Source: Bacilli bacterium (GTDB lineage Bacteria; Bacillota_I; Bacilli_A; RFN20; CAG-826). Taken from it: a stretch of DNA of 64,000 nucleotides. The translations under genes were made by a program, and so were the position numbers. The stretch lies in assembly GCA_017429285.1 (NCBI GenBank), contig JAFRPF010000016.1, forward strand, positions 1 to 64,000, written 5' to 3'. The first letter of the stretch is position 1. Every line of letters begins with the position of its first letter. The notes under the pieces are model-generated. The model was not told the DNA's origin. It did not search any database and saw nothing but the letters and a program-made list of their open reading frames with translations. Of this stretch, positions 1 to 64,000 are shown piece by piece.

Positions 1-3
1 TAT

Positions 4-68
4 TTTGTATGCATACGCTATACAAATGAACGTGTGTATTGCGAATAAAAATAAAAAACATCTATAAT
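4..68 (+). promoter_or_regulatory. Promoter and inverted repeat before the first lipoprotein gene
   Basis: A -35-like TTGCGA (39-44) and a perfect TATAAT (63-68) are 18 nt apart, followed by a strong GGAGG ribosome site before the ATG at 103. Upstream lies the inverted repeat TTTGTAT (4-10) / ATACAAA (20-26), and inside it the perfect palindrome GTATGCATAC (7-16). The position just upstream of -35 suits an operator. No regulator is known; the operator reading is inference. Confidence 0.55.
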
Positions 69-102
69 ATTTTTGTTATAAAGTTTCGGAGGAAACGATT
101 TT

Positions 103-816
103 ATGAGAATAAGAAATTCTTTAGCAATTCTTTGTTCGACCGTTTTTTGCTGCTCTTTAGTTTTAACTGGATGTAATAAATCTGGTGGAAAGAGTACAAG
201 TGGTAGCATTCCGGAAGGATATTACGAGGTGACATTTGAAACTCGTGGTGGTACAGAAATCGCCCCACAAGTTGTCAAAAGTGGTGAGAAAGCCACTAAA
301 CCGGCGAATGATCCAACCAATGCTGGCTCCACATTTACAGGTTGGTATAAAGACTTTGATGCAGTAACATTATTTGATTTTGAAGATCCAATTACCGCTC
401 CGACAACCATTTATGCTGGTTGGGACTTAGATTGGAATTCATTCTATGGTGGTCAAGGCACCAGCGAAGGTGGCGGTGGAGGCGGTGGAAGTTATACTTA
501 CACCATAACTGACTTACCAAGCTGGATTAAAACCGATGGTTGTATTTTATTCGCTTGGACATGGGCTCCAGGTGATACAGGTACCTGGCATTCTACGACA
601 TATGTTGGCTCAACAGCGACATTTAGTGTTGATGTAGAATTAACCGGTTTCAATTTAGCAAGATGTATTGGAACAACTGTCACACCTAACTGGGAAATTC
701 ATGATCCAGATTATACAACACCAGGTCGTGTATTTAACCAAACCAGTGATTTCACCTGTTCTTCAGGAAGTTATTCTTACAGTGCTCCTGATTCAAAATG
801 GGTTGAATACCATTAA
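103..816 (+). CDS. Lipoprotein with InlB-like repeat and C-terminal beta module
   Basis: A 237-residue surface lipoprotein. It has an N-terminal signal with lipobox LTGC, so it would be diacylated at Cys24 and held on the membrane. Residues about 40-110 look like a Listeria-Bacteroides/InlB-type beta-grasp repeat (pattern ending in GW and a Gly-Trp pair). A Gly/Ser-rich linker follows (about 124-135). The last 100 residues are Trp/Tyr-rich and beta-like, as in carbohydrate-binding modules, but I cannot assign a family. It begins an operon with the amylase lipoprotein 15 nt downstream, so a role in holding starch is likely. Start ATG has GGAGG at good spacing. Confidence 0.75.
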   Translation: MRIRNSLAILCSTVFCCSLVLTGCNKSGGKSTSGSIPEGYYEVTFETRGGTEIAPQVVKSGEKATKPANDPTNAGSTFTGWYKDFDAVTLFDFEDPITAPTTIYAGWDLDWNSFYGGQGTSEGGGGGGGSYTYTITDLPSWIKTDGCILFAWTWAPGDTGTWHSTTYVGSTATFSVDVELTGFNLARCIGTTVTPNWEIHDPDYTTPGRVFNQTSDFTCSSGSYSYSAPDSKWVEYH

Positions 817-831
817 TAGGAGGAATGAAAT

Positions 832-3690
832 ATGAAAACTAATAAATTATTTCCAATTTTCTTATTTGTGTTATCTCCTATGGTGATTACCTCCTGCTCC
901 AAAAAAGGAGCGTCAGGTTCTATCTCTGGAGAAGTCGTCGATGAAAACGCTATTTACACCGCGACATTAAATCCATGTAATGGAGATGAACAATATCAAA
1001 AAGACCATGTCTTAAAAGGTAAACATGGTACATTTGCTAACTTACCAAGACAAGGTAATGGTATTACCCCAACTAAAGATGGATATAACTTCGCAGGTTG
1101 GTCCACACAATATGATAAAAACTCTGGTATGGGTGCTAAAGACCATAGATTAAGTGATAATGTCGTGGCTTTTGATAATCAAAATATCGTTTTATACGCT
1201 ATTTATAATAAAACTGGTATTGATAGTGCGACTGCTGAAGCAGAACTTGCGAAATGGAAAGAGATGTCTCAACCAAACCATTTGTACTATCATTACTTCC
1301 GTTTTGATAAAACACAAGAATGCTATGATGACTGGGATGTTTGGGCTTGGCCATATGCTCCTACCGCCGGTGAAGGTACTAAATTCGACTGGGTTGGTAG
1401 AACTCAAAATCCTGAACATAAAGAACAACAAGCCAGTGGTCACGCTACAATCGATCAATACGCTGGTGCTTATATTGATATCGATTTAAATGGTGCTTAT
1501 ACTGGTGGATGGGATAATGATAACAAAGTTATCACTAACGTTCCTGTTAACTTTAGTGACTGCACAAAGATCGGTTTACAAATCGTTCAAACATCAACTA
1601 GAACTGGGACAGGTAAATTCTGGACCAATGATGGTAGTAACTTATATATCAACTTAGCGGATTACGCGGTTGATTGTAATGGTGGTAAAGCTTATCACAT
1701 ATTCGTTGTTCAAGATAACGTTCAATCACCATCTCCTCTTCCAACTGGTGAAAAAGATCCATTTGAAGGAGATACTGGTACGAATACTACCTATCGTAAT
1801 GGTAAATACGATAATATCAACTGGTCCAAGAGAACCGATATGGTAAAAACATCTAAAGACTTCTCGGAATTAGGTGTTGGTTATCAAATCATGGTTTCAT
1901 CCTTCGCTGATAGCGATGGTGATGGATTTGGTGATATCTATGGTATTACTCAAAAATTAGATTATTTACAAAATTTAGGCGTTAAAGCCGTCTGGTTAAC
2001 CCCAATTCAATTATCAGATTCTTATCATGGTTATGATATTACTGATTATGAAAAGGTCGACCCAAAATTTGGTTCCGCGACATCCCCAGCTGGACAAGCT
2101 AATGGCGGTAATGTTGATAGTGATACCGCTTTAGCGGATTATAAAGAATTAATTGCGGAAGCCCATAAACGTGGCATGAAGATTGTTATGGACTTAGTCC
2201 TTAACCATACTTCTACCTCCAATGCTTGGTTTGTAAAATCCGCAAACCTAGACGAACACTTCCGTGGCTATTATCAATGGGGCAATCATGAAACCCAATC
2301 ATCAGTTATTAATCAAAACAATAACTGGTATCCATATGGTAGCCATCCATATTCTTACTACGCTAAATTCGGTTCATCTATGCCAGAACTTAACTTCTCC
2401 TATATGATGACTAGAAAAGCAGTTGAAGAAATGTCTGTTTACTGGGCGAGAGATATCGGTGTTGATGGCTTCAGATTAGACGCTATCAAACATATCTTCA
2501 TGACAAACGAAGTTTCTAGTACCTCTGGTGATACCGTCATCAAAGATATTTCTGCCTCAGGTGATTATTCTAGTGACTTATCTAAAAACTTACAATTCTT
2601 TAGAGAATTAAAGACCATTGTCACTACATGCGCTCATAAGGATGTCTTCTTCGTTGGTGAAAACTTCGATGGTCACGCTTATCAAGTTTCTCCGTATTAT
2701 GAATCATTCGATTCCTTATTTGATTTCTATACTTACTTCAATTTAACTAGTGGCGCAGCTACCGGTAGAACAGGTAGCACATCTGCTTTTGGTACTGTTC
2801 AAGGATTCTTAGGCAATACCTCAACATTTAACGCTAGCAGCGAAGCTAGTATTATTGATAGCGCTAATGTCTTCCAAAAAGCTAATGGTAAACAATGGAA
2901 CTTCCCAGCGGTTTATGGAGTTTATAATGCTTATCGTCAAGATACATCCTTACCAGGTGTCTTCACCTCTAACCACGATATCGCTCGTGTCGTTAATAGA
3001 ATTGCAGGCACCGGGACTCCAGAAGGATTACAAGCACAAGGTAACTTAACCACTAGTAATTATGCCGGTTTTGAAAAATCTGCGAACTGTGTCAAAATTG
3101 CTGAACTTATGTTCCCTGGATTAACTTGGATCTATTATGGTGATGAAATCGGTATGACCGGTAACATCGATGGTGATCCAACCAAAGCTTCAGAAATCCC
3201 ATATGCTGACTTATCTTATCGTCAACCGATGAAATGGGTCGCTAATGGCGCTAAAGGTGATGGTAGTGGTACAACTGATTATTACGTCACTGGTTCATCT
3301 ATGAAAGTTGAACAAGATGAAGTTAATAAGAGTAATGTTGTTAAACCAGCTTTAGAACAGATGAATGACGCGAATAGTGATTATTCATTAATGAAGAAAT
3401 TCGCTACATTAAAGTCTGGTAACGACGAAGTCGGTAAAGCCTTAAGAGTTGGCTCTATGAGTGCGATTAACTGCACAAGTGGTAGTTTAGCCGCTAACGT
3501 CTTATCATTTGAAAGAAAGAGTGGTTCTACAACTGTTAAGGTAATTGTTAATCTTAATATTAATCAAGCCTTCTCACCAAATGATAATAACAATAGATAC
3601 TATGGTATCACTGGTACAGTCTTAGCATCCTATAATGGTGCTTCAACAACAAGCTTACCTCCACTCTCTGCTGTAGTGGTTAAGGCTTAA
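832..3690 (+). CDS. Secreted alpha-amylase lipoprotein (GH13)
   Basis: A 952-residue extracellular starch hydrolase. The signal peptide ends in lipobox ITSC. An InlB-like beta-grasp repeat covers about residues 40-125 and an unassigned Trp-rich beta region about 150-300. The GH13 barrel starts near residue 340. The four classical regions are present: DLVLNHTS (region I), GFRLDAIKH with nucleophile D550, VGENFDG with acid/base E610, and FTSNHD with transition-state Asp D716. A short beta C-domain ends the protein. It should cut alpha-1,4 links of starch at the cell surface and release maltodextrins for the MalEFG importer encoded at 26-30 kb. It is 15 nt downstream of the first lipoprotein gene with its own AGGAGG site, so the two are an operon. 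The exact GH13 subfamily cannot be fixed by eye. Confidence 0.93.
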   Translation: MKTNKLFPIFLFVLSPMVITSCSKKGASGSISGEVVDENAIYTATLNPCNGDEQYQKDHVLKGKHGTFANLPRQGNGITPTKDGYNFAGWSTQYDKNSGMGAKDHRLSDNVVAFDNQNIVLYAIYNKTGIDSATAEAELAKWKEMSQPNHLYYHYFRFDKTQECYDDWDVWAWPYAPTAGEGTKFDWVGRTQNPEHKEQQASGHATIDQYAGAYIDIDLNGAYTGGWDNDNKVITNVPVNFSDCTKIGLQIVQTSTRTGTGKFWTNDGSNLYINLADYAVDCNGGKAYHIFVVQDNVQSPSPLPTGEKDPFEGDTGTNTTYRNGKYDNINWSKRTDMVKTSKDFSELGVGYQIMVSSFADSDGDGFGDIYGITQKLDYLQNLGVKAVWLTPIQLSDSYHGYDITDYEKVDPKFGSATSPAGQANGGNVDSDTALADYKELIAEAHKRGMKIVMDLVLNHTSTSNAWFVKSANLDEHFRGYYQWGNHETQSSVINQNNNWYPYGSHPYSYYAKFGSSMPELNFSYMMTRKAVEEMSVYWARDIGVDGFRLDAIKHIFMTNEVSSTSGDTVIKDISASGDYSSDLSKNLQFFRELKTIVTTCAHKDVFFVGENFDGHAYQVSPYYESFDSLFDFYTYFNLTSGAATGRTGSTSAFGTVQGFLGNTSTFNASSEASIIDSANVFQKANGKQWNFPAVYGVYNAYRQDTSLPGVFTSNHDIARVVNRIAGTGTPEGLQAQGNLTTSNYAGFEKSANCVKIAELMFPGLTWIYYGDEIGMTGNIDGDPTKASEIPYADLSYRQPMKWVANGAKGDGSGTTDYYVTGSSMKVEQDEVNKSNVVKPALEQMNDANSDYSLMKKFATLKSGNDEVGKALRVGSMSAINCTSGSLAANVLSFERKSGSTTVKVIVNLNINQAFSPNDNNNRYYGITGTVLASYNGASTTSLPPLSAVVVKA

Positions 3691-3718
3691 TCATTATTAT
3701 TTATAAATAATAGGATAT

Positions 3719-3748
3719 ACGCTCACACATTGTGTGGGCGTTTTATTT
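3719..3748 (+). terminator. Rho-independent terminator after the amylase
   Basis: Nine-base-pair stem CGCTCACAC / GTGTGGGCG (one G-T pair) followed by a T-rich tail. It ends the two-gene operon. Confidence 0.85.
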
Positions 3749-3827
3749 ATAAAAATTTTTATCTACTTTTTTGATTGTTATATATAATTAATATAAAGAA
3801 TTGTTTTTATTGAAAGGACAATTAGCG

Positions 3828-6110
3828 ATGAAAAAGAAATTATTTTTGCTTTTACCAGCATTAGGTTTGCTTTTTGGCATGTCTGCATGTGATAACGGAC
3901 CTATGGGTAAAACTAGTGGCAACACAAGTCGAACTTCTCACACTTCAAGCTCAACTAGTAATTCATCTGGTAATACTGGTAGTAGTTCTGAAGAAGGAGG
4001 ATCAAGTTCTCAAGCAGGTGGTAGCTCTGAAGAAGGAGGAGGTTCCTCTCAAGAAGGTGGTTCTTCTGAAGAAAAAGTAGTAACGCCATTTACCTTTAAA
4101 ATTGGCGAAGGTGATGAGATTAACTTTGGCGTTAATCCCGATGAAGAGACTCCACAAGGTTATAAGGCACAATATACTGTTCCTTTTGGTGCAGTAACTG
4201 CCGGACAACAGATTAGATTCTTCTATAACAGCGATGAAATTACAGTTCACGCTGGTGTAAATGAAGCTAGTAACAATGTTTCCTATAACTTAAGTACCAA
4301 AGAAATGAGAGTAGTAATGGCGGCTCAAGAGCCAACATGCTATTTCAAGATTGGTAATGACGATGGATATTCTGTTTGGTTAACAGGTAACACATCCGGT
4401 GAAGGTGGTGGAGACTTTGATCCTACACCTGTAACCACAGGTTTTGGCTTATCCGTTAACGGAGTGGATGTTCCAGGCACTAAAACCGAAGAACAATCTG
4501 AAGGTAGAGATCAATATCTTGTCGCTGGTTTAGAATTAAAAACCAACGATGTTGTTAAAGTTAGAAATTTAGAAAATGAAGATGCTTGGGCTCCTGAAGT
4601 GGAAGAAGCATCATTCGGTGGCGATGTTTCATCATATTTAACCGTCACTGAAAGTCAATATACAGTTAAACAAGACTGTAAAGTCGACGTTTATATCAAG
4701 ATTAAAGGTGAATCCGCCTCTAATGATGCAGTTTATTTCGGATTAGCTGAAGCAGAAAAAGAATTCTCTTACCAAATCGGCACTGGTAGTAAAGTCACCT
4801 TTGGTGAAGAAGAAAAAGACGATGAGCCTCCAACCGGTTATAAAGCTCAATATACATTATCAGTTGGTAATGTTACTAAAGATACACTAATCAACTTCTT
4901 TGATGGTGAAAACGCACTTGAAGTTCACGCTGGTGTAGATCAAGTTGATAATAACGTTTCCTATAATTTAGATACTAAAGAATTAAAAGTGGTTATGGAC
5001 GCTAACGAAGTAACTTGTTACTTTAAGATAGGTAATGATAATGGCTATTCCATTTGGTTAACAGGTAACACATCCGGTGAAGGTGGTGGAGACTTTGATC
5101 CAACACCAGTCACTACTGGATTTGGCTTATCCGTTAACGGAGTGGATGTTCCAGGCACTAAAACCGAAGAACAATCTGAAGGCAGAGATCAATATTTTAT
5201 CGATGACTTAGAATTAAAAACTGGCGATGTCATCAAAGTTAGAAATTTAGAAAATGAAGATGCTTGGGCTCCAGATGTGGAAGATGCTTCATTTAATAAT
5301 AATGTTGCATCATATTTAACAATCACCACTGATCAATACACTGTTAAACAGGATTGTACAGTTGATGTTTATATCAAGATTAAAGGTGAATCCGCCTCTA
5401 ATGATGCAGTTTACTTTGGTTTACCAAAAGTATATTCATATCAAATCAATACTGGCACGCCAGTTGTCATTCCAGAAAGCGCGAAGAGTGATTTAGTGGA
5501 TGATAAAGACGTAAAATATGGCGTCCAATATAAGATTGGTGATGATGATTTGCAGCTCAAGAAAGGCGATATCATCAAATTCTACGAAAACGATACACCA
5601 TTCTATCCACATGCTTGGGGAGAAGGAAATAATGGTGTCTATGATGAAACCACACAATTAATCAGTGTTCATAATGATGTAAATACTGGTACCATTTATT
5701 TAAAATGGTATGACGATAACCCAGGTAACCCAGATGTTTGGGTGACAGGTTATGTCGCTAATACCACAACAATCTATTGCAAGATGGAATATGACTGGTG
5801 GACTGTTGATGGCGCCGCTGTTGGTATTTATTATTGGGGAGAAGGTTCAACTCCAGTAGCATGGCCAGGAGTAAGAATGAATCCTGTGACTGGACATCCA
5901 AATGTTTGGTCATTTGAACTTGATATTGAATTATATCCAAGTGTTATATTCACTCGCGTTAATGGTAGTGGTGATGTTTCAGATTGGGGTGCTAAAACTG
6001 AGGATTTAGTTATTCCTACAGATGGTAAAAATCTATTTACTATTACAACTAGCACTGCTATTTGGGGTGACCCAGGATGCAGTGGAGAATGGTCAGTATT
6101 TAATGCATAA
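3828..6110 (+). CDS. Multi-module starch-binding lipoprotein
   Basis: A 760-residue lipoprotein (lipobox MSAC). I chose ATG 3828 because AAAGGA lies 9 nt upstream and the signal peptide starts there. A Ser/Gly/Glu-rich linker covers about residues 25-84. The rest is modular: module A (about 86-187), module B (203-306), A again (311-413), B again (429-531), a diverged A (536-643) and a C-terminal CBM26-like starch-binding module (646-760) with the pattern WW...YYWGEG...AWPG. The A-B pair is duplicated at DNA level. No catalytic domain is visible, so it probably binds starch at the surface. Modules A and B also occur in the 6781 and 7684 proteins; I do not recognise them as named families. The CBM26 assignment rests on its aromatic pattern. 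Confidence 0.85.
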   Translation: MKKKLFLLLPALGLLFGMSACDNGPMGKTSGNTSRTSHTSSSTSNSSGNTGSSSEEGGSSSQAGGSSEEGGGSSQEGGSSEEKVVTPFTFKIGEGDEINFGVNPDEETPQGYKAQYTVPFGAVTAGQQIRFFYNSDEITVHAGVNEASNNVSYNLSTKEMRVVMAAQEPTCYFKIGNDDGYSVWLTGNTSGEGGGDFDPTPVTTGFGLSVNGVDVPGTKTEEQSEGRDQYLVAGLELKTNDVVKVRNLENEDAWAPEVEEASFGGDVSSYLTVTESQYTVKQDCKVDVYIKIKGESASNDAVYFGLAEAEKEFSYQIGTGSKVTFGEEEKDDEPPTGYKAQYTLSVGNVTKDTLINFFDGENALEVHAGVDQVDNNVSYNLDTKELKVVMDANEVTCYFKIGNDNGYSIWLTGNTSGEGGGDFDPTPVTTGFGLSVNGVDVPGTKTEEQSEGRDQYFIDDLELKTGDVIKVRNLENEDAWAPDVEDASFNNNVASYLTITTDQYTVKQDCTVDVYIKIKGESASNDAVYFGLPKVYSYQINTGTPVVIPESAKSDLVDDKDVKYGVQYKIGDDDLQLKKGDIIKFYENDTPFYPHAWGEGNNGVYDETTQLISVHNDVNTGTIYLKWYDDNPGNPDVWVTGYVANTTTIYCKMEYDWWTVDGAAVGIYYWGEGSTPVAWPGVRMNPVTGHPNVWSFELDIELYPSVIFTRVNGSGDVSDWGAKTEDLVIPTDGKNLFTITTSTAIWGDPGCSGEWSVFNA
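4381..5418 (+). repeat. Tandem 678-bp intragenic duplication
   Basis: The stretch starting near 4381 recurs from 5059, an offset of 678 bp (226 codons), with long identical blocks, for example the Gly-rich linker and the coding of NGVDVPGTKTEEQSEGRDQY. The duplication covers one A-B module pair and keeps frame. Near-identity of DNA, including third positions, suggests recent duplication or ongoing gene conversion. Confidence 0.85.
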
Positions 6111-6138
6111 TTATTTATAATTAAGGAGATAATAAATT

Positions 6139-6654
6139 ATGAAAAAACTTTTATTAACATTAGGAGCAACTGCTTTAATCTTAGGATTAGGTGCTTGTAA
6201 CAATTCCAAAAAAGCTAAATCTGAAGATAAGAGTGTTCCTGAAGCAACTTCTAAAACCGCAAGTTCAGATGATGTAGTTTCTGAAGCTGGTGGTAGTGGA
6301 GGCGGCGGAGAAGAAGGTAAAATCTACTGCAAGATGGAATATGACTGGTGGACCACAGATGGCGCTGCTATCGCTTTATATTGCTGGGGTGCTGGCGATC
6401 CCAAAGTGGCTTGGCCAGGTGAAAGAATGACACCAGTTGAAGGCCAAGATCATATGTGGTCAATTGACTATGACGCCGCAACCTATCCAAACTTAATCTT
6501 TGTGAGAGTGAATGGTAGTGGTGATATTTCAGATTGGGGTGCTAAAACCAAAGATCTTACCGCACCTACTGACGGAAGTAATCTTTATACAATTACTAAC
6601 AGTACTGCCAGTTGGGGTGACCCTGGCTGTGATGGTGTATGGTCAACATTCTAA
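6139..6654 (+). CDS. Small CBM26-type starch-binding lipoprotein
   Basis: 171 residues: signal peptide with lipobox LGAC, a short Ser/Gly linker, then one CBM26-like module (about 61-171). The module is closely related to the C-terminal module of the protein encoded just upstream. Shared segments include YCKMEYDWW, AWPG, RVNGSG and SDWGAK. It lies 28 nt after the upstream gene with AAGGAG before the ATG and probably shares its mRNA. With only a binding module, it likely captures or concentrates starch at the membrane. Confidence 0.85.
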   Translation: MKKLLLTLGATALILGLGACNNSKKAKSEDKSVPEATSKTASSDDVVSEAGGSGGGGEEGKIYCKMEYDWWTTDGAAIALYCWGAGDPKVAWPGERMTPVEGQDHMWSIDYDAATYPNLIFVRVNGSGDISDWGAKTKDLTAPTDGSNLYTITNSTASWGDPGCDGVWSTF

Positions 6655-6677
6655 ATTATTAATTAAAACTATTTACG

Positions 6678-6704
6678 AGAGTCGATTTATTCGGCTCTTT
6701 TATT
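6678..6704 (+). terminator. Rho-independent terminator
   Basis: Stem AGAGTCGA / TCGGCTCT (one G-T pair) with loop TTTAT and a T-rich tail. It closes the two-gene starch-binding operon. Confidence 0.8.
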
Positions 6705-6780
6705 ATGATGTCATCAATATTTTTTGTAATATTTAAATAATCCTTTATAATCTAAATAAATATTGGGACGGAGAAGATAT

Positions 6781-7533
6781 ATGAAAAATAGAATAATCTA
6801 CTTATTACCATCATTAGGAATCTTATTCGCTACAATAGCGTGTAGTAATGGTTCTAAAAAGAATAAAAGTAATTCTTATAACTCCGATATTTCATATACC
6901 ACTAGTATCGATGGTACAAGTATAGCTATTTCTAGTGAAACTGAAACTTCTATCGGCGCTAGCAGCGATGAAAATAGTAGTCAAACTTCTTCCAATTCTT
7001 CCCAAGGTCAAAGCTCTGATAATTCTAGTGGCGGAGCCTCTTCTAATAACTCTTCCATTGGAGCCTCTTCTAACAATTCTTCAAGTGACTATTCATTTAA
7101 TCAGAGTTCTCCAGGTGGCTATTCTGACCATAGTTCAGGCTACTCTTCTGGATATTTCTCCTCTCCTGGAGGATATTCTGATTTTAGTTCCGGTGGATAT
7201 TATGCATCACAATTCTCCTATCGATATGGTGAATATGATGAGACACCATTCTATGAAGAAACATGTGTCACTTTATTAAATGAATATAGTCAACGTGTTG
7301 GTATTAGATACCATGTAGCGCTTGATCATGTTGATAAAGACACTCCATTATCTTTCTATGTTTATGGAGGAGAAATAAATGATGTTATTATTCCAAATAA
7401 TGGTAATAACATCGTTAATGATCAAGGCATTATTAAAGTAATTAATAACGCTTCTAATAGTGTTCTATTCTTCACCATATTTGATGATAATCCCTATCAA
7501 CCATATGTTTTCTTAGAAGCATATAACAAATAA
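6781..7533 (+). CDS. Ser-rich lipoprotein with one recurring A-type module
   Basis: 250 residues. I chose ATG 6781 (GGACGGAG upstream; the signal peptide begins there), giving lipobox IAC. Residues about 30-150 are a low-complexity Ser/Asn/Gly/Tyr-rich stalk with imperfect repeats of the GASSNNSS and GGYSDHSSG kind. The C-terminal 95 residues resemble module A of the neighbouring starch-binding lipoproteins, including a FDDNP segment near the end that matches YDDNPG in the 3828 protein. No catalytic residues are evident. A binding role on a flexible stalk is inference. Confidence 0.75.
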   Translation: MKNRIIYLLPSLGILFATIACSNGSKKNKSNSYNSDISYTTSIDGTSIAISSETETSIGASSDENSSQTSSNSSQGQSSDNSSGGASSNNSSIGASSNNSSSDYSFNQSSPGGYSDHSSGYSSGYFSSPGGYSDFSSGGYYASQFSYRYGEYDETPFYEETCVTLLNEYSQRVGIRYHVALDHVDKDTPLSFYVYGGEINDVIIPNNGNNIVNDQGIIKVINNASNSVLFFTIFDDNPYQPYVFLEAYNK

Positions 7534-7547
7534 ATAAGTACAATAAG

Positions 7548-7571
7548 AGGAACTAATGTTCCTTTTTTTGT
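7548..7571 (+). terminator. Rho-independent terminator
   Basis: Stem AGGAAC / GTTCCT, loop TAAT, then seven T. Confidence 0.85.
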
Positions 7572-7603
7572 CGAATTAGTCATATTTATCTATATATTTG
7601 GTG

Positions 7604-7632
7604 TTGTTAAAATAACATACATTATCTATAAT
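7604..7632 (+). promoter_or_regulatory. Promoter of the anchored starch-binding protein
   Basis: TTGTTA (7604-7609) and TATAAT (7627-7632), 17 nt apart. The perfect inverted repeat TGTTA-AAA-TAACA (7605-7617) overlaps the -35 box and could be an operator. AAAGGAG precedes the ATG at 7684. Confidence 0.65.
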
Positions 7633-7683
7633 TAAAGTATATTAATAGGCGCATTCGTAACGAAGCGCTCAAAGGAGTTAGAT

Positions 7684-10332
7684 ATGAAAGCAAAACATGT
7701 TTTCTTAACTATGGGACTTTCTTTAGTTATGGGTTTAGGTGTGGCCGCTGGCATGTCCGCTAATAGAGAAGTGAAGGCTGCTAACGCTGCTGGTACATCT
7801 CGTTTGTATTTTGATGTTACTTCAACTACTTGGTGGAATAACGCCGGCGCATTAACTTATGCTTATTGTCATGATGGTGCCACAAGTCCATCTTGGCCTG
7901 GTGTTCCAATGACAAAGGTTGCTGGAGAGACATATAAATATTATGTTGATATCGACTCTGCATTCACTAAAGTTATCTTTTGCAGAGTGGATCCAAACGA
8001 TCTTACAAATGTATGGAATAGGACATCAAAAGATGGCGGAATATCAATCAATCTTCCATCCGATTATACAAGTAAAAATCAATGGAATTTAACGGCTGAT
8101 GGTACCAATTATGATGATGGCAATTATTGTGGTAACTGGTCATTATATACTCCTCCTACAACAAAAAAAGTCGCAGTTTATGTAAATGGCGACAAAAGAG
8201 GGGATGAAGATGTAGCCATTGGTGGTTTACCAGAAGATCCTGAATACTATGGTGTCAACTTTGATGGTAAGTGGTATACCGATGCTGCAATGGAAACAGA
8301 ATGTACAGCTGTAACAGCAAGTACAACTGAATTATATTGTGCAACCACAACAGCTGCTGATGTGACATTTACATTAGATACAACAAGAGCTACTGATAAG
8401 TTTGCAGACACATATTTGTATACATGGTTTGAAGGACATGATCCTAAAACTGCATGGCCAGGTGATAAATTCACAACAAGCACGTTTACTGTTAAAGCAG
8501 GATCAAAATTTATTATTAATGCTGGCCAAGATAAAGAACAAACCGTAAACATTGATGCTAGCGCAGCCGCTAATGATAAATTGTTCATTTTAAGTTCTAC
8601 TGATGAATCAGGACACTATGAAACAGAATGGGCTTCTGGTCTTCCTGTTTACAAAGTTAGAAGAAACAATAGTGAACAATATGAATATACATTCACACTT
8701 GATGAAGATGATTTACCTTCAGGTGTTAAACATCAATATTCTGCGATAGTTCCTAATGCCTACCGTGCTAATGAATTAGTGTTCTATAAAGATGGAACAA
8801 AAATGACAGCCGATATTGGTGTTGATGTTAGTGACACCAATAATATTGTTGGTAACGTTACTGATGGATTTAAAATCTATCATGGTAATAACTCCATGAA
8901 GATCTACTTAAAAGAATATGATGATGGATGTTCATTATGGGGCGAAGGATATGCAGAAAATGAATTCTACATTCCCGGACTTACTGATTCTCCAAGCAAA
9001 TACATCGTGTTAGATAATGATTTTGAGCCTTATGGAGATTATATTAAACAATATAAATCTATCGCTTTAAGTATTGCCGTTAAAGGCGAAGCACAAGATA
9101 AGTATCATGTTATGGATAATGGTGCAAGTACAATGCAACAATTAACTGCTGAAACTGCTGGTCAAAACAATGCTTATATGACATCTGGTTCTTATTTCAA
9201 TGTTCATAATGCTTGTAACACTGAAGTTTATATCAAGATGAAAACTGACTTATCATTAGTCATTTATATCGGTGGATATGTTGAACAACACGTGATGACT
9301 ATTGGCGGTCAAGAAATTGTTATGGAACCATATGAAGGTGGTCAATATCGCGCTACTGGTGTTACATTACATGCTGGTGATACCTTAACATCATATGAAA
9401 TTGATGGCGTTGAAAAAGTTAGCGAAGTTAGTGCTAAAGTAGTGGGTAACAACAACTTAGGTGCCGACAAAAAAGTCATCGTTGATGCAACTGCTGATAT
9501 TTACTATAACGTTGCTAATAAGACATTACATGTTTCTGGATTACCAACTGGTGGCTATCACATCATTAAAAATGGCACAACCTTAATTACCATGACTCAT
9601 GGTGAAGAAGCTTACGGTTATGACCAATATTATTCTGATTTATTAACATTTGCTGTTAATGACACGATTAAGTTTGTTGACACTAATGGTGAAGAAGGCG
9701 TAAAAGCAGCAACAGTCTTCTCTATTAGTAAAATTGATGAAGCTGATCCACAAGGAAAACAAGATTGCTTCACATATGAGGAAACTAATCAAGTTATTAA
9801 ATGTGTGACCGCTACATCAGCAACAGTCTATTTAAAGATTAATTCTACCTTAGGCGACAAAGTTTACTTTGGACCAGTTCCAAAATATGTCCAAGACGCT
9901 TACGACTTCGCTAATGCGTTTAATACCGCAATTGAAGCAGTTTGTACTGATGTTGAAGATGCTGAAACAGCTGCAGAAATAGAGGCTGCTAGACAAGATT
10001 TAGAAGATGCCTGGGGAGATAAAGCTATTGAATTTGAAGACTTATCTGAACAAGCACAAGGTTATTTAAAGGGTGAATCTGCTCAATCAGTCGCAGAATT
10101 ACGTTCCTTCTTCGAAAAATACGATAGAGTCTATACATATAGAAAAATTAGATTCTCATGGAATTTATCAAACTTCTTAGAAAGAAACTTCTCCAATAGT
10201 GCTTATATTAATCCAATTATGATTAATAAAGCTAATAGTGTAGTGATGGTGTCAATCATTGTTAGTATGGTGACATTATTCGTTAGCGCTGGTGTGGTCT
10301 TATTCCTCTTCAAGAAGAAAAAACATAATTAA
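7684..10332 (+). CDS. Large membrane-anchored multi-module starch-binding protein
   Basis: 882 residues. It has an N-terminal signal peptide without lipobox Cys and a C-terminal helix (about 855-876) followed by KKKKHN, so it would be tethered by its C-terminus. There is no LPXTG. Order of parts: CBM26-like module (38-156; WW, AYCHDG, SWPG), a short InlB-like repeat (161-222), a second CBM-like module with AWPGD (224-315), module A (323-429), three B-like modules (about 430-535, 537-632, 633-735) and a helical, acidic membrane-proximal segment (738-830). No glycoside hydrolase motif is seen. It has its own promoter and terminator. It probably acts as a large surface scaffold for starch granules or dextrins, which is inference from the modules and neighbours. 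Confidence 0.82.
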   Translation: MKAKHVFLTMGLSLVMGLGVAAGMSANREVKAANAAGTSRLYFDVTSTTWWNNAGALTYAYCHDGATSPSWPGVPMTKVAGETYKYYVDIDSAFTKVIFCRVDPNDLTNVWNRTSKDGGISINLPSDYTSKNQWNLTADGTNYDDGNYCGNWSLYTPPTTKKVAVYVNGDKRGDEDVAIGGLPEDPEYYGVNFDGKWYTDAAMETECTAVTASTTELYCATTTAADVTFTLDTTRATDKFADTYLYTWFEGHDPKTAWPGDKFTTSTFTVKAGSKFIINAGQDKEQTVNIDASAAANDKLFILSSTDESGHYETEWASGLPVYKVRRNNSEQYEYTFTLDEDDLPSGVKHQYSAIVPNAYRANELVFYKDGTKMTADIGVDVSDTNNIVGNVTDGFKIYHGNNSMKIYLKEYDDGCSLWGEGYAENEFYIPGLTDSPSKYIVLDNDFEPYGDYIKQYKSIALSIAVKGEAQDKYHVMDNGASTMQQLTAETAGQNNAYMTSGSYFNVHNACNTEVYIKMKTDLSLVIYIGGYVEQHVMTIGGQEIVMEPYEGGQYRATGVTLHAGDTLTSYEIDGVEKVSEVSAKVVGNNNLGADKKVIVDATADIYYNVANKTLHVSGLPTGGYHIIKNGTTLITMTHGEEAYGYDQYYSDLLTFAVNDTIKFVDTNGEEGVKAATVFSISKIDEADPQGKQDCFTYEETNQVIKCVTATSATVYLKINSTLGDKVYFGPVPKYVQDAYDFANAFNTAIEAVCTDVEDAETAAEIEAARQDLEDAWGDKAIEFEDLSEQAQGYLKGESAQSVAELRSFFEKYDRVYTYRKIRFSWNLSNFLERNFSNSAYINPIMINKANSVVMVSIIVSMVTLFVSAGVVLFLFKKKKHN

Positions 10333-10363
10333 TTAAATAATCATATCGTTGATTATTAGATTA

Positions 10364-10390
10364 GGGTTCATATTGACGAACCCTTTTCTT
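10364..10390 (+). terminator. Rho-independent terminator
   Basis: Stem GGGTTC / GAACCC with an 8-nt loop and T-rich tail after the scaffold gene. Confidence 0.8.
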
Positions 10391-10406
10391 TATAAACAAT
10401 ATTTAT

Positions 10407-10418
10407 TAATATAAAATT
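10407..10418 (+). promoter_or_regulatory. -10 box placed for a leaderless transcript
   Basis: TAATAT (10407-10412) lies exactly 6 nt before the ATG of the ThiS-like gene and no Shine-Dalgarno sequence is present. Transcription would then start at or next to the ATG. The -35 region is weak. Confidence 0.45.
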
Positions 10419-10625
10419 ATGAAATTAATTGTCGATTATATCTCCTCTAATGAATATCCAGATAAGTTTACTATTTCTGACTTATTAAGATATAAAGATG
10501 TTGAACCAGTACCCTGGTTAATTGTTTCTGTTAACGAAACATTTTATAAAAGAGAAAGATTTGATGAAATCTATCTAAATGATGGAGATAGAGTGGATTT
10601 AATCTATGTTCGTGGTGGTGGATAA
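10419..10625 (+). CDS. ThiS/MoaD-like ubiquitin-fold sulfur carrier
   Basis: 68 residues ending in VRGGG. Size, predicted beta-grasp pattern and the terminal di-glycine are those of ThiS-type sulfur carriers, which are adenylated and thiocarboxylated at the last Gly by a ThiF/MoeB-type enzyme. Such an enzyme is encoded 2 nt downstream, so the pair is an operon. No thiazole, molybdopterin or cysteine-synthesis gene is in the window, so the sulfur acceptor is unknown. The end is GGG; a carrier normally ends in GG, and one extra Gly is unusual. Start ATG has no ribosome site but a well-placed -10 box (see 10407). A stand-alone conjugation tag is an alternative reading. Confidence 0.75.
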   Translation: MKLIVDYISSNEYPDKFTISDLLRYKDVEPVPWLIVSVNETFYKRERFDEIYLNDGDRVDLIYVRGGG

Positions 10626-10627
10626 TA

Positions 10628-11344
10628 ATGGATAAATTAACTAACGAACAATTAGAAAAATATCATCGTCATATCTTATTAGATAACATCAAAGAAGAAG
10701 GACAAATTAAATTATTAAATTCTTCTATTTTAGTCGTGGGTGCAGGGGGACTTGGATCCACAGTTTTAACATTATTAACCACAACTGGAATTGGTCGTAT
10801 TGGTATTATTGATAATGATATTGTTTCTTTATCTAATCTACCGAGACAATTAATCTATGATTATAAAGATTTAAATAAGTTAAAAGTTAAGGCGATTAAA
10901 GCCAAATTAAGAAAGAAAAATCCTGATGTTAAATTTAAGCTTTATCCATATAGATTAAATAAAGATAATTTATCTACATTTAAAAAATATGATTTAATCA
11001 TCGATTGTTCAGATAATTTTGAGACTAAATTTTTAATTGATAAAGCTTGCGAAAAATTTAAAAAACCATATGTTAGCGCAGGGGTCAGCGGCTATCAAGG
11101 ACAGGTTTATACTTATATCCCTAAATTATCTAAACCATTTTCATCTTTATTTAATGAGATACCAGAGGACACTACGAAAGAATATGTCGATAATGGTGGA
11201 GTTTTTCCTAGCGCCGTCACCTTATTAGCGTCTATAGAAACTAGTGAGGCTATTAAGTATTTATTAGGCAATGAACCGTTATCAATTAATGAATTATTTG
11301 TTATCGATTTGCTCAATTTACACTGCAAAAAAATAAAAATATAA
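10628..11344 (+). CDS. ThiF/MoeB-family E1-like adenylyltransferase
   Basis: 238 residues. It shows the nucleotide-binding GAGGLGS (about 38-44), the Asp-containing strand DNDIVSLSNLPRQ and DCSDN, all hallmarks of ThiF/MoeB/HesA enzymes that adenylate the C-terminal Gly of a ubiquitin-fold carrier. Its likely substrate is the ThiS-like protein encoded 2 nt upstream. The two CxxC zinc pairs of typical MoeB/ThiF are absent: the segment where the first pair and nearby catalytic Cys usually lie reads FSSLFNEIPED, and the C-terminus keeps a single Cys (HCKK). Zinc-free members exist, but with no Cys in that loop thioester chemistry looks unlikely and simple adenylation more likely. The pathway is not identifiable here. 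Confidence 0.85.
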   Translation: MDKLTNEQLEKYHRHILLDNIKEEGQIKLLNSSILVVGAGGLGSTVLTLLTTTGIGRIGIIDNDIVSLSNLPRQLIYDYKDLNKLKVKAIKAKLRKKNPDVKFKLYPYRLNKDNLSTFKKYDLIIDCSDNFETKFLIDKACEKFKKPYVSAGVSGYQGQVYTYIPKLSKPFSSLFNEIPEDTTKEYVDNGGVFPSAVTLLASIETSEAIKYLLGNEPLSINELFVIDLLNLHCKKIKI

Positions 11345-11370
11345 GATTATCTAATATAATAAATCAAAAA

Positions 11371-11429
11371 ATACATTCTAAGAATGTATAATATAAATGT
11401 TGACAAATAGTTTACCTATAAGGTATTAT
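11371..11429 (+). promoter_or_regulatory. Promoter with a 19-bp palindrome upstream
   Basis: Perfect palindrome ATACATTCT-A-AGAATGTAT (11371-11389), then consensus TTGACA (11400-11405) and TATTAT (11424-11429), 18 nt apart. The start codon at 11443 leaves a 5' leader of only about 6-8 nt without a ribosome site. The palindrome has no T tail, so it is more likely an operator than a terminator for the ThiF gene, though it could also slow transcription from upstream. Confidence 0.6.
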
Positions 11430-11442
11430 TTTTCCATATATT

Positions 11443-12669
11443 ATGAAAAGTTTGAAGCTCATCTTAGGACTCGCTTTAGGCACCACCGGTTTAGGTAGTA
11501 CTATTGCCTTTGGTGTGGCTAATAACGTAGTTCAACAAAATAGTGTCGCTCCTGCTGAAGCTGCTGGAAGTATTCCTTCTGGAGTTTATGTTGATATCAG
11601 TGCATGTCAATGGGCAGCATGGGGAGCAACTCTAGATAATATCAAGGCTTATTACTGGGGTGGTAGCAGTTCACCAACATGGCCAGGAACCAAAGTATCA
11701 CAAATTTCTGTTAATGGTACTACATATGGCTATATTGCATTACCTAGCGATGCTAAAAATATTGCTTTTAATGCTTGGGATGGAAAAGATAACGGATATG
11801 ATGCTGATAAAAATAAAACAGTTGATCTCACAATCCCAACTGATGGCACTTGTTTATTCAAAATTACTACATATAATACAAACAGTAAACAAAATGGTAG
11901 TTGGGCTAATTTAGAACAACGCTATACTGGAACTACAACACCTTCTGCCAAAACAGGCAGATTATTTACAAACAATGATCAAGCCCATACAGATTGGAAA
12001 GATGGTGTTAACCTAGCGGTTAGAGCATGGGGTGGTAGCGCTTCTAAGGCTAATAACATTATAAATAGTTTTGTTTCGGCTTCGACTTATATGGTTACTT
12101 GGGTTGATGGCGGAGCTGAAGATGGCAAATGGTATGCATATGCTGATGTTCCGACAGACATTACTGGATTCCAATTCGTTAGAATGTCGGGATCAACAGC
12201 TACGGCAGATGTTTGGTCATATTCTGACGCCTTTGAACTTTCTTCTGATTCGTTCAGTACCGTTTATTTCTTAAAAGCTACAAGTACAGATTATTGCCCT
12301 GTTGAAAGAAATAAAGCTAATAGTGTAGGTCCTGGATTAGCAACAAATTTATTTGCCGCTTACGACACATGCTCCAGCAGTTCATATAATGGTTATGGTG
12401 CTTATAACAGCTTGAACACTAATTTTTTTGCTCAACTTACAGCCGAGGCTAATTCAACTCAATGTACGTCTTTAAATGGTGCTGCTAATTACACTGTTGC
12501 TCAACACGTAGCCGGAATGGCTCGTCGTCCAGCAAGTTTACTAGGATCAAATATTATTAACGGCTTAGATAAGGCAGCAAATCCAATTCTATTAACGACT
12601 GTTATTGGTATTTCTGGCATTTCGATAATTGGTATATTCTTCTTCGTTAAGAAAAGAAAACAACAATAA
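11443..12669 (+). CDS. Membrane-anchored protein with CBM26-like modules
   Basis: 408 residues with a signal peptide (no lipobox Cys), a CBM26-like module (about 47-160: QWAAWG, AYYWGG, TWPG), a second, diverged beta module (171-287) containing RAWGG and FVRMSG, a Ser/Asn-rich membrane-proximal part with a Cys pair, and a C-terminal helix (382-401) ending KKRKQQ. The layout matches the larger scaffold at 7684: starch-binding modules outside and a C-terminal membrane tail. No enzyme motif. It is a single-gene unit with a strong promoter and terminator. Starch binding is inferred from the aromatic pattern. Confidence 0.8.
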   Translation: MKSLKLILGLALGTTGLGSTIAFGVANNVVQQNSVAPAEAAGSIPSGVYVDISACQWAAWGATLDNIKAYYWGGSSSPTWPGTKVSQISVNGTTYGYIALPSDAKNIAFNAWDGKDNGYDADKNKTVDLTIPTDGTCLFKITTYNTNSKQNGSWANLEQRYTGTTTPSAKTGRLFTNNDQAHTDWKDGVNLAVRAWGGSASKANNIINSFVSASTYMVTWVDGGAEDGKWYAYADVPTDITGFQFVRMSGSTATADVWSYSDAFELSSDSFSTVYFLKATSTDYCPVERNKANSVGPGLATNLFAAYDTCSSSSYNGYGAYNSLNTNFFAQLTAEANSTQCTSLNGAANYTVAQHVAGMARRPASLLGSNIINGLDKAANPILLTTVIGISGISIIGIFFFVKKRKQQ

Positions 12670-12678
12670 TAGATGAAT

Positions 12679-12706
12679 AGAGATGATTAAGTTCATCTCT
12701 TTTTTA
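12679..12706 (+). terminator. Rho-independent terminator
   Basis: Stem AGAGATGA / TCATCTCT with a T-rich tail, on the plus strand. Confidence 0.85.
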
Positions 12707-12710
12707 TTAA

Positions 12711-12734
12711 TAAAAAGATATCCATTAGGATACC
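12711..12734 (-). terminator. Terminator overlapping the CotH stop codon
   Basis: Read on the minus strand, GGTATCC / GGATATC forms a stem with loop TAAT followed by a T run. The stop codon TAA of the CotH gene lies in the loop. Confidence 0.75.
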
Positions 12735-14266
12735 TTAATATCATATGTAGTGTTGTTTTGTTTTATTTTAGATATCTTTTTAGATAAATAATTAGAGAAG
12801 GTAATATTGCTATTTCCGGAACTATGGTCATAACCCGCTCCATTTTTATTACATCCATATGTGGATGAATAAGAAGTGACGTAACTATTAAATGATTCAG
12901 TGGATATAGTTTTATTATTTAATAATTGTTCTATCGTTGTTTGATATAAATTACGATATTCTTCAATTCTTTCGATATTCTTATGCGATGTATTAGAACA
13001 TATTGTTCTCCAGAAAATATTGCTTTCTTGCCAATTACCACTTAATTGCATCTTTGTGCTTTCCGCGGAGAAATTAGTCATATCTTCTTGTTTACCTAAT
13101 GTTCCCATTCCAAAGCATCTATCAAAGTCATAAGGGATGTAATAAGCCCTGTGAGAAGTAGAAGAGAAGTAAAGATAATAATTATTCATATTATTTCTAA
13201 AATCATCTGGATTGCCGGCGATAAAGGCGATAGCTTCTTCTTTAACAAAGTTAGTTACATCAAAATATTGTTCTAATTTATTTTTATAAGTAGATGCTGG
13301 TGTCGAATTCTCATTAAATACTTGGATGAGATTTAATAGATCGCTGTGATTTGATTTCTTTTTATTAGTTTTTAAATCATAAGATGGATGATAATTATTC
13401 GCGTTATTTTCAACGCCTATTTGATTACCCACAGTATAATTAGAGGAAAAATTCGCAGGTGCGCTTGTATATGTACACTTATATAAATCTCCTGAGGCTT
13501 CTTCTTTGGTGAAATGTCTTTTGATAAATATTTCATCGATACATTCTAATATTTCATAAGTAGTGGAAATACTTGTGTCATTATTAATACCTAATGAAAT
13601 AACACCTAATGTATCGTGCTGCGCTAATAGATTATTATCTCTAAATGTTTTTAAAGTATAAGCTTGTTTTAATTTCGTTTCATCACCGTTTCTATTCCAT
13701 TTAAGATCAATCTTTTCCATCCCAAATAGGGTGCGGTTTTTTCTTTCTTTTCTTTTAGAAGCATCATCCCAAGTCTTTTTAAATGGCGTTAACGCGGGAA
13801 TATTAGTGTATTCTTCATCATCAAATGTTTGTTTAAAAGATAATTTGAAGTGAGATAAAGAATTTAAAGTGAAATGGTTATTATCTAAGAAATGTCCTCT
13901 AGACAAATTACCTTTCACTCTGATACCAACTTCTTCAAATTCATAGACTCTACCATTTAATGTTAATTTAACATTACAAGGAACGTAATAATCGTGATAT
14001 GTCGAATCATTATGATCAGTTTGATAATCATTCATGAATTTTGCGGCATCTAAAGACATCTTTATTTCTAAATTAACTAAAGAGGTCGGATTAAATAATT
14101 CTAAATATTCTTCACTATCAATAATTTCTGGATCTCCTTCGATTGGATCGCTAGGAGTGATAGAAGAATCTTGATGAGAGGTATTGTTACTAGTGGTATT
14201 AGTTTTTACTGTACAACTCACCAAAGTGATTAATAATAAAGGAGAAAGAAATAAATATTTTTTCAT
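12725..14266 (-). CDS. CotH-type protein kinase lipoprotein
   Basis: 513 residues with signal peptide and lipobox LVSC, followed by a Ser/Thr/Asn linker. The body matches the CotH kinase fold: RVKGNLSRGHF in the N-lobe, KLSFK, and the metal-binding motif IPYDFDRCFG with D380 and D382. CotH proteins in other bacteria phosphorylate secreted or coat proteins; in gut bacteria they are often found beside carbohydrate-degrading genes. Here it is an extracytoplasmic lipoprotein between starch-binding genes and MalQ. Its substrate is unknown; neighbouring surface proteins are a guess. No ribosome site is seen; a TATGAT box lies 6 nt before the ATG. Confidence 0.85.
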   Translation of the reverse strand: MKKYLFLSPLLLITLVSCTVKTNTTSNNTSHQDSSITPSDPIEGDPEIIDSEEYLELFNPTSLVNLEIKMSLDAAKFMNDYQTDHNDSTYHDYYVPCNVKLTLNGRVYEFEEVGIRVKGNLSRGHFLDNNHFTLNSLSHFKLSFKQTFDDEEYTNIPALTPFKKTWDDASKRKERKNRTLFGMEKIDLKWNRNGDETKLKQAYTLKTFRDNNLLAQHDTLGVISLGINNDTSISTTYEILECIDEIFIKRHFTKEEASGDLYKCTYTSAPANFSSNYTVGNQIGVENNANNYHPSYDLKTNKKKSNHSDLLNLIQVFNENSTPASTYKNKLEQYFDVTNFVKEEAIAFIAGNPDDFRNNMNNYYLYFSSTSHRAYYIPYDFDRCFGMGTLGKQEDMTNFSAESTKMQLSGNWQESNIFWRTICSNTSHKNIERIEEYRNLYQTTIEQLLNNKTISTESFNSYVTSYSSTYGCNKNGAGYDHSSGNSNITFSNYLSKKISKIKQNNTTYDIKVS

Positions 14267-14272
14267 ATATTC

Positions 14273-14305
14273 ATCATAATAAATTATTAATTAATATGCT
14301 AATAT
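14273..14305. promoter_or_regulatory. Divergent leaderless-type promoters
   Basis: The 45-nt gap between the CotH gene (minus) and the HAD gene (plus) holds TATGAT (14278-14273, minus) 6 nt before the CotH ATG, and TAATAT (14300-14305, plus) 6 nt before the HAD GTG. Neither gene has a Shine-Dalgarno sequence. The two promoters must share or overlap their -35 regions. Confidence 0.5.
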
Positions 14306-14311
14306 AATTAA

Positions 14312-15091
14312 GTGAAATATCAGATTATATTTGTCGATATAGACTGGACAATCTTAGATCATCACAAAGGTGATTTTGATTATGATTCAATCAATAAATT
14401 AATAGAACTTCAAAAAGAAGGTCTTTTAGTGTTTTTAAATACCGCGAGACCATATGATTCTATCTACCATACTGGTTTATTAAAACTATTTCATCCAGAT
14501 GGTATTATCTCTACGAATGGTGGAGTAGGTTTTATCAAAGATAAATTATTATATGAAAATATCATTCCTGAAGATATTGTAAAATCGATTGAAAAGACGG
14601 CGAATAAACACCATTTAGTGTTGGAATTATCTAAAAATAAAGAAAGACATTTCACTAATAAAAGAAATAAGTATGTTGATAATTACTTTTCTATTTTTAA
14701 AGAAGTAATTCCGTCTATTAAAAAATATGATAACAAAGGCATTAATTCGATATTATTATTTGCCCCGGTTAAATATGATGAAATATTAAAAAAAGAATTA
14801 CCGAAAGATATCTCTTTATTAAGGTTTGATAGCCATGGTGTAGATCTTGGTTATTATAAAAATAATAAAGGATATGGTGTGGAACAAGTTTTAAATTATT
14901 ATCATATCGATAAAAATAAAGCCATCGCCGTGGGTGATTCATATGATGATATCGCGATGTTTAAAAAAGTGGGATTATCAATCTGTATGGGTAATGGAAC
15001 AGATGAGGCTAAAAAAGAAGCGGATATCACCGCTCCTAATATCGGTATAAGTGGATTAAAAATTGTCTTAGAAGAGATATTTGAAAAATAA
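14312..15091 (+). CDS. HAD-superfamily Cof-type phosphatase
   Basis: 259 residues. Motif I is DIDWT (D9, D11), close to the N-terminus, and motif IV is GDSYDDIAMF, followed by the GNGTDEAK segment typical of Cof-type sugar-phosphate or flavin phosphatases. The alpha/beta cap lies between. The GTG at 14312 is the only possible start: a stop codon sits directly upstream in frame and motif I follows after 8 residues. Cytoplasmic. Substrate unknown; with MalQ 79 nt downstream a sugar phosphate is plausible but unproven. Confidence 0.85.
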   Translation: MKYQIIFVDIDWTILDHHKGDFDYDSINKLIELQKEGLLVFLNTARPYDSIYHTGLLKLFHPDGIISTNGGVGFIKDKLLYENIIPEDIVKSIEKTANKHHLVLELSKNKERHFTNKRNKYVDNYFSIFKEVIPSIKKYDNKGINSILLFAPVKYDEILKKELPKDISLLRFDSHGVDLGYYKNNKGYGVEQVLNYYHIDKNKAIAVGDSYDDIAMFKKVGLSICMGNGTDEAKKEADITAPNIGISGLKIVLEEIFEK

Positions 15092-15106
15092 AAGCAAAGA
15101 ATATAT

Positions 15107-15136
15107 TTGTTAAATAAATATTTAAAGTGTTAGAAT
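15107..15136 (+). promoter_or_regulatory. Probable promoter of malQ
   Basis: TTGTTA (15107-15112) and TAGAAT (15131-15136), 18 nt apart, followed by AGGAAG before the ATG at 15170. Confidence 0.45.
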
Positions 15137-15169
15137 TTAAGAAAGAACATATTAGGAAGTCAAATTATT

Positions 15170-16582
15170 ATGAAAGATAATGTTGGCGTTTTGCTTCCAG
15201 TTGCCTCTTTGCCTGGCAATCATGGTATCGGAGATTTTGGTCCGAGCGCTTTTCGTTTTTTACGTTTTTTAAAAAGAAATAATTATAAATATTGGCAAGT
15301 CCTACCTCTTAATCCGGTTGGACCTGGTAATTCTCCATATATGTCAACTTGTTCAGAAGCTATTGAACCAAGATATATATGTTTAGATTTATTAGTCAAA
15401 GAAGGACTACTGAAAAGAGTTAAAAAATTTAAACCAAAAACAAACTTCATCAAATATCACGAAGTGGAATTATTTAAAGAAAAATATCTATATCAAGCTT
15501 ATCGAAATTTCTTAAAAACTCCGATGAGAGGATATAAAAAATTTAAAAAGGATAATCCATGGTTAGTTCCTTTTGCGACCTTTATTACCTTTAGAAGACA
15601 TCGTAATTATCAGCAGTGGAATTATTGGCCTAAAGAATTAGTCCATTATTTTGATAACCACAAATCTTATCCAGAAGAATATAAAGATGAATGCGAATTT
15701 CAAATCTTTATGCAATTTATGGCTTATAAGCAGTGGAATAAGGTGTGGAGATACGCCAAAAAATTAGGAATAGTCATCATCGCCGATTGCCCATTCTATG
15801 TCGGTATCGATTCCACAGATTGCTGGTTAAATAAAGAACAATTCTTGATGGATGAAAATTATCATCCAACTTTAGTGAGTGGTTGTCCTCCCGATGCTTT
15901 CTCTGATGATGGCCAACTTTGGGGCACACCAATCTACGACTTTAAAAAGATGAAAGAAGATCATTATAAATTCTTAGTCCATAGAATTGGCTATCTCGCT
16001 AATACATGTGATTTATTAAGACTAGATCATTTTAGAGCTTGGGACACATATTGTGTCATCCCTGCTGAAGACACTAACGCTAGACGTGGTGTGTGGTGGG
16101 AAGGTCCAAGATATGAATTCTTCGATGAATTATATAAACAATATCCCAATATCCATTTAATCGCTGAAGACTTAGGTGATTTATTCCAAGGTGTTCACGA
16201 TTTAAGAGATCATTATCGTTTACCTGGTATGTATATCGTGGAATTTACCATATTCGACTTAAAAGCGAATAGTAAACCAACTCAGATTGTTTATCCTGGT
16301 ACCCATGATAACCAAACCTTATATGGTTGGTATAAATCGTTAACTCCAGAAAATATTAAATTCTTAAATGAAAGATTTAATTATCCAAAAGATTTATATG
16401 AAACTATTTTCCAATATATTTGGAACTTACCTTCCTTAATGACTATTTATCAACTTCAAGATTTAATGAAGCTTGATGATAGAGGTCGTATCAATTGGCC
16501 AGGAACAGTAGGGGAGCCAAACTGGTGCTTTAAGTTAAGAGATTTCTCATTTATGAGAAAGATTAAATATCATAACAACTAG
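15170..16582 (+). CDS. malQ: 4-alpha-glucanotransferase (GH77, amylomaltase)
   Basis: 470 residues, slightly shorter than the usual ~500. It opens with LPVASLPGNHGIGDFG and NPVGPGNSPY, the GH77 signature start, and keeps the catalytic set: nucleophile D286 in RLDHFRAWD, acid/base E333 in IAEDLG and D380 in GTHDNQT. It transfers alpha-1,4-glucan chains between maltodextrins in the cytoplasm, lengthening imported short chains so that glycogen phosphorylase (encoded at 32.6 kb) can use them. The pullulanase gene follows after 11 nt with its own AGGAGG site, so they form one operon. Confidence 0.95.
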   Translation: MKDNVGVLLPVASLPGNHGIGDFGPSAFRFLRFLKRNNYKYWQVLPLNPVGPGNSPYMSTCSEAIEPRYICLDLLVKEGLLKRVKKFKPKTNFIKYHEVELFKEKYLYQAYRNFLKTPMRGYKKFKKDNPWLVPFATFITFRRHRNYQQWNYWPKELVHYFDNHKSYPEEYKDECEFQIFMQFMAYKQWNKVWRYAKKLGIVIIADCPFYVGIDSTDCWLNKEQFLMDENYHPTLVSGCPPDAFSDDGQLWGTPIYDFKKMKEDHYKFLVHRIGYLANTCDLLRLDHFRAWDTYCVIPAEDTNARRGVWWEGPRYEFFDELYKQYPNIHLIAEDLGDLFQGVHDLRDHYRLPGMYIVEFTIFDLKANSKPTQIVYPGTHDNQTLYGWYKSLTPENIKFLNERFNYPKDLYETIFQYIWNLPSLMTIYQLQDLMKLDDRGRINWPGTVGEPNWCFKLRDFSFMRKIKYHNN

Positions 16583-16593
16583 GAGGATAGAGT

Positions 16594-19500
16594 ATGAAGA
16601 AGAAACAAATAATACTCGGTTCAGTGATGTTAGGCGCGCTTACCTTAGGCGCGATTGCTCCTAATATCTTCAAAAAAAGCCAAAAGGAGATGATTGGAGA
16701 AGATAACGCTCTTTATGGTGATCGTTTAGAAGTCGATTACAATAATCCAGATGTTGTTTTCCCAAAAGAAGCGGGTGAAGCGACGGTTAAAGCCGCAAGC
16801 GTCAGCATCCGTTATCATGATCCAGCTTACGATAGTGATACCTCTGTTTACACTGATCGTGAATTCTGGATTTGGTGTAATGGTGCTAATGGTGTGGCTC
16901 ATGAAGCTAGTATTAAAACCGATTCCGATGGTTTCCATTATATTGAAACATCATTCGATTTTACCGGTGATTATTCCGCTTTCTATGGAAAGAAGAGTAT
17001 CTTCTTCATCGTTAAATATAAAAAAGGGACCACTAAAGGTGGTGGCGATGGTTGGCAAAATAAATCTTTAAATATCGAAGTTGAATATAAAGATGAATTC
17101 GTGCCAAATAAAGATGGCCATGTCGATATTTGGGGCATACCTAGTGAAGGTAGCGATGTCGAAGTTTACGGCACAAAAGAAGGTACAACCACTGATCGAT
17201 TCTTAAAAGCTAGTTTTGATAAAGACTGGAAGTCTATCTCCGTTAAAACCACTTCCGCGAAAGGTGTGCAGTTCAAATTATATGCATTAACATCAAATTA
17301 TATGAATAACTCCATATCGGCGAATTTAGATGATTATCTAATCGCTTATGGTACCGCTACAAAAGCTAATTTCAAAATTATGCTTAAACAAGTGGTGAGA
17401 GTAAATGTTCAATATTTATTAACAGGTGTCTTCCCAGATTATCCACAATACACCAAGAAAAAATATGTGGCTGCGGATGCATTCTATGAAACACCTAGAT
17501 TTAAACAATATTATGAATATAACGGTAACGATTTAGGTTGCACTTATAACGATGATAAATCCACAACATTTAAAGTCTGGGCTCCAGCTTCTGCTAATGT
17601 CAGGGTTTATCTATATAACAGTGGTTCTGAACTCAAATATAAGAGATGGGATGAAAGTGCGACTGATTCACCTGCTGGTGGCTATAATATGGCCTTTAGA
17701 CCAGGTGGTGTTTGGGAATTAACCATTAAAAATAAAGACTTAAAAGGTATGTATTACCGTTATTTTGTCGCTAATTCATTAGGACAACAAGAAACGATGG
17801 ACCCATACGCTAAAGCTTGTGGTGTTAACGGTGAACGAGCCATGATCGTCGATTGGAAAGAAACTAATCCTGATGGATGGGACAGCGTCCCCGCTGTTTG
17901 GGATGGAGTGGATGGATATGATATTAGTAATCCAAACGATTTATCGATCTATGAAACTCATATTAGAGATTTAACAATGGATTCTTCTTGGACTGGTAGT
18001 TCCGTAAGAGGTACTTATAGTGCCTTCTCAGAAAAAGGCACTAGATATAGTGACGGCACTACGGAAGTGACAACCGGCTATGATCACATCGAAGAATTTG
18101 GTGTGAAAGCCATCCAATTAATCCCAGTATTTGATAATGATAATATGGAAGGTACTGGTAATATCTACGAAGGAGATGTTGATACTGGTAAACCAGAAAG
18201 AACCTATAACTGGGGCTATAATCCTCTTAACTATAACTGTGTTGATGGTTCTTACGCGACTGATCCATATAACGGTATCTCTCGTATTAAAGAATATAAA
18301 TCATTAATTAAGGCATATAGTGAAAACGCTAACCATACCAGAATCATTATGGACGTTGTCTATAATCACGTTTCTAGTATCGCTCAACACTGTTTCACAA
18401 AATTAATGCCAAAATATTATTTCCGTTATGATGCTTCTGGTTCACCATACGATGGTAGTGGTTGTGGTAACGAAGTGAAATCTGAAGCCCCAATGATGAG
18501 TAAATATATCGTTGATTCATTATGCTGGTGGGCCAAAGAATATAAAGTCAAAGGTTTCCGTTTTGACCTTATGGGCTTAGTGGATTGGCAAACAATCAAA
18601 AAAGCCGCTCAAGAATTATATAAGATTGATAAAGATATTTATCTTTATGGTGAAGGTTGGGCCTCATTTGGTGGCTGCCATTTAGATCCAAGTCTATATC
18701 CAGATAACTGGGGTGCTGATACATGGCATGTTTATAACAAATTATATAAACAAGGCGAAATGTGCTATGTCGGTTGCTTTAATGATAAAGCCAGAAATGA
18801 AATGGCTGGTGAAACCGGCAATATCAACGATTGGGGATTTGTTTTACAAGGTTCCTCTGATGTTGGTAGGAAATCAATTTCATTAGCAGATATGTTAGTG
18901 GGATATCATACAGGAAGTGAATATGATGATGACAATAGAATGGGTGCTAACCCAAATCAGATGGTAGCGTATTCATCATGTCACGATGATTTCTCAACTT
19001 ATGATCATATTTGGTATTTATTACGTGAAGTTTTAAAAGGCTCTGATAGAAGACAAATGACCGATGTCGCTGCCGCAGTTGCATCGGTGGAATCTACAAT
19101 CATGATGACAAATGGTGTCGCCTTTATTCAAGGTGGACAAGAAATCTTCTTATCTAAACAAGTAACCCAAGCAGATATTGAAGAATATGGTGACGAAGTT
19201 TTAGAACGTTGTGCGACAGTGGAAGGCGTCAAAGTCTCTTCTAACTCTTATAAGTTAAGAGATGAAACTAATTCCATTAAATGGGATCGTAAAATCGCTA
19301 TTACAGATTTAGATAACGGAACTAAAGTTCCTGTTAATCAATTCTATCAAGGAATTAAAAAAGCCTGTAACGAAAGAAATAAGATGGCTAAATACGATTA
19401 TGATTATTTACAAGCTCATAATCCATTTGGAACTAGCGCTGATGGTTTAAAGGTTTTGATTCGTGGCGAAGGTAGTAACAAAGTTCAAATCAATAACGGT

Positions 19501-19692
19501 AATTATACATTTATTACCGCCGGTAATACTGGTGACGGTTGTGCTGATGGCTTTGTCTCTTATCAATATGAAGCCAGCGCTACTAGAGTCTTTACTTCTA
19601 ATTCAGGTACAGATGGCCAAGGTAAAGGCTATAATGTTGCCACAGGTGGTATTAATATGTGGTGGTATACCTCAGTATTATTTAAAAGATAA
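16594..19692 (+). CDS. pulA: Secreted type I pullulanase (GH13_14)
   Basis: 1032 residues. The N-terminal signal-like segment has no lipobox; it may be cleaved or remain as an anchor. A CBM41-like module begins near residue 69 (SIRYHDP, FWIWCNG), an unassigned beta region follows, and a CBM48-like N-domain starts near 325 (FKVWAPASANVRVYLY). The pullulanase-specific YNWGYNP lies before the barrel motifs DVVYNH, GFRFDLMG (nucleophile D658), YGEGWA (acid/base E687) and SSCHDD (D798). It debranches alpha-1,6 links in pullulan, amylopectin or their limit dextrins, complementing the two alpha-amylases. Second gene of the malQ operon. Confidence 0.93.
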   Translation: MKKKQIILGSVMLGALTLGAIAPNIFKKSQKEMIGEDNALYGDRLEVDYNNPDVVFPKEAGEATVKAASVSIRYHDPAYDSDTSVYTDREFWIWCNGANGVAHEASIKTDSDGFHYIETSFDFTGDYSAFYGKKSIFFIVKYKKGTTKGGGDGWQNKSLNIEVEYKDEFVPNKDGHVDIWGIPSEGSDVEVYGTKEGTTTDRFLKASFDKDWKSISVKTTSAKGVQFKLYALTSNYMNNSISANLDDYLIAYGTATKANFKIMLKQVVRVNVQYLLTGVFPDYPQYTKKKYVAADAFYETPRFKQYYEYNGNDLGCTYNDDKSTTFKVWAPASANVRVYLYNSGSELKYKRWDESATDSPAGGYNMAFRPGGVWELTIKNKDLKGMYYRYFVANSLGQQETMDPYAKACGVNGERAMIVDWKETNPDGWDSVPAVWDGVDGYDISNPNDLSIYETHIRDLTMDSSWTGSSVRGTYSAFSEKGTRYSDGTTEVTTGYDHIEEFGVKAIQLIPVFDNDNMEGTGNIYEGDVDTGKPERTYNWGYNPLNYNCVDGSYATDPYNGISRIKEYKSLIKAYSENANHTRIIMDVVYNHVSSIAQHCFTKLMPKYYFRYDASGSPYDGSGCGNEVKSEAPMMSKYIVDSLCWWAKEYKVKGFRFDLMGLVDWQTIKKAAQELYKIDKDIYLYGEGWASFGGCHLDPSLYPDNWGADTWHVYNKLYKQGEMCYVGCFNDKARNEMAGETGNINDWGFVLQGSSDVGRKSISLADMLVGYHTGSEYDDDNRMGANPNQMVAYSSCHDDFSTYDHIWYLLREVLKGSDRRQMTDVAAAVASVESTIMMTNGVAFIQGGQEIFLSKQVTQADIEEYGDEVLERCATVEGVKVSSNSYKLRDETNSIKWDRKIAITDLDNGTKVPVNQFYQGIKKACNERNKMAKYDYDYLQAHNPFGTSADGLKVLIRGEGSNKVQINNGNYTFITAGNTGDGCADGFVSYQYEASATRVFTSNSGTDGQGKGYNVATGGINMWWYTSVLFKR

Positions 19693-19706
19693 AGGAGAAT
19701 AATTAT

Positions 19707-20072
19707 ATGAAAAAGTTATTATTAGTTTCTTTATTAGCGTTAACCGCTCCTATAATCGCGGGTTGTAGTAAAAAAGGTAATAGTGAAGAAGATGATGGTT
19801 TAATTACTGTTAATTTCTACCTCGATTATAACTGCATCACTTCTGGGGAAGTTTATCACACATATAAGATTGAAAATTATTCAAAATTAACCGCACCAAC
19901 CGCACCAAAAAATAGTGATTTCACAGAATTCCCAGCGGAATTTAAAGGTTGGTCAAACCGCGAACTTGTTTATAACACCGGTTATTTATGGGACTTTGAA
20001 AATGACATTATGGTGGTCCCAGAAGGTTATAAAACCTTCAATATGTTTGGCATCTGGTTTGCCAAAGAATAA
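19707..20072 (+). CDS. Small lipoprotein with InlB-like beta-grasp repeat
   Basis: 121 residues with lipobox IAGC. The rest resembles one Listeria-Bacteroides/InlB-type repeat (FKGWSN near the middle, LWDFEND after it), as at the N-termini of the 103, 832 and 20887 proteins. It follows the pullulanase gene by 14 nt with AAAGGAG and ends that operon. Function unknown; a surface partner of pullulanase is inference from linkage. Confidence 0.65.
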   Translation: MKKLLLVSLLALTAPIIAGCSKKGNSEEDDGLITVNFYLDYNCITSGEVYHTYKIENYSKLTAPTAPKNSDFTEFPAEFKGWSNRELVYNTGYLWDFENDIMVVPEGYKTFNMFGIWFAKE

Positions 20073-20164
20073 AAATCATAATTCTATTCAGTAAAAAATT
20101 ATTGATTATAGAAAAAATGATAATTAATATGATTATGTAGTAATTTTTTTAGGAGGATATTTTA

Positions 20165-20785
20165 ATGAAAAAATTATTAACTTTAGCTATGGGCGCCTTA
20201 TTAGCATGCGGAATGTCAGCTTGTGGCACCAATTATGATAAGACCGTCAAAGCTTATGATGATGGTATTACCGCTAACGTCGTCGGTGGTTTCGATACTG
20301 CTGAATGGGTTGAACAAGTCGGTAAAAAAGTCATGAAAGCCGCCAGTGTTGCTGATGTGGCAAAAGTTGACAAGAAAGTCGCTGACAAATTAGCGAAGAA
20401 AACAAACCTCAAAGCTTTATATGTCTATGAAGGTCTTGAAGTTAAAGATGATGTTGCAGATTGGGGAACCAATCCTAAAGCCTTAGTTAACGGTGAAGTT
20501 AAAACATTTAAACCTTCACACGCTGTTAAGGTCGTTAGATATGATTCTAGCAAAGATGAAAGACAATTCGTCTCTGACCCACACACCGCTCACGCTGAAG
20601 CTTTAACCGATAACTTCTTCGTCCCAGTTTGGCAAGAAGAATTAGATGAACACGGATTCTCTTGGGCTGATAACACAGTTATTACCAGCGAAGCCGGCAC
20701 TTATAGCATCATCTTTGCCGAATATTCAACTGCTTCTACAAAAGAAGCCGCTCAATTCGGTTTAGGCGCTGTTAAAACCGCATAA
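20165..20785 (+). CDS. Lipoprotein of unknown function
   Basis: 206 residues, lipobox MSAC, strong AGGAGG site. The mature part is Lys/Val/Ala-rich with many charged residues, no long low-complexity stretch and no transmembrane helix. The middle has a Lys-rich helical segment (VAKVDKKVADKLAKK). I recognise no family. It stands as a single-gene unit with its own terminator between pullulanase and the second amylase, so a role in the same surface system is possible. Confidence 0.7.
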   Translation: MKKLLTLAMGALLACGMSACGTNYDKTVKAYDDGITANVVGGFDTAEWVEQVGKKVMKAASVADVAKVDKKVADKLAKKTNLKALYVYEGLEVKDDVADWGTNPKALVNGEVKTFKPSHAVKVVRYDSSKDERQFVSDPHTAHAEALTDNFFVPVWQEELDEHGFSWADNTVITSEAGTYSIIFAEYSTASTKEAAQFGLGAVKTA

Positions 20786-20811
20786 TAATTAATATTATTT
20801 AATTGATATTA

Positions 20812-20836
20812 GGAGCAATTAATTTGCTCCTTTTAT
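20812..20836 (+). terminator. Rho-independent terminator
   Basis: Stem GGAGCAA / TTGCTCC with a short AT-rich loop and T-rich tail. Confidence 0.85.
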
Positions 20837-20840
20837 TTTT

Positions 20841-20858
20841 TATAGCAATAATGCTATA
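20841..20858 (+). promoter_or_regulatory. Perfect inverted repeat before the second amylase
   Basis: TATAGCA-ATAA-TGCTATA, 7-bp arms, directly after the terminator and within the likely promoter (a TATAAA-type -10 at about 20866). The position suits an operator. No T tail, so it is not a terminator. Confidence 0.45.
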
Positions 20859-20886
20859 TTATTTATATAAATAAGGATTTATATAT

Positions 20887-23076
20887 ATGAAGAAACAATC
20901 AACTTTATTATTTTCTGTTATTGCTTTATTTTCTTCTTCATTACTCATCGGATGTAATAATAAATCATCTTTTAGTGTGACTTGGAAAAACTATGATGGA
21001 ACGATTTTGGAAAAAGATGTGGATGTCAAAAAAGGCAGTGTTCCTACTTACGATAGCAAAACTCCTTTCAGATTAGATGACGCCTCTAATTATTATGTTT
21101 TCAGCGGTTGGAACCCAGAAGTTAAAGAGATTAAAAAGAACATGGTTTATACCGCGAAATATGATTCCTTCCCATTAACTAATGTCGAAGAGACTCCTGA
21201 TGGCTATGTTGATGTTACTCCTAGTAACACTGATGACGGTAATATCTTTCATGCTTTCTGCTGGAAGTTTAAAGATATTGAAGAAAAATTAGAAGATATT
21301 AAAAATGCTGGTTTTAAGTCAGTGCAAATCTCTCCTGTTCAAGAACCAAAAAGTGGTGGTAGTGAATGGTGGGCTTTTTATCAACCATTAAGTTTTTCCA
21401 TAGCTAACCATTCTTCTTTAGGTAGTAAAGCTGAATTAACTAGCATGTGTACGAAAGCGGAAACATTAGGTATTTCTATTATCGCTGATATCGTTTTTAA
21501 CCATATGGCCAATATTAGTGATGATGATAAAGAAAGTGATGGTACACCAAAGGTGTTTCCTGGTGTTAGTGAATATGAACCATATATTTATGAGCATCGT
21601 AACGATGCTAATGATCCAACCTTCCATCATAATCCTAATGCGACAGGTTCAGGGGCTATTACTCAAACTTATCCTTATGGAGGTTTACCAGATTTAAATA
21701 CCGCAAATGAATATGTCCAAGAAAGATCTTTAGATTTATTAAAAGAATGTATTGATGTTGGTATCGATGGTTTTAGATTTGATGCCGCTAAACATATTGA
21801 AACACCAGATGATCCAGATTATGCTTCTAACTTCTGGCCTCATGTCTTAAATCCTGCCAAAGAGTATTATCATACTTTAACTAATAAAGACTTATTCTTA
21901 TATGGTGAAATTTTAGGTAATGTCGATGGTGGTAGAAGTATTGATATCTACACTAAATTAATGAAAGTATTAGAAGATTCCTATGGAACTGCTTTAAGAA
22001 GTAATATCAATGGCTATGCCAAAGCCGCATTAGCGAATTATGGTAAAAAGGCCGAACCAAATAATCTTATTACCTTAATGGAAACCCATGATACTTTTGA
22101 ACATGAAAAGTCTCATATCGATGATCTTAAAACGATGAGAGGTTATGCCATTGCGGCCACTAGACAAAGCACCAAAGGATTATTCTTCGCTCGTACTGAT
22201 GATGCCGCCACAGTTGGTAAAATCGGTAGTTATGAATATGAAAGTAATATCTTAGGAGCGATTAATCGCTTTAGAAACAGATTTGATGATGGAGAAGAAT
22301 ACCGTTATGCGGAAGATTCTTTATATGTTAATCAAAGAGTAAATGGGGACTCTAAAGGCGCGATTATCGTCGATTTAAATAATAACGGTAAAGTGGTCGT
22401 TAAATTAGATAAACTCGCTACAGGTGTCTATTATGACCAAATAACTGGACAGTCTTATACGGTTAGAAACGGCCATCTTATCTTAGATATTCCGGCAAGT
22501 GGAATTGTGATCTTAACAATGTCTAAAAATGAAGAAAGACCATATATCGATATTGACTTTAGAGATGATGTCTTTGTTGGCAACAAAGAAGTAACAGTTA
22601 AAACTAATGGTAATGGTTCTTATCGTATCAATGGTGGAACTGTTACTAATTTCACCTCTAAAGAACAAAAGATCACATTAGGTGATGTTGTTGATGCTGA
22701 TAATAAAATCGAACTAGAAATCACTATCCAAAAAGGTCCGTTTACTCTTAAACGAATCTATCATTATCAAAAAGCTCAATTAATTCCTGGTAAATTTAAT
22801 ATATTAAACGTCAATCCATCTTATTTTACAAATAACGAACTTTATCTATGGAGTTGGGATAATGTTAACCCAGGTCATTGGAGTAAAGATTTTACTACTC
22901 AAGATGGAATAGTATTAGTAGATGCAGCGGGTTTAGCTGGCTTCATCTTAGCGGTTTTCCCAAAAGATTATGTCATTAGCGATGTTAATAACTGGGATTT
23001 CCATGTTCTAAGACAAACCGCGGATATTAAAGGTAGTATCTTAGCCCAAGGCTATTACGATGCTTCAGATTTATAA
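20887..23076 (+). CDS. Second alpha-amylase lipoprotein (GH13)
   Basis: 729 residues. Signal with lipobox LIGC, a beta-grasp/InlB-like repeat (about 30-95, FSGWNPE), then a GH13 barrel from about residue 115. Catalytic motifs: ADIVFNH (region I), GFRFDAAKH with nucleophile D299, LYGEILG with acid/base E341, and METHDTFE with D402. The THDT form of region IV is typical of some bacterial intestinal amylases. A beta C-domain follows, and the last 100 residues (YLWSWDNVNPGHWSKDF) look like an extra starch-binding or beta module. It shares little sequence with the 832 amylase outside the core, so the two likely differ in substrate or product length. The 139-codon PH-like gene follows after 3 nt. 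Confidence 0.92.
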   Translation: MKKQSTLLFSVIALFSSSLLIGCNNKSSFSVTWKNYDGTILEKDVDVKKGSVPTYDSKTPFRLDDASNYYVFSGWNPEVKEIKKNMVYTAKYDSFPLTNVEETPDGYVDVTPSNTDDGNIFHAFCWKFKDIEEKLEDIKNAGFKSVQISPVQEPKSGGSEWWAFYQPLSFSIANHSSLGSKAELTSMCTKAETLGISIIADIVFNHMANISDDDKESDGTPKVFPGVSEYEPYIYEHRNDANDPTFHHNPNATGSGAITQTYPYGGLPDLNTANEYVQERSLDLLKECIDVGIDGFRFDAAKHIETPDDPDYASNFWPHVLNPAKEYYHTLTNKDLFLYGEILGNVDGGRSIDIYTKLMKVLEDSYGTALRSNINGYAKAALANYGKKAEPNNLITLMETHDTFEHEKSHIDDLKTMRGYAIAATRQSTKGLFFARTDDAATVGKIGSYEYESNILGAINRFRNRFDDGEEYRYAEDSLYVNQRVNGDSKGAIIVDLNNNGKVVVKLDKLATGVYYDQITGQSYTVRNGHLILDIPASGIVILTMSKNEERPYIDIDFRDDVFVGNKEVTVKTNGNGSYRINGGTVTNFTSKEQKITLGDVVDADNKIELEITIQKGPFTLKRIYHYQKAQLIPGKFNILNVNPSYFTNNELYLWSWDNVNPGHWSKDFTTQDGIVLVDAAGLAGFILAVFPKDYVISDVNNWDFHVLRQTADIKGSILAQGYYDASDL

Positions 23077-23079
23077 AAT

Positions 23080-23499
23080 ATGAAAAATGGTAGAATTAGA
23101 ACTTATCCAATTAAATCTTTAACGATATTTTTATCGATTGCTTTTGTTGTTTCTGTTGGAATGATAGTGTTATTCTCTTTACCTTTTATGGCTAAGGAGC
23201 AGTGGATTATCCGTATTTTGATTTGGGTATTTTGTTCTATCTTTGCTCTAGCCTCCGGAATCGTCTTATTTAATCAATTATTCTATTATGTGGAAGTAAA
23301 AGAAGATGTCTTTATCAAACATGAATTTTTGATTAAAAAGAAAGTAAAATTTCAAAATATTCAAAGAATAAAGAATGTCGACGGATTCTATGAAATATAC
23401 GTTAATAACCGTCGATTTGCCTCTTTTACGGCGAATACTTTTGAAGCTCAACAAATGATTGTTTATATGGAGAAAAACAAAGTAAAAATTGATTGGTAA
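23080..23499 (+). CDS. Small membrane protein with PH-like domain
   Basis: 139 residues: a short basic N-terminus, two transmembrane helices (about 14-36 and 43-66), then a soluble domain of short beta strands and a C-terminal helix resembling bacterial PH-like domains. It starts 3 nt after the amylase stop without a clear ribosome site, which suggests translational coupling. Function unknown. No family-specific residues can be named. Confidence 0.65.
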   Translation: MKNGRIRTYPIKSLTIFLSIAFVVSVGMIVLFSLPFMAKEQWIIRILIWVFCSIFALASGIVLFNQLFYYVEVKEDVFIKHEFLIKKKVKFQNIQRIKNVDGFYEIYVNNRRFASFTANTFEAQQMIVYMEKNKVKIDW

Positions 23500-23585
23500 A
23501 AATTGTTATACATTTTTATATAAAAAAGGGTAAAATAATTAATGTATAAACACTTACATAGCTAAAATTACATAGGAGATTTTTT

Positions 23586-25454
23586 ATGGCTAATTTAAAA
23601 TTGAGTCACATTTACAAGGTCTACGAAAATGGTCACAAAGCTGTCAATGATTTTAACATTGATATCGCTGACAAAGAATTTATCGTTTTCGTCGGTCCAT
23701 CTGGCTGTGGTAAATCCACAACACTAAGAATGATCGCTGGCTTAGAGACAATTACCTCAGGTGATTTATTTATCGGAGAAACTCTCGCTAACGATTTAGA
23801 ACCAAAGGATAGAGATATCGCGATGGTCTTCCAAAGCTACGCCTTATATCCACACATGACTGTTTATGACAACATGGCCTTCGGTTTAAGAAATAGACAT
23901 ATGCCAGAAGCAGAAATTAGAGAAAAAGTTCTTGAAGCTGCGAAGATGCTTGATATTGAAATGTATCTTGATAGAAAACCAAAAGCGATGTCCGGTGGTC
24001 AAAGACAACGTGTCGCCTTAGGTAGAGCGTTAGTGAGAGATCCAAAAGTCTTCTTACTCGATGAACCATTATCTAACTTAGATGCTAAACTCCGTGCTCA
24101 AATGAGAACAGAGATTACTAAATTACATAAGAAATTAGGTACCACATTTATCTATGTTACCCATGACCAAGTCGAAGCTATGACCATGGGTACAAGAATT
24201 GTTGTTATGAAACTCGGTTATGTCCAACAAATCGATACTCCTATGAATTTATATAACAAACCATACAACAAATTCGTCGCTGGATTTATCGGTACTCCAC
24301 AGATGAACTTCTTTAATGTCAAATTATTAAGAAAAGGTGCGAAAGTGGAAATTTCTTATCCAGATGGTAGTAAGAGTGAAGTTGATTACGAAGTTGTTTC
24401 TAAGATTCATAACTCCTACCTAAATGGTGAAAAAGAAGTCATTTTAGGTATCCGTCCAGAACATATTGATATCTCCGAAAAGAAAACAAACTTAATGGCC
24501 ACAGTGACCGCTGTTGAACATTTAGGTAACGAATGTATCGTTTATGGTGTTCTTGGCAAAGCCAGTGATGAATTCACGATGAAAGATGAAGGTAAAAACA
24601 TCATCATCAAGACACTTGAAGGTACAAAAGTGGAAGTTGGAGATGAAATCTATCTCTCCATCCATGAAGATAAATTGCATTTATTCGATAAGGAAAGTGA
24701 AGTTACCTTATTACACGCTATCCCACCATATACTTTAGTGGAAGGTGAAGTTAAAGGCGATGATTTATCCTTATTCGGTAGCAAAGTGAAATTACCAGCA
24801 GCGATGAAAGAAGCGATCGGTAGCGCTTCTAAAGTTGAATTTGAAGTTCCTCCATCTGCGGTTGTTCCTGGAAAAGATTATTCCTTGAAGGTCAAAAAGA
24901 TTGAAGATGTTGATGGTCAAAAACTTGCTTATTTAGTAAACGGCGATCGTTATCTCTTCGCTTTAGTGGATAACAAAGTGAAAGAAGGAGAAAACTATTC
25001 CTTCTCCTTAAGAAATGACAAAGTCGTGGTCTTAGTCGATGGCAAAGTCGTCTTAGAACCGATCGGTGAACAAGAATTTGTAGTTGGTAATTTCTTAAAG
25101 AAAGATGTCGGTAGAAACAAAGTTGAATTCTACTACGAAGTGGAAGGCGATCAAATTCCTGCCCCACTTGAAAATGGTTATAAGATTAACGCTGTTGAAG
25201 GTAATAACTGCTATAAGAAAGCTTATCGTTATGTTTTCGATAGAAAGAGTATTACTTTAGGTGAACAAGGCTTAGCCGCTCATGTGGAAAAAGTATTAGA
25301 TTACGGTAATCAAAAATATGCTTCATTAAAACTTGGCGAGCAAAACTTATTAGTGGAAGTTCCAAATGACTTCGCTAAAGAAGAAGTAAAAGTTTGGCTT
25401 AACGGCGAAGCTTTCGAAGTCTGGCAACAGGAAATTGATTTCCGTATCTGCTAA
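23586..25454 (+). CDS. msmK: Carbohydrate ABC transporter ATPase (MsmK/MalK type) with long C-terminal extension
   Basis: 622 residues; MsmK/MalK proteins are usually about 370. Residues 1-370 are canonical: Walker A GPSGCGKST (37-45), Q-loop VFQSYALYP, signature MSGGQRQRVALGRAL, Walker B VFLLDEPLSNLD, switch His in THDQVEAM, and TOBE-type regulatory domains containing GIRPEHIDI. About 245 further residues follow, predicted all-beta, with several OB/TOBE-like stretches (VEGEVKG, FVVGNFLKK). The ATPase energises a CUT1 sugar importer, most likely MalEFG encoded at 26.5-30.6 kb. The extension may add regulatory ligand sites; that is inference. AGGAG precedes the ATG. Confidence 0.9.
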   Translation: MANLKLSHIYKVYENGHKAVNDFNIDIADKEFIVFVGPSGCGKSTTLRMIAGLETITSGDLFIGETLANDLEPKDRDIAMVFQSYALYPHMTVYDNMAFGLRNRHMPEAEIREKVLEAAKMLDIEMYLDRKPKAMSGGQRQRVALGRALVRDPKVFLLDEPLSNLDAKLRAQMRTEITKLHKKLGTTFIYVTHDQVEAMTMGTRIVVMKLGYVQQIDTPMNLYNKPYNKFVAGFIGTPQMNFFNVKLLRKGAKVEISYPDGSKSEVDYEVVSKIHNSYLNGEKEVILGIRPEHIDISEKKTNLMATVTAVEHLGNECIVYGVLGKASDEFTMKDEGKNIIIKTLEGTKVEVGDEIYLSIHEDKLHLFDKESEVTLLHAIPPYTLVEGEVKGDDLSLFGSKVKLPAAMKEAIGSASKVEFEVPPSAVVPGKDYSLKVKKIEDVDGQKLAYLVNGDRYLFALVDNKVKEGENYSFSLRNDKVVVLVDGKVVLEPIGEQEFVVGNFLKKDVGRNKVEFYYEVEGDQIPAPLENGYKINAVEGNNCYKKAYRYVFDRKSITLGEQGLAAHVEKVLDYGNQKYASLKLGEQNLLVEVPNDFAKEEVKVWLNGEAFEVWQQEIDFRIC

Positions 25455-25469
25455 TTAATTAATAAATTA

Positions 25470-25494
25470 ACCACCATTTTATGGTGGTTTTTTC
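25470..25494 (+). terminator. Rho-independent terminator
   Basis: Stem AACCACCA / TGGTGGTT with loop TTTTA and a T run. Confidence 0.88.
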
Positions 25495-25513
25495 GATAAT
25501 AAATAGGTATTTT

Positions 25514-26374
25514 ATGTCTTCTAAAGATGAAATTTTAAACGAAGATAAAAATCGTGATTATCAGATGTCTCCTCTTCCTAAAGAAGAGCCAACTCAAGAA
25601 GTAGTTTATAACAAAAAAGCTTCAATCATGAATCGTATTGCGGGTGGACTTATCGACCTCGGTTTACTTTTCATGTCCATATTTGGTTTATCACGTTTAT
25701 TTTTAGCCACCCCAATGACGGCTCCTTTACGTACCTATGAAAATAAAATTAATACGATAATAGATGATTATAAATTGACCCCTTTAGTGGAAGGCAGTGT
25801 AGAAACCTATAGTTACAAAATGTATGAAACAGACGAACAATATTCGAAAAACGCTAAAGGCAAAATCATATATTATGAAGAAGATATTAATCTTCATTAT
25901 GTCGTAGTGGATAACACAAACATTTCTAAAGAAGTATCAAATGCTACAAGCAAAGCTTTAAATGCTGATAAGAATTATAAAAATCTGAAATTTGATTATG
26001 ACCTTATTAGTTATGGTTATATGATGATCGCTGGTTTTATTGCTGAAAGTGTTTTCTTACTTGTTGTTCCTTTAGTCAATAAAAGAAGAGCCACAATCGG
26101 TAAATTAGCCGCGAATACCGCTTTAGTGGATTCGAAATATTATGTACCAGCAAGATGGTATCAAGTAGTGGGTAGATTTGCCTGGCAATTTTTAATTGAA
26201 AGCGCATTAGTCTATCTATTTATCTCATCGATGATTTTACATCTATTAATAGTTCCTGCTGTTTTATTTATCATTACCTTATTTGACCGTAAAAAAGGTC
26301 GGACATTGCATGACTTTATTTCACGTACGATGGTCATCGAATATAAGTCTATGAAATCACTTGGAGAACAATAA
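25514..26374 (+). CDS. RDD-family membrane protein
   Basis: 286 residues from ATG 25514. An acidic cytoplasmic N-terminus precedes RIAGGLIDLGLL, the Arg/Asp start of the RDD domain. There are four probable helices (about 42-62, 162-184, 215-240, 235-255), with a 100-residue soluble loop between the first and second that is rich in Tyr, Asn and Lys. The end (DRKKGRTLHDFISRTMV) matches the RDD pattern. RDD proteins are poorly understood; transport or ion-related roles have been proposed. The gene sits between the ABC ATPase and MalE but is separated from both by terminator and promoter. Confidence 0.75.
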   Translation: MSSKDEILNEDKNRDYQMSPLPKEEPTQEVVYNKKASIMNRIAGGLIDLGLLFMSIFGLSRLFLATPMTAPLRTYENKINTIIDDYKLTPLVEGSVETYSYKMYETDEQYSKNAKGKIIYYEEDINLHYVVVDNTNISKEVSNATSKALNADKNYKNLKFDYDLISYGYMMIAGFIAESVFLLVVPLVNKRRATIGKLAANTALVDSKYYVPARWYQVVGRFAWQFLIESALVYLFISSMILHLLIVPAVLFIITLFDRKKGRTLHDFISRTMVIEYKSMKSLGEQ

Positions 26375-26409
26375 TTTATATGAAATATAAGACTAATTGT
26401 GATTTTATA

Positions 26410-26438
26410 TTGTTTTACAAAAGTAAAAAATCTATAAT
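26410..26438 (+). promoter_or_regulatory. Promoter of the malEFG operon
   Basis: TTGTTT (26410-26415) and TATAAT (26433-26438), 17 nt apart; the ATG of malE follows at 26481 with AGGAG upstream. Confidence 0.6.
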
Positions 26439-26480
26439 TTTATTGAACCTTCCTTATGGAAAAGAGATAGGAGATAATTT

Positions 26481-27989
26481 ATGAAGAAGAAATCTTTACT
26501 ATTGACTTCGGCTACTTTGCTTTTAGCTTTGGGTTCTTTATCTGCTTGTGCAACAACTAAAAAGTCAGTTGTGGTATGGGTTGGTAGTGAATCAGTTGAA
26601 TATTATCGTGAAAAAGCAAGCGAATTTAAAAAAGCCAATCCAGACTTCGGATTAAAAATCAGTATTGTTGGCGCGGACGCTGGTAGTGCTGGTGGTCAAA
26701 TGGTTAGTGATAACACCGCTTGTGGTGATATCGTGACCATCGCTTCCGATAACATTGGTAAATTATCACAATTAAGTTACATCGCTCCAATCATTGATGA
26801 AGAAACAATTAAACAAGTAGAAGATGATAATCCTGCTAGTTTCGTCAAAGCGATGGAAAACATCTTAGGCAACGATGAAAAATATCATTACACTTTTGGT
26901 GTTCCTTATATTTCTCAAGCTCTTTTCCTATATTACGATACTCGTTATGTGACTGACGAAGAAGCCAAAACATTTGAAGGCTTAGAGCAAGCCGCGGCGA
27001 GATATGATTCTGAACATAATGTAAAAGGCACAAAATCATATACTGTGACTGGCTCTGATGGATTTAACTTCTCATTCTCTATTCTTGCGGGAAGAATGGA
27101 AGATAATAAATTCTCTTCCTCATTAAGATTATATGAAGGCAGCAAAGCTAGAGATTGTTATGCTCAAGACAACGATCAAGTGGCGGTTATCAAATGGATG
27201 CAAAGAAGCGTCAAAGCCACAAACGGTGGATTATTAGAAAGTGACTCCCCATGGGCCACAAATATTGAAAATCACAAAGCATTATCCGTCATCGGTGGTG
27301 CTTGGCATTATAAATCATTTAAAGATGCTGTTACTGAAAATGGTGAAACACATATGGGTTGTATGCCAATCCCAACCTTCACCTTAACAGCAGAAGATGT
27401 TGAAGATATTAACGATGTCGTTTATCCAAACGATCCAGATTTACCAGAAGACTTAAGAGGAGTGACTGATGAAGCTCCTGAAGCTGGTACAGTTTTCGCT
27501 GGTGGTAGCTTCGTCGACTGTAAAGTCTTCGTTATCAATATGGCCACAATGGATGGCGATGTTGATAAGTATTATCAATTATGTAAATTATTAAGATATT
27601 TCTCTTCTAAAGATATTCAAAAAGGCTCATTTATTGAAGCGCTTAACGTTCCAGCATTCGATAATTCCCAAGCCTTTATCGAAGAAGTGAAAGATGAAGT
27701 CGATAACACCGCTTATTTAATGGCTAAAGCACAAACTGGTATGAATAGCCACGGTATTCCACAACCATTTACTACCGGTGCTTTAAATGCGGCTTATTAC
27801 TCTAAAGGTGGTCCAGGTTATTACCTTAACGCCATCACCAATAAAGGTGGTGCTGGTGCAGAAGTTGATGGACCAAAAGGCATTAGAGAAATCTTATGGA
27901 GAATGGAATATCTCTGGAAGAACTCTAAAGCGGCTACTGAAACTATCTATCCTGGTACATATCCAGCAGCGACAACATTAAGCAATTAA
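26481..27989 (+). CDS. malE: Maltodextrin ABC transporter substrate-binding lipoprotein
   Basis: 502 residues, longer than the usual ~420. Signal and lipobox LSAC, then the family-1 solute-binding fold: VVVWVGSESVEYYREKASEF near the N-terminus, periodic Trp/Tyr residues for sugar stacking, and ALSVIGGAWHYKSF in the middle. Anchored to the outer face of the membrane, it would deliver maltodextrins to MalF/MalG, which follow directly. The distal WRMEYLW segment is typical of the C-terminal part of MalE-like proteins. First gene of the malEFG operon. The sugar is inferred from the starch neighbourhood. Confidence 0.92.
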   Translation: MKKKSLLLTSATLLLALGSLSACATTKKSVVVWVGSESVEYYREKASEFKKANPDFGLKISIVGADAGSAGGQMVSDNTACGDIVTIASDNIGKLSQLSYIAPIIDEETIKQVEDDNPASFVKAMENILGNDEKYHYTFGVPYISQALFLYYDTRYVTDEEAKTFEGLEQAAARYDSEHNVKGTKSYTVTGSDGFNFSFSILAGRMEDNKFSSSLRLYEGSKARDCYAQDNDQVAVIKWMQRSVKATNGGLLESDSPWATNIENHKALSVIGGAWHYKSFKDAVTENGETHMGCMPIPTFTLTAEDVEDINDVVYPNDPDLPEDLRGVTDEAPEAGTVFAGGSFVDCKVFVINMATMDGDVDKYYQLCKLLRYFSSKDIQKGSFIEALNVPAFDNSQAFIEEVKDEVDNTAYLMAKAQTGMNSHGIPQPFTTGALNAAYYSKGGPGYYLNAITNKGGAGAEVDGPKGIREILWRMEYLWKNSKAATETIYPGTYPAATTLSN

Positions 27990-28036
27990 TTAAAATTATT
28001 CAATAAATTGAATGTAAAAGAGAAAGGAGGAAATAT

Positions 28037-29635
28037 ATGGCTGATTTAGTAGTTAATGAAAGACAAAATGAAGGCAATATCTTTAAGAGATTCGGTCGTG
28101 GTTTTGTAAGATTCTTTACCAAGAGCATTCCACATTTCTTCACCAAATCATTACCAGGATTCTTTGTGAACCTATATAGAAGAATCAAAAACTTCTTCAT
28201 CGATTTCGGTAAAAGATTTAAAGATGGCTCTATCGGTACCAAACTATCACACTTCATTATGGGTAGTGGTTCTATATACCATGGACAATACATCAAAGGT
28301 TTTATCTTCTTTGCTATTCAAGTCTTATTCATTCTTTACATGGTCCTATGTCCAGCGATTATCGGTCCTAATGGAGTTAAAGTTCCAACAGGTTGGAAAT
28401 CGTTAGCGAATTTAGCCCTTCAAGGTCATGAATCCCAATTCATCCCAGCGAGCACCGGTGGTGCTTGGACACCAGAAGGTACCTTCATTCCTGCTAGTAA
28501 CTCATTCTTGATGTTACTACTTGGCTTAGTGACAATCGCTATTATTATTCTTTACATCATCGTTTGGTTGAGTAACATCAAAAGTTCCTATGCGGCGGAT
28601 ACCGCGATTAAGGAAGGTCGTAAACCTTCAACATTTGTTGAAGATTTAAAAGCATTATTAGATGAACGTTTCCACATCTTAATGCTCACACCAACCTGCT
28701 TAGCAGCTTTAGTGTTTACTTTATTACCAACAATCTTGATGATCTGTCTAGCCTTTACAACTTATAACGACTTAGACATGCAATCCGCTCACACCGTTTT
28801 ATTCCACTGGAATGGATTCACGAACTTTGCGTCCATCTTCTCCCTTGGTAAAGCGACTAGCTTAGGTATTGAAATTAGCGCCAGATTCTTCCCTGTTCTC
28901 GGATGGACATTCATCTGGGCGATCTTCGCGACATTCACCTGCTATTTCGGCGGTATCTTATTAGCCGTTTTAATCAATAAAAAAGGCCTTAAATTTAAAA
29001 AGGTTTTCCGTACAATCTTTATCTTAACGATTGCTATTCCTCAGTTTATTTCCTTATTAACCATGAGAAACTTACTCATGAGTAATGGTCCAATTAACTC
29101 TATGTTAATGAACTTACATTGGATTAAAGAGCCAATTGGCTTCTTAGGACAAAAGAGTACAGATAATCCATATTTAGCAAAAGTGATGGTTATTATCATC
29201 AATATGTGGCTTGGTATTCCATATACGATGCTCATGACTTCTGGTATTTTAATGAACATTCCTGCTGATTTATATGAAGCAGCCAGAGTGGATGGTACTT
29301 CTCGTCCAAAGATGTTCTTTAAGATCACCTTACCTTATGTCATCTTTATTACCACTCCATATTTGATTTCATCATTTATTGGTAACATTAACTCATTTAA
29401 CACCATCTTCTTATTAACAGGTGGTGGACCAACTGTCACAAGTGCAGACGGTGTCAACTACGTTGCTGGTCAAACCGACTTACTTGTTACATGGTTATAT
29501 AAATTAACGATTGACCAAGGCGATTATAATACCGGTGCGGTTATTGGTATCTTTACCTTCATCATCACCGCGACTATCACCTTGATTACATATCGTCGAA
29601 GTAAAGCTTATAACGAGGAGGACACATTCCAATAA
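28037..29635 (+). CDS. malF: Maltodextrin ABC transporter permease
   Basis: 532 residues. The N-terminal ~60 residues are Arg/Lys/Phe-rich and cytoplasmic. About eight transmembrane helices follow, with a periplasmic-type loop after the second. The permease coupling (EAA) motif reads EAARVDGTSRPKMFFKITLP, which docks on the ATPase. AAAGGAGG lies at good distance from the ATG. Its partner MalG starts 1 nt after the stop. The length and the extra N-terminal helices are as in Firmicutes MalF. Confidence 0.92.
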   Translation: MADLVVNERQNEGNIFKRFGRGFVRFFTKSIPHFFTKSLPGFFVNLYRRIKNFFIDFGKRFKDGSIGTKLSHFIMGSGSIYHGQYIKGFIFFAIQVLFILYMVLCPAIIGPNGVKVPTGWKSLANLALQGHESQFIPASTGGAWTPEGTFIPASNSFLMLLLGLVTIAIIILYIIVWLSNIKSSYAADTAIKEGRKPSTFVEDLKALLDERFHILMLTPTCLAALVFTLLPTILMICLAFTTYNDLDMQSAHTVLFHWNGFTNFASIFSLGKATSLGIEISARFFPVLGWTFIWAIFATFTCYFGGILLAVLINKKGLKFKKVFRTIFILTIAIPQFISLLTMRNLLMSNGPINSMLMNLHWIKEPIGFLGQKSTDNPYLAKVMVIIINMWLGIPYTMLMTSGILMNIPADLYEAARVDGTSRPKMFFKITLPYVIFITTPYLISSFIGNINSFNTIFLLTGGGPTVTSADGVNYVAGQTDLLVTWLYKLTIDQGDYNTGAVIGIFTFIITATITLITYRRSKAYNEEDTFQ

Positions 29636-29636
29636 T

Positions 29637-30575
29637 ATGGCAAACGCAGTTGTTATGGATTCTTCTAAACAGAAGAAGTTCCGCTCCCAAAAAGGTGCGG
29701 AGAGAACCTCGTTAATTCTTACTTACGTTGTTCTAGGTATTCTTGCAGTAATTTGGATTATTCCAATCCTATGGATTGTATTAAGTGCGTTCCGTGGCTA
29801 TTCCACAGGTGGTAACGTCTCCTCCGACTACTTCCCAAAAAGCTTCGGTATCTCTAACTTTATCAATCTATTCACCGGTACATGGCTCGGTGTCGACTAT
29901 TATTTCTTAAGATGGTTCTTAAACACTCTTATCGTCGCCGTCATCGACTGTATCGTCTCCACATTATTAGTCTTATCAGTTGCTTACTGTATGTCTAAAT
30001 TAAGATTCAAAATGCGTAAAGCATTTATGAATATCACCATGATTCTCGGTTTATTCCCTGGATTTATGTCGATGATCGCTATTTATTATTTATTAAAAGC
30101 CATCGGCTTATCTGGTCAAACTGATGAAAATGCATGGCTTAACCTTGTCGGTTTAGTTCTCGCTTATTCCGCTGGTGCAGGCTTAGGCTTCCAAGTCGCC
30201 AAAGGCTTCTTCGATGTTATTCCTACTTCCTTAGTGGAAAGCGCGAAACTCGATGGCTGCACCAATGTGAAGATCTTCTTAAAGATTATTCTTCCATTAT
30301 CAAAACCAATTATTATCTATACCGCATTAATGTCATTTACCGGACCATGGATGGACTTCATCTTTGCGAAGGTTATTATCGGTGTTGGTAATCCACAGAT
30401 GTGGACCGTCTCCGTCGGTTTATATTCCATGATGTATGGTAACCAATACGACCCATCAATGTTTACAACATTCGCTGCTGGTTGTGTGATCGTTGCTATT
30501 CCAATTGTCGGCTTATTCATGGCCCTTCAAAAATACTATGTTGAAGGTGTTACCGCCGGTGCTGTTAAAGGTTAA
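29637..30575 (+). CDS. malG: Maltodextrin ABC transporter permease
   Basis: 312 residues with six transmembrane helices and the EAA-type coupling motif VESAKLDGCTNVKIFLKIIL. It ends in the classical GLFMALQKYYVEGVTAGAVKG-like tail of MalG. It starts 1 nt after malF with GAGGAGG some 13 nt upstream inside malF, a long spacing that suggests coupling. It forms the membrane channel with MalF. Confidence 0.93.
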   Translation: MANAVVMDSSKQKKFRSQKGAERTSLILTYVVLGILAVIWIIPILWIVLSAFRGYSTGGNVSSDYFPKSFGISNFINLFTGTWLGVDYYFLRWFLNTLIVAVIDCIVSTLLVLSVAYCMSKLRFKMRKAFMNITMILGLFPGFMSMIAIYYLLKAIGLSGQTDENAWLNLVGLVLAYSAGAGLGFQVAKGFFDVIPTSLVESAKLDGCTNVKIFLKIILPLSKPIIIYTALMSFTGPWMDFIFAKVIIGVGNPQMWTVSVGLYSMMYGNQYDPSMFTTFAAGCVIVAIPIVGLFMALQKYYVEGVTAGAVKG

Positions 30576-30596
30576 AAACCAAATTCTAAAATTAAG

Positions 30597-30626
30597 AAAG
30601 TCGCTAGAAAATCTAGTGACTTTTTA
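30597..30626 (+). terminator. Rho-independent terminator
   Basis: Stem AAAGTCGCTAGA / TCTAGTGACTTT (one mismatch or G-T) and a T run after malG. Confidence 0.88.
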
Positions 30627-30661
30627 TTTATCTTCATATACGCGTGTGTTAAGATTAATAT

Positions 30662-30680
30662 AGCAAATTTTGGATTTGCT
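30662..30680 (+). promoter_or_regulatory. Inverted repeat in the glgB leader
   Basis: AGCAAAT / ATTTGCT around a 5-nt centre, ending 2 nt before the strong AGGAGGAG ribosome site of glgB. As RNA it would form a small hairpin beside the ribosome site; as DNA it could be an operator. Either way it may control the glgB-glgP operon. Confidence 0.4.
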
Positions 30681-30695
30681 TTAGGAGGAGAAATT

Positions 30696-32564
30696 ATGGC
30701 CTACGGTTTAACTTATGACTTCTTGATGGGGCAATGTCTTGATGCCCACAATTATTTTGGTGCACATTTTGTCAATCAAAATGGTGTGGATGGGGTTGTT
30801 TTTAGATTATACGCTCCATGCGCTAATGATGTATCTGTCATCGGTGAATGGAATGGTTGGGATGTCACCTCTCATAAAATGAATAAAATTGATGATGCGG
30901 GTATTTGGGAAATTTTTATTCCTGGACTGAGCAATTATCAATCATATAAATTTCACTTTCTAAATGCGAAAGGTAAATATGTTGATAAAATCGATCCATT
31001 TGCTTTTTATAGCGAAATGAGACCAGGAACATGTTCGAAATTATTCGATAATCGTAATTTTGCTTGGCATGATGATCCTTGGATGAAATCAAGAACCAGA
31101 AACTTTGATAAACCAATGTCTATTTATGAAATGCATTTAGGTAGCTGGTATGGTAAAGCGGAAGATGGTCATACCTTATCTTATGAAGAAATCGCTGATA
31201 AATTAATTCCTTATATTCTTGGTATGGGTTATACCCATGTCGAATTTATGCCGCTAGTCCAATATCCATTTGATGGTAGCTGGGGCTATCAAGGAACAGG
31301 TTTCTTCTCTATCGATTCTAGATATGGAAATCCTTTCCAATTAATGTCGTTAGTGGATAGATTACATCAAGCCGGAATTGGGGCGATTATCGATTTCGCT
31401 CCTGTTCACTTCGCCACTGATAAATGGGCTTTAGCGGAATATGATGGCACAAAGATGTTTGAATATTCTAATAGATGGAGATTATCTCCTTGGGGTTCTT
31501 TACAATTCGATTTAGGTAAAGATCCAGTGAGAAGCTTTTTGATGAGTGCGATGAATTATTTCGTCGATTATTTTCATTTCGATGGTATTAGAGTCGACGC
31601 CGTTAGTAATATCATCTACTATAATGGTGATTCCTCCATCGGATTAAACGAAGGAGCGGTGGAATTTATTAAAAGACTTAACGCTAAGATGCATATCGCT
31701 CATGATTCTGTGATGATGATTGCCGAAGATAGTACCGCTTTTGCGGGTACCACAAAACCAACGGAACAAGGTGGTTTAGGATTTGATTATAAATGGGATT
31801 TAGGTTGGATGAACGATACCTTAAAATATTACGCTTTAGATCCAATTTATAAGAAATATGATCATCATAAATTAACATTCTCGATGGCTTATTTCTATAG
31901 TGATAATTTTATGCTTCCATTGTCTCACGACGAAGTCGTCCATGGAAAAGGGACGATTATTAATAAGATGTGGGGCGATTATGATCAAAAATTTGCCTTA
32001 TTAAGAAATTTATATACATATCAATATGGTCATCCAGGTAAAAAACTGAATTTTATGGGTAATGAACTTGGAACATTTGATGAATGGAATGAATCACGTG
32101 GTTTGCAGTGGAATTTAAAATCATTCCCCAAACACGATTCATTATCTAGAATGATGCATGATTTAAATGAAATCTATAAACATCATAAAGCCATGTATTA
32201 TCAAGAACATAATCCAGAAAGATTTAGATGGTTAATGGTGGATAATAAAGATCAATCCGTCTTCGCTTTCCAAAGAAAAGTCGATGATGATGTTTTAGTC
32301 TTTGTTTATAACATGACGACGAATTATTACGATTATATTAATATCCCAGTGTTAGAAGAAGGAGAATACGAAGAAATCTTTAACACTGATAAAGATATTT
32401 ATAGTGGTTGGGGTCAATATAATGGTTTACCAATTAAAAGTGAACCAGGTTCCTTTGAAGGATTACCCGCTCATATCACGATTAAATTAGCCTGTTTAGG
32501 CGCTTGCATCTTTAAGTTAAAAAAAGATGCCCCAAAAAAGAAAATAGCAACTAAAAAGAAATAG
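30696..32564 (+). CDS. glgB: 1,4-alpha-glucan branching enzyme (GH13_9)
   Basis: 622 residues. N-terminal CBM48 (VFRLYAPCANDVSVIGEWNGWD), then the branching-enzyme barrel with GYQGTGFFSIDSRYG, nucleophile D301 in GIRVDAV, acid/base E344 in IAEDST and D412 in SHDEVVHGKG. The C-domain ends in a Lys-rich tail. It makes alpha-1,6 branches in glycogen-like chains in the cytoplasm. It is operonic with glgP 14 nt downstream. No glycogen synthase (GlgA) or GlgC is in the window, so if glycogen is made, those genes lie elsewhere, or the enzyme acts on MalQ-made chains. Confidence 0.95.
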   Translation: MAYGLTYDFLMGQCLDAHNYFGAHFVNQNGVDGVVFRLYAPCANDVSVIGEWNGWDVTSHKMNKIDDAGIWEIFIPGLSNYQSYKFHFLNAKGKYVDKIDPFAFYSEMRPGTCSKLFDNRNFAWHDDPWMKSRTRNFDKPMSIYEMHLGSWYGKAEDGHTLSYEEIADKLIPYILGMGYTHVEFMPLVQYPFDGSWGYQGTGFFSIDSRYGNPFQLMSLVDRLHQAGIGAIIDFAPVHFATDKWALAEYDGTKMFEYSNRWRLSPWGSLQFDLGKDPVRSFLMSAMNYFVDYFHFDGIRVDAVSNIIYYNGDSSIGLNEGAVEFIKRLNAKMHIAHDSVMMIAEDSTAFAGTTKPTEQGGLGFDYKWDLGWMNDTLKYYALDPIYKKYDHHKLTFSMAYFYSDNFMLPLSHDEVVHGKGTIINKMWGDYDQKFALLRNLYTYQYGHPGKKLNFMGNELGTFDEWNESRGLQWNLKSFPKHDSLSRMMHDLNEIYKHHKAMYYQEHNPERFRWLMVDNKDQSVFAFQRKVDDDVLVFVYNMTTNYYDYINIPVLEEGEYEEIFNTDKDIYSGWGQYNGLPIKSEPGSFEGLPAHITIKLACLGACIFKLKKDAPKKKIATKKK

Positions 32565-32578
32565 GAGTTTATTTATAT

Positions 32579-34984
32579 ATGTTTGAAAACAAAACTGCGT
32601 TTAAAAAAGCTTTCCAAGAACGCATGATGGAAAGATATGGTGTGTCCGTGAAGGATAGCCACGTATCTGAAAGATACGCCATATTAGGAGAAATGGTTAG
32701 AGACTACGCTAACGTGGACTGGGGTCATACGAGAAGTACTTCGATTAAGCATGACCAAAAGACCGTTATTTATTTCTCTATGGAATTCTTAATTGGCCGT
32801 TTATTAACCAATAACATGCAAAACATGGGTATTTATGAAATCGCCAAAGAAGGGTTAAAAGATTTAGGTATTAATATCCATGAATTAGAAGAAGAAGAAT
32901 CCGATGCCGGTTTAGGTAATGGTGGTTTAGGCCGTTTAGCGGCTTGCTTCTTAGATTCTATCGCCTCATTAGGTTATTTAGGTCATGGTAACTGTATCAG
33001 ATACCAATATGGTTTCTTCCGTCAAAGAATTATCGATGGAAAACAAAAAGAATTCCCAGATCAATGGTTAAGTAATGGTAACGTTTGGGAAATTAGGAGA
33101 CCAAAATATGAAGTGGAAGTCAAATTCTATGGCAATCCAGAAACATATTTAAAACCAGATGGAAGTTATGCGATTAGAACCGCGAACGCTTTAATTGTCC
33201 GTGCCGTTCCTTATGATGTTCCAGTCGTTGGATATAAAAATCATGTCACTAATTCATTAAGACTTTGGAATGCTGAGCCAACCGCTCACCATTTGCCAAA
33301 AGATATTTCCTTCGAAGAATATTTACATACCTTAGAAGAATTGTGTCATGGTTTATATCCAGATGATTCTACCGAACATGGTCGTATCTTAAGACTTAGA
33401 CAACAATATTTCTTAGTCTCCTCTGGTATTCAATGTACATTAAAGAGCTATTTTAGACATCATAATACCTTAAAAGGTATTCATAATCATTATGTCTTCC
33501 AACTTAACGATACTCATCCAATCTTAGCCATCCCAGAAATGATGAGAGTGATGATGGATGAATATGATATGGGTTGGGATGAAGCCTGGGAAGAAGTGAG
33601 ACAATGTATGGCTTACACTAACCACACCGTCATGGTGGAAGCTTTAGAAAAATGGCCAGTCAATTATGTCCAAAACTTAATTCCTCGTTGTTTCATGATC
33701 ATCGAAGAAATCAATCGTCGTTTCAATATCGAGATGACCGCCAAAGGTGTTAGTGATGGTGAAAGATATGCGATGAATATTATTAAAGACGGTCAAATTC
33801 ATATGACTAACTTAGCCATTTATACCGCTTTCTCCGTCAACGGCGTCGCCGCTTTACATACTGAAATCTTAAAAGCGATGACCTTTAAGGAATTCTATAA
33901 ATATATGCCTGAAAAATTTAATAATAAGACGAACGGTGTTACCCATCGTAGATGGTTATTAAATTCTAACCCTGAATTAGCCAAATTAATCACTTCAAAA
34001 ATTGGCGATTCTTGGATCACGGATATGTCTAAGATCAAACAATTTGAAAAATTCGCTGATGATAAAGAAGTCTTAAAATCTTTAGGTAAGATTAAATTAG
34101 ACAATAAGAAAGCTCTTGCTAAATACATCAAAGAGAACCTCGATATCGATGTCGATGTGAATTCCATCTTCGATGTTCAAATTAAGCGTCTACACGCCTA
34201 TAAACGTCAATTACTTAACATTTTCCATATTATCTATCTCTATCAGAGAATGAAAAGTGATCCAAGTTTTAGAATTTATCCACACACATATATCTTTGGT
34301 GCGAAAGCCGCTCCAAGCTATGTTTATGCCAAAAAGATTATCGAATTAATTATCGCTGTCGCGAATGTGATTAATAACGATGATGAAATTAATAAATACT
34401 TAAAAGTCGTCTTTATTGAAAATTATGGTGTCTCTTTAGCGGAATTAATTATTCCGGCTGCCGATGTTAGTGAACAAATTTCTACCGCTGGTAAAGAAGC
34501 AAGCGGAACTTCAAATATGAAGTTAATGATGAATGGGGCCGTTACTTTAGGGACGATGGATGGTGCCAATATTGAAATCGCCGAATGTGCTGGTGAAGAA
34601 AACGAAGTCATTTTCGGTTTAAGAAACGAAGAAGTCGAAGAACTTAATCGTAACGGCACTTATAATCCATGGGACATCTATAATAACGATTACCGTGTGA
34701 AAAACGTTTTAGATTCTTTATTCTCTGGTGAATGGACAAATTATAAACCAGATAGATTTAGATTAATCTTTGATGAAATCATGAATAACCGTGATACTTA
34801 TTTTATCCTTAAGGATTTTGATAGCTATGTGAAAGCTCAAGAAAAAGTTAGTGAGCTATATCAAAATAAATTAGGATGGCAAAGAATGTGTTTGATGAAT
34901 ATCGCTAATAGCGGTAAATTCACCAGCGATAGAACCATCAAAGAATATGCGACTGAAATTTGGAAATTAGAAAGTGTTAAATAA
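32579..34984 (+). CDS. glgP: Glycogen/starch/maltodextrin phosphorylase (GT35)
   Basis: 801 residues, normal length. Motifs include SMEFLIGRLL, the glycine-rich GLGNGGLGRLAACF, NDTHP and the pyridoxal-phosphate site EASGTSNMKLMMNG with K648. It releases glucose-1-phosphate from non-reducing ends of imported or stored alpha-1,4-glucans, saving ATP. It would act with MalQ and GlgB in the cytoplasm. Second gene of an operon that continues with a dUTPase 2 nt downstream. Confidence 0.96.
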   Translation: MFENKTAFKKAFQERMMERYGVSVKDSHVSERYAILGEMVRDYANVDWGHTRSTSIKHDQKTVIYFSMEFLIGRLLTNNMQNMGIYEIAKEGLKDLGINIHELEEEESDAGLGNGGLGRLAACFLDSIASLGYLGHGNCIRYQYGFFRQRIIDGKQKEFPDQWLSNGNVWEIRRPKYEVEVKFYGNPETYLKPDGSYAIRTANALIVRAVPYDVPVVGYKNHVTNSLRLWNAEPTAHHLPKDISFEEYLHTLEELCHGLYPDDSTEHGRILRLRQQYFLVSSGIQCTLKSYFRHHNTLKGIHNHYVFQLNDTHPILAIPEMMRVMMDEYDMGWDEAWEEVRQCMAYTNHTVMVEALEKWPVNYVQNLIPRCFMIIEEINRRFNIEMTAKGVSDGERYAMNIIKDGQIHMTNLAIYTAFSVNGVAALHTEILKAMTFKEFYKYMPEKFNNKTNGVTHRRWLLNSNPELAKLITSKIGDSWITDMSKIKQFEKFADDKEVLKSLGKIKLDNKKALAKYIKENLDIDVDVNSIFDVQIKRLHAYKRQLLNIFHIIYLYQRMKSDPSFRIYPHTYIFGAKAAPSYVYAKKIIELIIAVANVINNDDEINKYLKVVFIENYGVSLAELIIPAADVSEQISTAGKEASGTSNMKLMMNGAVTLGTMDGANIEIAECAGEENEVIFGLRNEEVEELNRNGTYNPWDIYNNDYRVKNVLDSLFSGEWTNYKPDRFRLIFDEIMNNRDTYFILKDFDSYVKAQEKVSELYQNKLGWQRMCLMNIANSGKFTSDRTIKEYATEIWKLESVK

Positions 34985-34986
34985 TT

Positions 34987-35481
34987 ATGGGCAAAATTAT
35001 TCTTGATGAACTCTTTTTAGCGCAAAAAGAATTAGACGCAACCATTGCCAAAAATCATAACATTAGTTATGAAACAACTAGACATAGACGTATTATGGCC
35101 TGTTTAGTGGAAATTGGTGAGCTCGCTAATGCGACTAGATGTTTTAAATATTGGTCCAATAAGGGAAAAGAAAGTGATGATATCGTTTTAGATGAATATG
35201 CGGATGGTTTGCATTTCTTACTTTCTTTAGGAATCGATATTAAAACGAGCAAAAAATCCTATAACATCACCAAACATCAAGATAATTTAACCGATCAATT
35301 TTTAGAAATTTATCATCGTTTAGATGAATTTAGAAAAAAACAGGATGATAAAACCTATATTAGAGCCTTTCAATCATTTTTAAATCTATTACCTTTATTA
35401 GGCTATAGATGGGCTAGTTTAAGAAAAGCCTATTTTAAAAAACTAGGTGTTAATTATAATAGACAAGAAAATAATTATTAA
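34987..35481 (+). CDS. Dimeric dUTPase-like (all-alpha NTP pyrophosphatase)
   Basis: 164 residues, all helical. VEIGELANATRCFKYW and DEYADGLHFLLSLGI match the metal-binding helices of dimeric dUTPases (Glu and Asp side chains bind magnesium). It would hydrolyse dUTP (or a related dNTP) to keep uracil out of DNA. It begins 2 nt after glgP and overlaps the next gene by 1 nt, a purely positional link to starch metabolism. Confidence 0.8.
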   Translation: MGKIILDELFLAQKELDATIAKNHNISYETTRHRRIMACLVEIGELANATRCFKYWSNKGKESDDIVLDEYADGLHFLLSLGIDIKTSKKSYNITKHQDNLTDQFLEIYHRLDEFRKKQDDKTYIRAFQSFLNLLPLLGYRWASLRKAYFKKLGVNYNRQENNY

Positions 35482-36728
35482 TGATTATGAAAAAAGTAAT
35501 AGCCGCCTTACAGATGACTAACGATGCCGTTATTAATTTCTTAAAGAAATATTGGTTATGGCTTTCTTTAGCTACTATTTTTGCTTTAGCAATAGTGGCG
35601 AGAATTCCTTTATATAGTAAAACTACAGGTGACTATAATTCTTTTTTAGTCAATTGGTATAACGATTGTTACACAAATAGTAAAGAATTCTTAGCGAAAG
35701 GTGATGTCGATTATACCCCGACATATCTATATTCTTTTGTGGTGATGACATGGTTTAAAATTAAGCCATTTACCAATTCATTCTTATATACTTTAAAAAC
35801 GATCAGTGTGGTCTTTGATTTTGGAACTGCTTTTTTAATCTTTTATATGGTGAAATTCATCTTTAAAAAGAACGATGTTTTAACATTAATCTCGACCACA
35901 TTGGCCTTATTCTTACCACAAATATTATTAAATAGTGCCTTCTGGGGACAGTGTGATTCCATTTATACATTCTTTATCGTTTTATCTTTATTCTTTATAT
36001 TTATAAAGAAAGAGATGCTTTCCGCGATAAGTTTTGGGATTAGTTTTGCTTTGAAATTACAAAGTGTCTTCTTCTTACCAGTCTTAGTTTTATTATGGCT
36101 AAATAAAAAATATAAATTCTGGTATTTATTATTAATTCCGTTAACTTACATCGTTTTAATGATTCCCGCGATGATATGTGGGAGAAGCTTTATAAGCTGT
36201 CTAACCGTCTATTTCACTCAAGCGGAAGAATATACTTATTTATCTATGGCAGCGCCTAATATCTATTCATTTATGTATAAAACATTAACCACAAATGATA
36301 GTGTCGCTAGCCATTTAGTGCCTGCTGCCACAGTCTTTGGGTTAGTTTTGATATTAGTGGTTTGCGTGATTATTTTTGCGACACAAAAAGATTATTCTTT
36401 TGAAAACATCATTAAGATTAGTTTCTTTATCACATTATTTGCTCCCTATGTTTTACCAAAGATGCATGATCGATATTTCTATATCGCTGAAGTTTTAGCG
36501 ATTTTATATATCGTTATTAATCCGAAGAAATGGTATATCTCCTTATTAGCAGTCGGAGGAACATTCCAAGGCTATAATTTATATCTTTTCAATACTTATT
36601 ATTTAGGTAATAGAGACTTCAATATGATTATTGGCGCGACTTTAATTATGGCGGCATTAATCCTATTAGGTTATGACCTCTTTAAAAAGAAAAACGAACC
36701 TCAATTAGAGGTTGCTCAAGAAAATTAA
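35481..36728 (+). CDS. Polytopic GT-C-type glycosyltransferase
   Basis: 415 residues with about ten transmembrane helices. The first extracellular loop contains GDYNSFLVNWYND, and WGQCDSIYTFF lies in the middle, both seen in GT-C/GT39-like mannosyl- or glucosyltransferases that use lipid-linked sugar donors. Its start overlaps the dUTPase stop as TAATG; ATG 35487 is an alternative. In a wall-less cell it may build surface glycolipid or glycosylate exported proteins. Acceptor unknown. Confidence 0.7.
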   Translation: MIMKKVIAALQMTNDAVINFLKKYWLWLSLATIFALAIVARIPLYSKTTGDYNSFLVNWYNDCYTNSKEFLAKGDVDYTPTYLYSFVVMTWFKIKPFTNSFLYTLKTISVVFDFGTAFLIFYMVKFIFKKNDVLTLISTTLALFLPQILLNSAFWGQCDSIYTFFIVLSLFFIFIKKEMLSAISFGISFALKLQSVFFLPVLVLLWLNKKYKFWYLLLIPLTYIVLMIPAMICGRSFISCLTVYFTQAEEYTYLSMAAPNIYSFMYKTLTTNDSVASHLVPAATVFGLVLILVVCVIIFATQKDYSFENIIKISFFITLFAPYVLPKMHDRYFYIAEVLAILYIVINPKKWYISLLAVGGTFQGYNLYLFNTYYLGNRDFNMIIGATLIMAALILLGYDLFKKKNEPQLEVAQEN

Positions 36729-36731
36729 AAA

Positions 36732-36757
36732 TGATAGCAATAGCTATCAATTTTTAT
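36732..36757. terminator. Bidirectional terminator
   Basis: TGATAGC / GCTATCA stem with loop of four bases, flanked by A-rich sequence on the left and T-rich on the right, so it serves the convergent genes on both strands. Confidence 0.75.
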
Positions 36758-37185
36758 AGCAAGGTATCTATCTCATTTTCGGAGATCACTTTGATGCCTT
36801 TTTTTCTTAATAATTCAGCGGTCACTCCTTGACCTTTAATTAATTTCTTAGAGAAGGAACCATCATATATTTGATTTACTCCACAGGATGGAGAATTCTC
36901 TTTTAAGATGGCGATTTTAATCCCGAGATATAAACAGATATTTAAGGCGAGATCCGCACCTTTAGCGAAGCTTTTGGTAACGTCTTTGCCATTATCCATT
37001 TTGACTCTATCTTTCATTCTTTCGCTGGGATTTCTAGGAACAGATAAACCGCCTTCAACTTCCGGGCAGAAGGGAACTAATTCATATTTCTCTAATAAAG
37101 CCTCTACCTTATCAGAAAGGTGATTTTTACCGTTATAGGTGACATTATCACCGATAAGACACGCTGAGATTAAAATCTTTTCCAT
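36754..37185 (-). CDS. DUF523-family protein
   Basis: 143 residues. ILISACLIGDNVTYNGK near the N-terminus, FCPEVEGGLSVPRNPSE and the Cys motif ENSPSCG are characteristic of DUF523 (YbbK-type) proteins. Conserved Cys residues may bind metal or take part in redox chemistry; the biochemical function is unproven. Divergent from the YgjP-like gene, with both promoters in a 54-nt gap. Confidence 0.85.
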   Translation of the reverse strand: MEKILISACLIGDNVTYNGKNHLSDKVEALLEKYELVPFCPEVEGGLSVPRNPSERMKDRVKMDNGKDVTKSFAKGADLALNICLYLGIKIAILKENSPSCGVNQIYDGSFSKKLIKGQGVTAELLRKKGIKVISENEIDTLL

Positions 37186-37227
37186 AAACCGTAAATATTC
37201 TATATTTCAGGCGCTAAGTAATCAAGT

Positions 37228-37239
37228 TATAATATTCCC
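37228..37239 (+). promoter_or_regulatory. -10 box placed for a leaderless transcript
   Basis: TATAAT (37228-37233) lies exactly 6 nt before ATG 37240 and there is no Shine-Dalgarno sequence. A weak TTTCAG (37205-37210) is 17 nt upstream. Confidence 0.55.
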
Positions 37240-37893
37240 ATGCTGAATCCAAAAGAGTTTATTTATATACATAACGGGAAAGAATATAAAGTAATTCTTA
37301 CTAGAAAAAGAATTAGAAGCATTCGTTATTACTATAAGAATGGAGAGTTTAGAGTGAGCGCTCCATTATTATTTGTCACCCAAAATCAAATTAAAGAAGG
37401 TTTAGATAGATACGCTGATAAGCTCTTAAAAGCGGACGTTAAAACATCAGCTTTTGGAAATGATTTTATCTATTTGTTAGGTATAAAAGTTAGCATCCAT
37501 GAGAGTGGAGAAATTAAATTTTCTAATAATGATGTCATTAAATATAAATCCCGTGAAGATTTAGAAAAGAAATTAAAGAAATGGTTTTTAGAAATTATTA
37601 AAAATCGTAATGCCTATTATGAACATATGATGGGAGTAAAGCATCCATACAAGGTACACGTTAAAAAGATGAGCACCAGATATGGATCGAATTCTTTAAG
37701 CACACACTCCCTATCTTATTCAACGATTTTAATGCATTATAGTTATGATGTAATCGATAGTGTTATTATTCATGAACTCGCTCATCATTTTCAAAGAAAC
37801 CATTCTAAAAAGTTTTATGATGTAGTTTATAAATATTGTCCGAATTATCGCATTTTACATAATCGTTTAAAAAGAGGTGAATTTCATGCTTAA
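37240..37893 (+). CDS. YgjP-like (DUF45) zinc metallopeptidase
   Basis: 217 residues. The zinc motif HELAHHFQRNH gives H178, E179, H182 and a third ligand H188, as in the YgjP/WLM-type metallopeptidase family. The N-terminal half is beta-rich with Arg-rich strands. It is cytoplasmic (no signal peptide). Physiological substrate unknown. The 3' end overlaps the next gene by 8 nt. Confidence 0.85.
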   Translation: MLNPKEFIYIHNGKEYKVILTRKRIRSIRYYYKNGEFRVSAPLLFVTQNQIKEGLDRYADKLLKADVKTSAFGNDFIYLLGIKVSIHESGEIKFSNNDVIKYKSREDLEKKLKKWFLEIIKNRNAYYEHMMGVKHPYKVHVKKMSTRYGSNSLSTHSLSYSTILMHYSYDVIDSVIIHELAHHFQRNHSKKFYDVVYKYCPNYRILHNRLKRGEFHA

Positions 37894-38605
37894 AGTCATT
37901 ACAAGTAAAGATAATAACAAGATCAAACATGCTTCTTCTTTAAAGGAAAGAAAATATCGTGAAGAATATCAAGAATTCCTAATAGAGGGGTATAAAATGC
38001 TCGAAATGGCTGCAGAAGCGGGCTGTATTAAAGAAATTTTTACCTTAAAAGAAATCGAAGGAATCAAACAAGAGATACCTCAATATCTAGTGGATCCTTC
38101 TTTAATTAAAAAGATTAGTAATAGCGTCTCTCCAGAAGGAGTGGTCGCGATTTGCAATATGGTTCATCGTAAGAGCAAAAAGATGAATAAAGTAGTGTAT
38201 TTAGATAAGGTCAATGATCCCGGAAATGTCGGTACGATTATGCGTACCGCTTACGCCTTTAATTATGACGCCATCATATTCTCCAAAGGTAGTTGTGACC
38301 CATATAACGAAAAAGCTATTTCTGGTTCAAGAGGTTCTATTTTCTTTTTACCAATTCTTCATGGCGATTTAGAGGAATTTAAAGAAGATAAAGATGTTAT
38401 TGTTTCCGCTTTAAATGAGAAAGCGGTTGATATTAAAGAAGTAAAATTACCAAAATCTTTTATCTTAGTTGTGGGCAATGAAGCTAATGGCGTGAGCCAA
38501 GAGATAATAAAACAAGCCACAATTACGACCAAGATTTCTATTGATAATATTGATTCATTAAATGTCGCAGTGGCGGCAGGTATACTTATGGATCATCTCC
38601 GTTAA
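37886..38605 (+). CDS. SpoU/TrmH-family RNA 2'-O-methyltransferase
   Basis: 239 residues from ATG 37886, preceded by GAGGTG. An N-terminal substrate-binding domain (KERKYREEYQEFLIEGYKM) is followed by the SPOUT knot: DPGNVGTIMRTA, AISGSRGS, VVGNEANGVS and the C-terminal LNVAVAAGI. These proteins methylate a 2'-OH in tRNA or 23S rRNA with S-adenosylmethionine. Exact target not assignable. Translation is probably coupled to the overlapping upstream gene. Confidence 0.9.
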   Translation: MLKVITSKDNNKIKHASSLKERKYREEYQEFLIEGYKMLEMAAEAGCIKEIFTLKEIEGIKQEIPQYLVDPSLIKKISNSVSPEGVVAICNMVHRKSKKMNKVVYLDKVNDPGNVGTIMRTAYAFNYDAIIFSKGSCDPYNEKAISGSRGSIFFLPILHGDLEEFKEDKDVIVSALNEKAVDIKEVKLPKSFILVVGNEANGVSQEIIKQATITTKISIDNIDSLNVAVAAGILMDHLR

Positions 38606-38625
38606 TTTAATAATTTTTACGATAA

Positions 38626-38657
38626 ATATTCCCGTTATAAAAGGAATATGTATTTTT
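38626..38657 (+). terminator. Rho-independent terminator
   Basis: Stem ATATTCC / GGAATAT with a 10-nt loop and a T tail. Directly after it, CATATTTAAAAATATG (38659-38674) is a perfect palindrome in the pheS promoter region. Confidence 0.65.
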
Positions 38658-38680
38658 CATATTTAAAAATATGCCTCGTA

Positions 38681-38689
38681 TGATATAAT
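38681..38689 (+). promoter_or_regulatory. Extended -10 promoter of pheST
   Basis: TGATATAAT has a TATAAT hexamer (38684-38689) with upstream TG. No good -35 is present. The leader is only about 30 nt, so there is no room for a T-box. Confidence 0.55.
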
Positions 38690-38724
38690 CGATATACGTG
38701 TGAATTTGATATAGGAGTGTGCTT

Positions 38725-39762
38725 ATGAAAAATGAGAAATTAAAATCTATTGTCTCAGAAGCCTTAGAGGGCATTAAAAAAGCTTTAAAACTCGACGAGA
38801 TAAATGAACTTAGAAATCGTTTTTTAGGTAAGAAAAGTGAGCTTTCTTCTTTAGGTGGTTTAATTGCTACTTTACCAGTGGAAGAAAAGAAAACTTTCGG
38901 TATTGAAATGAACGAAGCTAAACAGTTAATCAGTCAAGCTTTTGAAGAAAAACTCAATGCTTTAAAACAAAAAGCCTTAGAAGAAAAATTAAAGAAAGAA
39001 ACCATCGATATTTCTTTACCAAGTAGAGAAGTATCTTTAGGAGCGAGAAATCCATTTTATATCGTTCAAGATGAGATGAAAGAAATCTTTATCGGTATGG
39101 GTTTTGATGTCGCTGATGGACCAGAAATTGAAACTGATTTATATAATTTTGAATTATTAAATATTCCAAAAGATCACCCTGCTAGAGATATGCAGGATAC
39201 TTTCTATATCGATGAGAACACTTTATTAAGAACACACACCTCACCTGTTCAAGCGCGTACGATGGAGAAGATGAACGGTAAACCGATTAGAATTATCTGT
39301 CCTGGTAAAACTTATAGAAGAGATGATGATGATGCGACACATTCACATCAATTCGCTCAAATCGAAGGTTTGGTAATTGATAAAGATATTAATATCGGTC
39401 ATTTAAAAGCCACATTAGAATTATTTGCCAAAAAGATGTTTGGTGAAAAAAGAGAAATTAGATTAAGAAGTTCTTATTTCCCATTTACTGAACCATCTGT
39501 GGAAGTTGATATTACCTGCGCTAACTGCGGTGGTAAAGGCTGCAATATGTGCAAAGGTACAGGCTATATTGAAATCTTAGGTGGTGGTATGGTTCACCCT
39601 AACGTCTTAAAAATGAACGGGTATGATCCAGAAGTTTATAGTGGCTTTGCTTTCGGTATCGGTATCGAAAGAGTGGCTATCTTAAGATATGGCATCGATG
39701 ATATCCGTAAATTCTATAACAACGATGTAAGATTCTTACATCAATTCAAAAAGAAAGATTAA
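38725..39762 (+). CDS. pheS: Phenylalanyl-tRNA synthetase alpha chain
   Basis: 345 residues from ATG 38725 (AGGAG upstream). It has an N-terminal coiled coil, then class II motifs: HPARDMQDTFY, LLRTHTSPVQ, and the terminal GFAFGIGIERVAILRYGI. A CANCGGKGCNMCKGTG segment carries the four-Cys insert usual in Bacilli PheS. Forms an alpha2beta2 enzyme with PheT, encoded 14 nt downstream, and charges tRNA-Phe. Confidence 0.97.
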   Translation: MKNEKLKSIVSEALEGIKKALKLDEINELRNRFLGKKSELSSLGGLIATLPVEEKKTFGIEMNEAKQLISQAFEEKLNALKQKALEEKLKKETIDISLPSREVSLGARNPFYIVQDEMKEIFIGMGFDVADGPEIETDLYNFELLNIPKDHPARDMQDTFYIDENTLLRTHTSPVQARTMEKMNGKPIRIICPGKTYRRDDDDATHSHQFAQIEGLVIDKDINIGHLKATLELFAKKMFGEKREIRLRSSYFPFTEPSVEVDITCANCGGKGCNMCKGTGYIEILGGGMVHPNVLKMNGYDPEVYSGFAFGIGIERVAILRYGIDDIRKFYNNDVRFLHQFKKKD

Positions 39763-39776
39763 AGGAGGCTAAAATC

Positions 39777-42173
39777 ATGTTAGTAAGTTTAAAAAATGTT
39801 AAACAATTTGTCGATTTAACTGGCTTAAGTGCTGAACAGATCGCTAACGGATTAACTTTCGCTGGTGTGGAAGTTGAAGAAATTAAACGTTTAGCCTCTG
39901 GCACTAATTTAGTGATTGGTGAAATTAAAACTTGTGAAAAACATCCTGATAGTGATCACCTTCATATTTTAAATGTCGATTTAGGTGAGAAATATGGAGT
40001 GGAACAAATCGTCTGTGGCGCGCCTAACGCGAAAGTAGGATTAAAAGTTATCGTCGCTAGAGTAGGCGCTAAACTTCCTGGTGGAGAAATTAAAGCGGGT
40101 GTGATCCGTGGTGTTTCTTCTAATGGTATGTGTTGTTCCTTATTAGAACTTGGCGTTGAAGAAAAATATTTAACTGATTATCAAAAAGCCGGTATTGAAG
40201 AACTAGATAAAGACGCTCCTATAGGAGAAGAAGATGTTTTAGGTTATTTAGGACTTGATGATGAAGTATTAAATCTAAAGGTTTTAGCCAATCGTCCCGA
40301 CTTATTATCTTTATATAATGTCGCTAGAGAAATCGGCGCGATCTTTAATCGTAAAGTAAAAATTCCTAATCATGAAGAAATAGTGACTTTTAACACTAAA
40401 TTAAAGGTTTCTTCTAAAACTGAAAAATGCAGTCAATTCTCCGGTAAAGAAGTCAGAAACATCAAAATCAAAGAATCTCCAAAATGGATGAAAGATTATT
40501 TGATGGCGATGGGTGTGAGAAGCATCAATAATATCGTTGATATTGGTAACTACGTTATGCTCCTTACAGGTCAGCCATTACATATGTATGACGCTGATAA
40601 ATTAGCCTCTGCTGAATTAACAGCCAGAAGTGATTATGAAGGACCATTCGTGGCCTTAGATGAAAAGACTTATGAAATAAGAAAAGGCGATATTGTTATC
40701 GCTAATAAAGATAAACCGATGTGTTTAGGTGGAGTCATGGGCTCATTAGAATGCGCGGTTGATGAAAATACCAAAAATATTTATATCGAAGCGGCTTCTT
40801 TTGATGGAGCGACAATTAGAAGAACATCTTCCAGGCTCGGTTTAGTTAGTGAATCTTCTTCACGTTTCGTGAAGGGCACAAATCACTTTCAAAGTGAATA
40901 TGTCCTTAATTTCGCTAGCGAATTAATTAAAGATTTGTGCGAAGCAAAAGAATTCTCTGATATCGTCACTTATCAAGAAGAAAAATATGAAGAAAAAGTC
41001 GTGAGAACTTCTTGTACACGTATCAATGGTAGATTAGGTACTGAATTCACCAGTAAAGAAATTAAAGAAGTTTTAGAAAGACTTAACTTTAAAGTGATGA
41101 TGAATAAAGATGAATTTGTTATCAAAGTTCCTGATTATCGTTTAGATGTCACTTGTGATGCGGATATCAGTGAAGAAGTCATCCGTTTATTAGGCTTTCA
41201 ACATGTGAAATCTGTCTTACCAAGATTAGACACTAAATTAGGTTCATTAACCCAAGAACAAAATAGATTAAAAAATATCCGTTTCTATTTATTAGATAAA
41301 GGATTAGATGAATGCGTTACCTATTCTTTAATCAGCAAAAAAGAAGAGAATTCATTTAATTTATTAAATGATGAAGAACATTATCGTATCTTAAATCCTT
41401 TAACTGATGAAAGAGAAGTATTTAGAACTCATATCTTACACTCTTTATTAAAAGTGGCTACTTATAACGTTGCTAGACAAAATAAGAATTTAGCCCTATT
41501 TGAAACTGGACATATGATTTCTAAAGCTAGTAATTCCACACATTTAGCCATCGTTTTAGTTGGTAAAGAATTAAGAAGAGGCAACATGGAAAGTATCGAC
41601 TTTGATTTCTACCATATGAAAGGCTTAGTGGAAGGTATCTTTGATTGTTTAGGTATTGAAGCCTCTCGTTATAGATTTGAAAGAAATACCACGCATCTTG
41701 ATGAATTACATCCAGGTAAATCCGCGGATATTATCTTCCAAAATAAAGTCATCGGTAAATTTGGTGAATTACATCCAAATAAAATCGAAGAATTTGATCT
41801 TGGTAAATTAAGCGCTGTCGCTTTAGAAATGAATCTAGATTCATTATTAGATGCTAAAGTCAGCACCATTAAGATGAGTCCAATTTCTAAATTCCCAAGT
41901 GTTACTCGTGACCTTGCCTTAGTGGTTGATAAAGAAGTGGCAGCCAAAGATTTAATTAAAGTTATTAAGGTGACTGGACGCGGTTTAGTCTCTAATGCCG
42001 AAGTCTTTGATGTTTATGAAGGTGAACATATTTTAAGTAGCAAAAAGAGTATTGCGATTAGCGTCACTTATTCTAGTGATGACCATACCTTAAGCGATAA
42101 AGAAATTATCGATATGGAAAATCGCATTAAATTTGAACTCACCAAACAATATAAAGCGGAACTTAGAGGATAA
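39777..42173 (+). CDS. pheT: Phenylalanyl-tRNA synthetase beta chain
   Basis: 798 residues. It starts with the typical SLKNVKQFVDL, then a tRNA-binding domain (CEKHPDSDHLHILNVD), the B3/B4 editing region (VRSINNIVDIGNYVMLLTGQPLHMYD), the B5 and core domains (ISEEVIRLLGF), and the C-terminal anticodon-binding fold (SKFPSVTRDLALVVDKEV). AAAGGAGG precedes the ATG. Partner of PheS. Confidence 0.97.
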   Translation: MLVSLKNVKQFVDLTGLSAEQIANGLTFAGVEVEEIKRLASGTNLVIGEIKTCEKHPDSDHLHILNVDLGEKYGVEQIVCGAPNAKVGLKVIVARVGAKLPGGEIKAGVIRGVSSNGMCCSLLELGVEEKYLTDYQKAGIEELDKDAPIGEEDVLGYLGLDDEVLNLKVLANRPDLLSLYNVAREIGAIFNRKVKIPNHEEIVTFNTKLKVSSKTEKCSQFSGKEVRNIKIKESPKWMKDYLMAMGVRSINNIVDIGNYVMLLTGQPLHMYDADKLASAELTARSDYEGPFVALDEKTYEIRKGDIVIANKDKPMCLGGVMGSLECAVDENTKNIYIEAASFDGATIRRTSSRLGLVSESSSRFVKGTNHFQSEYVLNFASELIKDLCEAKEFSDIVTYQEEKYEEKVVRTSCTRINGRLGTEFTSKEIKEVLERLNFKVMMNKDEFVIKVPDYRLDVTCDADISEEVIRLLGFQHVKSVLPRLDTKLGSLTQEQNRLKNIRFYLLDKGLDECVTYSLISKKEENSFNLLNDEEHYRILNPLTDEREVFRTHILHSLLKVATYNVARQNKNLALFETGHMISKASNSTHLAIVLVGKELRRGNMESIDFDFYHMKGLVEGIFDCLGIEASRYRFERNTTHLDELHPGKSADIIFQNKVIGKFGELHPNKIEEFDLGKLSAVALEMNLDSLLDAKVSTIKMSPISKFPSVTRDLALVVDKEVAAKDLIKVIKVTGRGLVSNAEVFDVYEGEHILSSKKSIAISVTYSSDDHTLSDKEIIDMENRIKFELTKQYKAELRG

Positions 42174-42175
42174 TA

Positions 42176-42670
42176 ATGAAAATTAATCGCGCTTTATTAT
42201 CTTTTGGAAATAGCAAAACTTTCACCGAAAGTATCGATTTTTCATCATTAACTTTTGATGGTTCTCATATTAGAAAAATTGAAAGTTGCGAAGCTACAGT
42301 TATCGCTACAGATTATGATGATATACTTCGTATCGAAGTGAAGATTGATGCCAAAGTCATCGGTATTTGTGCTTATACATTAGAAGATGTAGAACTTAGT
42401 ATTAAAGCCGAAGATGAATTAACATTTTCTGATGATGAAAATGATCAAGATAGCTATTATGAAAAATCAAATATCATTGATTTAGATGAATATATTCTTG
42501 GCATCTTACTCGCTAATGTACCAGTGAGAATTATCAAAAAAGGCGCAAAACTCCCCCAAAATGGTAAAAATTACCGAGTGATGAGTGAAGACGAATACGA
42601 AAAAGAAAAAGAGAAAAAGCACGATCCAAGATTTGATATTTTGGACACTGTCGAATTTGATGAAGATTAA
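42176..42670 (+). CDS. yceD: YceD/DUF177-family protein
   Basis: 164 residues starting 2 nt after pheT. The middle and end (IIDLDEYILGILLANVPVRI, then NGKNYRVMSEDEYEKEKE) match DUF177, a family linked to large-ribosomal-subunit rRNA accumulation and usually encoded next to rpmF (L32). The zinc-like cysteines of some members are absent, and rpmF does not follow here: a terminator does. Function inferred from family. Confidence 0.8.
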   Translation: MKINRALLSFGNSKTFTESIDFSSLTFDGSHIRKIESCEATVIATDYDDILRIEVKIDAKVIGICAYTLEDVELSIKAEDELTFSDDENDQDSYYEKSNIIDLDEYILGILLANVPVRIIKKGAKLPQNGKNYRVMSEDEYEKEKEKKHDPRFDILDTVEFDED

Positions 42671-42702
42671 ATAAAATAACACTCTGTGTTAAATTAACTA
42701 AT

Positions 42703-42737
42703 AGGACGGGAAATATATTAAACCGTCCTTTTCTTTT
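42703..42737 (+). terminator. Rho-independent terminator
   Basis: Stem AGGACGG / CCGTCCT with a 13-nt AT-rich loop and a T-rich tail; ends the pheST-yceD operon. Confidence 0.85.
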
Positions 42738-42759
42738 AATTTTCTTTTATAAAAAACAC

Positions 42760-42824
42760 TTGCGAATATCGCGTTAAAAAACTTATAATTTTGTTACCAA
42801 GTGGAAGAAAGTGGGAGAAAGTGG
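42760..42824 (+). promoter_or_regulatory. mraZ promoter with three MraZ boxes
   Basis: TTGCGA (42760-42765) and TATAAT (42784-42789), 18 nt apart. Directly after the expected start of transcription come three copies of (A)AAGTGG with a 10-bp period, beginning at 42799, 42808 and 42818. They match the AAAGTG-type MraZ box described for Mollicutes. The third copy also overlaps the ribosome-site position (GTGGAAG before ATG 42830), so MraZ binding would affect its own transcription and perhaps translation. Confidence 0.8.
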
Positions 42825-42829
42825 AAGAT

Positions 42830-43261
42830 ATGTTTTTTGGAAGCTATGTTCATAATCTCGATAATAAAGGCCGCTTAGTCATTCCTAGCAAGATGAGAGA
42901 AGAATTAGGTTATAAAGCCTACATCTTGAAAGGTTTCGATGGCGCTCTTTCCATTTATAAAGAATCGGAATTCACTAGATTAGTCGAAGAAATTAAATCC
43001 CTTCCCTTTCATAAACGAAACTCTCGTGCTTATTTAAGAGTTCAACTCGCTTCCGTTTGTGAACTTGATATCGATAAACAAGGTAGAGCCCTTTTGCCAA
43101 CATCTTTATTAGCCAAATATAAGATTGGCAAAGAAGTCATTGTGATAGGAGCTTTAGACCACATCGAAGTGTGGAATGTCAAAGATTATCAAGAATATGA
43201 ATCTAACGCTGATAAATCATTCGAAGATATCGCCGAAGATTTAAATGATAAAGAAGACTAA
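42830..43261 (+). CDS. mraZ: Transcriptional regulator MraZ
   Basis: 143 residues from ATG 42830, the usual MraZ length and start (MFFGSYVHNLDNKGRLVIP). Two AbrB-like halves are visible; the second contains ELDIDKQGRALLP. MraZ binds tandem boxes upstream of its own gene and controls the division cluster. Next gene rsmH starts 1 nt after the stop. Confidence 0.95.
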   Translation: MFFGSYVHNLDNKGRLVIPSKMREELGYKAYILKGFDGALSIYKESEFTRLVEEIKSLPFHKRNSRAYLRVQLASVCELDIDKQGRALLPTSLLAKYKIGKEVIVIGALDHIEVWNVKDYQEYESNADKSFEDIAEDLNDKED

Positions 43262-43262
43262 T

Positions 43263-44189
43263 ATGGGGAAACATATTCCTGTATTGTTAAAAGAAACCAT
43301 TGAAGGTTTAAATATTAAACCTGATGGCATATATCTCGATCTTACTATCGGTAGAGGTGGACATTCTGGAGAAATCTTAAAAAGATTAACAAGTGGTCAT
43401 CTATATGGAGTAGATCAAGACCAAGAGGCGATAAACGAAAGTGAAAAATATCTAAAAACTATCTCTAGTAACTTCACTCTCGTTCATTCCAATTTCTCCT
43501 ATATCGATGAGATATTAAAGAATCTAAACATCAAATACGTCGATGGCGTACTAATGGACCTCGGCGTCTCCTCTCCTCAATTCGATGAAGGATATAGAGG
43601 CTTCTCTTATAGAGAAGATGCTCCATTAGACATGCGTATGGATCAAAGAAATGATCTCACCGCATATAAAATTGTCAACACCTATACTCTTGATGAGATA
43701 TTTAAAATCATTCGAGATTATGGTGAAGATAAATTCGCTTATTCGATCGCTAAAAACATCGTTAAATATCGCGAAAATAAACCGATAGAAACAACCTTCG
43801 AATTAGTGGAGATTATTAAAAGAAGTAAACCGGAAAAGGAATTACGTAAAGTCGGACATCCTGCTAAGCAGGTATTCCAGGCATTAAGAATCGCTGTTAA
43901 TGACGAACTTAACGTCTTAACTAATACATTAGATAAAGTCTTAAAACATTTAAGACCAGGTGGTGGAAGACTAGCGGTCATCACCTTCCATTCCTTAGAA
44001 GATAGAATTACCAAAAATTGCTTCAAAGAAGCATCTATCGAAGAAGGAAACCGATATGACTTCCCAATTAAAGGGGAAGAAAAAGAATATCGACTTATTA
44101 ATCGTAAACCGATTATCGCTAGTGAAGATGAAATAAAGGAAAACCACCGTTCAGTAAGTGCAAAGCTAAGAATTATTGAAAGAAAATAG
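43263..44189 (+). CDS. rsmH: 16S rRNA (cytosine1402-N4)-methyltransferase
   Basis: 308 residues from ATG 43263. Motifs: HIPVLLKETIEGL at the start, LTIGRGGHS (SAM-binding), LMDLGVSSPQFD, RGFSYREDAPLDMRMD and VITFHSLEDRITK. It methylates C1402 in the 16S rRNA decoding site. Second gene of the mraZ operon. Confidence 0.97.
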   Translation: MGKHIPVLLKETIEGLNIKPDGIYLDLTIGRGGHSGEILKRLTSGHLYGVDQDQEAINESEKYLKTISSNFTLVHSNFSYIDEILKNLNIKYVDGVLMDLGVSSPQFDEGYRGFSYREDAPLDMRMDQRNDLTAYKIVNTYTLDEIFKIIRDYGEDKFAYSIAKNIVKYRENKPIETTFELVEIIKRSKPEKELRKVGHPAKQVFQALRIAVNDELNVLTNTLDKVLKHLRPGGGRLAVITFHSLEDRITKNCFKEASIEEGNRYDFPIKGEEKEYRLINRKPIIASEDEIKENHRSVSAKLRIIERK

Positions 44190-44206
44190 TGAAAGGAGGA
44201 AGCGGC

Positions 44207-44446
44207 ATGGTCATGAAAGACAAGTTGGTCAAAACCAACCACAAAGGCATCTACTATATTTTTAAAAGAAGCTCCATTGTTTTATTTGCTTTAGCTTCCT
44301 TAACTTTTGCCATTGCTGTTCCAACCTACATTGTTGCTAATTCAAAAGCGAAAAAGACCAATGTTTTAGCGGAAGAAAAATCTTCTGAAGTGGTGGAAAA
44401 TGATTCTAATGAGGAGGAAAACGAATATGTTAGCTACAATGGTTAA
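44207..44446 (+). CDS. Small single-pass membrane protein in the ftsL position
   Basis: 79 residues from ATG 44207 with AAAGGAGG at 7-nt spacing. A basic cytoplasmic N-terminus, one transmembrane helix (about 22-44) and a Lys- then Glu-rich tail. Size, topology and position after rsmH fit FtsL/DivIC, but the outer part is too short for the usual coiled coil. FtsL-like by position only. Confidence 0.6.
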   Translation: MVMKDKLVKTNHKGIYYIFKRSSIVLFALASLTFAIAVPTYIVANSKAKKTNVLAEEKSSEVVENDSNEEENEYVSYNG

Positions 44447-44657
44447 AAAATATAATGCGATCTTCTCTTTATGGTTAGCAGTGGTTATCGCTATAGTTTA
44501 TATCTTCGGTAGTGAATTAGAGAATAATTTACTTCTTGGAATCATCTATTCACTTATTTCTATCTTATTTATTAGCAATATCATTGCCTTAGTAAGTGGT
44601 GTAAGAGAGAAGAAAAATAGAGCTATTAAAACCACACAAAATTATCGAAATTATTAG
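44427..44657 (+). CDS. Small two-helix membrane protein
   Basis: 76 residues. The ribosome site GAGGAGG and the start lie inside the end of the previous gene (20-nt overlap), so translation is probably coupled. Two transmembrane helices (about 10-27 and 35-57) and a Lys/Arg/Asn-rich cytoplasmic tail. No family recognised. Position between the ftsL-like gene and ftsA suggests a division-related membrane role in a cell lacking wall synthesis; that is inference. Confidence 0.6.
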   Translation: MLATMVKKYNAIFSLWLAVVIAIVYIFGSELENNLLLGIIYSLISILFISNIIALVSGVREKKNRAIKTTQNYRNY

Positions 44658-44679
44658 TCGGAAAAAATAGTATCAAAAT

Positions 44680-44720
44680 AGTAGCAAATTAGTAGATTAT
44701 ATCGAAATTGCTACTTTTTT
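44680..44720 (+). terminator. Rho-independent terminator
   Basis: Stem AGTAGCAA / TTGCTACT with a 20-nt AT-rich loop and a T run; it separates the mraZ operon from ftsAZ. Confidence 0.8.
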
Positions 44721-44741
44721 ATTAACAATTATTGTTAATTC

Positions 44742-44770
44742 TTGTATCATGTTTTAAAAGTTATTAAAAT
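44742..44770 (+). promoter_or_regulatory. Promoter of ftsA-ftsZ
   Basis: TTGTAT (44742-44747) and TAAAAT (44765-44770), 17 nt apart. Transcription would begin near 44777, after the upstream GTG at 44774, which argues against that start codon. Confidence 0.5.
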
Positions 44771-44791
44771 AAGGTGAATTTGGTAGAAAAA

Positions 44792-45994
44792 ATGGAAAAA
44801 ACAGTCGCCGCAATTGAATTTGGTAGTAAAAAATTAAAACTTGTTGTCGGGTATGAACTCGATGGACAAGTTTATGTTTTATATGCTTTAACTAAACCTT
44901 ATGGGCATATCGTTGATGCTGGAACAATTATCGATCAACAAAAATTGATTCAATCTATTAATGATGTGAAGTTCTTTTCTGATCCTGCAGCAAAGCTGAA
45001 GGTTTCCATTTCTGAAGCTTTATTATCCTTACCTCCATTTGGATTAGAAGTTTTTGAAACCACACAAGTAACAACAGTTATATCTGATGAAGCTAAGATT
45101 GGTAATTTAGATATTAGAAACTTATATGCCTTAATTAAAAATGGGGCCTTACCTTTAAACAATCAACTTATCGACGTTGCTCCAGAAAGATTTATTCTTG
45201 ATCAAGGTCGTTCTTTCTTAAGACCTCCTTTAGGAGAAACTTCTTCTACTTTAACCATTCAAGCGAAGATTCATACATTACCAAAACGTATCAATGGTGA
45301 ATATGAAGCGGTTATGGCGGGTGCTAATTTAAATATTAAACGTTCAGTGGTTGCTCCATTTGCGGCGGCAGAATTATTAAGTAGCTATGAAGATTTACCT
45401 AGTGATTATCTACTTGTAGATATCGGATCTAATATAACCACCGTATCTTTAATTGGAGATAAACAGTTATATGCTTCTAGATTCTTTGAATGGGGTGGAG
45501 ATTCTATCACTGAAAGAATTATCGAAACATTTAATATTAATGAAAATGATGCTGAAAAATATAAGATCATGTACGGCATTGATAAGCGTGAAATGAATTT
45601 CAAAGCTCCTATCTGCACTACAGATGATGGTGAAGGACATGAAATTAAACACTACGCTGATGAATTAAATTCTATTATTAAAACGGAATTAGATATCTTC
45701 TTAAAACAATATAATGCTGTCTTAGAAGATTTATTAAAACCATATGATAAAACTACTAGATCATTACCGATGGTATTAATCGGTGGAGGTAGTAGACTTA
45801 ACGGATTGGTGGAATATATTGAACCAAAGGTTCAAAGTGAAAAGGTTATCCCGGTGTTACCAAGAACATTAGGAGCCAGAAACCCCACATTCACCAACTG
45901 TTTAGGAATGATATTAGCCCATTATAAATATCCAAATGTCTATGATGAAACTCATCCACGTGTTGGATCATTAACTAGAGAAGAAAATAAATAA
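44792..45994 (+). CDS. ftsA: Cell-division protein FtsA
   Basis: 400 residues from ATG 44792 (TTG 44780 and GTG 44774 are alternatives; the promoter favours the later ones). Actin-like ATPase fold: AAIEFGSKKLKLVVG, the SHS2 insertion with SISEALLSLPP, DYLLVDIGSNITTVSL and the second phosphate loop VLIGGGSRLNG. It tethers FtsZ to the membrane in other bacteria. The C-terminal membrane helix is not obvious: the end is a Glu/Arg/Thr-rich segment. ftsZ follows after 14 nt. Confidence 0.9.
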   Translation: MEKTVAAIEFGSKKLKLVVGYELDGQVYVLYALTKPYGHIVDAGTIIDQQKLIQSINDVKFFSDPAAKLKVSISEALLSLPPFGLEVFETTQVTTVISDEAKIGNLDIRNLYALIKNGALPLNNQLIDVAPERFILDQGRSFLRPPLGETSSTLTIQAKIHTLPKRINGEYEAVMAGANLNIKRSVVAPFAAAELLSSYEDLPSDYLLVDIGSNITTVSLIGDKQLYASRFFEWGGDSITERIIETFNINENDAEKYKIMYGIDKREMNFKAPICTTDDGEGHEIKHYADELNSIIKTELDIFLKQYNAVLEDLLKPYDKTTRSLPMVLIGGGSRLNGLVEYIEPKVQSEKVIPVLPRTLGARNPTFTNCLGMILAHYKYPNVYDETHPRVGSLTREENK

Positions 45995-46008
45995 AGGAGG
46001 TAGCGAAC

Positions 46009-47121
46009 ATGGAAAATTATGATTTAGATAATTTTGAACCCGCAGCAAAAATTGTGGTCATCGGTGTTGGTGGCGCAGGTAATAATGCGGTCAATCGTAT
46101 GATTGATGAAGACATTCAAAATGTTGATTTTTATGTCGCTAATACCGACAAACAAGCCTTATCTACTAGCAAAGCTAGAAATAGAATTATTTTAGGTGAA
46201 GAGATTACTGGTGGTTTAGGTGCAGGGGGAGAACCAGAAATTGGTGAAAAAGCCGCTGAAGCAAGCGCTGATACCATTAAAGAAATCGTGAAAGATGCTA
46301 ACATGGTCTTCGTCGCTGCTGGTATGGGTGGAGGTACTGGTACAGGTGCTGCCCCAGTCATCGCCAAAATTGCTAAAGATGCTGGCGCCTTAGTTGTTGC
46401 TATCGTTACTCGTCCATTTACTTTTGAAGGTAAAAAGAGAGTGGTTAATTCCATTGATGGCTTAAATAAATTAAGAGCGAATGTCGATAGTATTATCGTA
46501 GTTAGTAACGATAAGTTACTAATGACTTCCGGTAACGCTCCTATCTCTCAAGCTTTTAACGAATCAGATAATGTTTTAGCTCAGTCTGTTAAAACAGTTG
46601 TTAATCTAATCTTATTACCTGCTGTTATTAACTTAGACTTCGCGGATGTGAAAGCGACTTTAGCTAACGCTGGTGTTTCCTTGATCGGATTTGGTATGGG
46701 AAGCGGACCAAATAGAGCTAAAGATGCCGCTAACGCTGCTTTATCTTCCCCATTATTAGAAGCCTCTATTACTGGAGCTAGAAGAGCGATTGTTTCTGTC
46801 ACTTGTGGTCCAAATGTGAGCTTATTTGATGCCCAGGATACTGTTAACCTTCTTATTGATGCAAGCGGTCATGATATTGATGTCAAATTCGGTGTAGCGA
46901 TTAACGATCAACTTACCGATGAAATTATTGTCAGCGTTATCGCTAGCGACTTTGAAGAAGAAACTGATTTCTCTCAACCCTCAATTCTTAACGCTCCGGC
47001 TAGAGAACATGAAGAATTCTTTAAGAGCGCTCAGGTCGAAGAAAAAGCTCCTAAAGAGGAAGAAAAAAAGGAAGAATCAATCTCTGATGATTCCATCTTA
47101 CCAAGTTTCTTAAAAGACTAA
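46009..47121 (+). CDS. ftsZ: Cell-division GTPase FtsZ
   Basis: 370 residues. GTP-binding GGAGNNAVNRM, tubulin signature GGGTGTG (107-113), T7-loop region INLDFADVK, then a Glu/Lys-rich linker (about 325-360) and the C-terminal peptide ILPSFLKD for FtsA binding. Forms the Z ring. AAAGGAGG precedes the ATG. Keeping FtsA and FtsZ without wall genes matches Acholeplasma-like bacteria. Confidence 0.98.
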   Translation: MENYDLDNFEPAAKIVVIGVGGAGNNAVNRMIDEDIQNVDFYVANTDKQALSTSKARNRIILGEEITGGLGAGGEPEIGEKAAEASADTIKEIVKDANMVFVAAGMGGGTGTGAAPVIAKIAKDAGALVVAIVTRPFTFEGKKRVVNSIDGLNKLRANVDSIIVVSNDKLLMTSGNAPISQAFNESDNVLAQSVKTVVNLILLPAVINLDFADVKATLANAGVSLIGFGMGSGPNRAKDAANAALSSPLLEASITGARRAIVSVTCGPNVSLFDAQDTVNLLIDASGHDIDVKFGVAINDQLTDEIIVSVIASDFEEETDFSQPSILNAPAREHEEFFKSAQVEEKAPKEEEKKEESISDDSILPSFLKD

Positions 47122-47139
47122 TTAATTAATAAAATAATT

Positions 47140-47167
47140 AGAGTGGCGTAAGTCACTCTTTTTTTAT
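47140..47167 (+). terminator. Rho-independent terminator
   Basis: Stem AGAGTG / CACTCT (loop GCGTAAGT) with a long T run, after ftsZ. Confidence 0.87.
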
Positions 47168-47170
47168 TTT

Positions 47171-47202
47171 CCCATTTATGCGAAAATAAATGCATATATG
47201 GG
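47171..47202 (+). promoter_or_regulatory. Hairpin in the ileS upstream region
   Basis: CCCATTTATGC / GCATATATGGG, 11-bp arms with one mismatch and a 10-nt A-rich loop. There is no T tail, so it is not a terminator. The 120-nt gap is too short for a T-box. It could be an operator or an mRNA leader hairpin for ileS. Confidence 0.45.
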
Positions 47203-47242
47203 CAACTAAGCCTATTGATTATTATCAAGGGGTAACACTTCT

Positions 47243-50008
47243 ATGGATTATAAAGATAGTTTATTGATGTTAAAGACTGACTTCGAGATGCGTGGTAACC
47301 TCGCTATCAAAGAACCAGTTTTAGTGAAAAAATGGCAAGAAGAGAATTTATACGAAGAAATGAATCTCAATCGTAAAGATGCCAAAGAATTCGTTTTACA
47401 TGATGGTCCTCCCTACGCTAACGGCGATATGCACTGTGGTCATATGTTAAATCGTGTCTTAAAAGATTTCGTTATTCGTTATAAAAATATGCAAGGATTT
47501 AAAACTCCATTTGTTTTTGGTTGGGATACGCATGGTTTACCAATTGAAAACCAAGTGACTAAATCCGGTGTTAATCGTAAAACTACCCCAATATCGGAAT
47601 TCCGTAAGAAATGTGAAGAATATGCTTATAAACAAGTCGAAAAGCAAAAAGAACAGATTAGAAGACTTGGTTTAGTGGGTGATTTTGATCATCCCTATTT
47701 AACACTTCAAAAAGAATTTGAAGCCAAGCAAATTGAAGTCTTCGCTAAGATGGCTTTAAGAGGTTTAATTTATAAAGGATTAAAGCCTGTTTATTGGTCA
47801 CCAAGTAGTGAGTCCGCTTTAGCGGAAGCTGAAATTGAATATAAGGATGTCACAAGCCACTCCATCTATGTAGCTTTCCCAGTTAAAGATGGAAAAGGTG
47901 TGGTTGATAACGATGCTAGTTTGATCATTTGGACCACAACTCCTTGGACATTACCAGCTAATTTAGCGATTTCCGCTCACCCAGACTTTGTCTATGGTTT
48001 ATATCAAACCAGCCGTGGTAAATTTGTCTTCTTAAAAGAATTTGAAGAGAAATTAAGTGAAGAATTATCTTTAGGTGAAGTGAAATTATTAAAGACATTT
48101 AAAGGCAGCGATTTAGAATTTGTGGTTTGTAAACATCCATTTTATGATCGTGATTCTTTAGTGATTGTGGGCACTCACGTCACAAATGATGCTGGTACTG
48201 GTTTAGTTCATACCGCTCCTGGACATGGTGTGGAAGACTATCAAGTTTGTTTAAAATATCCAGGAAGAGGACTTGAACCATATTGTCCAGTTGATGAACA
48301 TGGTTACATGATGCCTGGTACTGGTGAAGGTATTGAAGGCTTATTCTATGAAAAAGCAAATGATGCCGTATTAGAGATCATCACTAATAATGGTACATTA
48401 TTAAAACACGAAACATTCGTTCACTCCTATCCACATGACTGGAGAACAGGTAAACCATTAATCTTTAGAGCCACCAATCAATGGTTCTGTTCAATTGAAC
48501 CAATTAGAGAAGAAACTTTAAAGATTATTCATGACACTAAATGGTTCCCATCTTGGGGTGAAACCAGAATGGTTAATATGATTAAAGATCGCGCTGACTG
48601 GTGTATTTCTAGACAACGTGCTTGGGGTGTCCCAATTCCTATTTTCTACGCGGAAGATGGAACTCCAATTATTGAAAAAGAAGTTTTTGATCATGTTGCG
48701 AAATTATTTAGAGAACATGGTAGTAATATTTGGTATGAAAAAGAAGCTAAAGAATTATTACCAAGTGGATATAAAAATGAACATTCACCTAATGGTGAAT
48801 TCACTAAAGAAAACGACATTATGGATGTCTGGTTTGATTCTGGCTCATCCTGGTCTGGTGTCTTACAAAATAGAGGTATTAAATATCCAAGCGATTTATA
48901 TTTAGAAGGTAGTGACCAATATCGTGGTTGGTTTAACTCTTCATTATTACTTTCTGTTGCTACCGAAGGTAAAGCCCCTTATAAAGCTGTAGTGAGTCAT
49001 GGTTGGGTTTTAGATGAACATGGAGAACAGATGCATAAATCTAAAGGTAATGGTATCGATCCTACTAGCATCGCTAATGTTTATGGTGCTGATATCTTAA
49101 GACTTTGGGTGGCAAGTGTAGATTATCAACAAGATGTTCGTATCGGTAATAATTTAATTAAACAAGTCGCTGAGCAATATCGTAAGATTAGAAACACTTT
49201 AAAATTTATCTCTTGGAACTTAGCGGATTTTGATATTAAAGAAAGCGCGACAAGTTTTGAAAAGATCGATTTAATCATCCTAAATAAACTAGATGAATTA
49301 TCTAATAGTGTTATCGAATTCTTTGATCGATATGATTTCTCATCAGCGATTAATCAAATTATGACATTTATGTCATCTGATCTTTCCAGTTTCTATTTAG
49401 ATATCAATAAAGATATCTTATACTGCAATGAGAAAAATTCTATTAGAAGAAAACAAGTCCAAACCGCTTTATATAGAATCGCGGAAACATTATTAAGATT
49501 ATTAAATCCAATTCTTCCATTTACCATGGATGAATTTAACAATAATTTACCTGGTAAAAGAAGTAAAAACGTTCAATTCCTCGATTATCCAAAATATAAG
49601 GATTTAGGCGATAAGGCTATTAAATTAGATGAAGAATATGAATTAATCAAAGCTCTTAGAGGAGATGTCTTAAAACGCCTCGAAGAAGCGAGAAGTCAAA
49701 AGATTATCGGTAGTGGACAAGAAGCTAAAGTCTTATTATCTATAGTCGAAGATAAAGAAAAATATAATAACTTATTTAAAGATTTATCTTTAAAACAATT
49801 AGCTAATCTCTTCGTTGTTAGTGAAGTTGTTATTAAAGATGATTTATCTAGCGAACCATTAACTGTTTCTAAAGTGGAAGTCATCCATCATGAAGGACAT
49901 TTCTGTTCTAGATGCTGGAATTATGAAGATGACGCGATAAAGCAAGTTGATGGTACATATTTATGTAAACGTTGTCAGGAGGTCATTAGTAAACATTATG
50001 GATCTTAA
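47243..50008 (+). CDS. ileS: Isoleucyl-tRNA synthetase
   Basis: 921 residues, normal length. HIGH motif in the HCGH form (residues 64-67) after DGPPYANGDM, connective editing domain with TTTPWTLPANLA, the KMSKS site as MHKSKGN (from residue 597), and a C-terminal zinc ribbon (CSRCW and YLCKRCQ), so it is the bacterial type with the Zn end. Charges tRNA-Ile. AAGGGG precedes the ATG. Its 3' end overlaps lspA by 11 nt. Confidence 0.97.
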   Translation: MDYKDSLLMLKTDFEMRGNLAIKEPVLVKKWQEENLYEEMNLNRKDAKEFVLHDGPPYANGDMHCGHMLNRVLKDFVIRYKNMQGFKTPFVFGWDTHGLPIENQVTKSGVNRKTTPISEFRKKCEEYAYKQVEKQKEQIRRLGLVGDFDHPYLTLQKEFEAKQIEVFAKMALRGLIYKGLKPVYWSPSSESALAEAEIEYKDVTSHSIYVAFPVKDGKGVVDNDASLIIWTTTPWTLPANLAISAHPDFVYGLYQTSRGKFVFLKEFEEKLSEELSLGEVKLLKTFKGSDLEFVVCKHPFYDRDSLVIVGTHVTNDAGTGLVHTAPGHGVEDYQVCLKYPGRGLEPYCPVDEHGYMMPGTGEGIEGLFYEKANDAVLEIITNNGTLLKHETFVHSYPHDWRTGKPLIFRATNQWFCSIEPIREETLKIIHDTKWFPSWGETRMVNMIKDRADWCISRQRAWGVPIPIFYAEDGTPIIEKEVFDHVAKLFREHGSNIWYEKEAKELLPSGYKNEHSPNGEFTKENDIMDVWFDSGSSWSGVLQNRGIKYPSDLYLEGSDQYRGWFNSSLLLSVATEGKAPYKAVVSHGWVLDEHGEQMHKSKGNGIDPTSIANVYGADILRLWVASVDYQQDVRIGNNLIKQVAEQYRKIRNTLKFISWNLADFDIKESATSFEKIDLIILNKLDELSNSVIEFFDRYDFSSAINQIMTFMSSDLSSFYLDINKDILYCNEKNSIRRKQVQTALYRIAETLLRLLNPILPFTMDEFNNNLPGKRSKNVQFLDYPKYKDLGDKAIKLDEEYELIKALRGDVLKRLEEARSQKIIGSGQEAKVLLSIVEDKEKYNNLFKDLSLKQLANLFVVSEVVIKDDLSSEPLTVSKVEVIHHEGHFCSRCWNYEDDAIKQVDGTYLCKRCQEVISKHYGS

Positions 50009-50681
50009 AAACATTTGGCCAAAAGTATTAAAAGGATTGAAGTGGTTCTTCTTTTCCTATATCTGGTTATTCATCCTCTTTTTAGTGGTGGATATACTCA
50101 CTAAACAAGCGGTGGTGAATTATTTTAGAAGCCATGATAACCCTATTGTTTTAATTGGTAGTGCCTCAAAACCATTTTTACAAATCTCCTATTCTATTAA
50201 CACAAATGCGGCGTTTGGATTTGGTATGGAAAACCCGGTGGCAAATCGTGTTTTATACTGTGTAATCGCCTTTATTGGTTTTGGTTTAATATTAGGTTTT
50301 TATATTTGGAAAAATAAAAAGATCAATAGCTTAGTCAAAGCATGTTTAATGCTCATGTGTGTCGGCGCGGTTGGTAATTTAATCGATCGTTTGTTCTATT
50401 CCACAGATTTCTTACATTATCCATATAACGGTGTTGTCGACTGGATTGACTTCATCGGTATCTGGCCTTTTATCTTTAATATCGCAGATAGCTGTGTGGT
50501 TATTGGTGTACTTATCTTAATCGTCTATTTAATCGTTGATGAGGTTAAAGAGATGAAGAGAAAAAGAAGCCTAGAAATTCAAGAAACTAACGGCAAAGTT
50601 CTTTCTAAAGAAGAACAATCTAGACTTGAAAAAGCTCAAACAAAAGAAGCCTCAAAAGAAGAAGAACAAGTTAAAGAATAA
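49998..50681 (+). CDS. lspA: Lipoprotein signal peptidase
   Basis: 227 residues from ATG 49998; family members are usually about 150-170. Four transmembrane helices carry the two catalytic motifs, VGNLIDR (D130) and FNIADS (D164), of this aspartyl peptidase. The first 20 residues and the last 45 (Lys/Glu/Gln-rich tail) are extra. It cleaves prolipoproteins before the lipid-modified Cys, needed here for at least nine lipoproteins in this window. AGGAGG lies inside ileS about 14 nt before the start, so translation is likely coupled. Confidence 0.93.
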   Translation: MDLKNIWPKVLKGLKWFFFSYIWLFILFLVVDILTKQAVVNYFRSHDNPIVLIGSASKPFLQISYSINTNAAFGFGMENPVANRVLYCVIAFIGFGLILGFYIWKNKKINSLVKACLMLMCVGAVGNLIDRLFYSTDFLHYPYNGVVDWIDFIGIWPFIFNIADSCVVIGVLILIVYLIVDEVKEMKRKRSLEIQETNGKVLSKEEQSRLEKAQTKEASKEEEQVKE

Positions 50682-51586
50682 TGGAAAAATACAAAGTATT
50701 AGATGTTTATAAAAACATGCGACTAGATAAATATTTAGTCGCTATTTTTCCATCTAAATCTCGTAATTATATTTCTAAAATTATCGAAGAAGGTAATTGC
50801 TTAGTAAATAATAATCCCGCTAAAGCTAGTTTAAAGCTTAAAGTAGGTGATGAAGTAAGTGTGGAATTTCCGATAGAAAAACCACTAGATGTGACTTCAG
50901 AAGATATTCCTTTAAATATCATTTATGAAGATGAAGATATCTTAATTATTGATAAGCCTCAAGGGATGGTGGTACATCCATCTTTAGGTCATCATGAACA
51001 CACTTTAGTAAACGCCATTCTTCATCATTGTTCTGATTTAAGTGGCATTAATGGAGTGATTAGACCAGGCATTGTTCATCGTATCGATAAAGACACTTCT
51101 GGACTAATATGCGTGGCAAAAAATGATAAAGCTCATAACTACTTAGCAGAGCAACTTAAAGACCACAGCATGTCTCGTACTTATATAGCTTTAGTAAGAG
51201 GCGTTATTAAAGAAAATCACGGCACGATTAATATGCCGATTGGTCGAGATGAAAGAAATCGTCAAAAGATGGCGGTCACTCGTAAAAATGCTAAAGAAGC
51301 GATCACTAACTTTAATGTTATTAAAAGATATAGCGATAACACACTTATTGAATGTCATTTAGTAACTGGAAGAACGCATCAGATTAGAGTCCATTTATCT
51401 TATATCGGCTATCCCGTTGAAGGAGATCCATTATATGGAGGAAGACATTACGATAAACTCTATAGTGGTGGACAGCTTCTTACCGCGGTGAAATTAAAAT
51501 TAATTCATCCAAGGACAAAAAAAGAGATGGAATTTGAAACTAAACTTCCATCTTATTTCCAAGAAATATTAGATAATCTTATTTAG
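50681..51586 (+). CDS. rluD: RluA/RluD-family pseudouridine synthase
   Basis: 301 residues. N-terminal S4 RNA-binding domain (MRLDKYLVAIFPSKSRNYI), then the catalytic domain with HRIDKDTSGL (catalytic D136), TYIALVRG, and the terminal GRTHQIRVHL. It converts specific uridines in 23S rRNA to pseudouridine. The start overlaps the lspA stop as TAATG. Whether it is RluD or a paralogue cannot be settled by eye. Confidence 0.9.
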   Translation: MEKYKVLDVYKNMRLDKYLVAIFPSKSRNYISKIIEEGNCLVNNNPAKASLKLKVGDEVSVEFPIEKPLDVTSEDIPLNIIYEDEDILIIDKPQGMVVHPSLGHHEHTLVNAILHHCSDLSGINGVIRPGIVHRIDKDTSGLICVAKNDKAHNYLAEQLKDHSMSRTYIALVRGVIKENHGTINMPIGRDERNRQKMAVTRKNAKEAITNFNVIKRYSDNTLIECHLVTGRTHQIRVHLSYIGYPVEGDPLYGGRHYDKLYSGGQLLTAVKLKLIHPRTKKEMEFETKLPSYFQEILDNLI

Positions 51587-52490
51587 AAACGACTTCGTTA
51601 TAATTAGCGAAGTTTTTCTTGACGATTTTATTTAATTCTTCTTCGCCGTATTTAGCTAAGAATTCTTTAGCGAATACGGTAACTTTTTTACTAGCCCCAA
51701 AGGGAAATGTCATATGATATTTTTCTTCGAGTTTTTTCATCTCTAATAGATAGGAATATCGAGCGATAACACTCGCTAAAGCGACACACGGGAAATAGGA
51801 TTCGCCTTTTGTTTTAAAGATAATATCTTTAACTATTTCTTCATTCGTATCATTTAGATATTTATAGTAGGTATTAGGAGAGACAAATTGATCCACAAAT
51901 ATATTTAAAACATCTTCATATTGTTTATGCATATTATTTAAAGCTCTATTATGCATTTTGGCTTTCATAGAATTAAGGTTTTCACCCTTTAAATACATCT
52001 CGTTATATTTTTCATTAGGTAATGTTAATTTCGAGAATTTAAATTCTTTTACTAAAGTAGGACCAACCTCTAAGATCTTTTCATCTTTCATCTTTTTAGA
52101 ATCATGAATACCTAATTCAATTAATCTTTTGATGTCCTTTTTGCTAACAAAAGCAGCGACGACAATCATCGGGCCTAAGAAATCTCCCACACCAACCTCA
52201 TCACTTCCGATTTGATCATCAAAAAATATCCAGCCTTCTTTAACTTCTTCTTTCTTTTCATTAAGCTCCACATTTGGATCCCAAACACGGGCTTCTTCTA
52301 AAGCTTTTTCCCCGAAAAATGTCACTTTCTTTCTTTCTTTCTTGGTTAAAAAAGCGGTGATAATAACATCATTATGTTCCGCTTGGAAATCGATATATTC
52401 ACCCATATTATTAACAATAGACGATTGATAATAATCTCTCATCACTTCAATAAGCGTGGCATCAACAGTAATAGTGACATTTTCTTTCAT
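51579..52490 (-). CDS. rnhC: Ribonuclease HIII
   Basis: 303 residues. N-terminal TBP-like substrate-binding domain (1-85), then the RNase H2/3 fold with IGSDEVGVGDFLGP (D97, E98) and GIHDSKKM. The Asp-Glu-Asp-Asp active site degrades the RNA strand of RNA-DNA hybrids. It overlaps rluD by 8 nt tail to tail. No ribosome site: a TAAAAT box lies 6 nt before the ATG (see 52497). Confidence 0.94.
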   Translation of the reverse strand: MKENVTITVDATLIEVMRDYYQSSIVNNMGEYIDFQAEHNDVIITAFLTKKERKKVTFFGEKALEEARVWDPNVELNEKKEEVKEGWIFFDDQIGSDEVGVGDFLGPMIVVAAFVSKKDIKRLIELGIHDSKKMKDEKILEVGPTLVKEFKFSKLTLPNEKYNEMYLKGENLNSMKAKMHNRALNNMHKQYEDVLNIFVDQFVSPNTYYKYLNDTNEEIVKDIIFKTKGESYFPCVALASVIARYSYLLEMKKLEEKYHMTFPFGASKKVTVFAKEFLAKYGEEELNKIVKKNFANYNEVVSK

Positions 52491-52496
52491 AGGGTC

Positions 52497-52559
52497 ATTT
52501 TAACATATATTAAGCTTTCTAATCAAAGATTAGTAAAAATAATACCTATATGCTATTAT
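52497..52559. promoter_or_regulatory. Divergent leaderless-type promoters
   Basis: TAAAAT (52502-52497, minus) is 6 nt before the rnhC ATG, and TATTAT (52554-52559, plus) is 6 nt before ATG 52566 of mutS2. Neither gene has a Shine-Dalgarno sequence. The intergenic gap is 75 nt. Confidence 0.5.
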
Positions 52560-52565
52560 TATTTC

Positions 52566-54872
52566 ATGCAAGATATTTATCAAACCTTTGAATTCAATAA
52601 AATTCAAAATTCATTACTTGAATACGCGAAGACTGAATTAGGAAAAGAAAAAATCAATTCTTTAAGGATGTTTTCAACTATTAAAGAAGTCAAAGACTCT
52701 TTATTAGATTTAGAAGAGATTATTTCTATACTCACTCGTTTTGGGGTGATGCCGATAAATACTAGTGCGAATGCTTTATATTTAATTAATTTAGCGAAGA
52801 AAACCGCTTTATTAACTCCTCGAGATCTAAATCTCATCGCTGATGATGTTTTAACTAGTAAAGCGATATTAAATTTCTTTAGTAAAATCAATGTTAATTA
52901 TCCGCGTATCAAAGATAAGATATCGACTTTTTATGATTTAACTTCTTTAGAAAAAGAAATTCATCGAGTTATAACTTCTTCACTAACTATTTCTGATAAA
53001 GCCACTCCGAGATTAAAAGAGATTAGAGATAAGATGAGAAGATTAGAATCTTCTTTACAGCAAAAAGTAACTTCTTTAGCTTTTACTTATTCTAAATATT
53101 TAAACGATGATAATGCGACGATTAGAGATGGCCATTTTGTTTTACCTGTTAAAACATCTGAAAAGAGCAAAGTAATGGGCATCATATATGATGTTTCAGA
53201 TTCGGGAGCGACGACATTTATCGAACCGATGGAAATTGTCCAAATCAATAATGAGCTCACCTCTTTAAAAGTGGAAGAGAATGAAGAGATTAGAAAAATA
53301 TTAAAAGAATTAACCGCTTTAGTTTTAATTCAAGAAAAAGAGATTATTCATAATAATTACATCATTTCCGAATTAGATTTTTTAAACGCTAAAGCTAGTT
53401 ACGCTAGCGAGATTAATGGTGTCATTTCAACTATTAGTGATAAGCAAGAAATAGAACTTGTTGATGCCAGACATCCGCTTATTGATCCTCAGAAAGTAGT
53501 GGCTAATTCATATCATTTAGATGAAGATCAAAGAATCGTCATTATATCTGGTCCTAACGCTGGTGGTAAGACTGTTAGTTTAAAAACAGTAGGCCTATTA
53601 GTGTTAATGAATCAATGTGGGTTAGCGGTTCCTGCTTCAAAATCTCGATTAGGCTATTTTAAAAATATCTTTATTGATATCGGTGATAACCAATCATTAA
53701 GCGATAATCTATCTACTTTCTCCGCGCATATGAACCAATTAGGAGAAATCACTCAAAAGATTGGTGGAAAAGACTTACTTCTTATCGATGAATTAGGTAC
53801 AGGTACCGATCCAAAAGAAGGTGAACCATTAGCCTTATCAATAGTTAAATTTTTAGAAAATAAATATTGTTTAGCGTTAATTTCATCTCATTTCTCCGCG
53901 TTAAAAGAATATGCTTTTTTAAGTAAACACATCGATAATTCCTCCATGATTTTTGATGAGGATAAATTATCCCCAACCTATAAATTTAGACAAGGTACTC
54001 CTGGTATGAGTTATGCTTTAGATGTCGCTAATAGATACGGGATTTGCGAGGAAATCGTTAATGATGCCAGGGAATTTATCAAAAATAACAACAATAATAG
54101 CACTAACGAGTTGCTCTCTATTTTGCAAAAGAAATTAGATGCCGCTAGTAAGCTTGAAGATAATTTAACGAAAAAAGAACAACAACTTAATAATTTAGAA
54201 AAGAAACTAGAAAATGATGAAAAACTTCTTAAGGCAAGAAGAGATAATTTATTAAAGGAAGTGTCAGAAGAAAAAAATCAAATTATTGAAAACGCCAAAG
54301 AAGAAGTTGATGAGATTTTAGCTAATTTAAGAAAAGACGGAATTAAATTACATGAAGCCAGTTCATTAAAAAAACAACTTGATGATTTATTAGAACATGA
54401 AGAGATGATTTCTTATAATGAAGAAATAACGATAAATGACTATGTCGAAATACCTTCATTAGGCATTACCGGTAGGGTAAATAGAATAAACGGTAAAAAA
54501 GCTCGCGTGGTGAATAATAACGGCTTATCTTTTGATGTTGATATTGATAAACTTCATAAGGTTGAACCGCCTCAAAAAGCAAAGAAAAAAGAGAAAGTAG
54601 TTAGCTCTATTGATGCAAGTATCGCCAGTGATATTAGTTTAGAACTTAACATTATTGGATTACATGTTGAAGAAGCCAGTTATCAGCTCGTCAAATATAT
54701 TGATAATTGTCGAATTAAACATTTTAAACAAGTCAGAATTATTCATGGATTTGGTTCTGGCGCTTTAAGAAAGATGGTCCGCGAATATTTAGATAAGCAA
54801 AAAGATTTATCATATCGCCCTGGAGATGGTTCTGAAGGTGGCGGTGGCGCAACGGTGGTAATTTTCAAATGA
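52566..54872 (+). CDS. mutS2: MutS2 endonuclease/recombination suppressor
   Basis: 768 residues from ATG 52566. MutS core with Walker A GPNAGGKTVSLKT (from residue 329), signature NQSLSDNLSTFSAH, Walker B LLIDELGTGTDPKEG, a long coiled coil and a C-terminal Smr domain with LHVEEA and HGFGSGALR. In other bacteria MutS2 limits homologous recombination or splits collided ribosomes. The stop is TGA, overlapping the uvrC start as ATGA, which shows TGA is read as stop. Confidence 0.95.
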   Translation: MQDIYQTFEFNKIQNSLLEYAKTELGKEKINSLRMFSTIKEVKDSLLDLEEIISILTRFGVMPINTSANALYLINLAKKTALLTPRDLNLIADDVLTSKAILNFFSKINVNYPRIKDKISTFYDLTSLEKEIHRVITSSLTISDKATPRLKEIRDKMRRLESSLQQKVTSLAFTYSKYLNDDNATIRDGHFVLPVKTSEKSKVMGIIYDVSDSGATTFIEPMEIVQINNELTSLKVEENEEIRKILKELTALVLIQEKEIIHNNYIISELDFLNAKASYASEINGVISTISDKQEIELVDARHPLIDPQKVVANSYHLDEDQRIVIISGPNAGGKTVSLKTVGLLVLMNQCGLAVPASKSRLGYFKNIFIDIGDNQSLSDNLSTFSAHMNQLGEITQKIGGKDLLLIDELGTGTDPKEGEPLALSIVKFLENKYCLALISSHFSALKEYAFLSKHIDNSSMIFDEDKLSPTYKFRQGTPGMSYALDVANRYGICEEIVNDAREFIKNNNNNSTNELLSILQKKLDAASKLEDNLTKKEQQLNNLEKKLENDEKLLKARRDNLLKEVSEEKNQIIENAKEEVDEILANLRKDGIKLHEASSLKKQLDDLLEHEEMISYNEEITINDYVEIPSLGITGRVNRINGKKARVVNNNGLSFDVDIDKLHKVEPPQKAKKKEKVVSSIDASIASDISLELNIIGLHVEEASYQLVKYIDNCRIKHFKQVRIIHGFGSGALRKMVREYLDKQKDLSYRPGDGSEGGGGATVVIFK

Positions 54873-56620
54873 CCGAGAAGATTAAAACATTAATCGCTAA
54901 TTTAAAGCACTTACCAGGTGTTTATTTGATGCATGATAAAGATGATAATATCATCTATGTTGGTAAGGCCAAGGATTTATATAAAAGAGTGAGCCAATAT
55001 TTCTTAAGACCACAAGCGGGTAAGGTTTTTAAGATGGTCACTAATGTCGATTATTTTGAAACGATTATTACTGCTAATGAAAAAGAAGCTCTCGTTTTAG
55101 AGATGAATTTAATTCAAAAATACTATCCTCGTTATAACATTCTTTTAAAAGATGGTAGTCATTATCCTTATATTGCCTTAAAGAAAAAAGGCGATCCGAT
55201 ATTAATGATTAAAAGAAATAATAAGGATAAGAATTTTGATTATTTTGGACCTTATCCTAATTCCGGAGCGGCTTATCAAACTATATCCTTATTAAATAAA
55301 ATATTTCCTATAAGGAAATGTCAAACATTACCTTCCTCAACTTGTCTATATTATCATTTAGGCCAATGCTTAGGACCTTGTATCAATAAAATTGAAGACA
55401 AAGTTTTTGATGATATTAGGGAAGATATTAAATCCTTCATGAAAGGCAATAACCAAAAACAAAAATCTGAAATTAAAGAAAAGATGCTTTTAGCAAGCGA
55501 TAATTTAGAATTTGAACAGGCCGCGGAATATAAAAAAGTATTAGATGCGATTGAACATATCAATATTCAACAAAATGTGGAGAATAATGATAAGAAAGAT
55601 CGTGACATATTTGCTTTCTCTTCACGTAATGGTTATCTCTCTTTAGCGGTTCTTTCTTATAGAAAAGGATTATTACTTGGTAAACAAGTCTTTATCGTTG
55701 AAGAATTTGGTGATAACGAAGAGCAGGTCGCCGATTTAATATTACAGTTCTATCAAAAATACCCCACACCTAGTGAAGTGGTTATTAATAATAAAATCGT
55801 TTTAGATTTCTTATCTGATCTATTAGATAGTAACGTTATATTTGTAACTAAAGGCAAAGTTCATGAATTAATCATTAACGCTAAAGAAAATGCCGATAAT
55901 GCTTTAGATGAATATTTCTTATCAGCAAGATTAGACGCTAATAAATTAGAAATGTTAGAAACTCTTGGTAATTTACTCGATATACCGACTCCATTACATA
56001 TTGAATTATTTGATAATTCCCATATTCAAGGAGCTTTCCCTGTGGGAGCAATGGTGGCTTTTGTTAATGGCGAACCCGCAAAAAAATTATATCGTCGTTT
56101 CTTAATTAATCATGAAGAAGCAAGAGATGATTTAGCGAGTATGAAAGAAGTCATTTATCGTCATTATAAAAGACTAGTGGAAGAAGAGAAGAAACTACCT
56201 GATTTATTATTAGTCGATGGTGGACTAAATCAAATTAACGCCGCGGCGATCGCTTTATTAGAAGCGGGGGCTAATGTCCCATTATTTGGTTTATATAAAA
56301 ATGATAGACATCAAACTTCTGGTTTAATCGATGGAAGTGGCAAAACATATGAGATCGATGATAAATCATTATTTTTTATGCTGACACGTATGCAAGATGA
56401 AGTTCATCGCTTTGCGATAAGCTTCCATAAAGAGAAAAGAAATAAAGCGATGCGCGCGTCAATTTTAGATGATATTGAAGGATTAGGAGAAAAAAGAAAA
56501 GAAATGCTTTACCGCGCTTATAAAGATCTCGATTCTTTAAAAAATGCTTCTGTTGAAGAGTTTAGCCAAATCCTCCCAAAAGAAGTCGCTGAAGCTTTAT
56601 ATAATAAGCTCCACAATTAA
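54869..56620 (+). CDS. uvrC: Excinuclease ABC subunit C
   Basis: 583 residues. GIY-YIG nuclease (LPGVYLMHDKDDNIIYVGKAK), UVR helical hairpin (FEQAAEYKK), C-terminal RNase H-like nuclease with ELFDNSHIQG and LLLVDGGLNQ, and two helix-hairpin-helix motifs near the end (LDDIEGLGEKRK). It makes both incisions in nucleotide-excision repair with UvrA/UvrB. Overlaps mutS2 by 4 nt. Confidence 0.96.
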   Translation: MTEKIKTLIANLKHLPGVYLMHDKDDNIIYVGKAKDLYKRVSQYFLRPQAGKVFKMVTNVDYFETIITANEKEALVLEMNLIQKYYPRYNILLKDGSHYPYIALKKKGDPILMIKRNNKDKNFDYFGPYPNSGAAYQTISLLNKIFPIRKCQTLPSSTCLYYHLGQCLGPCINKIEDKVFDDIREDIKSFMKGNNQKQKSEIKEKMLLASDNLEFEQAAEYKKVLDAIEHINIQQNVENNDKKDRDIFAFSSRNGYLSLAVLSYRKGLLLGKQVFIVEEFGDNEEQVADLILQFYQKYPTPSEVVINNKIVLDFLSDLLDSNVIFVTKGKVHELIINAKENADNALDEYFLSARLDANKLEMLETLGNLLDIPTPLHIELFDNSHIQGAFPVGAMVAFVNGEPAKKLYRRFLINHEEARDDLASMKEVIYRHYKRLVEEEKKLPDLLLVDGGLNQINAAAIALLEAGANVPLFGLYKNDRHQTSGLIDGSGKTYEIDDKSLFFMLTRMQDEVHRFAISFHKEKRNKAMRASILDDIEGLGEKRKEMLYRAYKDLDSLKNASVEEFSQILPKEVAEALYNKLHN

Positions 56621-56666
56621 TCCTTGAAATAAATACTTAAATTCATTAAGATAATTATCGCTACAT

Positions 56667-56743
<77 letters not shown>

Positions 56744-56755
56744 TTATGAGAGATT

Positions 56756-56788
56756 GGAGATTAATAGTAATATTGGTCTCCTTTTTTC
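56756..56788 (+). terminator. Terminator after tRNA-Arg
   Basis: Eleven-base-pair stem GGAGATTAATA / TATTGGTCTCC (two G-T pairs), loop GTAA, then a T run. Confidence 0.85.
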
Positions 56789-56822
56789 TTATTTTTAAGC
56801 GTTTTTAGATACTTTTTCGACT

Positions 56823-56852
56823 AAAAAAAGCAGTTCGAACTGTCGGACTGCT
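56823..56852 (-). terminator. Terminator for the recombinase remnant
   Basis: On the minus strand AAGCAGT / ACTGCTT forms a stem followed by seven T. It lies about 70 nt beyond the stop of the recombinase fragment. The palindrome CAGTTCGAACTG (56831-56842) is inside it. Confidence 0.65.
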
Positions 56853-56923
56853 TATTCTGATAATTTTCATAAAAAAGGGTAGTAGTAGATTCGGAGAACG
56901 TTTCAAATCTTTTCAAGGGTAGT

Positions 56924-57382
56924 TCATTTGTTTATAAAAATTCCGAACTTAACTGTGTAGTGTTGGGCTCTGACTTTTATCTGATGAGAACCAACTAGTA
57001 TCTTTTTTAAATCTAAAAGATTTAGATTAGTTACATTTTCGTTTCCAATAATGAATGTTAGGTCTAATCTGTTTTTAACAATCATCCTTTTAAATAGAAT
57101 TCTGAATGATTCCTCGATGTTATCTTCGTTGATTTTATCTAATGAGTCGAAGATTTGTTTAATTACTATTTCAGCGTCATTTGAAGTCAAAAGTTCATTC
57201 TCTGTTTTCTGTTTTGCCACAAATAAATCATTTAACTCATTTTCTATCTCGTTTTTAAGGGCGTTAAACGAATCTCCTATCTTGTTTTCGATTGCTTTAT
57301 ATTTGGCTCTTAAATTGTCTATTTTGCCATTTAGAATACATACTTTTTCCTGTAAAGCTTCTTTATTACCAACGTAGGTGTT
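56924..57382 (-). pseudogene. C-terminal remnant of a large serine recombinase
   Basis: An open frame of about 150 codons. It reads, in order, a short segment with YVGNKEALQEKV, a long coiled coil (KNEIENELNDLFVAKQKTEN), a FKRMIVKNRLDLTFIIGN strand and a Tyr/Lys-rich end at FGIFINK. This order is typical of the C-terminal third of phage-type large serine recombinases. The catalytic resolvase domain is missing; the frame runs into the tape-measure fragment on the other strand. GTG 57220 would give 98 residues but falls inside the coiled coil and is unlikely to be a real start. Confidence 0.55.
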
Positions 57383-58298
57383 CCTTGATCTAAAGTTTAA
57401 AGTCAGACAACTCGAGTATAAAGAAAGGAAAGATAAGATTTATCTAGATTCTCAAGTTGAACAAAAGCGCGCATTAGACATCGCTAAAGAAGGTGTCAAA
57501 CTTGGTTCAGTTAGTGAAGCTGAATTTAAGAAGATGCAACGTTCTGTCCAATATACCGAGGCAGAAATAGCAAAGCTAAATAAAGAACTTAAGGAAACTG
57601 ATAGCAAAATATCGGCCTTAGGAAATATCAATGTCGATAAGTTATCTAGCATTGGTAGTGCTTTTACTAAATACATAACCGCTCCAGTTATTGGAGCTGT
57701 TTCTGCGTTAGGGGCTTTAGCGATTAAAACCACTGAAACAGTAAACTCCATGTCCGATACGGCAAAGATGCTAGGGGTAGGACTAGAGTCACTTCAAAAG
57801 TGGGAATATGCCGCTAAACAACTAGGTAGTGAAACTGAATACCTAGATAAAGCATTTCAAAAGGTAAATAACTTATTAGGTCAAATTGCTAATGGAGACG
57901 ACGTCTCAGAACAATTAGGAAAAATTGGCCTAACAATTGATGATTTAGCGGGTTTAGATGCTGAACAAGCATTCATGAAAATCCGTAGTGCTATTTCTTC
58001 TGTTGGCGATGCTGCAACCAGAACTGCTTTAGCAAATCAATTCTTCGGCGATAAATTAGGCACTCAACTTGCTCCTGTATTAAGCGCATATATGGCCTGG
58101 ATCTTAGAAGCTAATTGGAAAGCTGTAGAAGTTGAGATTGTTAAAGACGGTAGGGAATTCGTTATTATCAGAAGCAAAGGATCAACTGGTGGTTTTCGTA
58201 TTAGGAAGAATAGAGTATTTGCTACTAAAGAAGAAGCTGAAAAATCAAGGCGAGATGTCACCCTAAGTAGTGGTCATCACGGACCATTCGGACATTAA
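57378..58298 (+). pseudogene. Truncated phage tail tape-measure gene, chimeric
   Basis: An open frame of 306 codons beginning at a GTG near the junction with the recombinase. Residues about 10-230 match phage tape-measure proteins: coiled coil (SVQYTEAEIAKLNKELKE), hydrophobic VIGAVSALGALAIKTTE, then SMSDTAKMLGVGLESLQKWEY and FFGDKLGTQLAPVLSA. Full proteins are usually far longer, and no other tail gene is nearby. After LAPVLSA the sequence changes to an unrelated ~65-residue end (WKAVEVEIVKDGREF, RVFATKEEAEKSR), probably a different gene fragment (a start at 58092 is possible). It follows a deletion or rearrangement of a prophage. Confidence 0.7.
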
Positions 58299-58321
58299 TC
58301 TTATTTCATAGAAATAATTTG

Positions 58322-58348
58322 ACTCTCTTTTAATAGAGAGTTTTTATT
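58322..58348 (+). terminator. Rho-independent terminator
   Basis: Stem ACTCTCT / AGAGAGT with a 6-nt loop and a T-rich tail. Confidence 0.82.
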
Positions 58349-58379
58349 ATTTACGGAAAGGAACATCACTAATAAGTCT

Positions 58380-58631
58380 ATGAAAATGCCGCCAAGATAT
58401 TATTTAAAGGATTTAAGAGTAAAACTTCGCAAAACGCAAAGACAAATCGCTGCCAGAATGGGGATTGAAAATTTTGTTTATTGCAACATTGAAAACGGTA
58501 AAAGAGGAAGTCTTATGAACGCCAAAAAGCTATATGCCTTTGCTAAGGCCTTAGAGATTCCTCTTGATGAACTATGTAAGTGGGAAATTGAATACTTGAA
58601 TCTTATTGAAAAAGTCAAAGGCGAATCATAA
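58380..58631 (+). CDS. XRE-family helix-turn-helix regulator
   Basis: 83 residues. KDLRVKLRKTQRQIAARMGIENFVYCNIENGKRGSLMNAKKL is a Cro/C1-type helix-turn-helix covering residues about 9-60, followed by a short helical tail (YAFAKALEIPLDELCKW). It binds DNA; target unknown. The start is unsure: AAAGGAA is 18 nt upstream of ATG 58380, and ATG 58386 is close. It may regulate one of the neighbouring accessory genes. Confidence 0.8.
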   Translation: MKMPPRYYLKDLRVKLRKTQRQIAARMGIENFVYCNIENGKRGSLMNAKKLYAFAKALEIPLDELCKWEIEYLNLIEKVKGES

Positions 58632-58706
58632 ATGAATTATTATCTAGAAGAAAAACGAATCGAAAGCAACCTATGTTCCTTTCCGCCTATTCAATAAAAG
58701 CTGATA

Positions 58707-58735
58707 TTCACAGATAATATTTTATCTGATATAAT
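58707..58735 (+). promoter_or_regulatory. Strong promoter without a following gene
   Basis: TTCACA (58707-58712) and TATAAT (58730-58735) are 17 nt apart, and the -10 has upstream TG (TGATATAAT). The perfect inverted repeat CAGATAA-TATT-TTATCTG (58711-58728) fills the spacer and could be an operator. No open reading frame follows; the repeat element and terminator come next, so a small RNA is the likely product. Confidence 0.6.
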
Positions 58736-58741
58736 AAAAAA

Positions 58742-58878
58742 GCTGATAACTCAGCAGTTAGTGTAATGTCGTTACGATAGTACTATTAATGTCGTTACGA
58801 TTGGTCGTGTTTACTAGTAACGTCGTTACATTGAGACAGATTATTTACAATCCTTGAGATAAAATCAAGGATTTTTTT
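58742..58878 (+). ncRNA. Candidate small RNA: repeat element copy 1 with terminator
   Basis: Starting just after the promoter, about 137 nt. A 5' stem GCTGA-TAAC-TCAGC (58742-58755) is followed by three short repeats: AATGTCGTTACGAT at 58765 and 58788 and AACGTCGTTACATT at 58819, then GAGACA and, 11 nt later, a terminator stem AATCCTTGA / TCAAGGATT with seven T. The same layout without indels occurs at 61013-61144, and a decayed copy at 62361. GTAACG-T-CGTTAC in the third repeat is a perfect palindrome. I know no RNA family like it. It could instead be a DNA site set with a terminator. Confidence 0.5.
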
Positions 58879-58906
58879 GATATTTTGGACATGTGTGTAT
58901 AATATA

Positions 58907-58966
58907 ATGGCGTAATAATGGCGTAATAAATATTGATATTTGGCGTAATAAAGTATATAATATAAT
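58907..58966 (+). promoter_or_regulatory. Promoter and triple operator of the AlbA_2 gene
   Basis: Three direct repeats of TGGCGTAATAA: two in tandem with 11-bp period (58908-58929) and one at 58941. TTGATA (58933-58938) and TATAAT (58956-58961) are 17 nt apart with the third repeat in the spacer, so a protein bound there would block transcription. Another -35/-10 pair, TTGATA (58877-58882) and TATAAT (58898-58903), lies just upstream. The encoded protein carries both AlbA_2 and winged-helix DNA-binding domains, so autoregulation is likely. Confidence 0.65.
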
Positions 58967-58979
58967 TGAGGTAGAAAAT

Positions 58980-60317
58980 ATGAAATATTTTGAAACAGAA
59001 AAAGTCGAATTAAAAGAAAAATTAAACGATCAGCTAGCTAAAGAAATCGAATCATTTTTAAATACGGATGGTGGTGTTATTTATATTGGCGTTACAGATG
59101 ATGGCCAAATTGTTGGCGTAGACCAACTCGATACAACATTACGCAAAATATCCGATATTATTTCTGATCAAATCGAACCAAACGCTATCGAGTGTGTTAA
59201 ACCAGAAGTGGTGTTTGAGGATTTTAAAGTTCTAATCAAAATTAATATCACGAAAGGTTTTGCATCATTGTATTGTGTAAAAAAGTATGGTTTTTCTGCT
59301 AATGGGTGTCATGTTAGAGTGGGAACAACATGCAAATCAATGACTTTAGATATGATTAAAGAAAGATTCGAAAAAGGAATTGTTAATTATGATTTGATGA
59401 TTAAGACGCCTTCATACTATGGTGACATTTCTTTTTCAAAGTTAAAAATGTTGTTTTTAGAAAGCGGCTATCATATTGAAGAAGATACTTTCGAAAAAAA
59501 CCTTAAATTAAGAACTTTGGACGGCGATTACAATTATTTGGCTGAGCTTTTATCTGACTCAAACATGATTTCTCTAATTTTTTCAAAATTTAAAGGATTG
59601 ACAAAAGCCACATACTCGGAAAGAACAGATTACGGCAATCAATGCTTTGTATTGGCGTATGAAAAGATGAAAGGTAGATTGGAGATAGAGAATATTTGCA
59701 AAACAATTACTAGTGTAAGGCCAAGAAAAGACATTTACTTGTATGATTTCGACGCTGTAAACGAAGCGCTAATTAATGCTATTATTCATAATGATTATAG
59801 AGTCACAAGCCCATTGGTTTCTTTCTTTGATGATAGATTGGAAATTATATCTCATGGTGGTTTACCTACCGGATTAAGCAAGGAAGAATTTTTTAAAGGA
59901 ATAAGCAAGCCTAGAAACGAACAATTATCTGAAATCTTCAAAAGATTAGGAATTGTGGAACAAACTGGACATGGCATCCCAACTATTATAAAAAAATATG
60001 GTAGAGAAGCGTTTGATATTAAAGAAAATTACATTAATGTAATTATTCCGTTTAATAAAGAAGTATTAGCAAATCATGGCGCAATAAGTGGCGCAATAAG
60101 TGGCGTAGATAATGGCTTAAATGAAAACGAAAATGCAATATTAAATGCTATCAAAGCAAATCCTGGTGCTTCAGCAAAAGATTTATCTATTTCTTTAAAT
60201 ATTCCATTTAGAAGTGTGCAAAGATATTTTTCGAATCTAAAGGAAAAAGGAATAATTGAAAGAGTTGGTTCTAATAAAACCGGATATTGGAGGTTATTGA
60301 GCGATTATGGAAATTAG
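58980..60317 (+). CDS. AlbA_2-type DNA-binding protein with ATPase-like and winged-helix domains
   Basis: 445 residues. An N-terminal Schlafen/AlbA_2 domain (VELKEKLNDQ, FLNTDGGVIYIGVTDDG), a middle part that includes an HATPase_c_4 (RecG-like) region (NEALINAIIHNDYR, ISHGGLPTGLS, IVEQTGHGIPTI) and, after a linker with repeated GAISGAISG, a winged helix (LSISLNIPFRSVQRYFSNL). Such proteins are common mobile accessory regulators with little known function. Here three direct repeats in its promoter suggest autoregulation. Its last 11 nt overlap the next gene, so the two are co-translated. Confidence 0.82.
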   Translation: MKYFETEKVELKEKLNDQLAKEIESFLNTDGGVIYIGVTDDGQIVGVDQLDTTLRKISDIISDQIEPNAIECVKPEVVFEDFKVLIKINITKGFASLYCVKKYGFSANGCHVRVGTTCKSMTLDMIKERFEKGIVNYDLMIKTPSYYGDISFSKLKMLFLESGYHIEEDTFEKNLKLRTLDGDYNYLAELLSDSNMISLIFSKFKGLTKATYSERTDYGNQCFVLAYEKMKGRLEIENICKTITSVRPRKDIYLYDFDAVNEALINAIIHNDYRVTSPLVSFFDDRLEIISHGGLPTGLSKEEFFKGISKPRNEQLSEIFKRLGIVEQTGHGIPTIIKKYGREAFDIKENYINVIIPFNKEVLANHGAISGAISGVDNGLNENENAILNAIKANPGASAKDLSISLNIPFRSVQRYFSNLKEKGIIERVGSNKTGYWRLLSDYGN

Positions 60318-60921
60318 ATATTTCAAAATCAGAGCAGATTTCAAATACGCTGCGAAGGGAAGATTTTATCGCACGTTTTTAGTGAGAGAAGATATTAATC
60401 TTGGTGAGCTAGGAGAATTAATTGTCGATATCTTTGGTGGCACATTAGAGCATTTTTTCTTATATAGATTAAAAGATAAATCCCTTCTTCCTTCATCGTG
60501 GGTAGATGAATGGAATTATATGGGCAACAGGATTAATGAAACATTTAAAGATAAAACAATTAAAGACCTATCTGAACACTTTGTTTTCGAATACGACACT
60601 GGTGATGGCTGGGATTTTGATTGCAAAATATATAAAACCATCGTGATAAAAGAATTTGAAGATGATGAAGATATTCCAACTGGTTTTGTGCTGGATGCAA
60701 AAGGCATGGGCATTTGGGAAGATAATATAAGATCCTTATATGCTTATTTAGAAGGTGAGATAGATAAAGACTTCGACGGAGAAGATGAAGATAGAGGAAT
60801 ATATAAACCTTGGAATTTTGATATTAAGAAATATTCAGAATTTGATGATCCGGTTGATATCGAAGAATTAAACGATAAAGCAATGTATTTTTGCCCAATA
60901 TCGGAAGAAGAGAGATACTAA
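60307..60921 (+). CDS. pRiA4b ORF-3-like protein
   Basis: 204 residues. FEYDTGDGWDF in the middle is the hallmark of the plasmid pRiA4b ORF-3-like family, seen in many plasmids and islands but of unknown function. The surrounding sequence is Asp/Glu-rich and beta-like. ATG 60307 overlaps the upstream AlbA_2 gene by 11 nt, so the pair is an operon. Confidence 0.75.
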   Translation: MEIRYFKIRADFKYAAKGRFYRTFLVREDINLGELGELIVDIFGGTLEHFFLYRLKDKSLLPSSWVDEWNYMGNRINETFKDKTIKDLSEHFVFEYDTGDGWDFDCKIYKTIVIKEFEDDEDIPTGFVLDAKGMGIWEDNIRSLYAYLEGEIDKDFDGEDEDRGIYKPWNFDIKKYSEFDDPVDIEELNDKAMYFCPISEEERY

Positions 60922-60926
60922 CTATA

Positions 60927-60942
60927 GGGTTGTAGTAGACTC
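60927..60942 (+). repeat. Imperfect copy of a 16-nt direct repeat (partner 56877-56892)
   Basis: GGGTTGTAGTAGACTC here and GGGTAGTAGTAGATTC at 56877-56892 differ at 2 of 16 positions. The two enclose the recombinase remnant, the tape-measure remnant, the XRE gene and the AlbA_2/pRiA4b operon. They may be former attachment or insertion borders. The match is short, so it could be chance. Confidence 0.3.
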
Positions 60943-61012
60943 AAATTATTTTTTTCTCAATATAAACGCTGTACATAAGATAAGTTATTTGAAACGCAGT
61001 TTAAATTGATCT

Positions 61013-61144
61013 AACTCTACACATAGTGTAATGTCATTTCACTGATACTATTAATGTCATTTCACTCGTAGCAATTTACTATTAACGTCATTACATTAAG
61101 ACATAGATTTTAAGATAGTTAATATTTATATTAACTATTTTTTA
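61013..61144 (+). repeat. Repeat element copy 2 with terminator
   Basis: Same layout as copy 1: AACTC, 17 nt, repeat AATGTCATTTCACT (61030), same again after 23 nt (61053), then AACGTCATTACATT after 31 nt (61084), AAGACA, 12 nt, and a terminator (61115-61144; 11-bp stem ATAGTTAATAT / ATATTAACTAT, then T run). Spacing between repeats equals that of copy 1 exactly. A 5' hairpin TACAC-ATA-GTGTA precedes it. A -35-like TTGAAA (60989-60994) is present but its -10 is poor. The 333-nt gap between 60921 and 61255 holds only this element, the short repeat at 60927 and the rhuM promoter. Confidence 0.6.
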
Positions 61145-61186
61145 ATTTTGAAGCTCTTAATCAAGTATTCAAAACATTTTGTATTT

Positions 61187-61229
61187 AACTTTCTAATTTA
61201 TTGAAAGTTCGTATATATTATTGTATAAT
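61187..61229 (+). promoter_or_regulatory. Promoter and inverted repeat of the RhuM gene
   Basis: TTGAAA (61201-61206) and TATAAT (61224-61229), 17 nt apart. The perfect inverted repeat AACTTTC (61187-61193) / GAAAGTT (61203-61209) covers the -35 box and is a likely operator. Confidence 0.65.
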
Positions 61230-61254
61230 ATCTTTACTAAAAGGTAATTAGAAC

Positions 61255-62286
61255 ATGAAAAATAAAATCGCAATCGTGGAATCATTAATATTCACTTATC
61301 AATCGAAAGAAAATACCATTGCTTCTGTAATTGAAGACAATAATATTTGGCTTACACAAAAATCTATAGCGGATTTGTTCGAATGTGAACCCAATAATAT
61401 CAGTTATCACATTAATCAGATTTATTCATCTAATGAATTAGATGATAGATCAACTCATCAAATTTTTAGATTAGTTCAAAATGAAGGGAATAGGAAAATA
61501 GAAAGGTCATTAAATTTTTATTCATTAGAAGCAATTATTGCTGTTGGATTTAGGGTGAATTCTTCTAAAGCAACTGAGTTCCGTAATTGGGCGATAAACA
61601 TTTTAAAGAAATATACAATTAAAGGATATGCTCTTGATAACGTTAGACTAGCTAATGGCGCTTATTTAACAAAAGATTATTACGATGAACTTCTTGAAGA
61701 AATTAGATTAATTCGCTTAAGTGAGCGCAGACTTTATCAAAAAGTAACAGATTTATTTGCAACAGCAATTGATTATGATTCTAAAGCGGAGCAAACCTTA
61801 ATGTTTTTTAAAACTGTACAGAATAAATTGCACTATGCGGTTTCAGGCAACACTGCTCCAGAAATTATTTATAATAGAGCTGACTCTAATAAAGAAAATA
61901 TGGGTTTGAAAACATGGAATAATGCCCCAAATGGTAGAATCCATAGAAGTGATGTGGTTGTTGCAAAAAACTATCTTGAAAAAGACGAATTAACTTCACT
62001 ATCTAGACTCGTTGAAATGTATCTTGATTTTGGTGAAGAAATGGCTTCTAGGAATATCCCTTTAACTATGAACGATTACATAAAGAGGCTGGATTTATTG
62101 CTTCAATTTAACGGTCGTGAAGTTTTGGACAATCCTGGTAAAGTTTCAAGAGAGGTGGCCGAAAAATTTGCTTTAAGTGAATTTGAAAAATATCGAATTA
62201 TCCAAGAAAGGCAAATTACATCTGACTACGATCTATATATTGAAAACGCTTCTATAGAAGAGATACCGAATATAAAGAAGAAATAA
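61255..62286 (+). CDS. RhuM-family protein
   Basis: 343 residues. NNIWLTQKSIADLFECEPNNISYHINQIYSS at the start is the winged-helix-like N-terminus of RhuM/Fic-associated proteins; LNFYSLEAIIAVGFRVNSSKATEFRNWA in the middle and FQFNGREVLDNPGKVS near the end are family hallmarks. RhuM was first described in a Salmonella pathogenicity island and occurs widely in islands and phage-like regions; its molecular role is unknown, and DNA binding is probable. AAAGG before the ATG and a consensus promoter. Confidence 0.9.
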   Translation: MKNKIAIVESLIFTYQSKENTIASVIEDNNIWLTQKSIADLFECEPNNISYHINQIYSSNELDDRSTHQIFRLVQNEGNRKIERSLNFYSLEAIIAVGFRVNSSKATEFRNWAINILKKYTIKGYALDNVRLANGAYLTKDYYDELLEEIRLIRLSERRLYQKVTDLFATAIDYDSKAEQTLMFFKTVQNKLHYAVSGNTAPEIIYNRADSNKENMGLKTWNNAPNGRIHRSDVVVAKNYLEKDELTSLSRLVEMYLDFGEEMASRNIPLTMNDYIKRLDLLLQFNGREVLDNPGKVSREVAEKFALSEFEKYRIIQERQITSDYDLYIENASIEEIPNIKKK

Positions 62287-62360
62287 TGATGTAATTCATT
62301 ATGTTTATATCTGTTTTCTACTGTTAAATATTTTGATGAAATTTTGTTAAACGCTCTAAA

Positions 62361-62424
62361 TTATTAACTCCGTTACACCAAGACATTGATTTAATTCCTT
62401 ATTGTTAAATAGGGTTTTTCTTTT
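62361..62424 (+). repeat. Repeat element copy 3 (decayed) with terminator
   Basis: AACTCCGTTACACCAAGACA (62365-62384) matches the third repeat and the GACA segment of copies 1 and 2. Then, 12 nt on, the terminator stem CCTTATT / AATAGGG (62397-62414) and a T-rich tail. The first two repeats are not clearly recognisable; only a TGTAATTCATT remnant near 62290 recalls them. It closes the island after the RhuM gene. Confidence 0.45.
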
Positions 62425-62510
62425 GCTCAAGTAAAATAATGTTATGTTTCTTGGGTTAATGGCTAAACCTAAGTAGGTGGGAGCAGGCATTCATATATTT
62501 ACAAGTTTTA

Positions 62511-62519
62511 TGATATAAT
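62511..62519 (+). promoter_or_regulatory. Extended -10 promoter
   Basis: TGATATAAT gives TATAAT (62514-62519) with upstream TG; no -35 at normal spacing. It serves the MBG-repeat lipoprotein gene. Confidence 0.5.
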
Positions 62520-62547
62520 AAAAATAGAAAATTCTTCGAGGCAATCT

Positions 62548-64000
62548 ATGAAAAAGACTCTTCCTATCATATTATTATCTTTAGCACTTGCTTTAACTGG
62601 ATGTGTATCAACCGGTGAAGAAAGTCGATCACATAGTAGTGAGAATGAATCAACTTCGGTTGAACCACTATATAAGGATTTTGAAAACGTCTTTTTTGAT
62701 AGCAAAACTTTAATTTATGATGGTGAATCTCATATCTTAGATGAAGTTAGAGGAGCACCAGAAGGAACTCAAATAACATATACAGGAAGAGAAACTCATA
62801 TTGACGTTGGCACATATACCGCGAGCGCACTTTTAACTAAAGAAGGATATAACAACAAAACATTAACAGCGACTTTAACTATTAATAAAGCCTCTTTTGA
62901 AAATATCACTTTTAGTGATGGAACTTTTGAATATGATGGTCAAACTCATTCAATTTATGTCAGTGGCGCGCCTTCTTTTGCTGCTGTTACTTATTCAAAT
63001 AACGGAAAAACTAATGTAGGCACTTATACAGTTACTGCAACAATAAAAGCCACTAATTATGAGACGATGACTAAGACTGCGACATTACGTATCTTAGGCA
63101 AACAAATAACTGGTGTTACTTTTGAAGATAAAGAATTCCAATATGATGGAAATTCTCATTCTTTGGCGATCTCTGGTGAACTGCCAAGTGGAGTGTCTGT
63201 TACTTATTCAAATAATGAAAAAACTAATTCCGGTTCTTATACAGTGACCGCAAAACTCTCTGGGACAGGATACGAATCGCTTACACTAACAGCAACATTA
63301 ACTATTACGCCAATTGAATTGACTAAATCCGGTTATTTTTATAGCAGAGTCTATATTTATGATGGTCAAAATCATAGCGTTTATGTTGATAGTGCGCCTT
63401 CAGGAGTTACCATTACTTATAAATGCTTAAATGCTAGTGGAACAAACACATTTAAAAATGCCGGTGTTTATGAAGTTGAAGCAACAGTTAAATCTGACAT
63501 TAATCATCTAAGTAAGAAATACGCAACTTTAACTATTACAACCCCAGCTACTACAAGTATTGATTCATCCAAAACACCTCTTACTATTGATGAGAATTTA
63601 AAATGGGATCAACTTCATGATGCTTTAGAAAATGGCAACTTTACCATGAAAAGCTTTACAGGAAGCTATGATGTTATACATGTTGATGATGACGCTCCAA
63701 GTAATTTACTTGATGATACTTTTGAAGGCCACACAAGCGGTTATATATTTGCTTCTGATGGAAAAGAAGCCTTCCAGCATTCTTATTCATTGAATAGTTC
63801 AGATCCGACAAATTATTATGATTATTATAAAGAAAACGATAATGACATTATTCATCTTGAATTTGATGATGACTATAATCAAGGAAGTGCAGTTAAATTT
63901 CCAAAACAAGCATTTAAAGAAACAGTTACATATTCTTTCGCATCAAACGCTTTTGCTTCTTTAACTAAAGGAGAAAACGGAGAATTCTTAGCTGGAATTG
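62548..64000 (+). CDS. Large MBG-repeat lipoprotein, 3' end outside window
   Basis: At least 484 codons; the frame is open to the end of the window. Signal with lipobox LTGC (Cys18), a Ser/Glu linker, then about four MBG-type Ig-like repeats of about 75 residues (near 38-107, 112-185, 190-262 and 268-345) with recurring YDG...H, VTYSNN, NVGTYTVTA and ATLTI patterns. Beyond 345 is a beta-rich region without a recognised family. Such repeats usually form a rigid stalk or adhesin. Start ATG with a weak GAGG upstream. Confidence 0.8.
   Translation, partial: MKKTLPIILLSLALALTGCVSTGEESRSHSSENESTSVEPLYKDFENVFFDSKTLIYDGESHILDEVRGAPEGTQITYTGRETHIDVGTYTASALLTKEGYNNKTLTATLTINKASFENITFSDGTFEYDGQTHSIYVSGAPSFAAVTYSNNGKTNVGTYTVTATIKATNYETMTKTATLRILGKQITGVTFEDKEFQYDGNSHSLAISGELPSGVSVTYSNNEKTNSGSYTVTAKLSGTGYESLTLTATLTITPIELTKSGYFYSRVYIYDGQNHSVYVDSAPSGVTITYKCLNASGTNTFKNAGVYEVEATVKSDINHLSKKYATLTITTPATTSIDSSKTPLTIDENLKWDQLHDALENGNFTMKSFTGSYDVIHVDDDAPSNLLDDTFEGHTSGYIFASDGKEAFQHSYSLNSSDPTNYYDYYKENDNDIIHLEFDDDYNQGSAVKFPKQAFKETVTYSFASNAFASLTKGENGEFLAGI

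Follow-up and report, generated by a model that had tools for sequence, protein, structure and literature searches.

What are the two recurrent modules on the surface proteins of this starch locus, and what do they do there? A preliminary description of the window (the whole stretch of 64,000 nucleotides analysed here) had defined two beta modules, A and B, shared by three surface proteins. It had left their family open, proposing that they may be undescribed carbohydrate-binding modules.

An alpha-glucan locus with module-bearing surface proteins

The locus, from a rumen-type Bacilli bacterium, holds a complete gene set for starch digestion, with two GH13 proteins, a GH77 enzyme, a CBM48-containing pullulanase-like protein, a Mal-type ABC importer and several CBM26-like proteins. 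Those surrounding the module-bearing genes are:

832-3690, + strand: GH13 alpha-amylase-family lipoprotein (PF00128, E=5e-65)
11443-12669, + strand: surface protein with a CBM26-like module (11563-11932, from alignment with the other CBM26-like modules) and a C-terminal membrane anchor
15170-16582, + strand: GH77 4-alpha-glucanotransferase (PF02446, E=4e-124)
16594-19692, + strand: CBM48-containing protein (PF02922, E=4e-10), probably pullulanase-like
20887-23076, + strand: second GH13 protein (PF00128, E=7e-17)
23586-29635, + strand: MalK-, MalE- and MalF-like ABC importer genes (ABC_tran with OB_MalK, SBP_bac_8, BPD_transp_1)

The protein encoded at 11443-12669 has no Pfam match of its own. 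A ThiF/E1-like enzyme gene (10628-11344; PF00899, E=6e-65) lies between starch surface-protein genes, and a CotH kinase-like lipoprotein (12725-14266; PF08757, E=2e-22) is encoded inside the cluster on the opposite (-) strand.

The 3828, 6781 and 7684 proteins are real open reading frames, organised with a small neighbour as follows:

3828-6110, + strand: surface lipoprotein of 760 aa with a lipobox, a Ser/Gly-rich linker, modules in the order A1-B1-A2-B2-A3 and then a CBM26-like module
5763-6107, + strand: CBM26-like module of the 3828 protein, 65% identical in alignment to the module of the 6139 protein
6139-6654, + strand: lipoprotein with one CBM26-like module and neither A nor B (weak PF16738 match, E=2.2e-4, under the Pfam cut-off)
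6781-7533, + strand: lipoprotein with a long Ser-rich linker and one divergent A (7210-7524), a chain without CBM26 (open reading frame and profile)
7684-10332, + strand: surface protein of 882 aa with a signal, a CBM26-like module (7789-8148), A and three further modules

The C-terminal part of the 7684 protein consists of a helical spacer followed by a membrane segment with KKKK. Both this protein (9883-10332) and the 11443 protein (12300-12669) end in a membrane segment and a Lys-rich tail in place of LPXTG. These tail regions have no Pfam match, and like tails end several module proteins of relatives (e.g. L041:5725-7491, L070 and L128). A and B had been said to occur always beside CBM26-like modules. 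This is not strictly so: the 6781 chain is without CBM26, and in most module loci of other genomes GH13, GH77 or pullulanase genes are present and a CBM26 match is absent.

Number and identity of the copies

Profiles built from the window modules detected, in the whole 1.26 Mb genome, five A and five B places with strong scores, all at this locus; the B profile additionally picked two A copies weakly. Because these profiles contain the copies themselves, each copy was retested by leave-one-out against 500 shuffles and with profiles from other genomes:

4080-4394, + strand: A1 (leave-one-out 91 bits, best shuffle 8)
4437-4754, + strand: B1 (passes leave-one-out; W kept at canonical site 2)
4752-5072, + strand: A2 (leave-one-out 107 bits, best shuffle 9)
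5115-5432, + strand: B2 (model pLDDT 93; top PDB matches SusE, SusE, SusF)
5430-5756, + strand: A3 (leave-one-out 31 bits; 39 bits against external relatives)
7210-7524, + strand: A of the 6781 protein (divergent, the weakest A copy)
8674-8955, + strand: A of the 7684 protein (external A profile 82.6 bits; modelled at pLDDT 80-88)
8974-9282, + strand: superfamily module previously called B (family profile 27.7 bits, 0/500 shuffles), neither clearly B nor A
9283-9543, + strand: superfamily module previously called B (family profile 26.2 bits, 0/500 shuffles), nearer A (NNN motif)
9547-9882, + strand: B of the 7684 protein (leave-one-out 27.6 bits, best shuffle 12), without the site-2 W

The original count of A, three copies in the 3828 protein and one in each of the other two, was borne out: with window copies alone, all five reached 29-107 bits in leave-one-out, as compared to shuffle maxima of 7-14 bits. 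With the profile built on relatives elsewhere, the 6781 copy scores a marginal 10.1 bits, the best shuffle reaching 9.8. B had been counted twice in the 3828 protein and about three times in the 7684 protein. This holds for 4437-4754, 5115-5432 and 9547-9882, but not for 8974-9282 and 9283-9543, which fail leave-one-out as B with the window copies (7-11 bits, the shuffle level). Both score as members of the wider superfamily (26-28 bits, 0/500 shuffles) with equal likeness to A and to B, and the strict A/B split was dropped for these two copies, which fit A as well as B. Model confidence is low in the middle part of 8974-9282.

At the DNA level, B1 and B2 are 85% identical, as compared to 65% for the neighbouring A1 and A2, which suggests that the B part may have been recently duplicated or gene-converted.

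Sequence links to the SusE/SusF (X25) superfamily

The A and B modules of the three window proteins gave no match in Pfam, NCBIfam or PDB sequences, none exceeding a curated cut-off; SH3 and ribosomal S17 matches of these proteins were sub-threshold and taken as chance. PF16411 (SusF_SusE) is absent from the window proteins and from the whole of their own genome. The Pfam search that had been proposed as a check was informative through the relatives, where PF16411 matches the L070 protein with 28.7 bits (cut-off 27.5) and the L067 protein with E=3e-5. When 53 modules were scanned singly, six matched SusF_SusE and every other family matched two at most. Of 224 genomes of the family, 14 had PF16411 over its cut-off; a Bacteroides was the only one of 14 control genomes to do so.

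Alignment of profiles with hhalign linked both modules to canonical X25/SusE-SusF modules of related proteins, with probabilities of 95.7% for A and 94.5% for B, whereas a CBM26-like control alignment gave 0.3-3, and at most 3.1%, against either. The hhalign scores compare separate alignments, so that the X25 match is not built in, though the X25-like set was itself gathered by profile iteration. The window A and B sets align with each other at 90%; the wider A-type and B-type sets do so weakly (13.7%). A relationship of A or B to CBM26 was rejected, with no PF16738 match on either module and hhalign values of 3.1% or less. A search of PDB sequences with a mixed profile of 13 canonical modules, one further X25-like module and three B-type modules retrieved SusF (E=3.3e-9) and SusE (E=1e-3). 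Matches of a broad profile to CBM E1 (E=0.07), TNF-like and SH3 entries were judged to be chance, since this mixed profile, weighted towards canonical X25, ranks SusF and SusE top.

On these sequence comparisons, A and B are best described as branches of one described superfamily and not as two unrelated new families; they are locally new, their kind being already known. The suggestion of an unknown family thus stands insofar as the window copies fall outside every curated model, but both branch from the SusE/SusF/X25 superfamily.

Predicted fold

Structure prediction, likewise proposed at the outset, gave a SusE/SusF-like model for B. B2 alone (19 sequences) was modelled at pLDDT 93.3, and the first three PDB ranks of its fold search were SusE 4FEM, SusE 4FCH and SusF 4FE9 (probability 0.99-1.00, TMq 0.53-0.65); below these came amylase entries at 0.2-0.3, and Sca5 X25-2 (7RPY) at rank 48. 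A model of the four modules of the 7684 protein, A included (five sequences), had a mean pLDDT of 76, with 80-88 in the A region and less than 50 in the middle of the second module. Its first PDB match was SusF 4FE9 with probability 1.00, the second match being at 0.05. Foldseek E-values were modest (0.07 for B) despite the high probabilities, and the fold claim accordingly depends on the concurrence of both models with the sequence profiles and the context. The SusE/SusF beta-sandwich is thus the predicted fold of B alone, the four-module model containing A pointing the same way.

Relatives and their genomic context

A single profile iterated over 33 loci converged at 132 copies in 59 proteins and matched none of 254 open reading frames of control regions. 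A starch enzyme was found in 24/32 module loci of related genomes as compared to 0/20 control regions of the same genome group (nominal Fisher P 3e-8, the loci not being independent by descent). In these relatives, B-type lipoproteins adjoin amylase, pullulanase-like or GH77 genes, and in one GH13 enzyme of 1091 aa (L044) B stands in the same chain as a Big_2-like stretch and an X25-like module. A-type modules, examined separately in 14 further loci, occur in chains shared with CBM26-like and W-bearing X25-like modules, in several loci beside GH13 genes. B-type matches were confined to this order in a class-wide sample (9/395 genomes), and those relatives that bear a name are MAGs from rumen, goat and reindeer with the label Erysipelotrichaceae or Bacilli.

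Two relatives show further module architectures. A mosaic lipoprotein of 1247 aa (L060:169-3912) combines three stretches of CBM20, an AMPK1_CBM-type domain and A/B-type modules, and L127:1-2036 encodes five consecutive A-type modules in one 678-aa frame with no match to CBM26 queries.

The putative binding site and the alternatives

In SusE/SusF and in the X25 modules of Sca5, starch sits on aromatic residues, each X25 module of Sca5 having two positions with conserved Trp; in Ruminococcus bromii Sca5, single X25 lobes did not bind on their own even with both Trp present (PMC9112005). In a common alignment of 126 modules, 41 have W at the first aromatic position, within a loop that neither A nor B possesses. 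W, Y or F occupies the second position in 73 modules, B1 and B2 having W; most A copies have no aromatic there. The two-aromatic alpha-glucan platform (first-loop W plus a second-site W or Y) is consequently incomplete in B and missing in A. Since the first-W loop is absent from both modules and the second site from A, the known binding mode is not simply transferable. Assignment to the starch-binding modules fits the SusE/SusF fold match, the profile links and the starch-gene context, but the canonical platform is missing in A and half missing in B.

The main rival to alpha-glucan binding is a spacer function of A. A, and perhaps some B, might be a non-binding X25-fold spacer or stalk projecting the CBM26-like modules from the cell surface, which we consider possible, at rather less than even odds. 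The loss of both canonical aromatic sites in A and of the first in B would fit such a role, as would long tandem arrays such as the five A copies of the 678-aa frame and the high degeneracy of two copies in the 7684 protein. The conservation of specific residues argues against it: B-type modules keep W54 (90%, the second canonical position), S62 (100%) and Y75 (95%), and the 36 non-redundant A-type copies keep N65 (86%), K89 (97%), W99 (85%), G102 (96%) and Y103 (80%), within an A-specific conserved motif, NN and K...GGYSxWxxGY. So do the occurrence of B in a GH13 enzyme (L044) and the arrays without a match to CBM26 queries, in L127 and many related loci. A more specific idea, that A binds alpha-glucan as a variant SusE/SusF sandwich with a site rebuilt without the aromatic pair (from the NN loop and the K...GGYSxWxxGY strand), in tandem arrays spread across one gut-Bacilli order, is speculative and somewhat less probable still than the spacer.

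It is improbable that A and B are protein-protein modules of a surface complex, cohesin-like or adhesive Ig-like, and not glycan binders. Cohesins and Ig-like adhesins, too, typically present tandem beta-sandwiches on surface proteins, and Big_2 Ig-like domains do occur in neighbouring proteins; however, starch-binding proteins head the fold matches, with no cohesin among the matches listed, Pfam scans of the window and relatives revealed neither dockerin nor cohesin, and the context is one of alpha-glucan metabolism. Least credible of all is that A and B form entirely new CBM families with no relation to known starch modules, as the lack of matches to the window copies in Pfam, NCBIfam and PDB sequences might suggest, a reading already disfavoured by profile comparison, PF16411-matching intermediates, PDB profile matches and folds that all lead to SusE/SusF.

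We thus favour, with a probability of roughly three in four, the reading of A and B as divergent branches of the X25/SusE-SusF starch modules that would hold alpha-glucan at the surface of the cell in this Bacilli starch locus. Placed in tandem beside CBM26-like modules, on both lipoproteins and membrane-anchored proteins, they could cooperate in a multivalent capture of starch or glycogen in which each chain contributes several weak modules kept apart by flexible Ser/Gly linkers. The alpha-glucan retained at the surface would be cut by the GH13, pullulanase-like and GH77 enzymes of the locus, and the Mal-type importer would take up the maltodextrins.

Comparison with known starch systems

CBM26 (PF16738) is starch-binding, as A and B would be, and is found in their chains or in neighbouring genes, but has no profile similarity to them. 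X25 modules are found in Sas20 and Sca5 of R. bromii and in the pullulanase of Bacillus acidopullulyticus (PMC9112005). The R. bromii proteins share with the present locus tandem beta-sandwich starch modules, a Firmicutes surface system and CBM26 and GH13 partners (PMC9112005); they differ in that no dockerin was seen in our Pfam scans. Sca5 X25-2 forms a two-lobe clamshell with four Trp (PMC9112005), while A keeps 0/2 and B 1/2 of these positions in each module. SusE/SusF of Bacteroides thetaiotaomicron (PF16411; PDB 4FCH, 4FEM, 4FE9) are similar in the predicted fold of B, in superfamily profile similarity and in belonging to a starch locus whose surface lipoproteins bear the modules in tandem. 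In contrast, the window copies match no Pfam model, lack the W-bearing first loop, belong to a Bacilli host and have CBM26-like companions.

A family link is thereby supplied for modules missed by curated libraries in an uncultured lineage of starch-using gut Bacilli. It indicates that SusE/SusF-type modules, best known from Bacteroidota, may also serve Gram-positive surface starch systems, and it raises the testable question of starch binding by a SusE/SusF sandwich without the usual aromatic pair.
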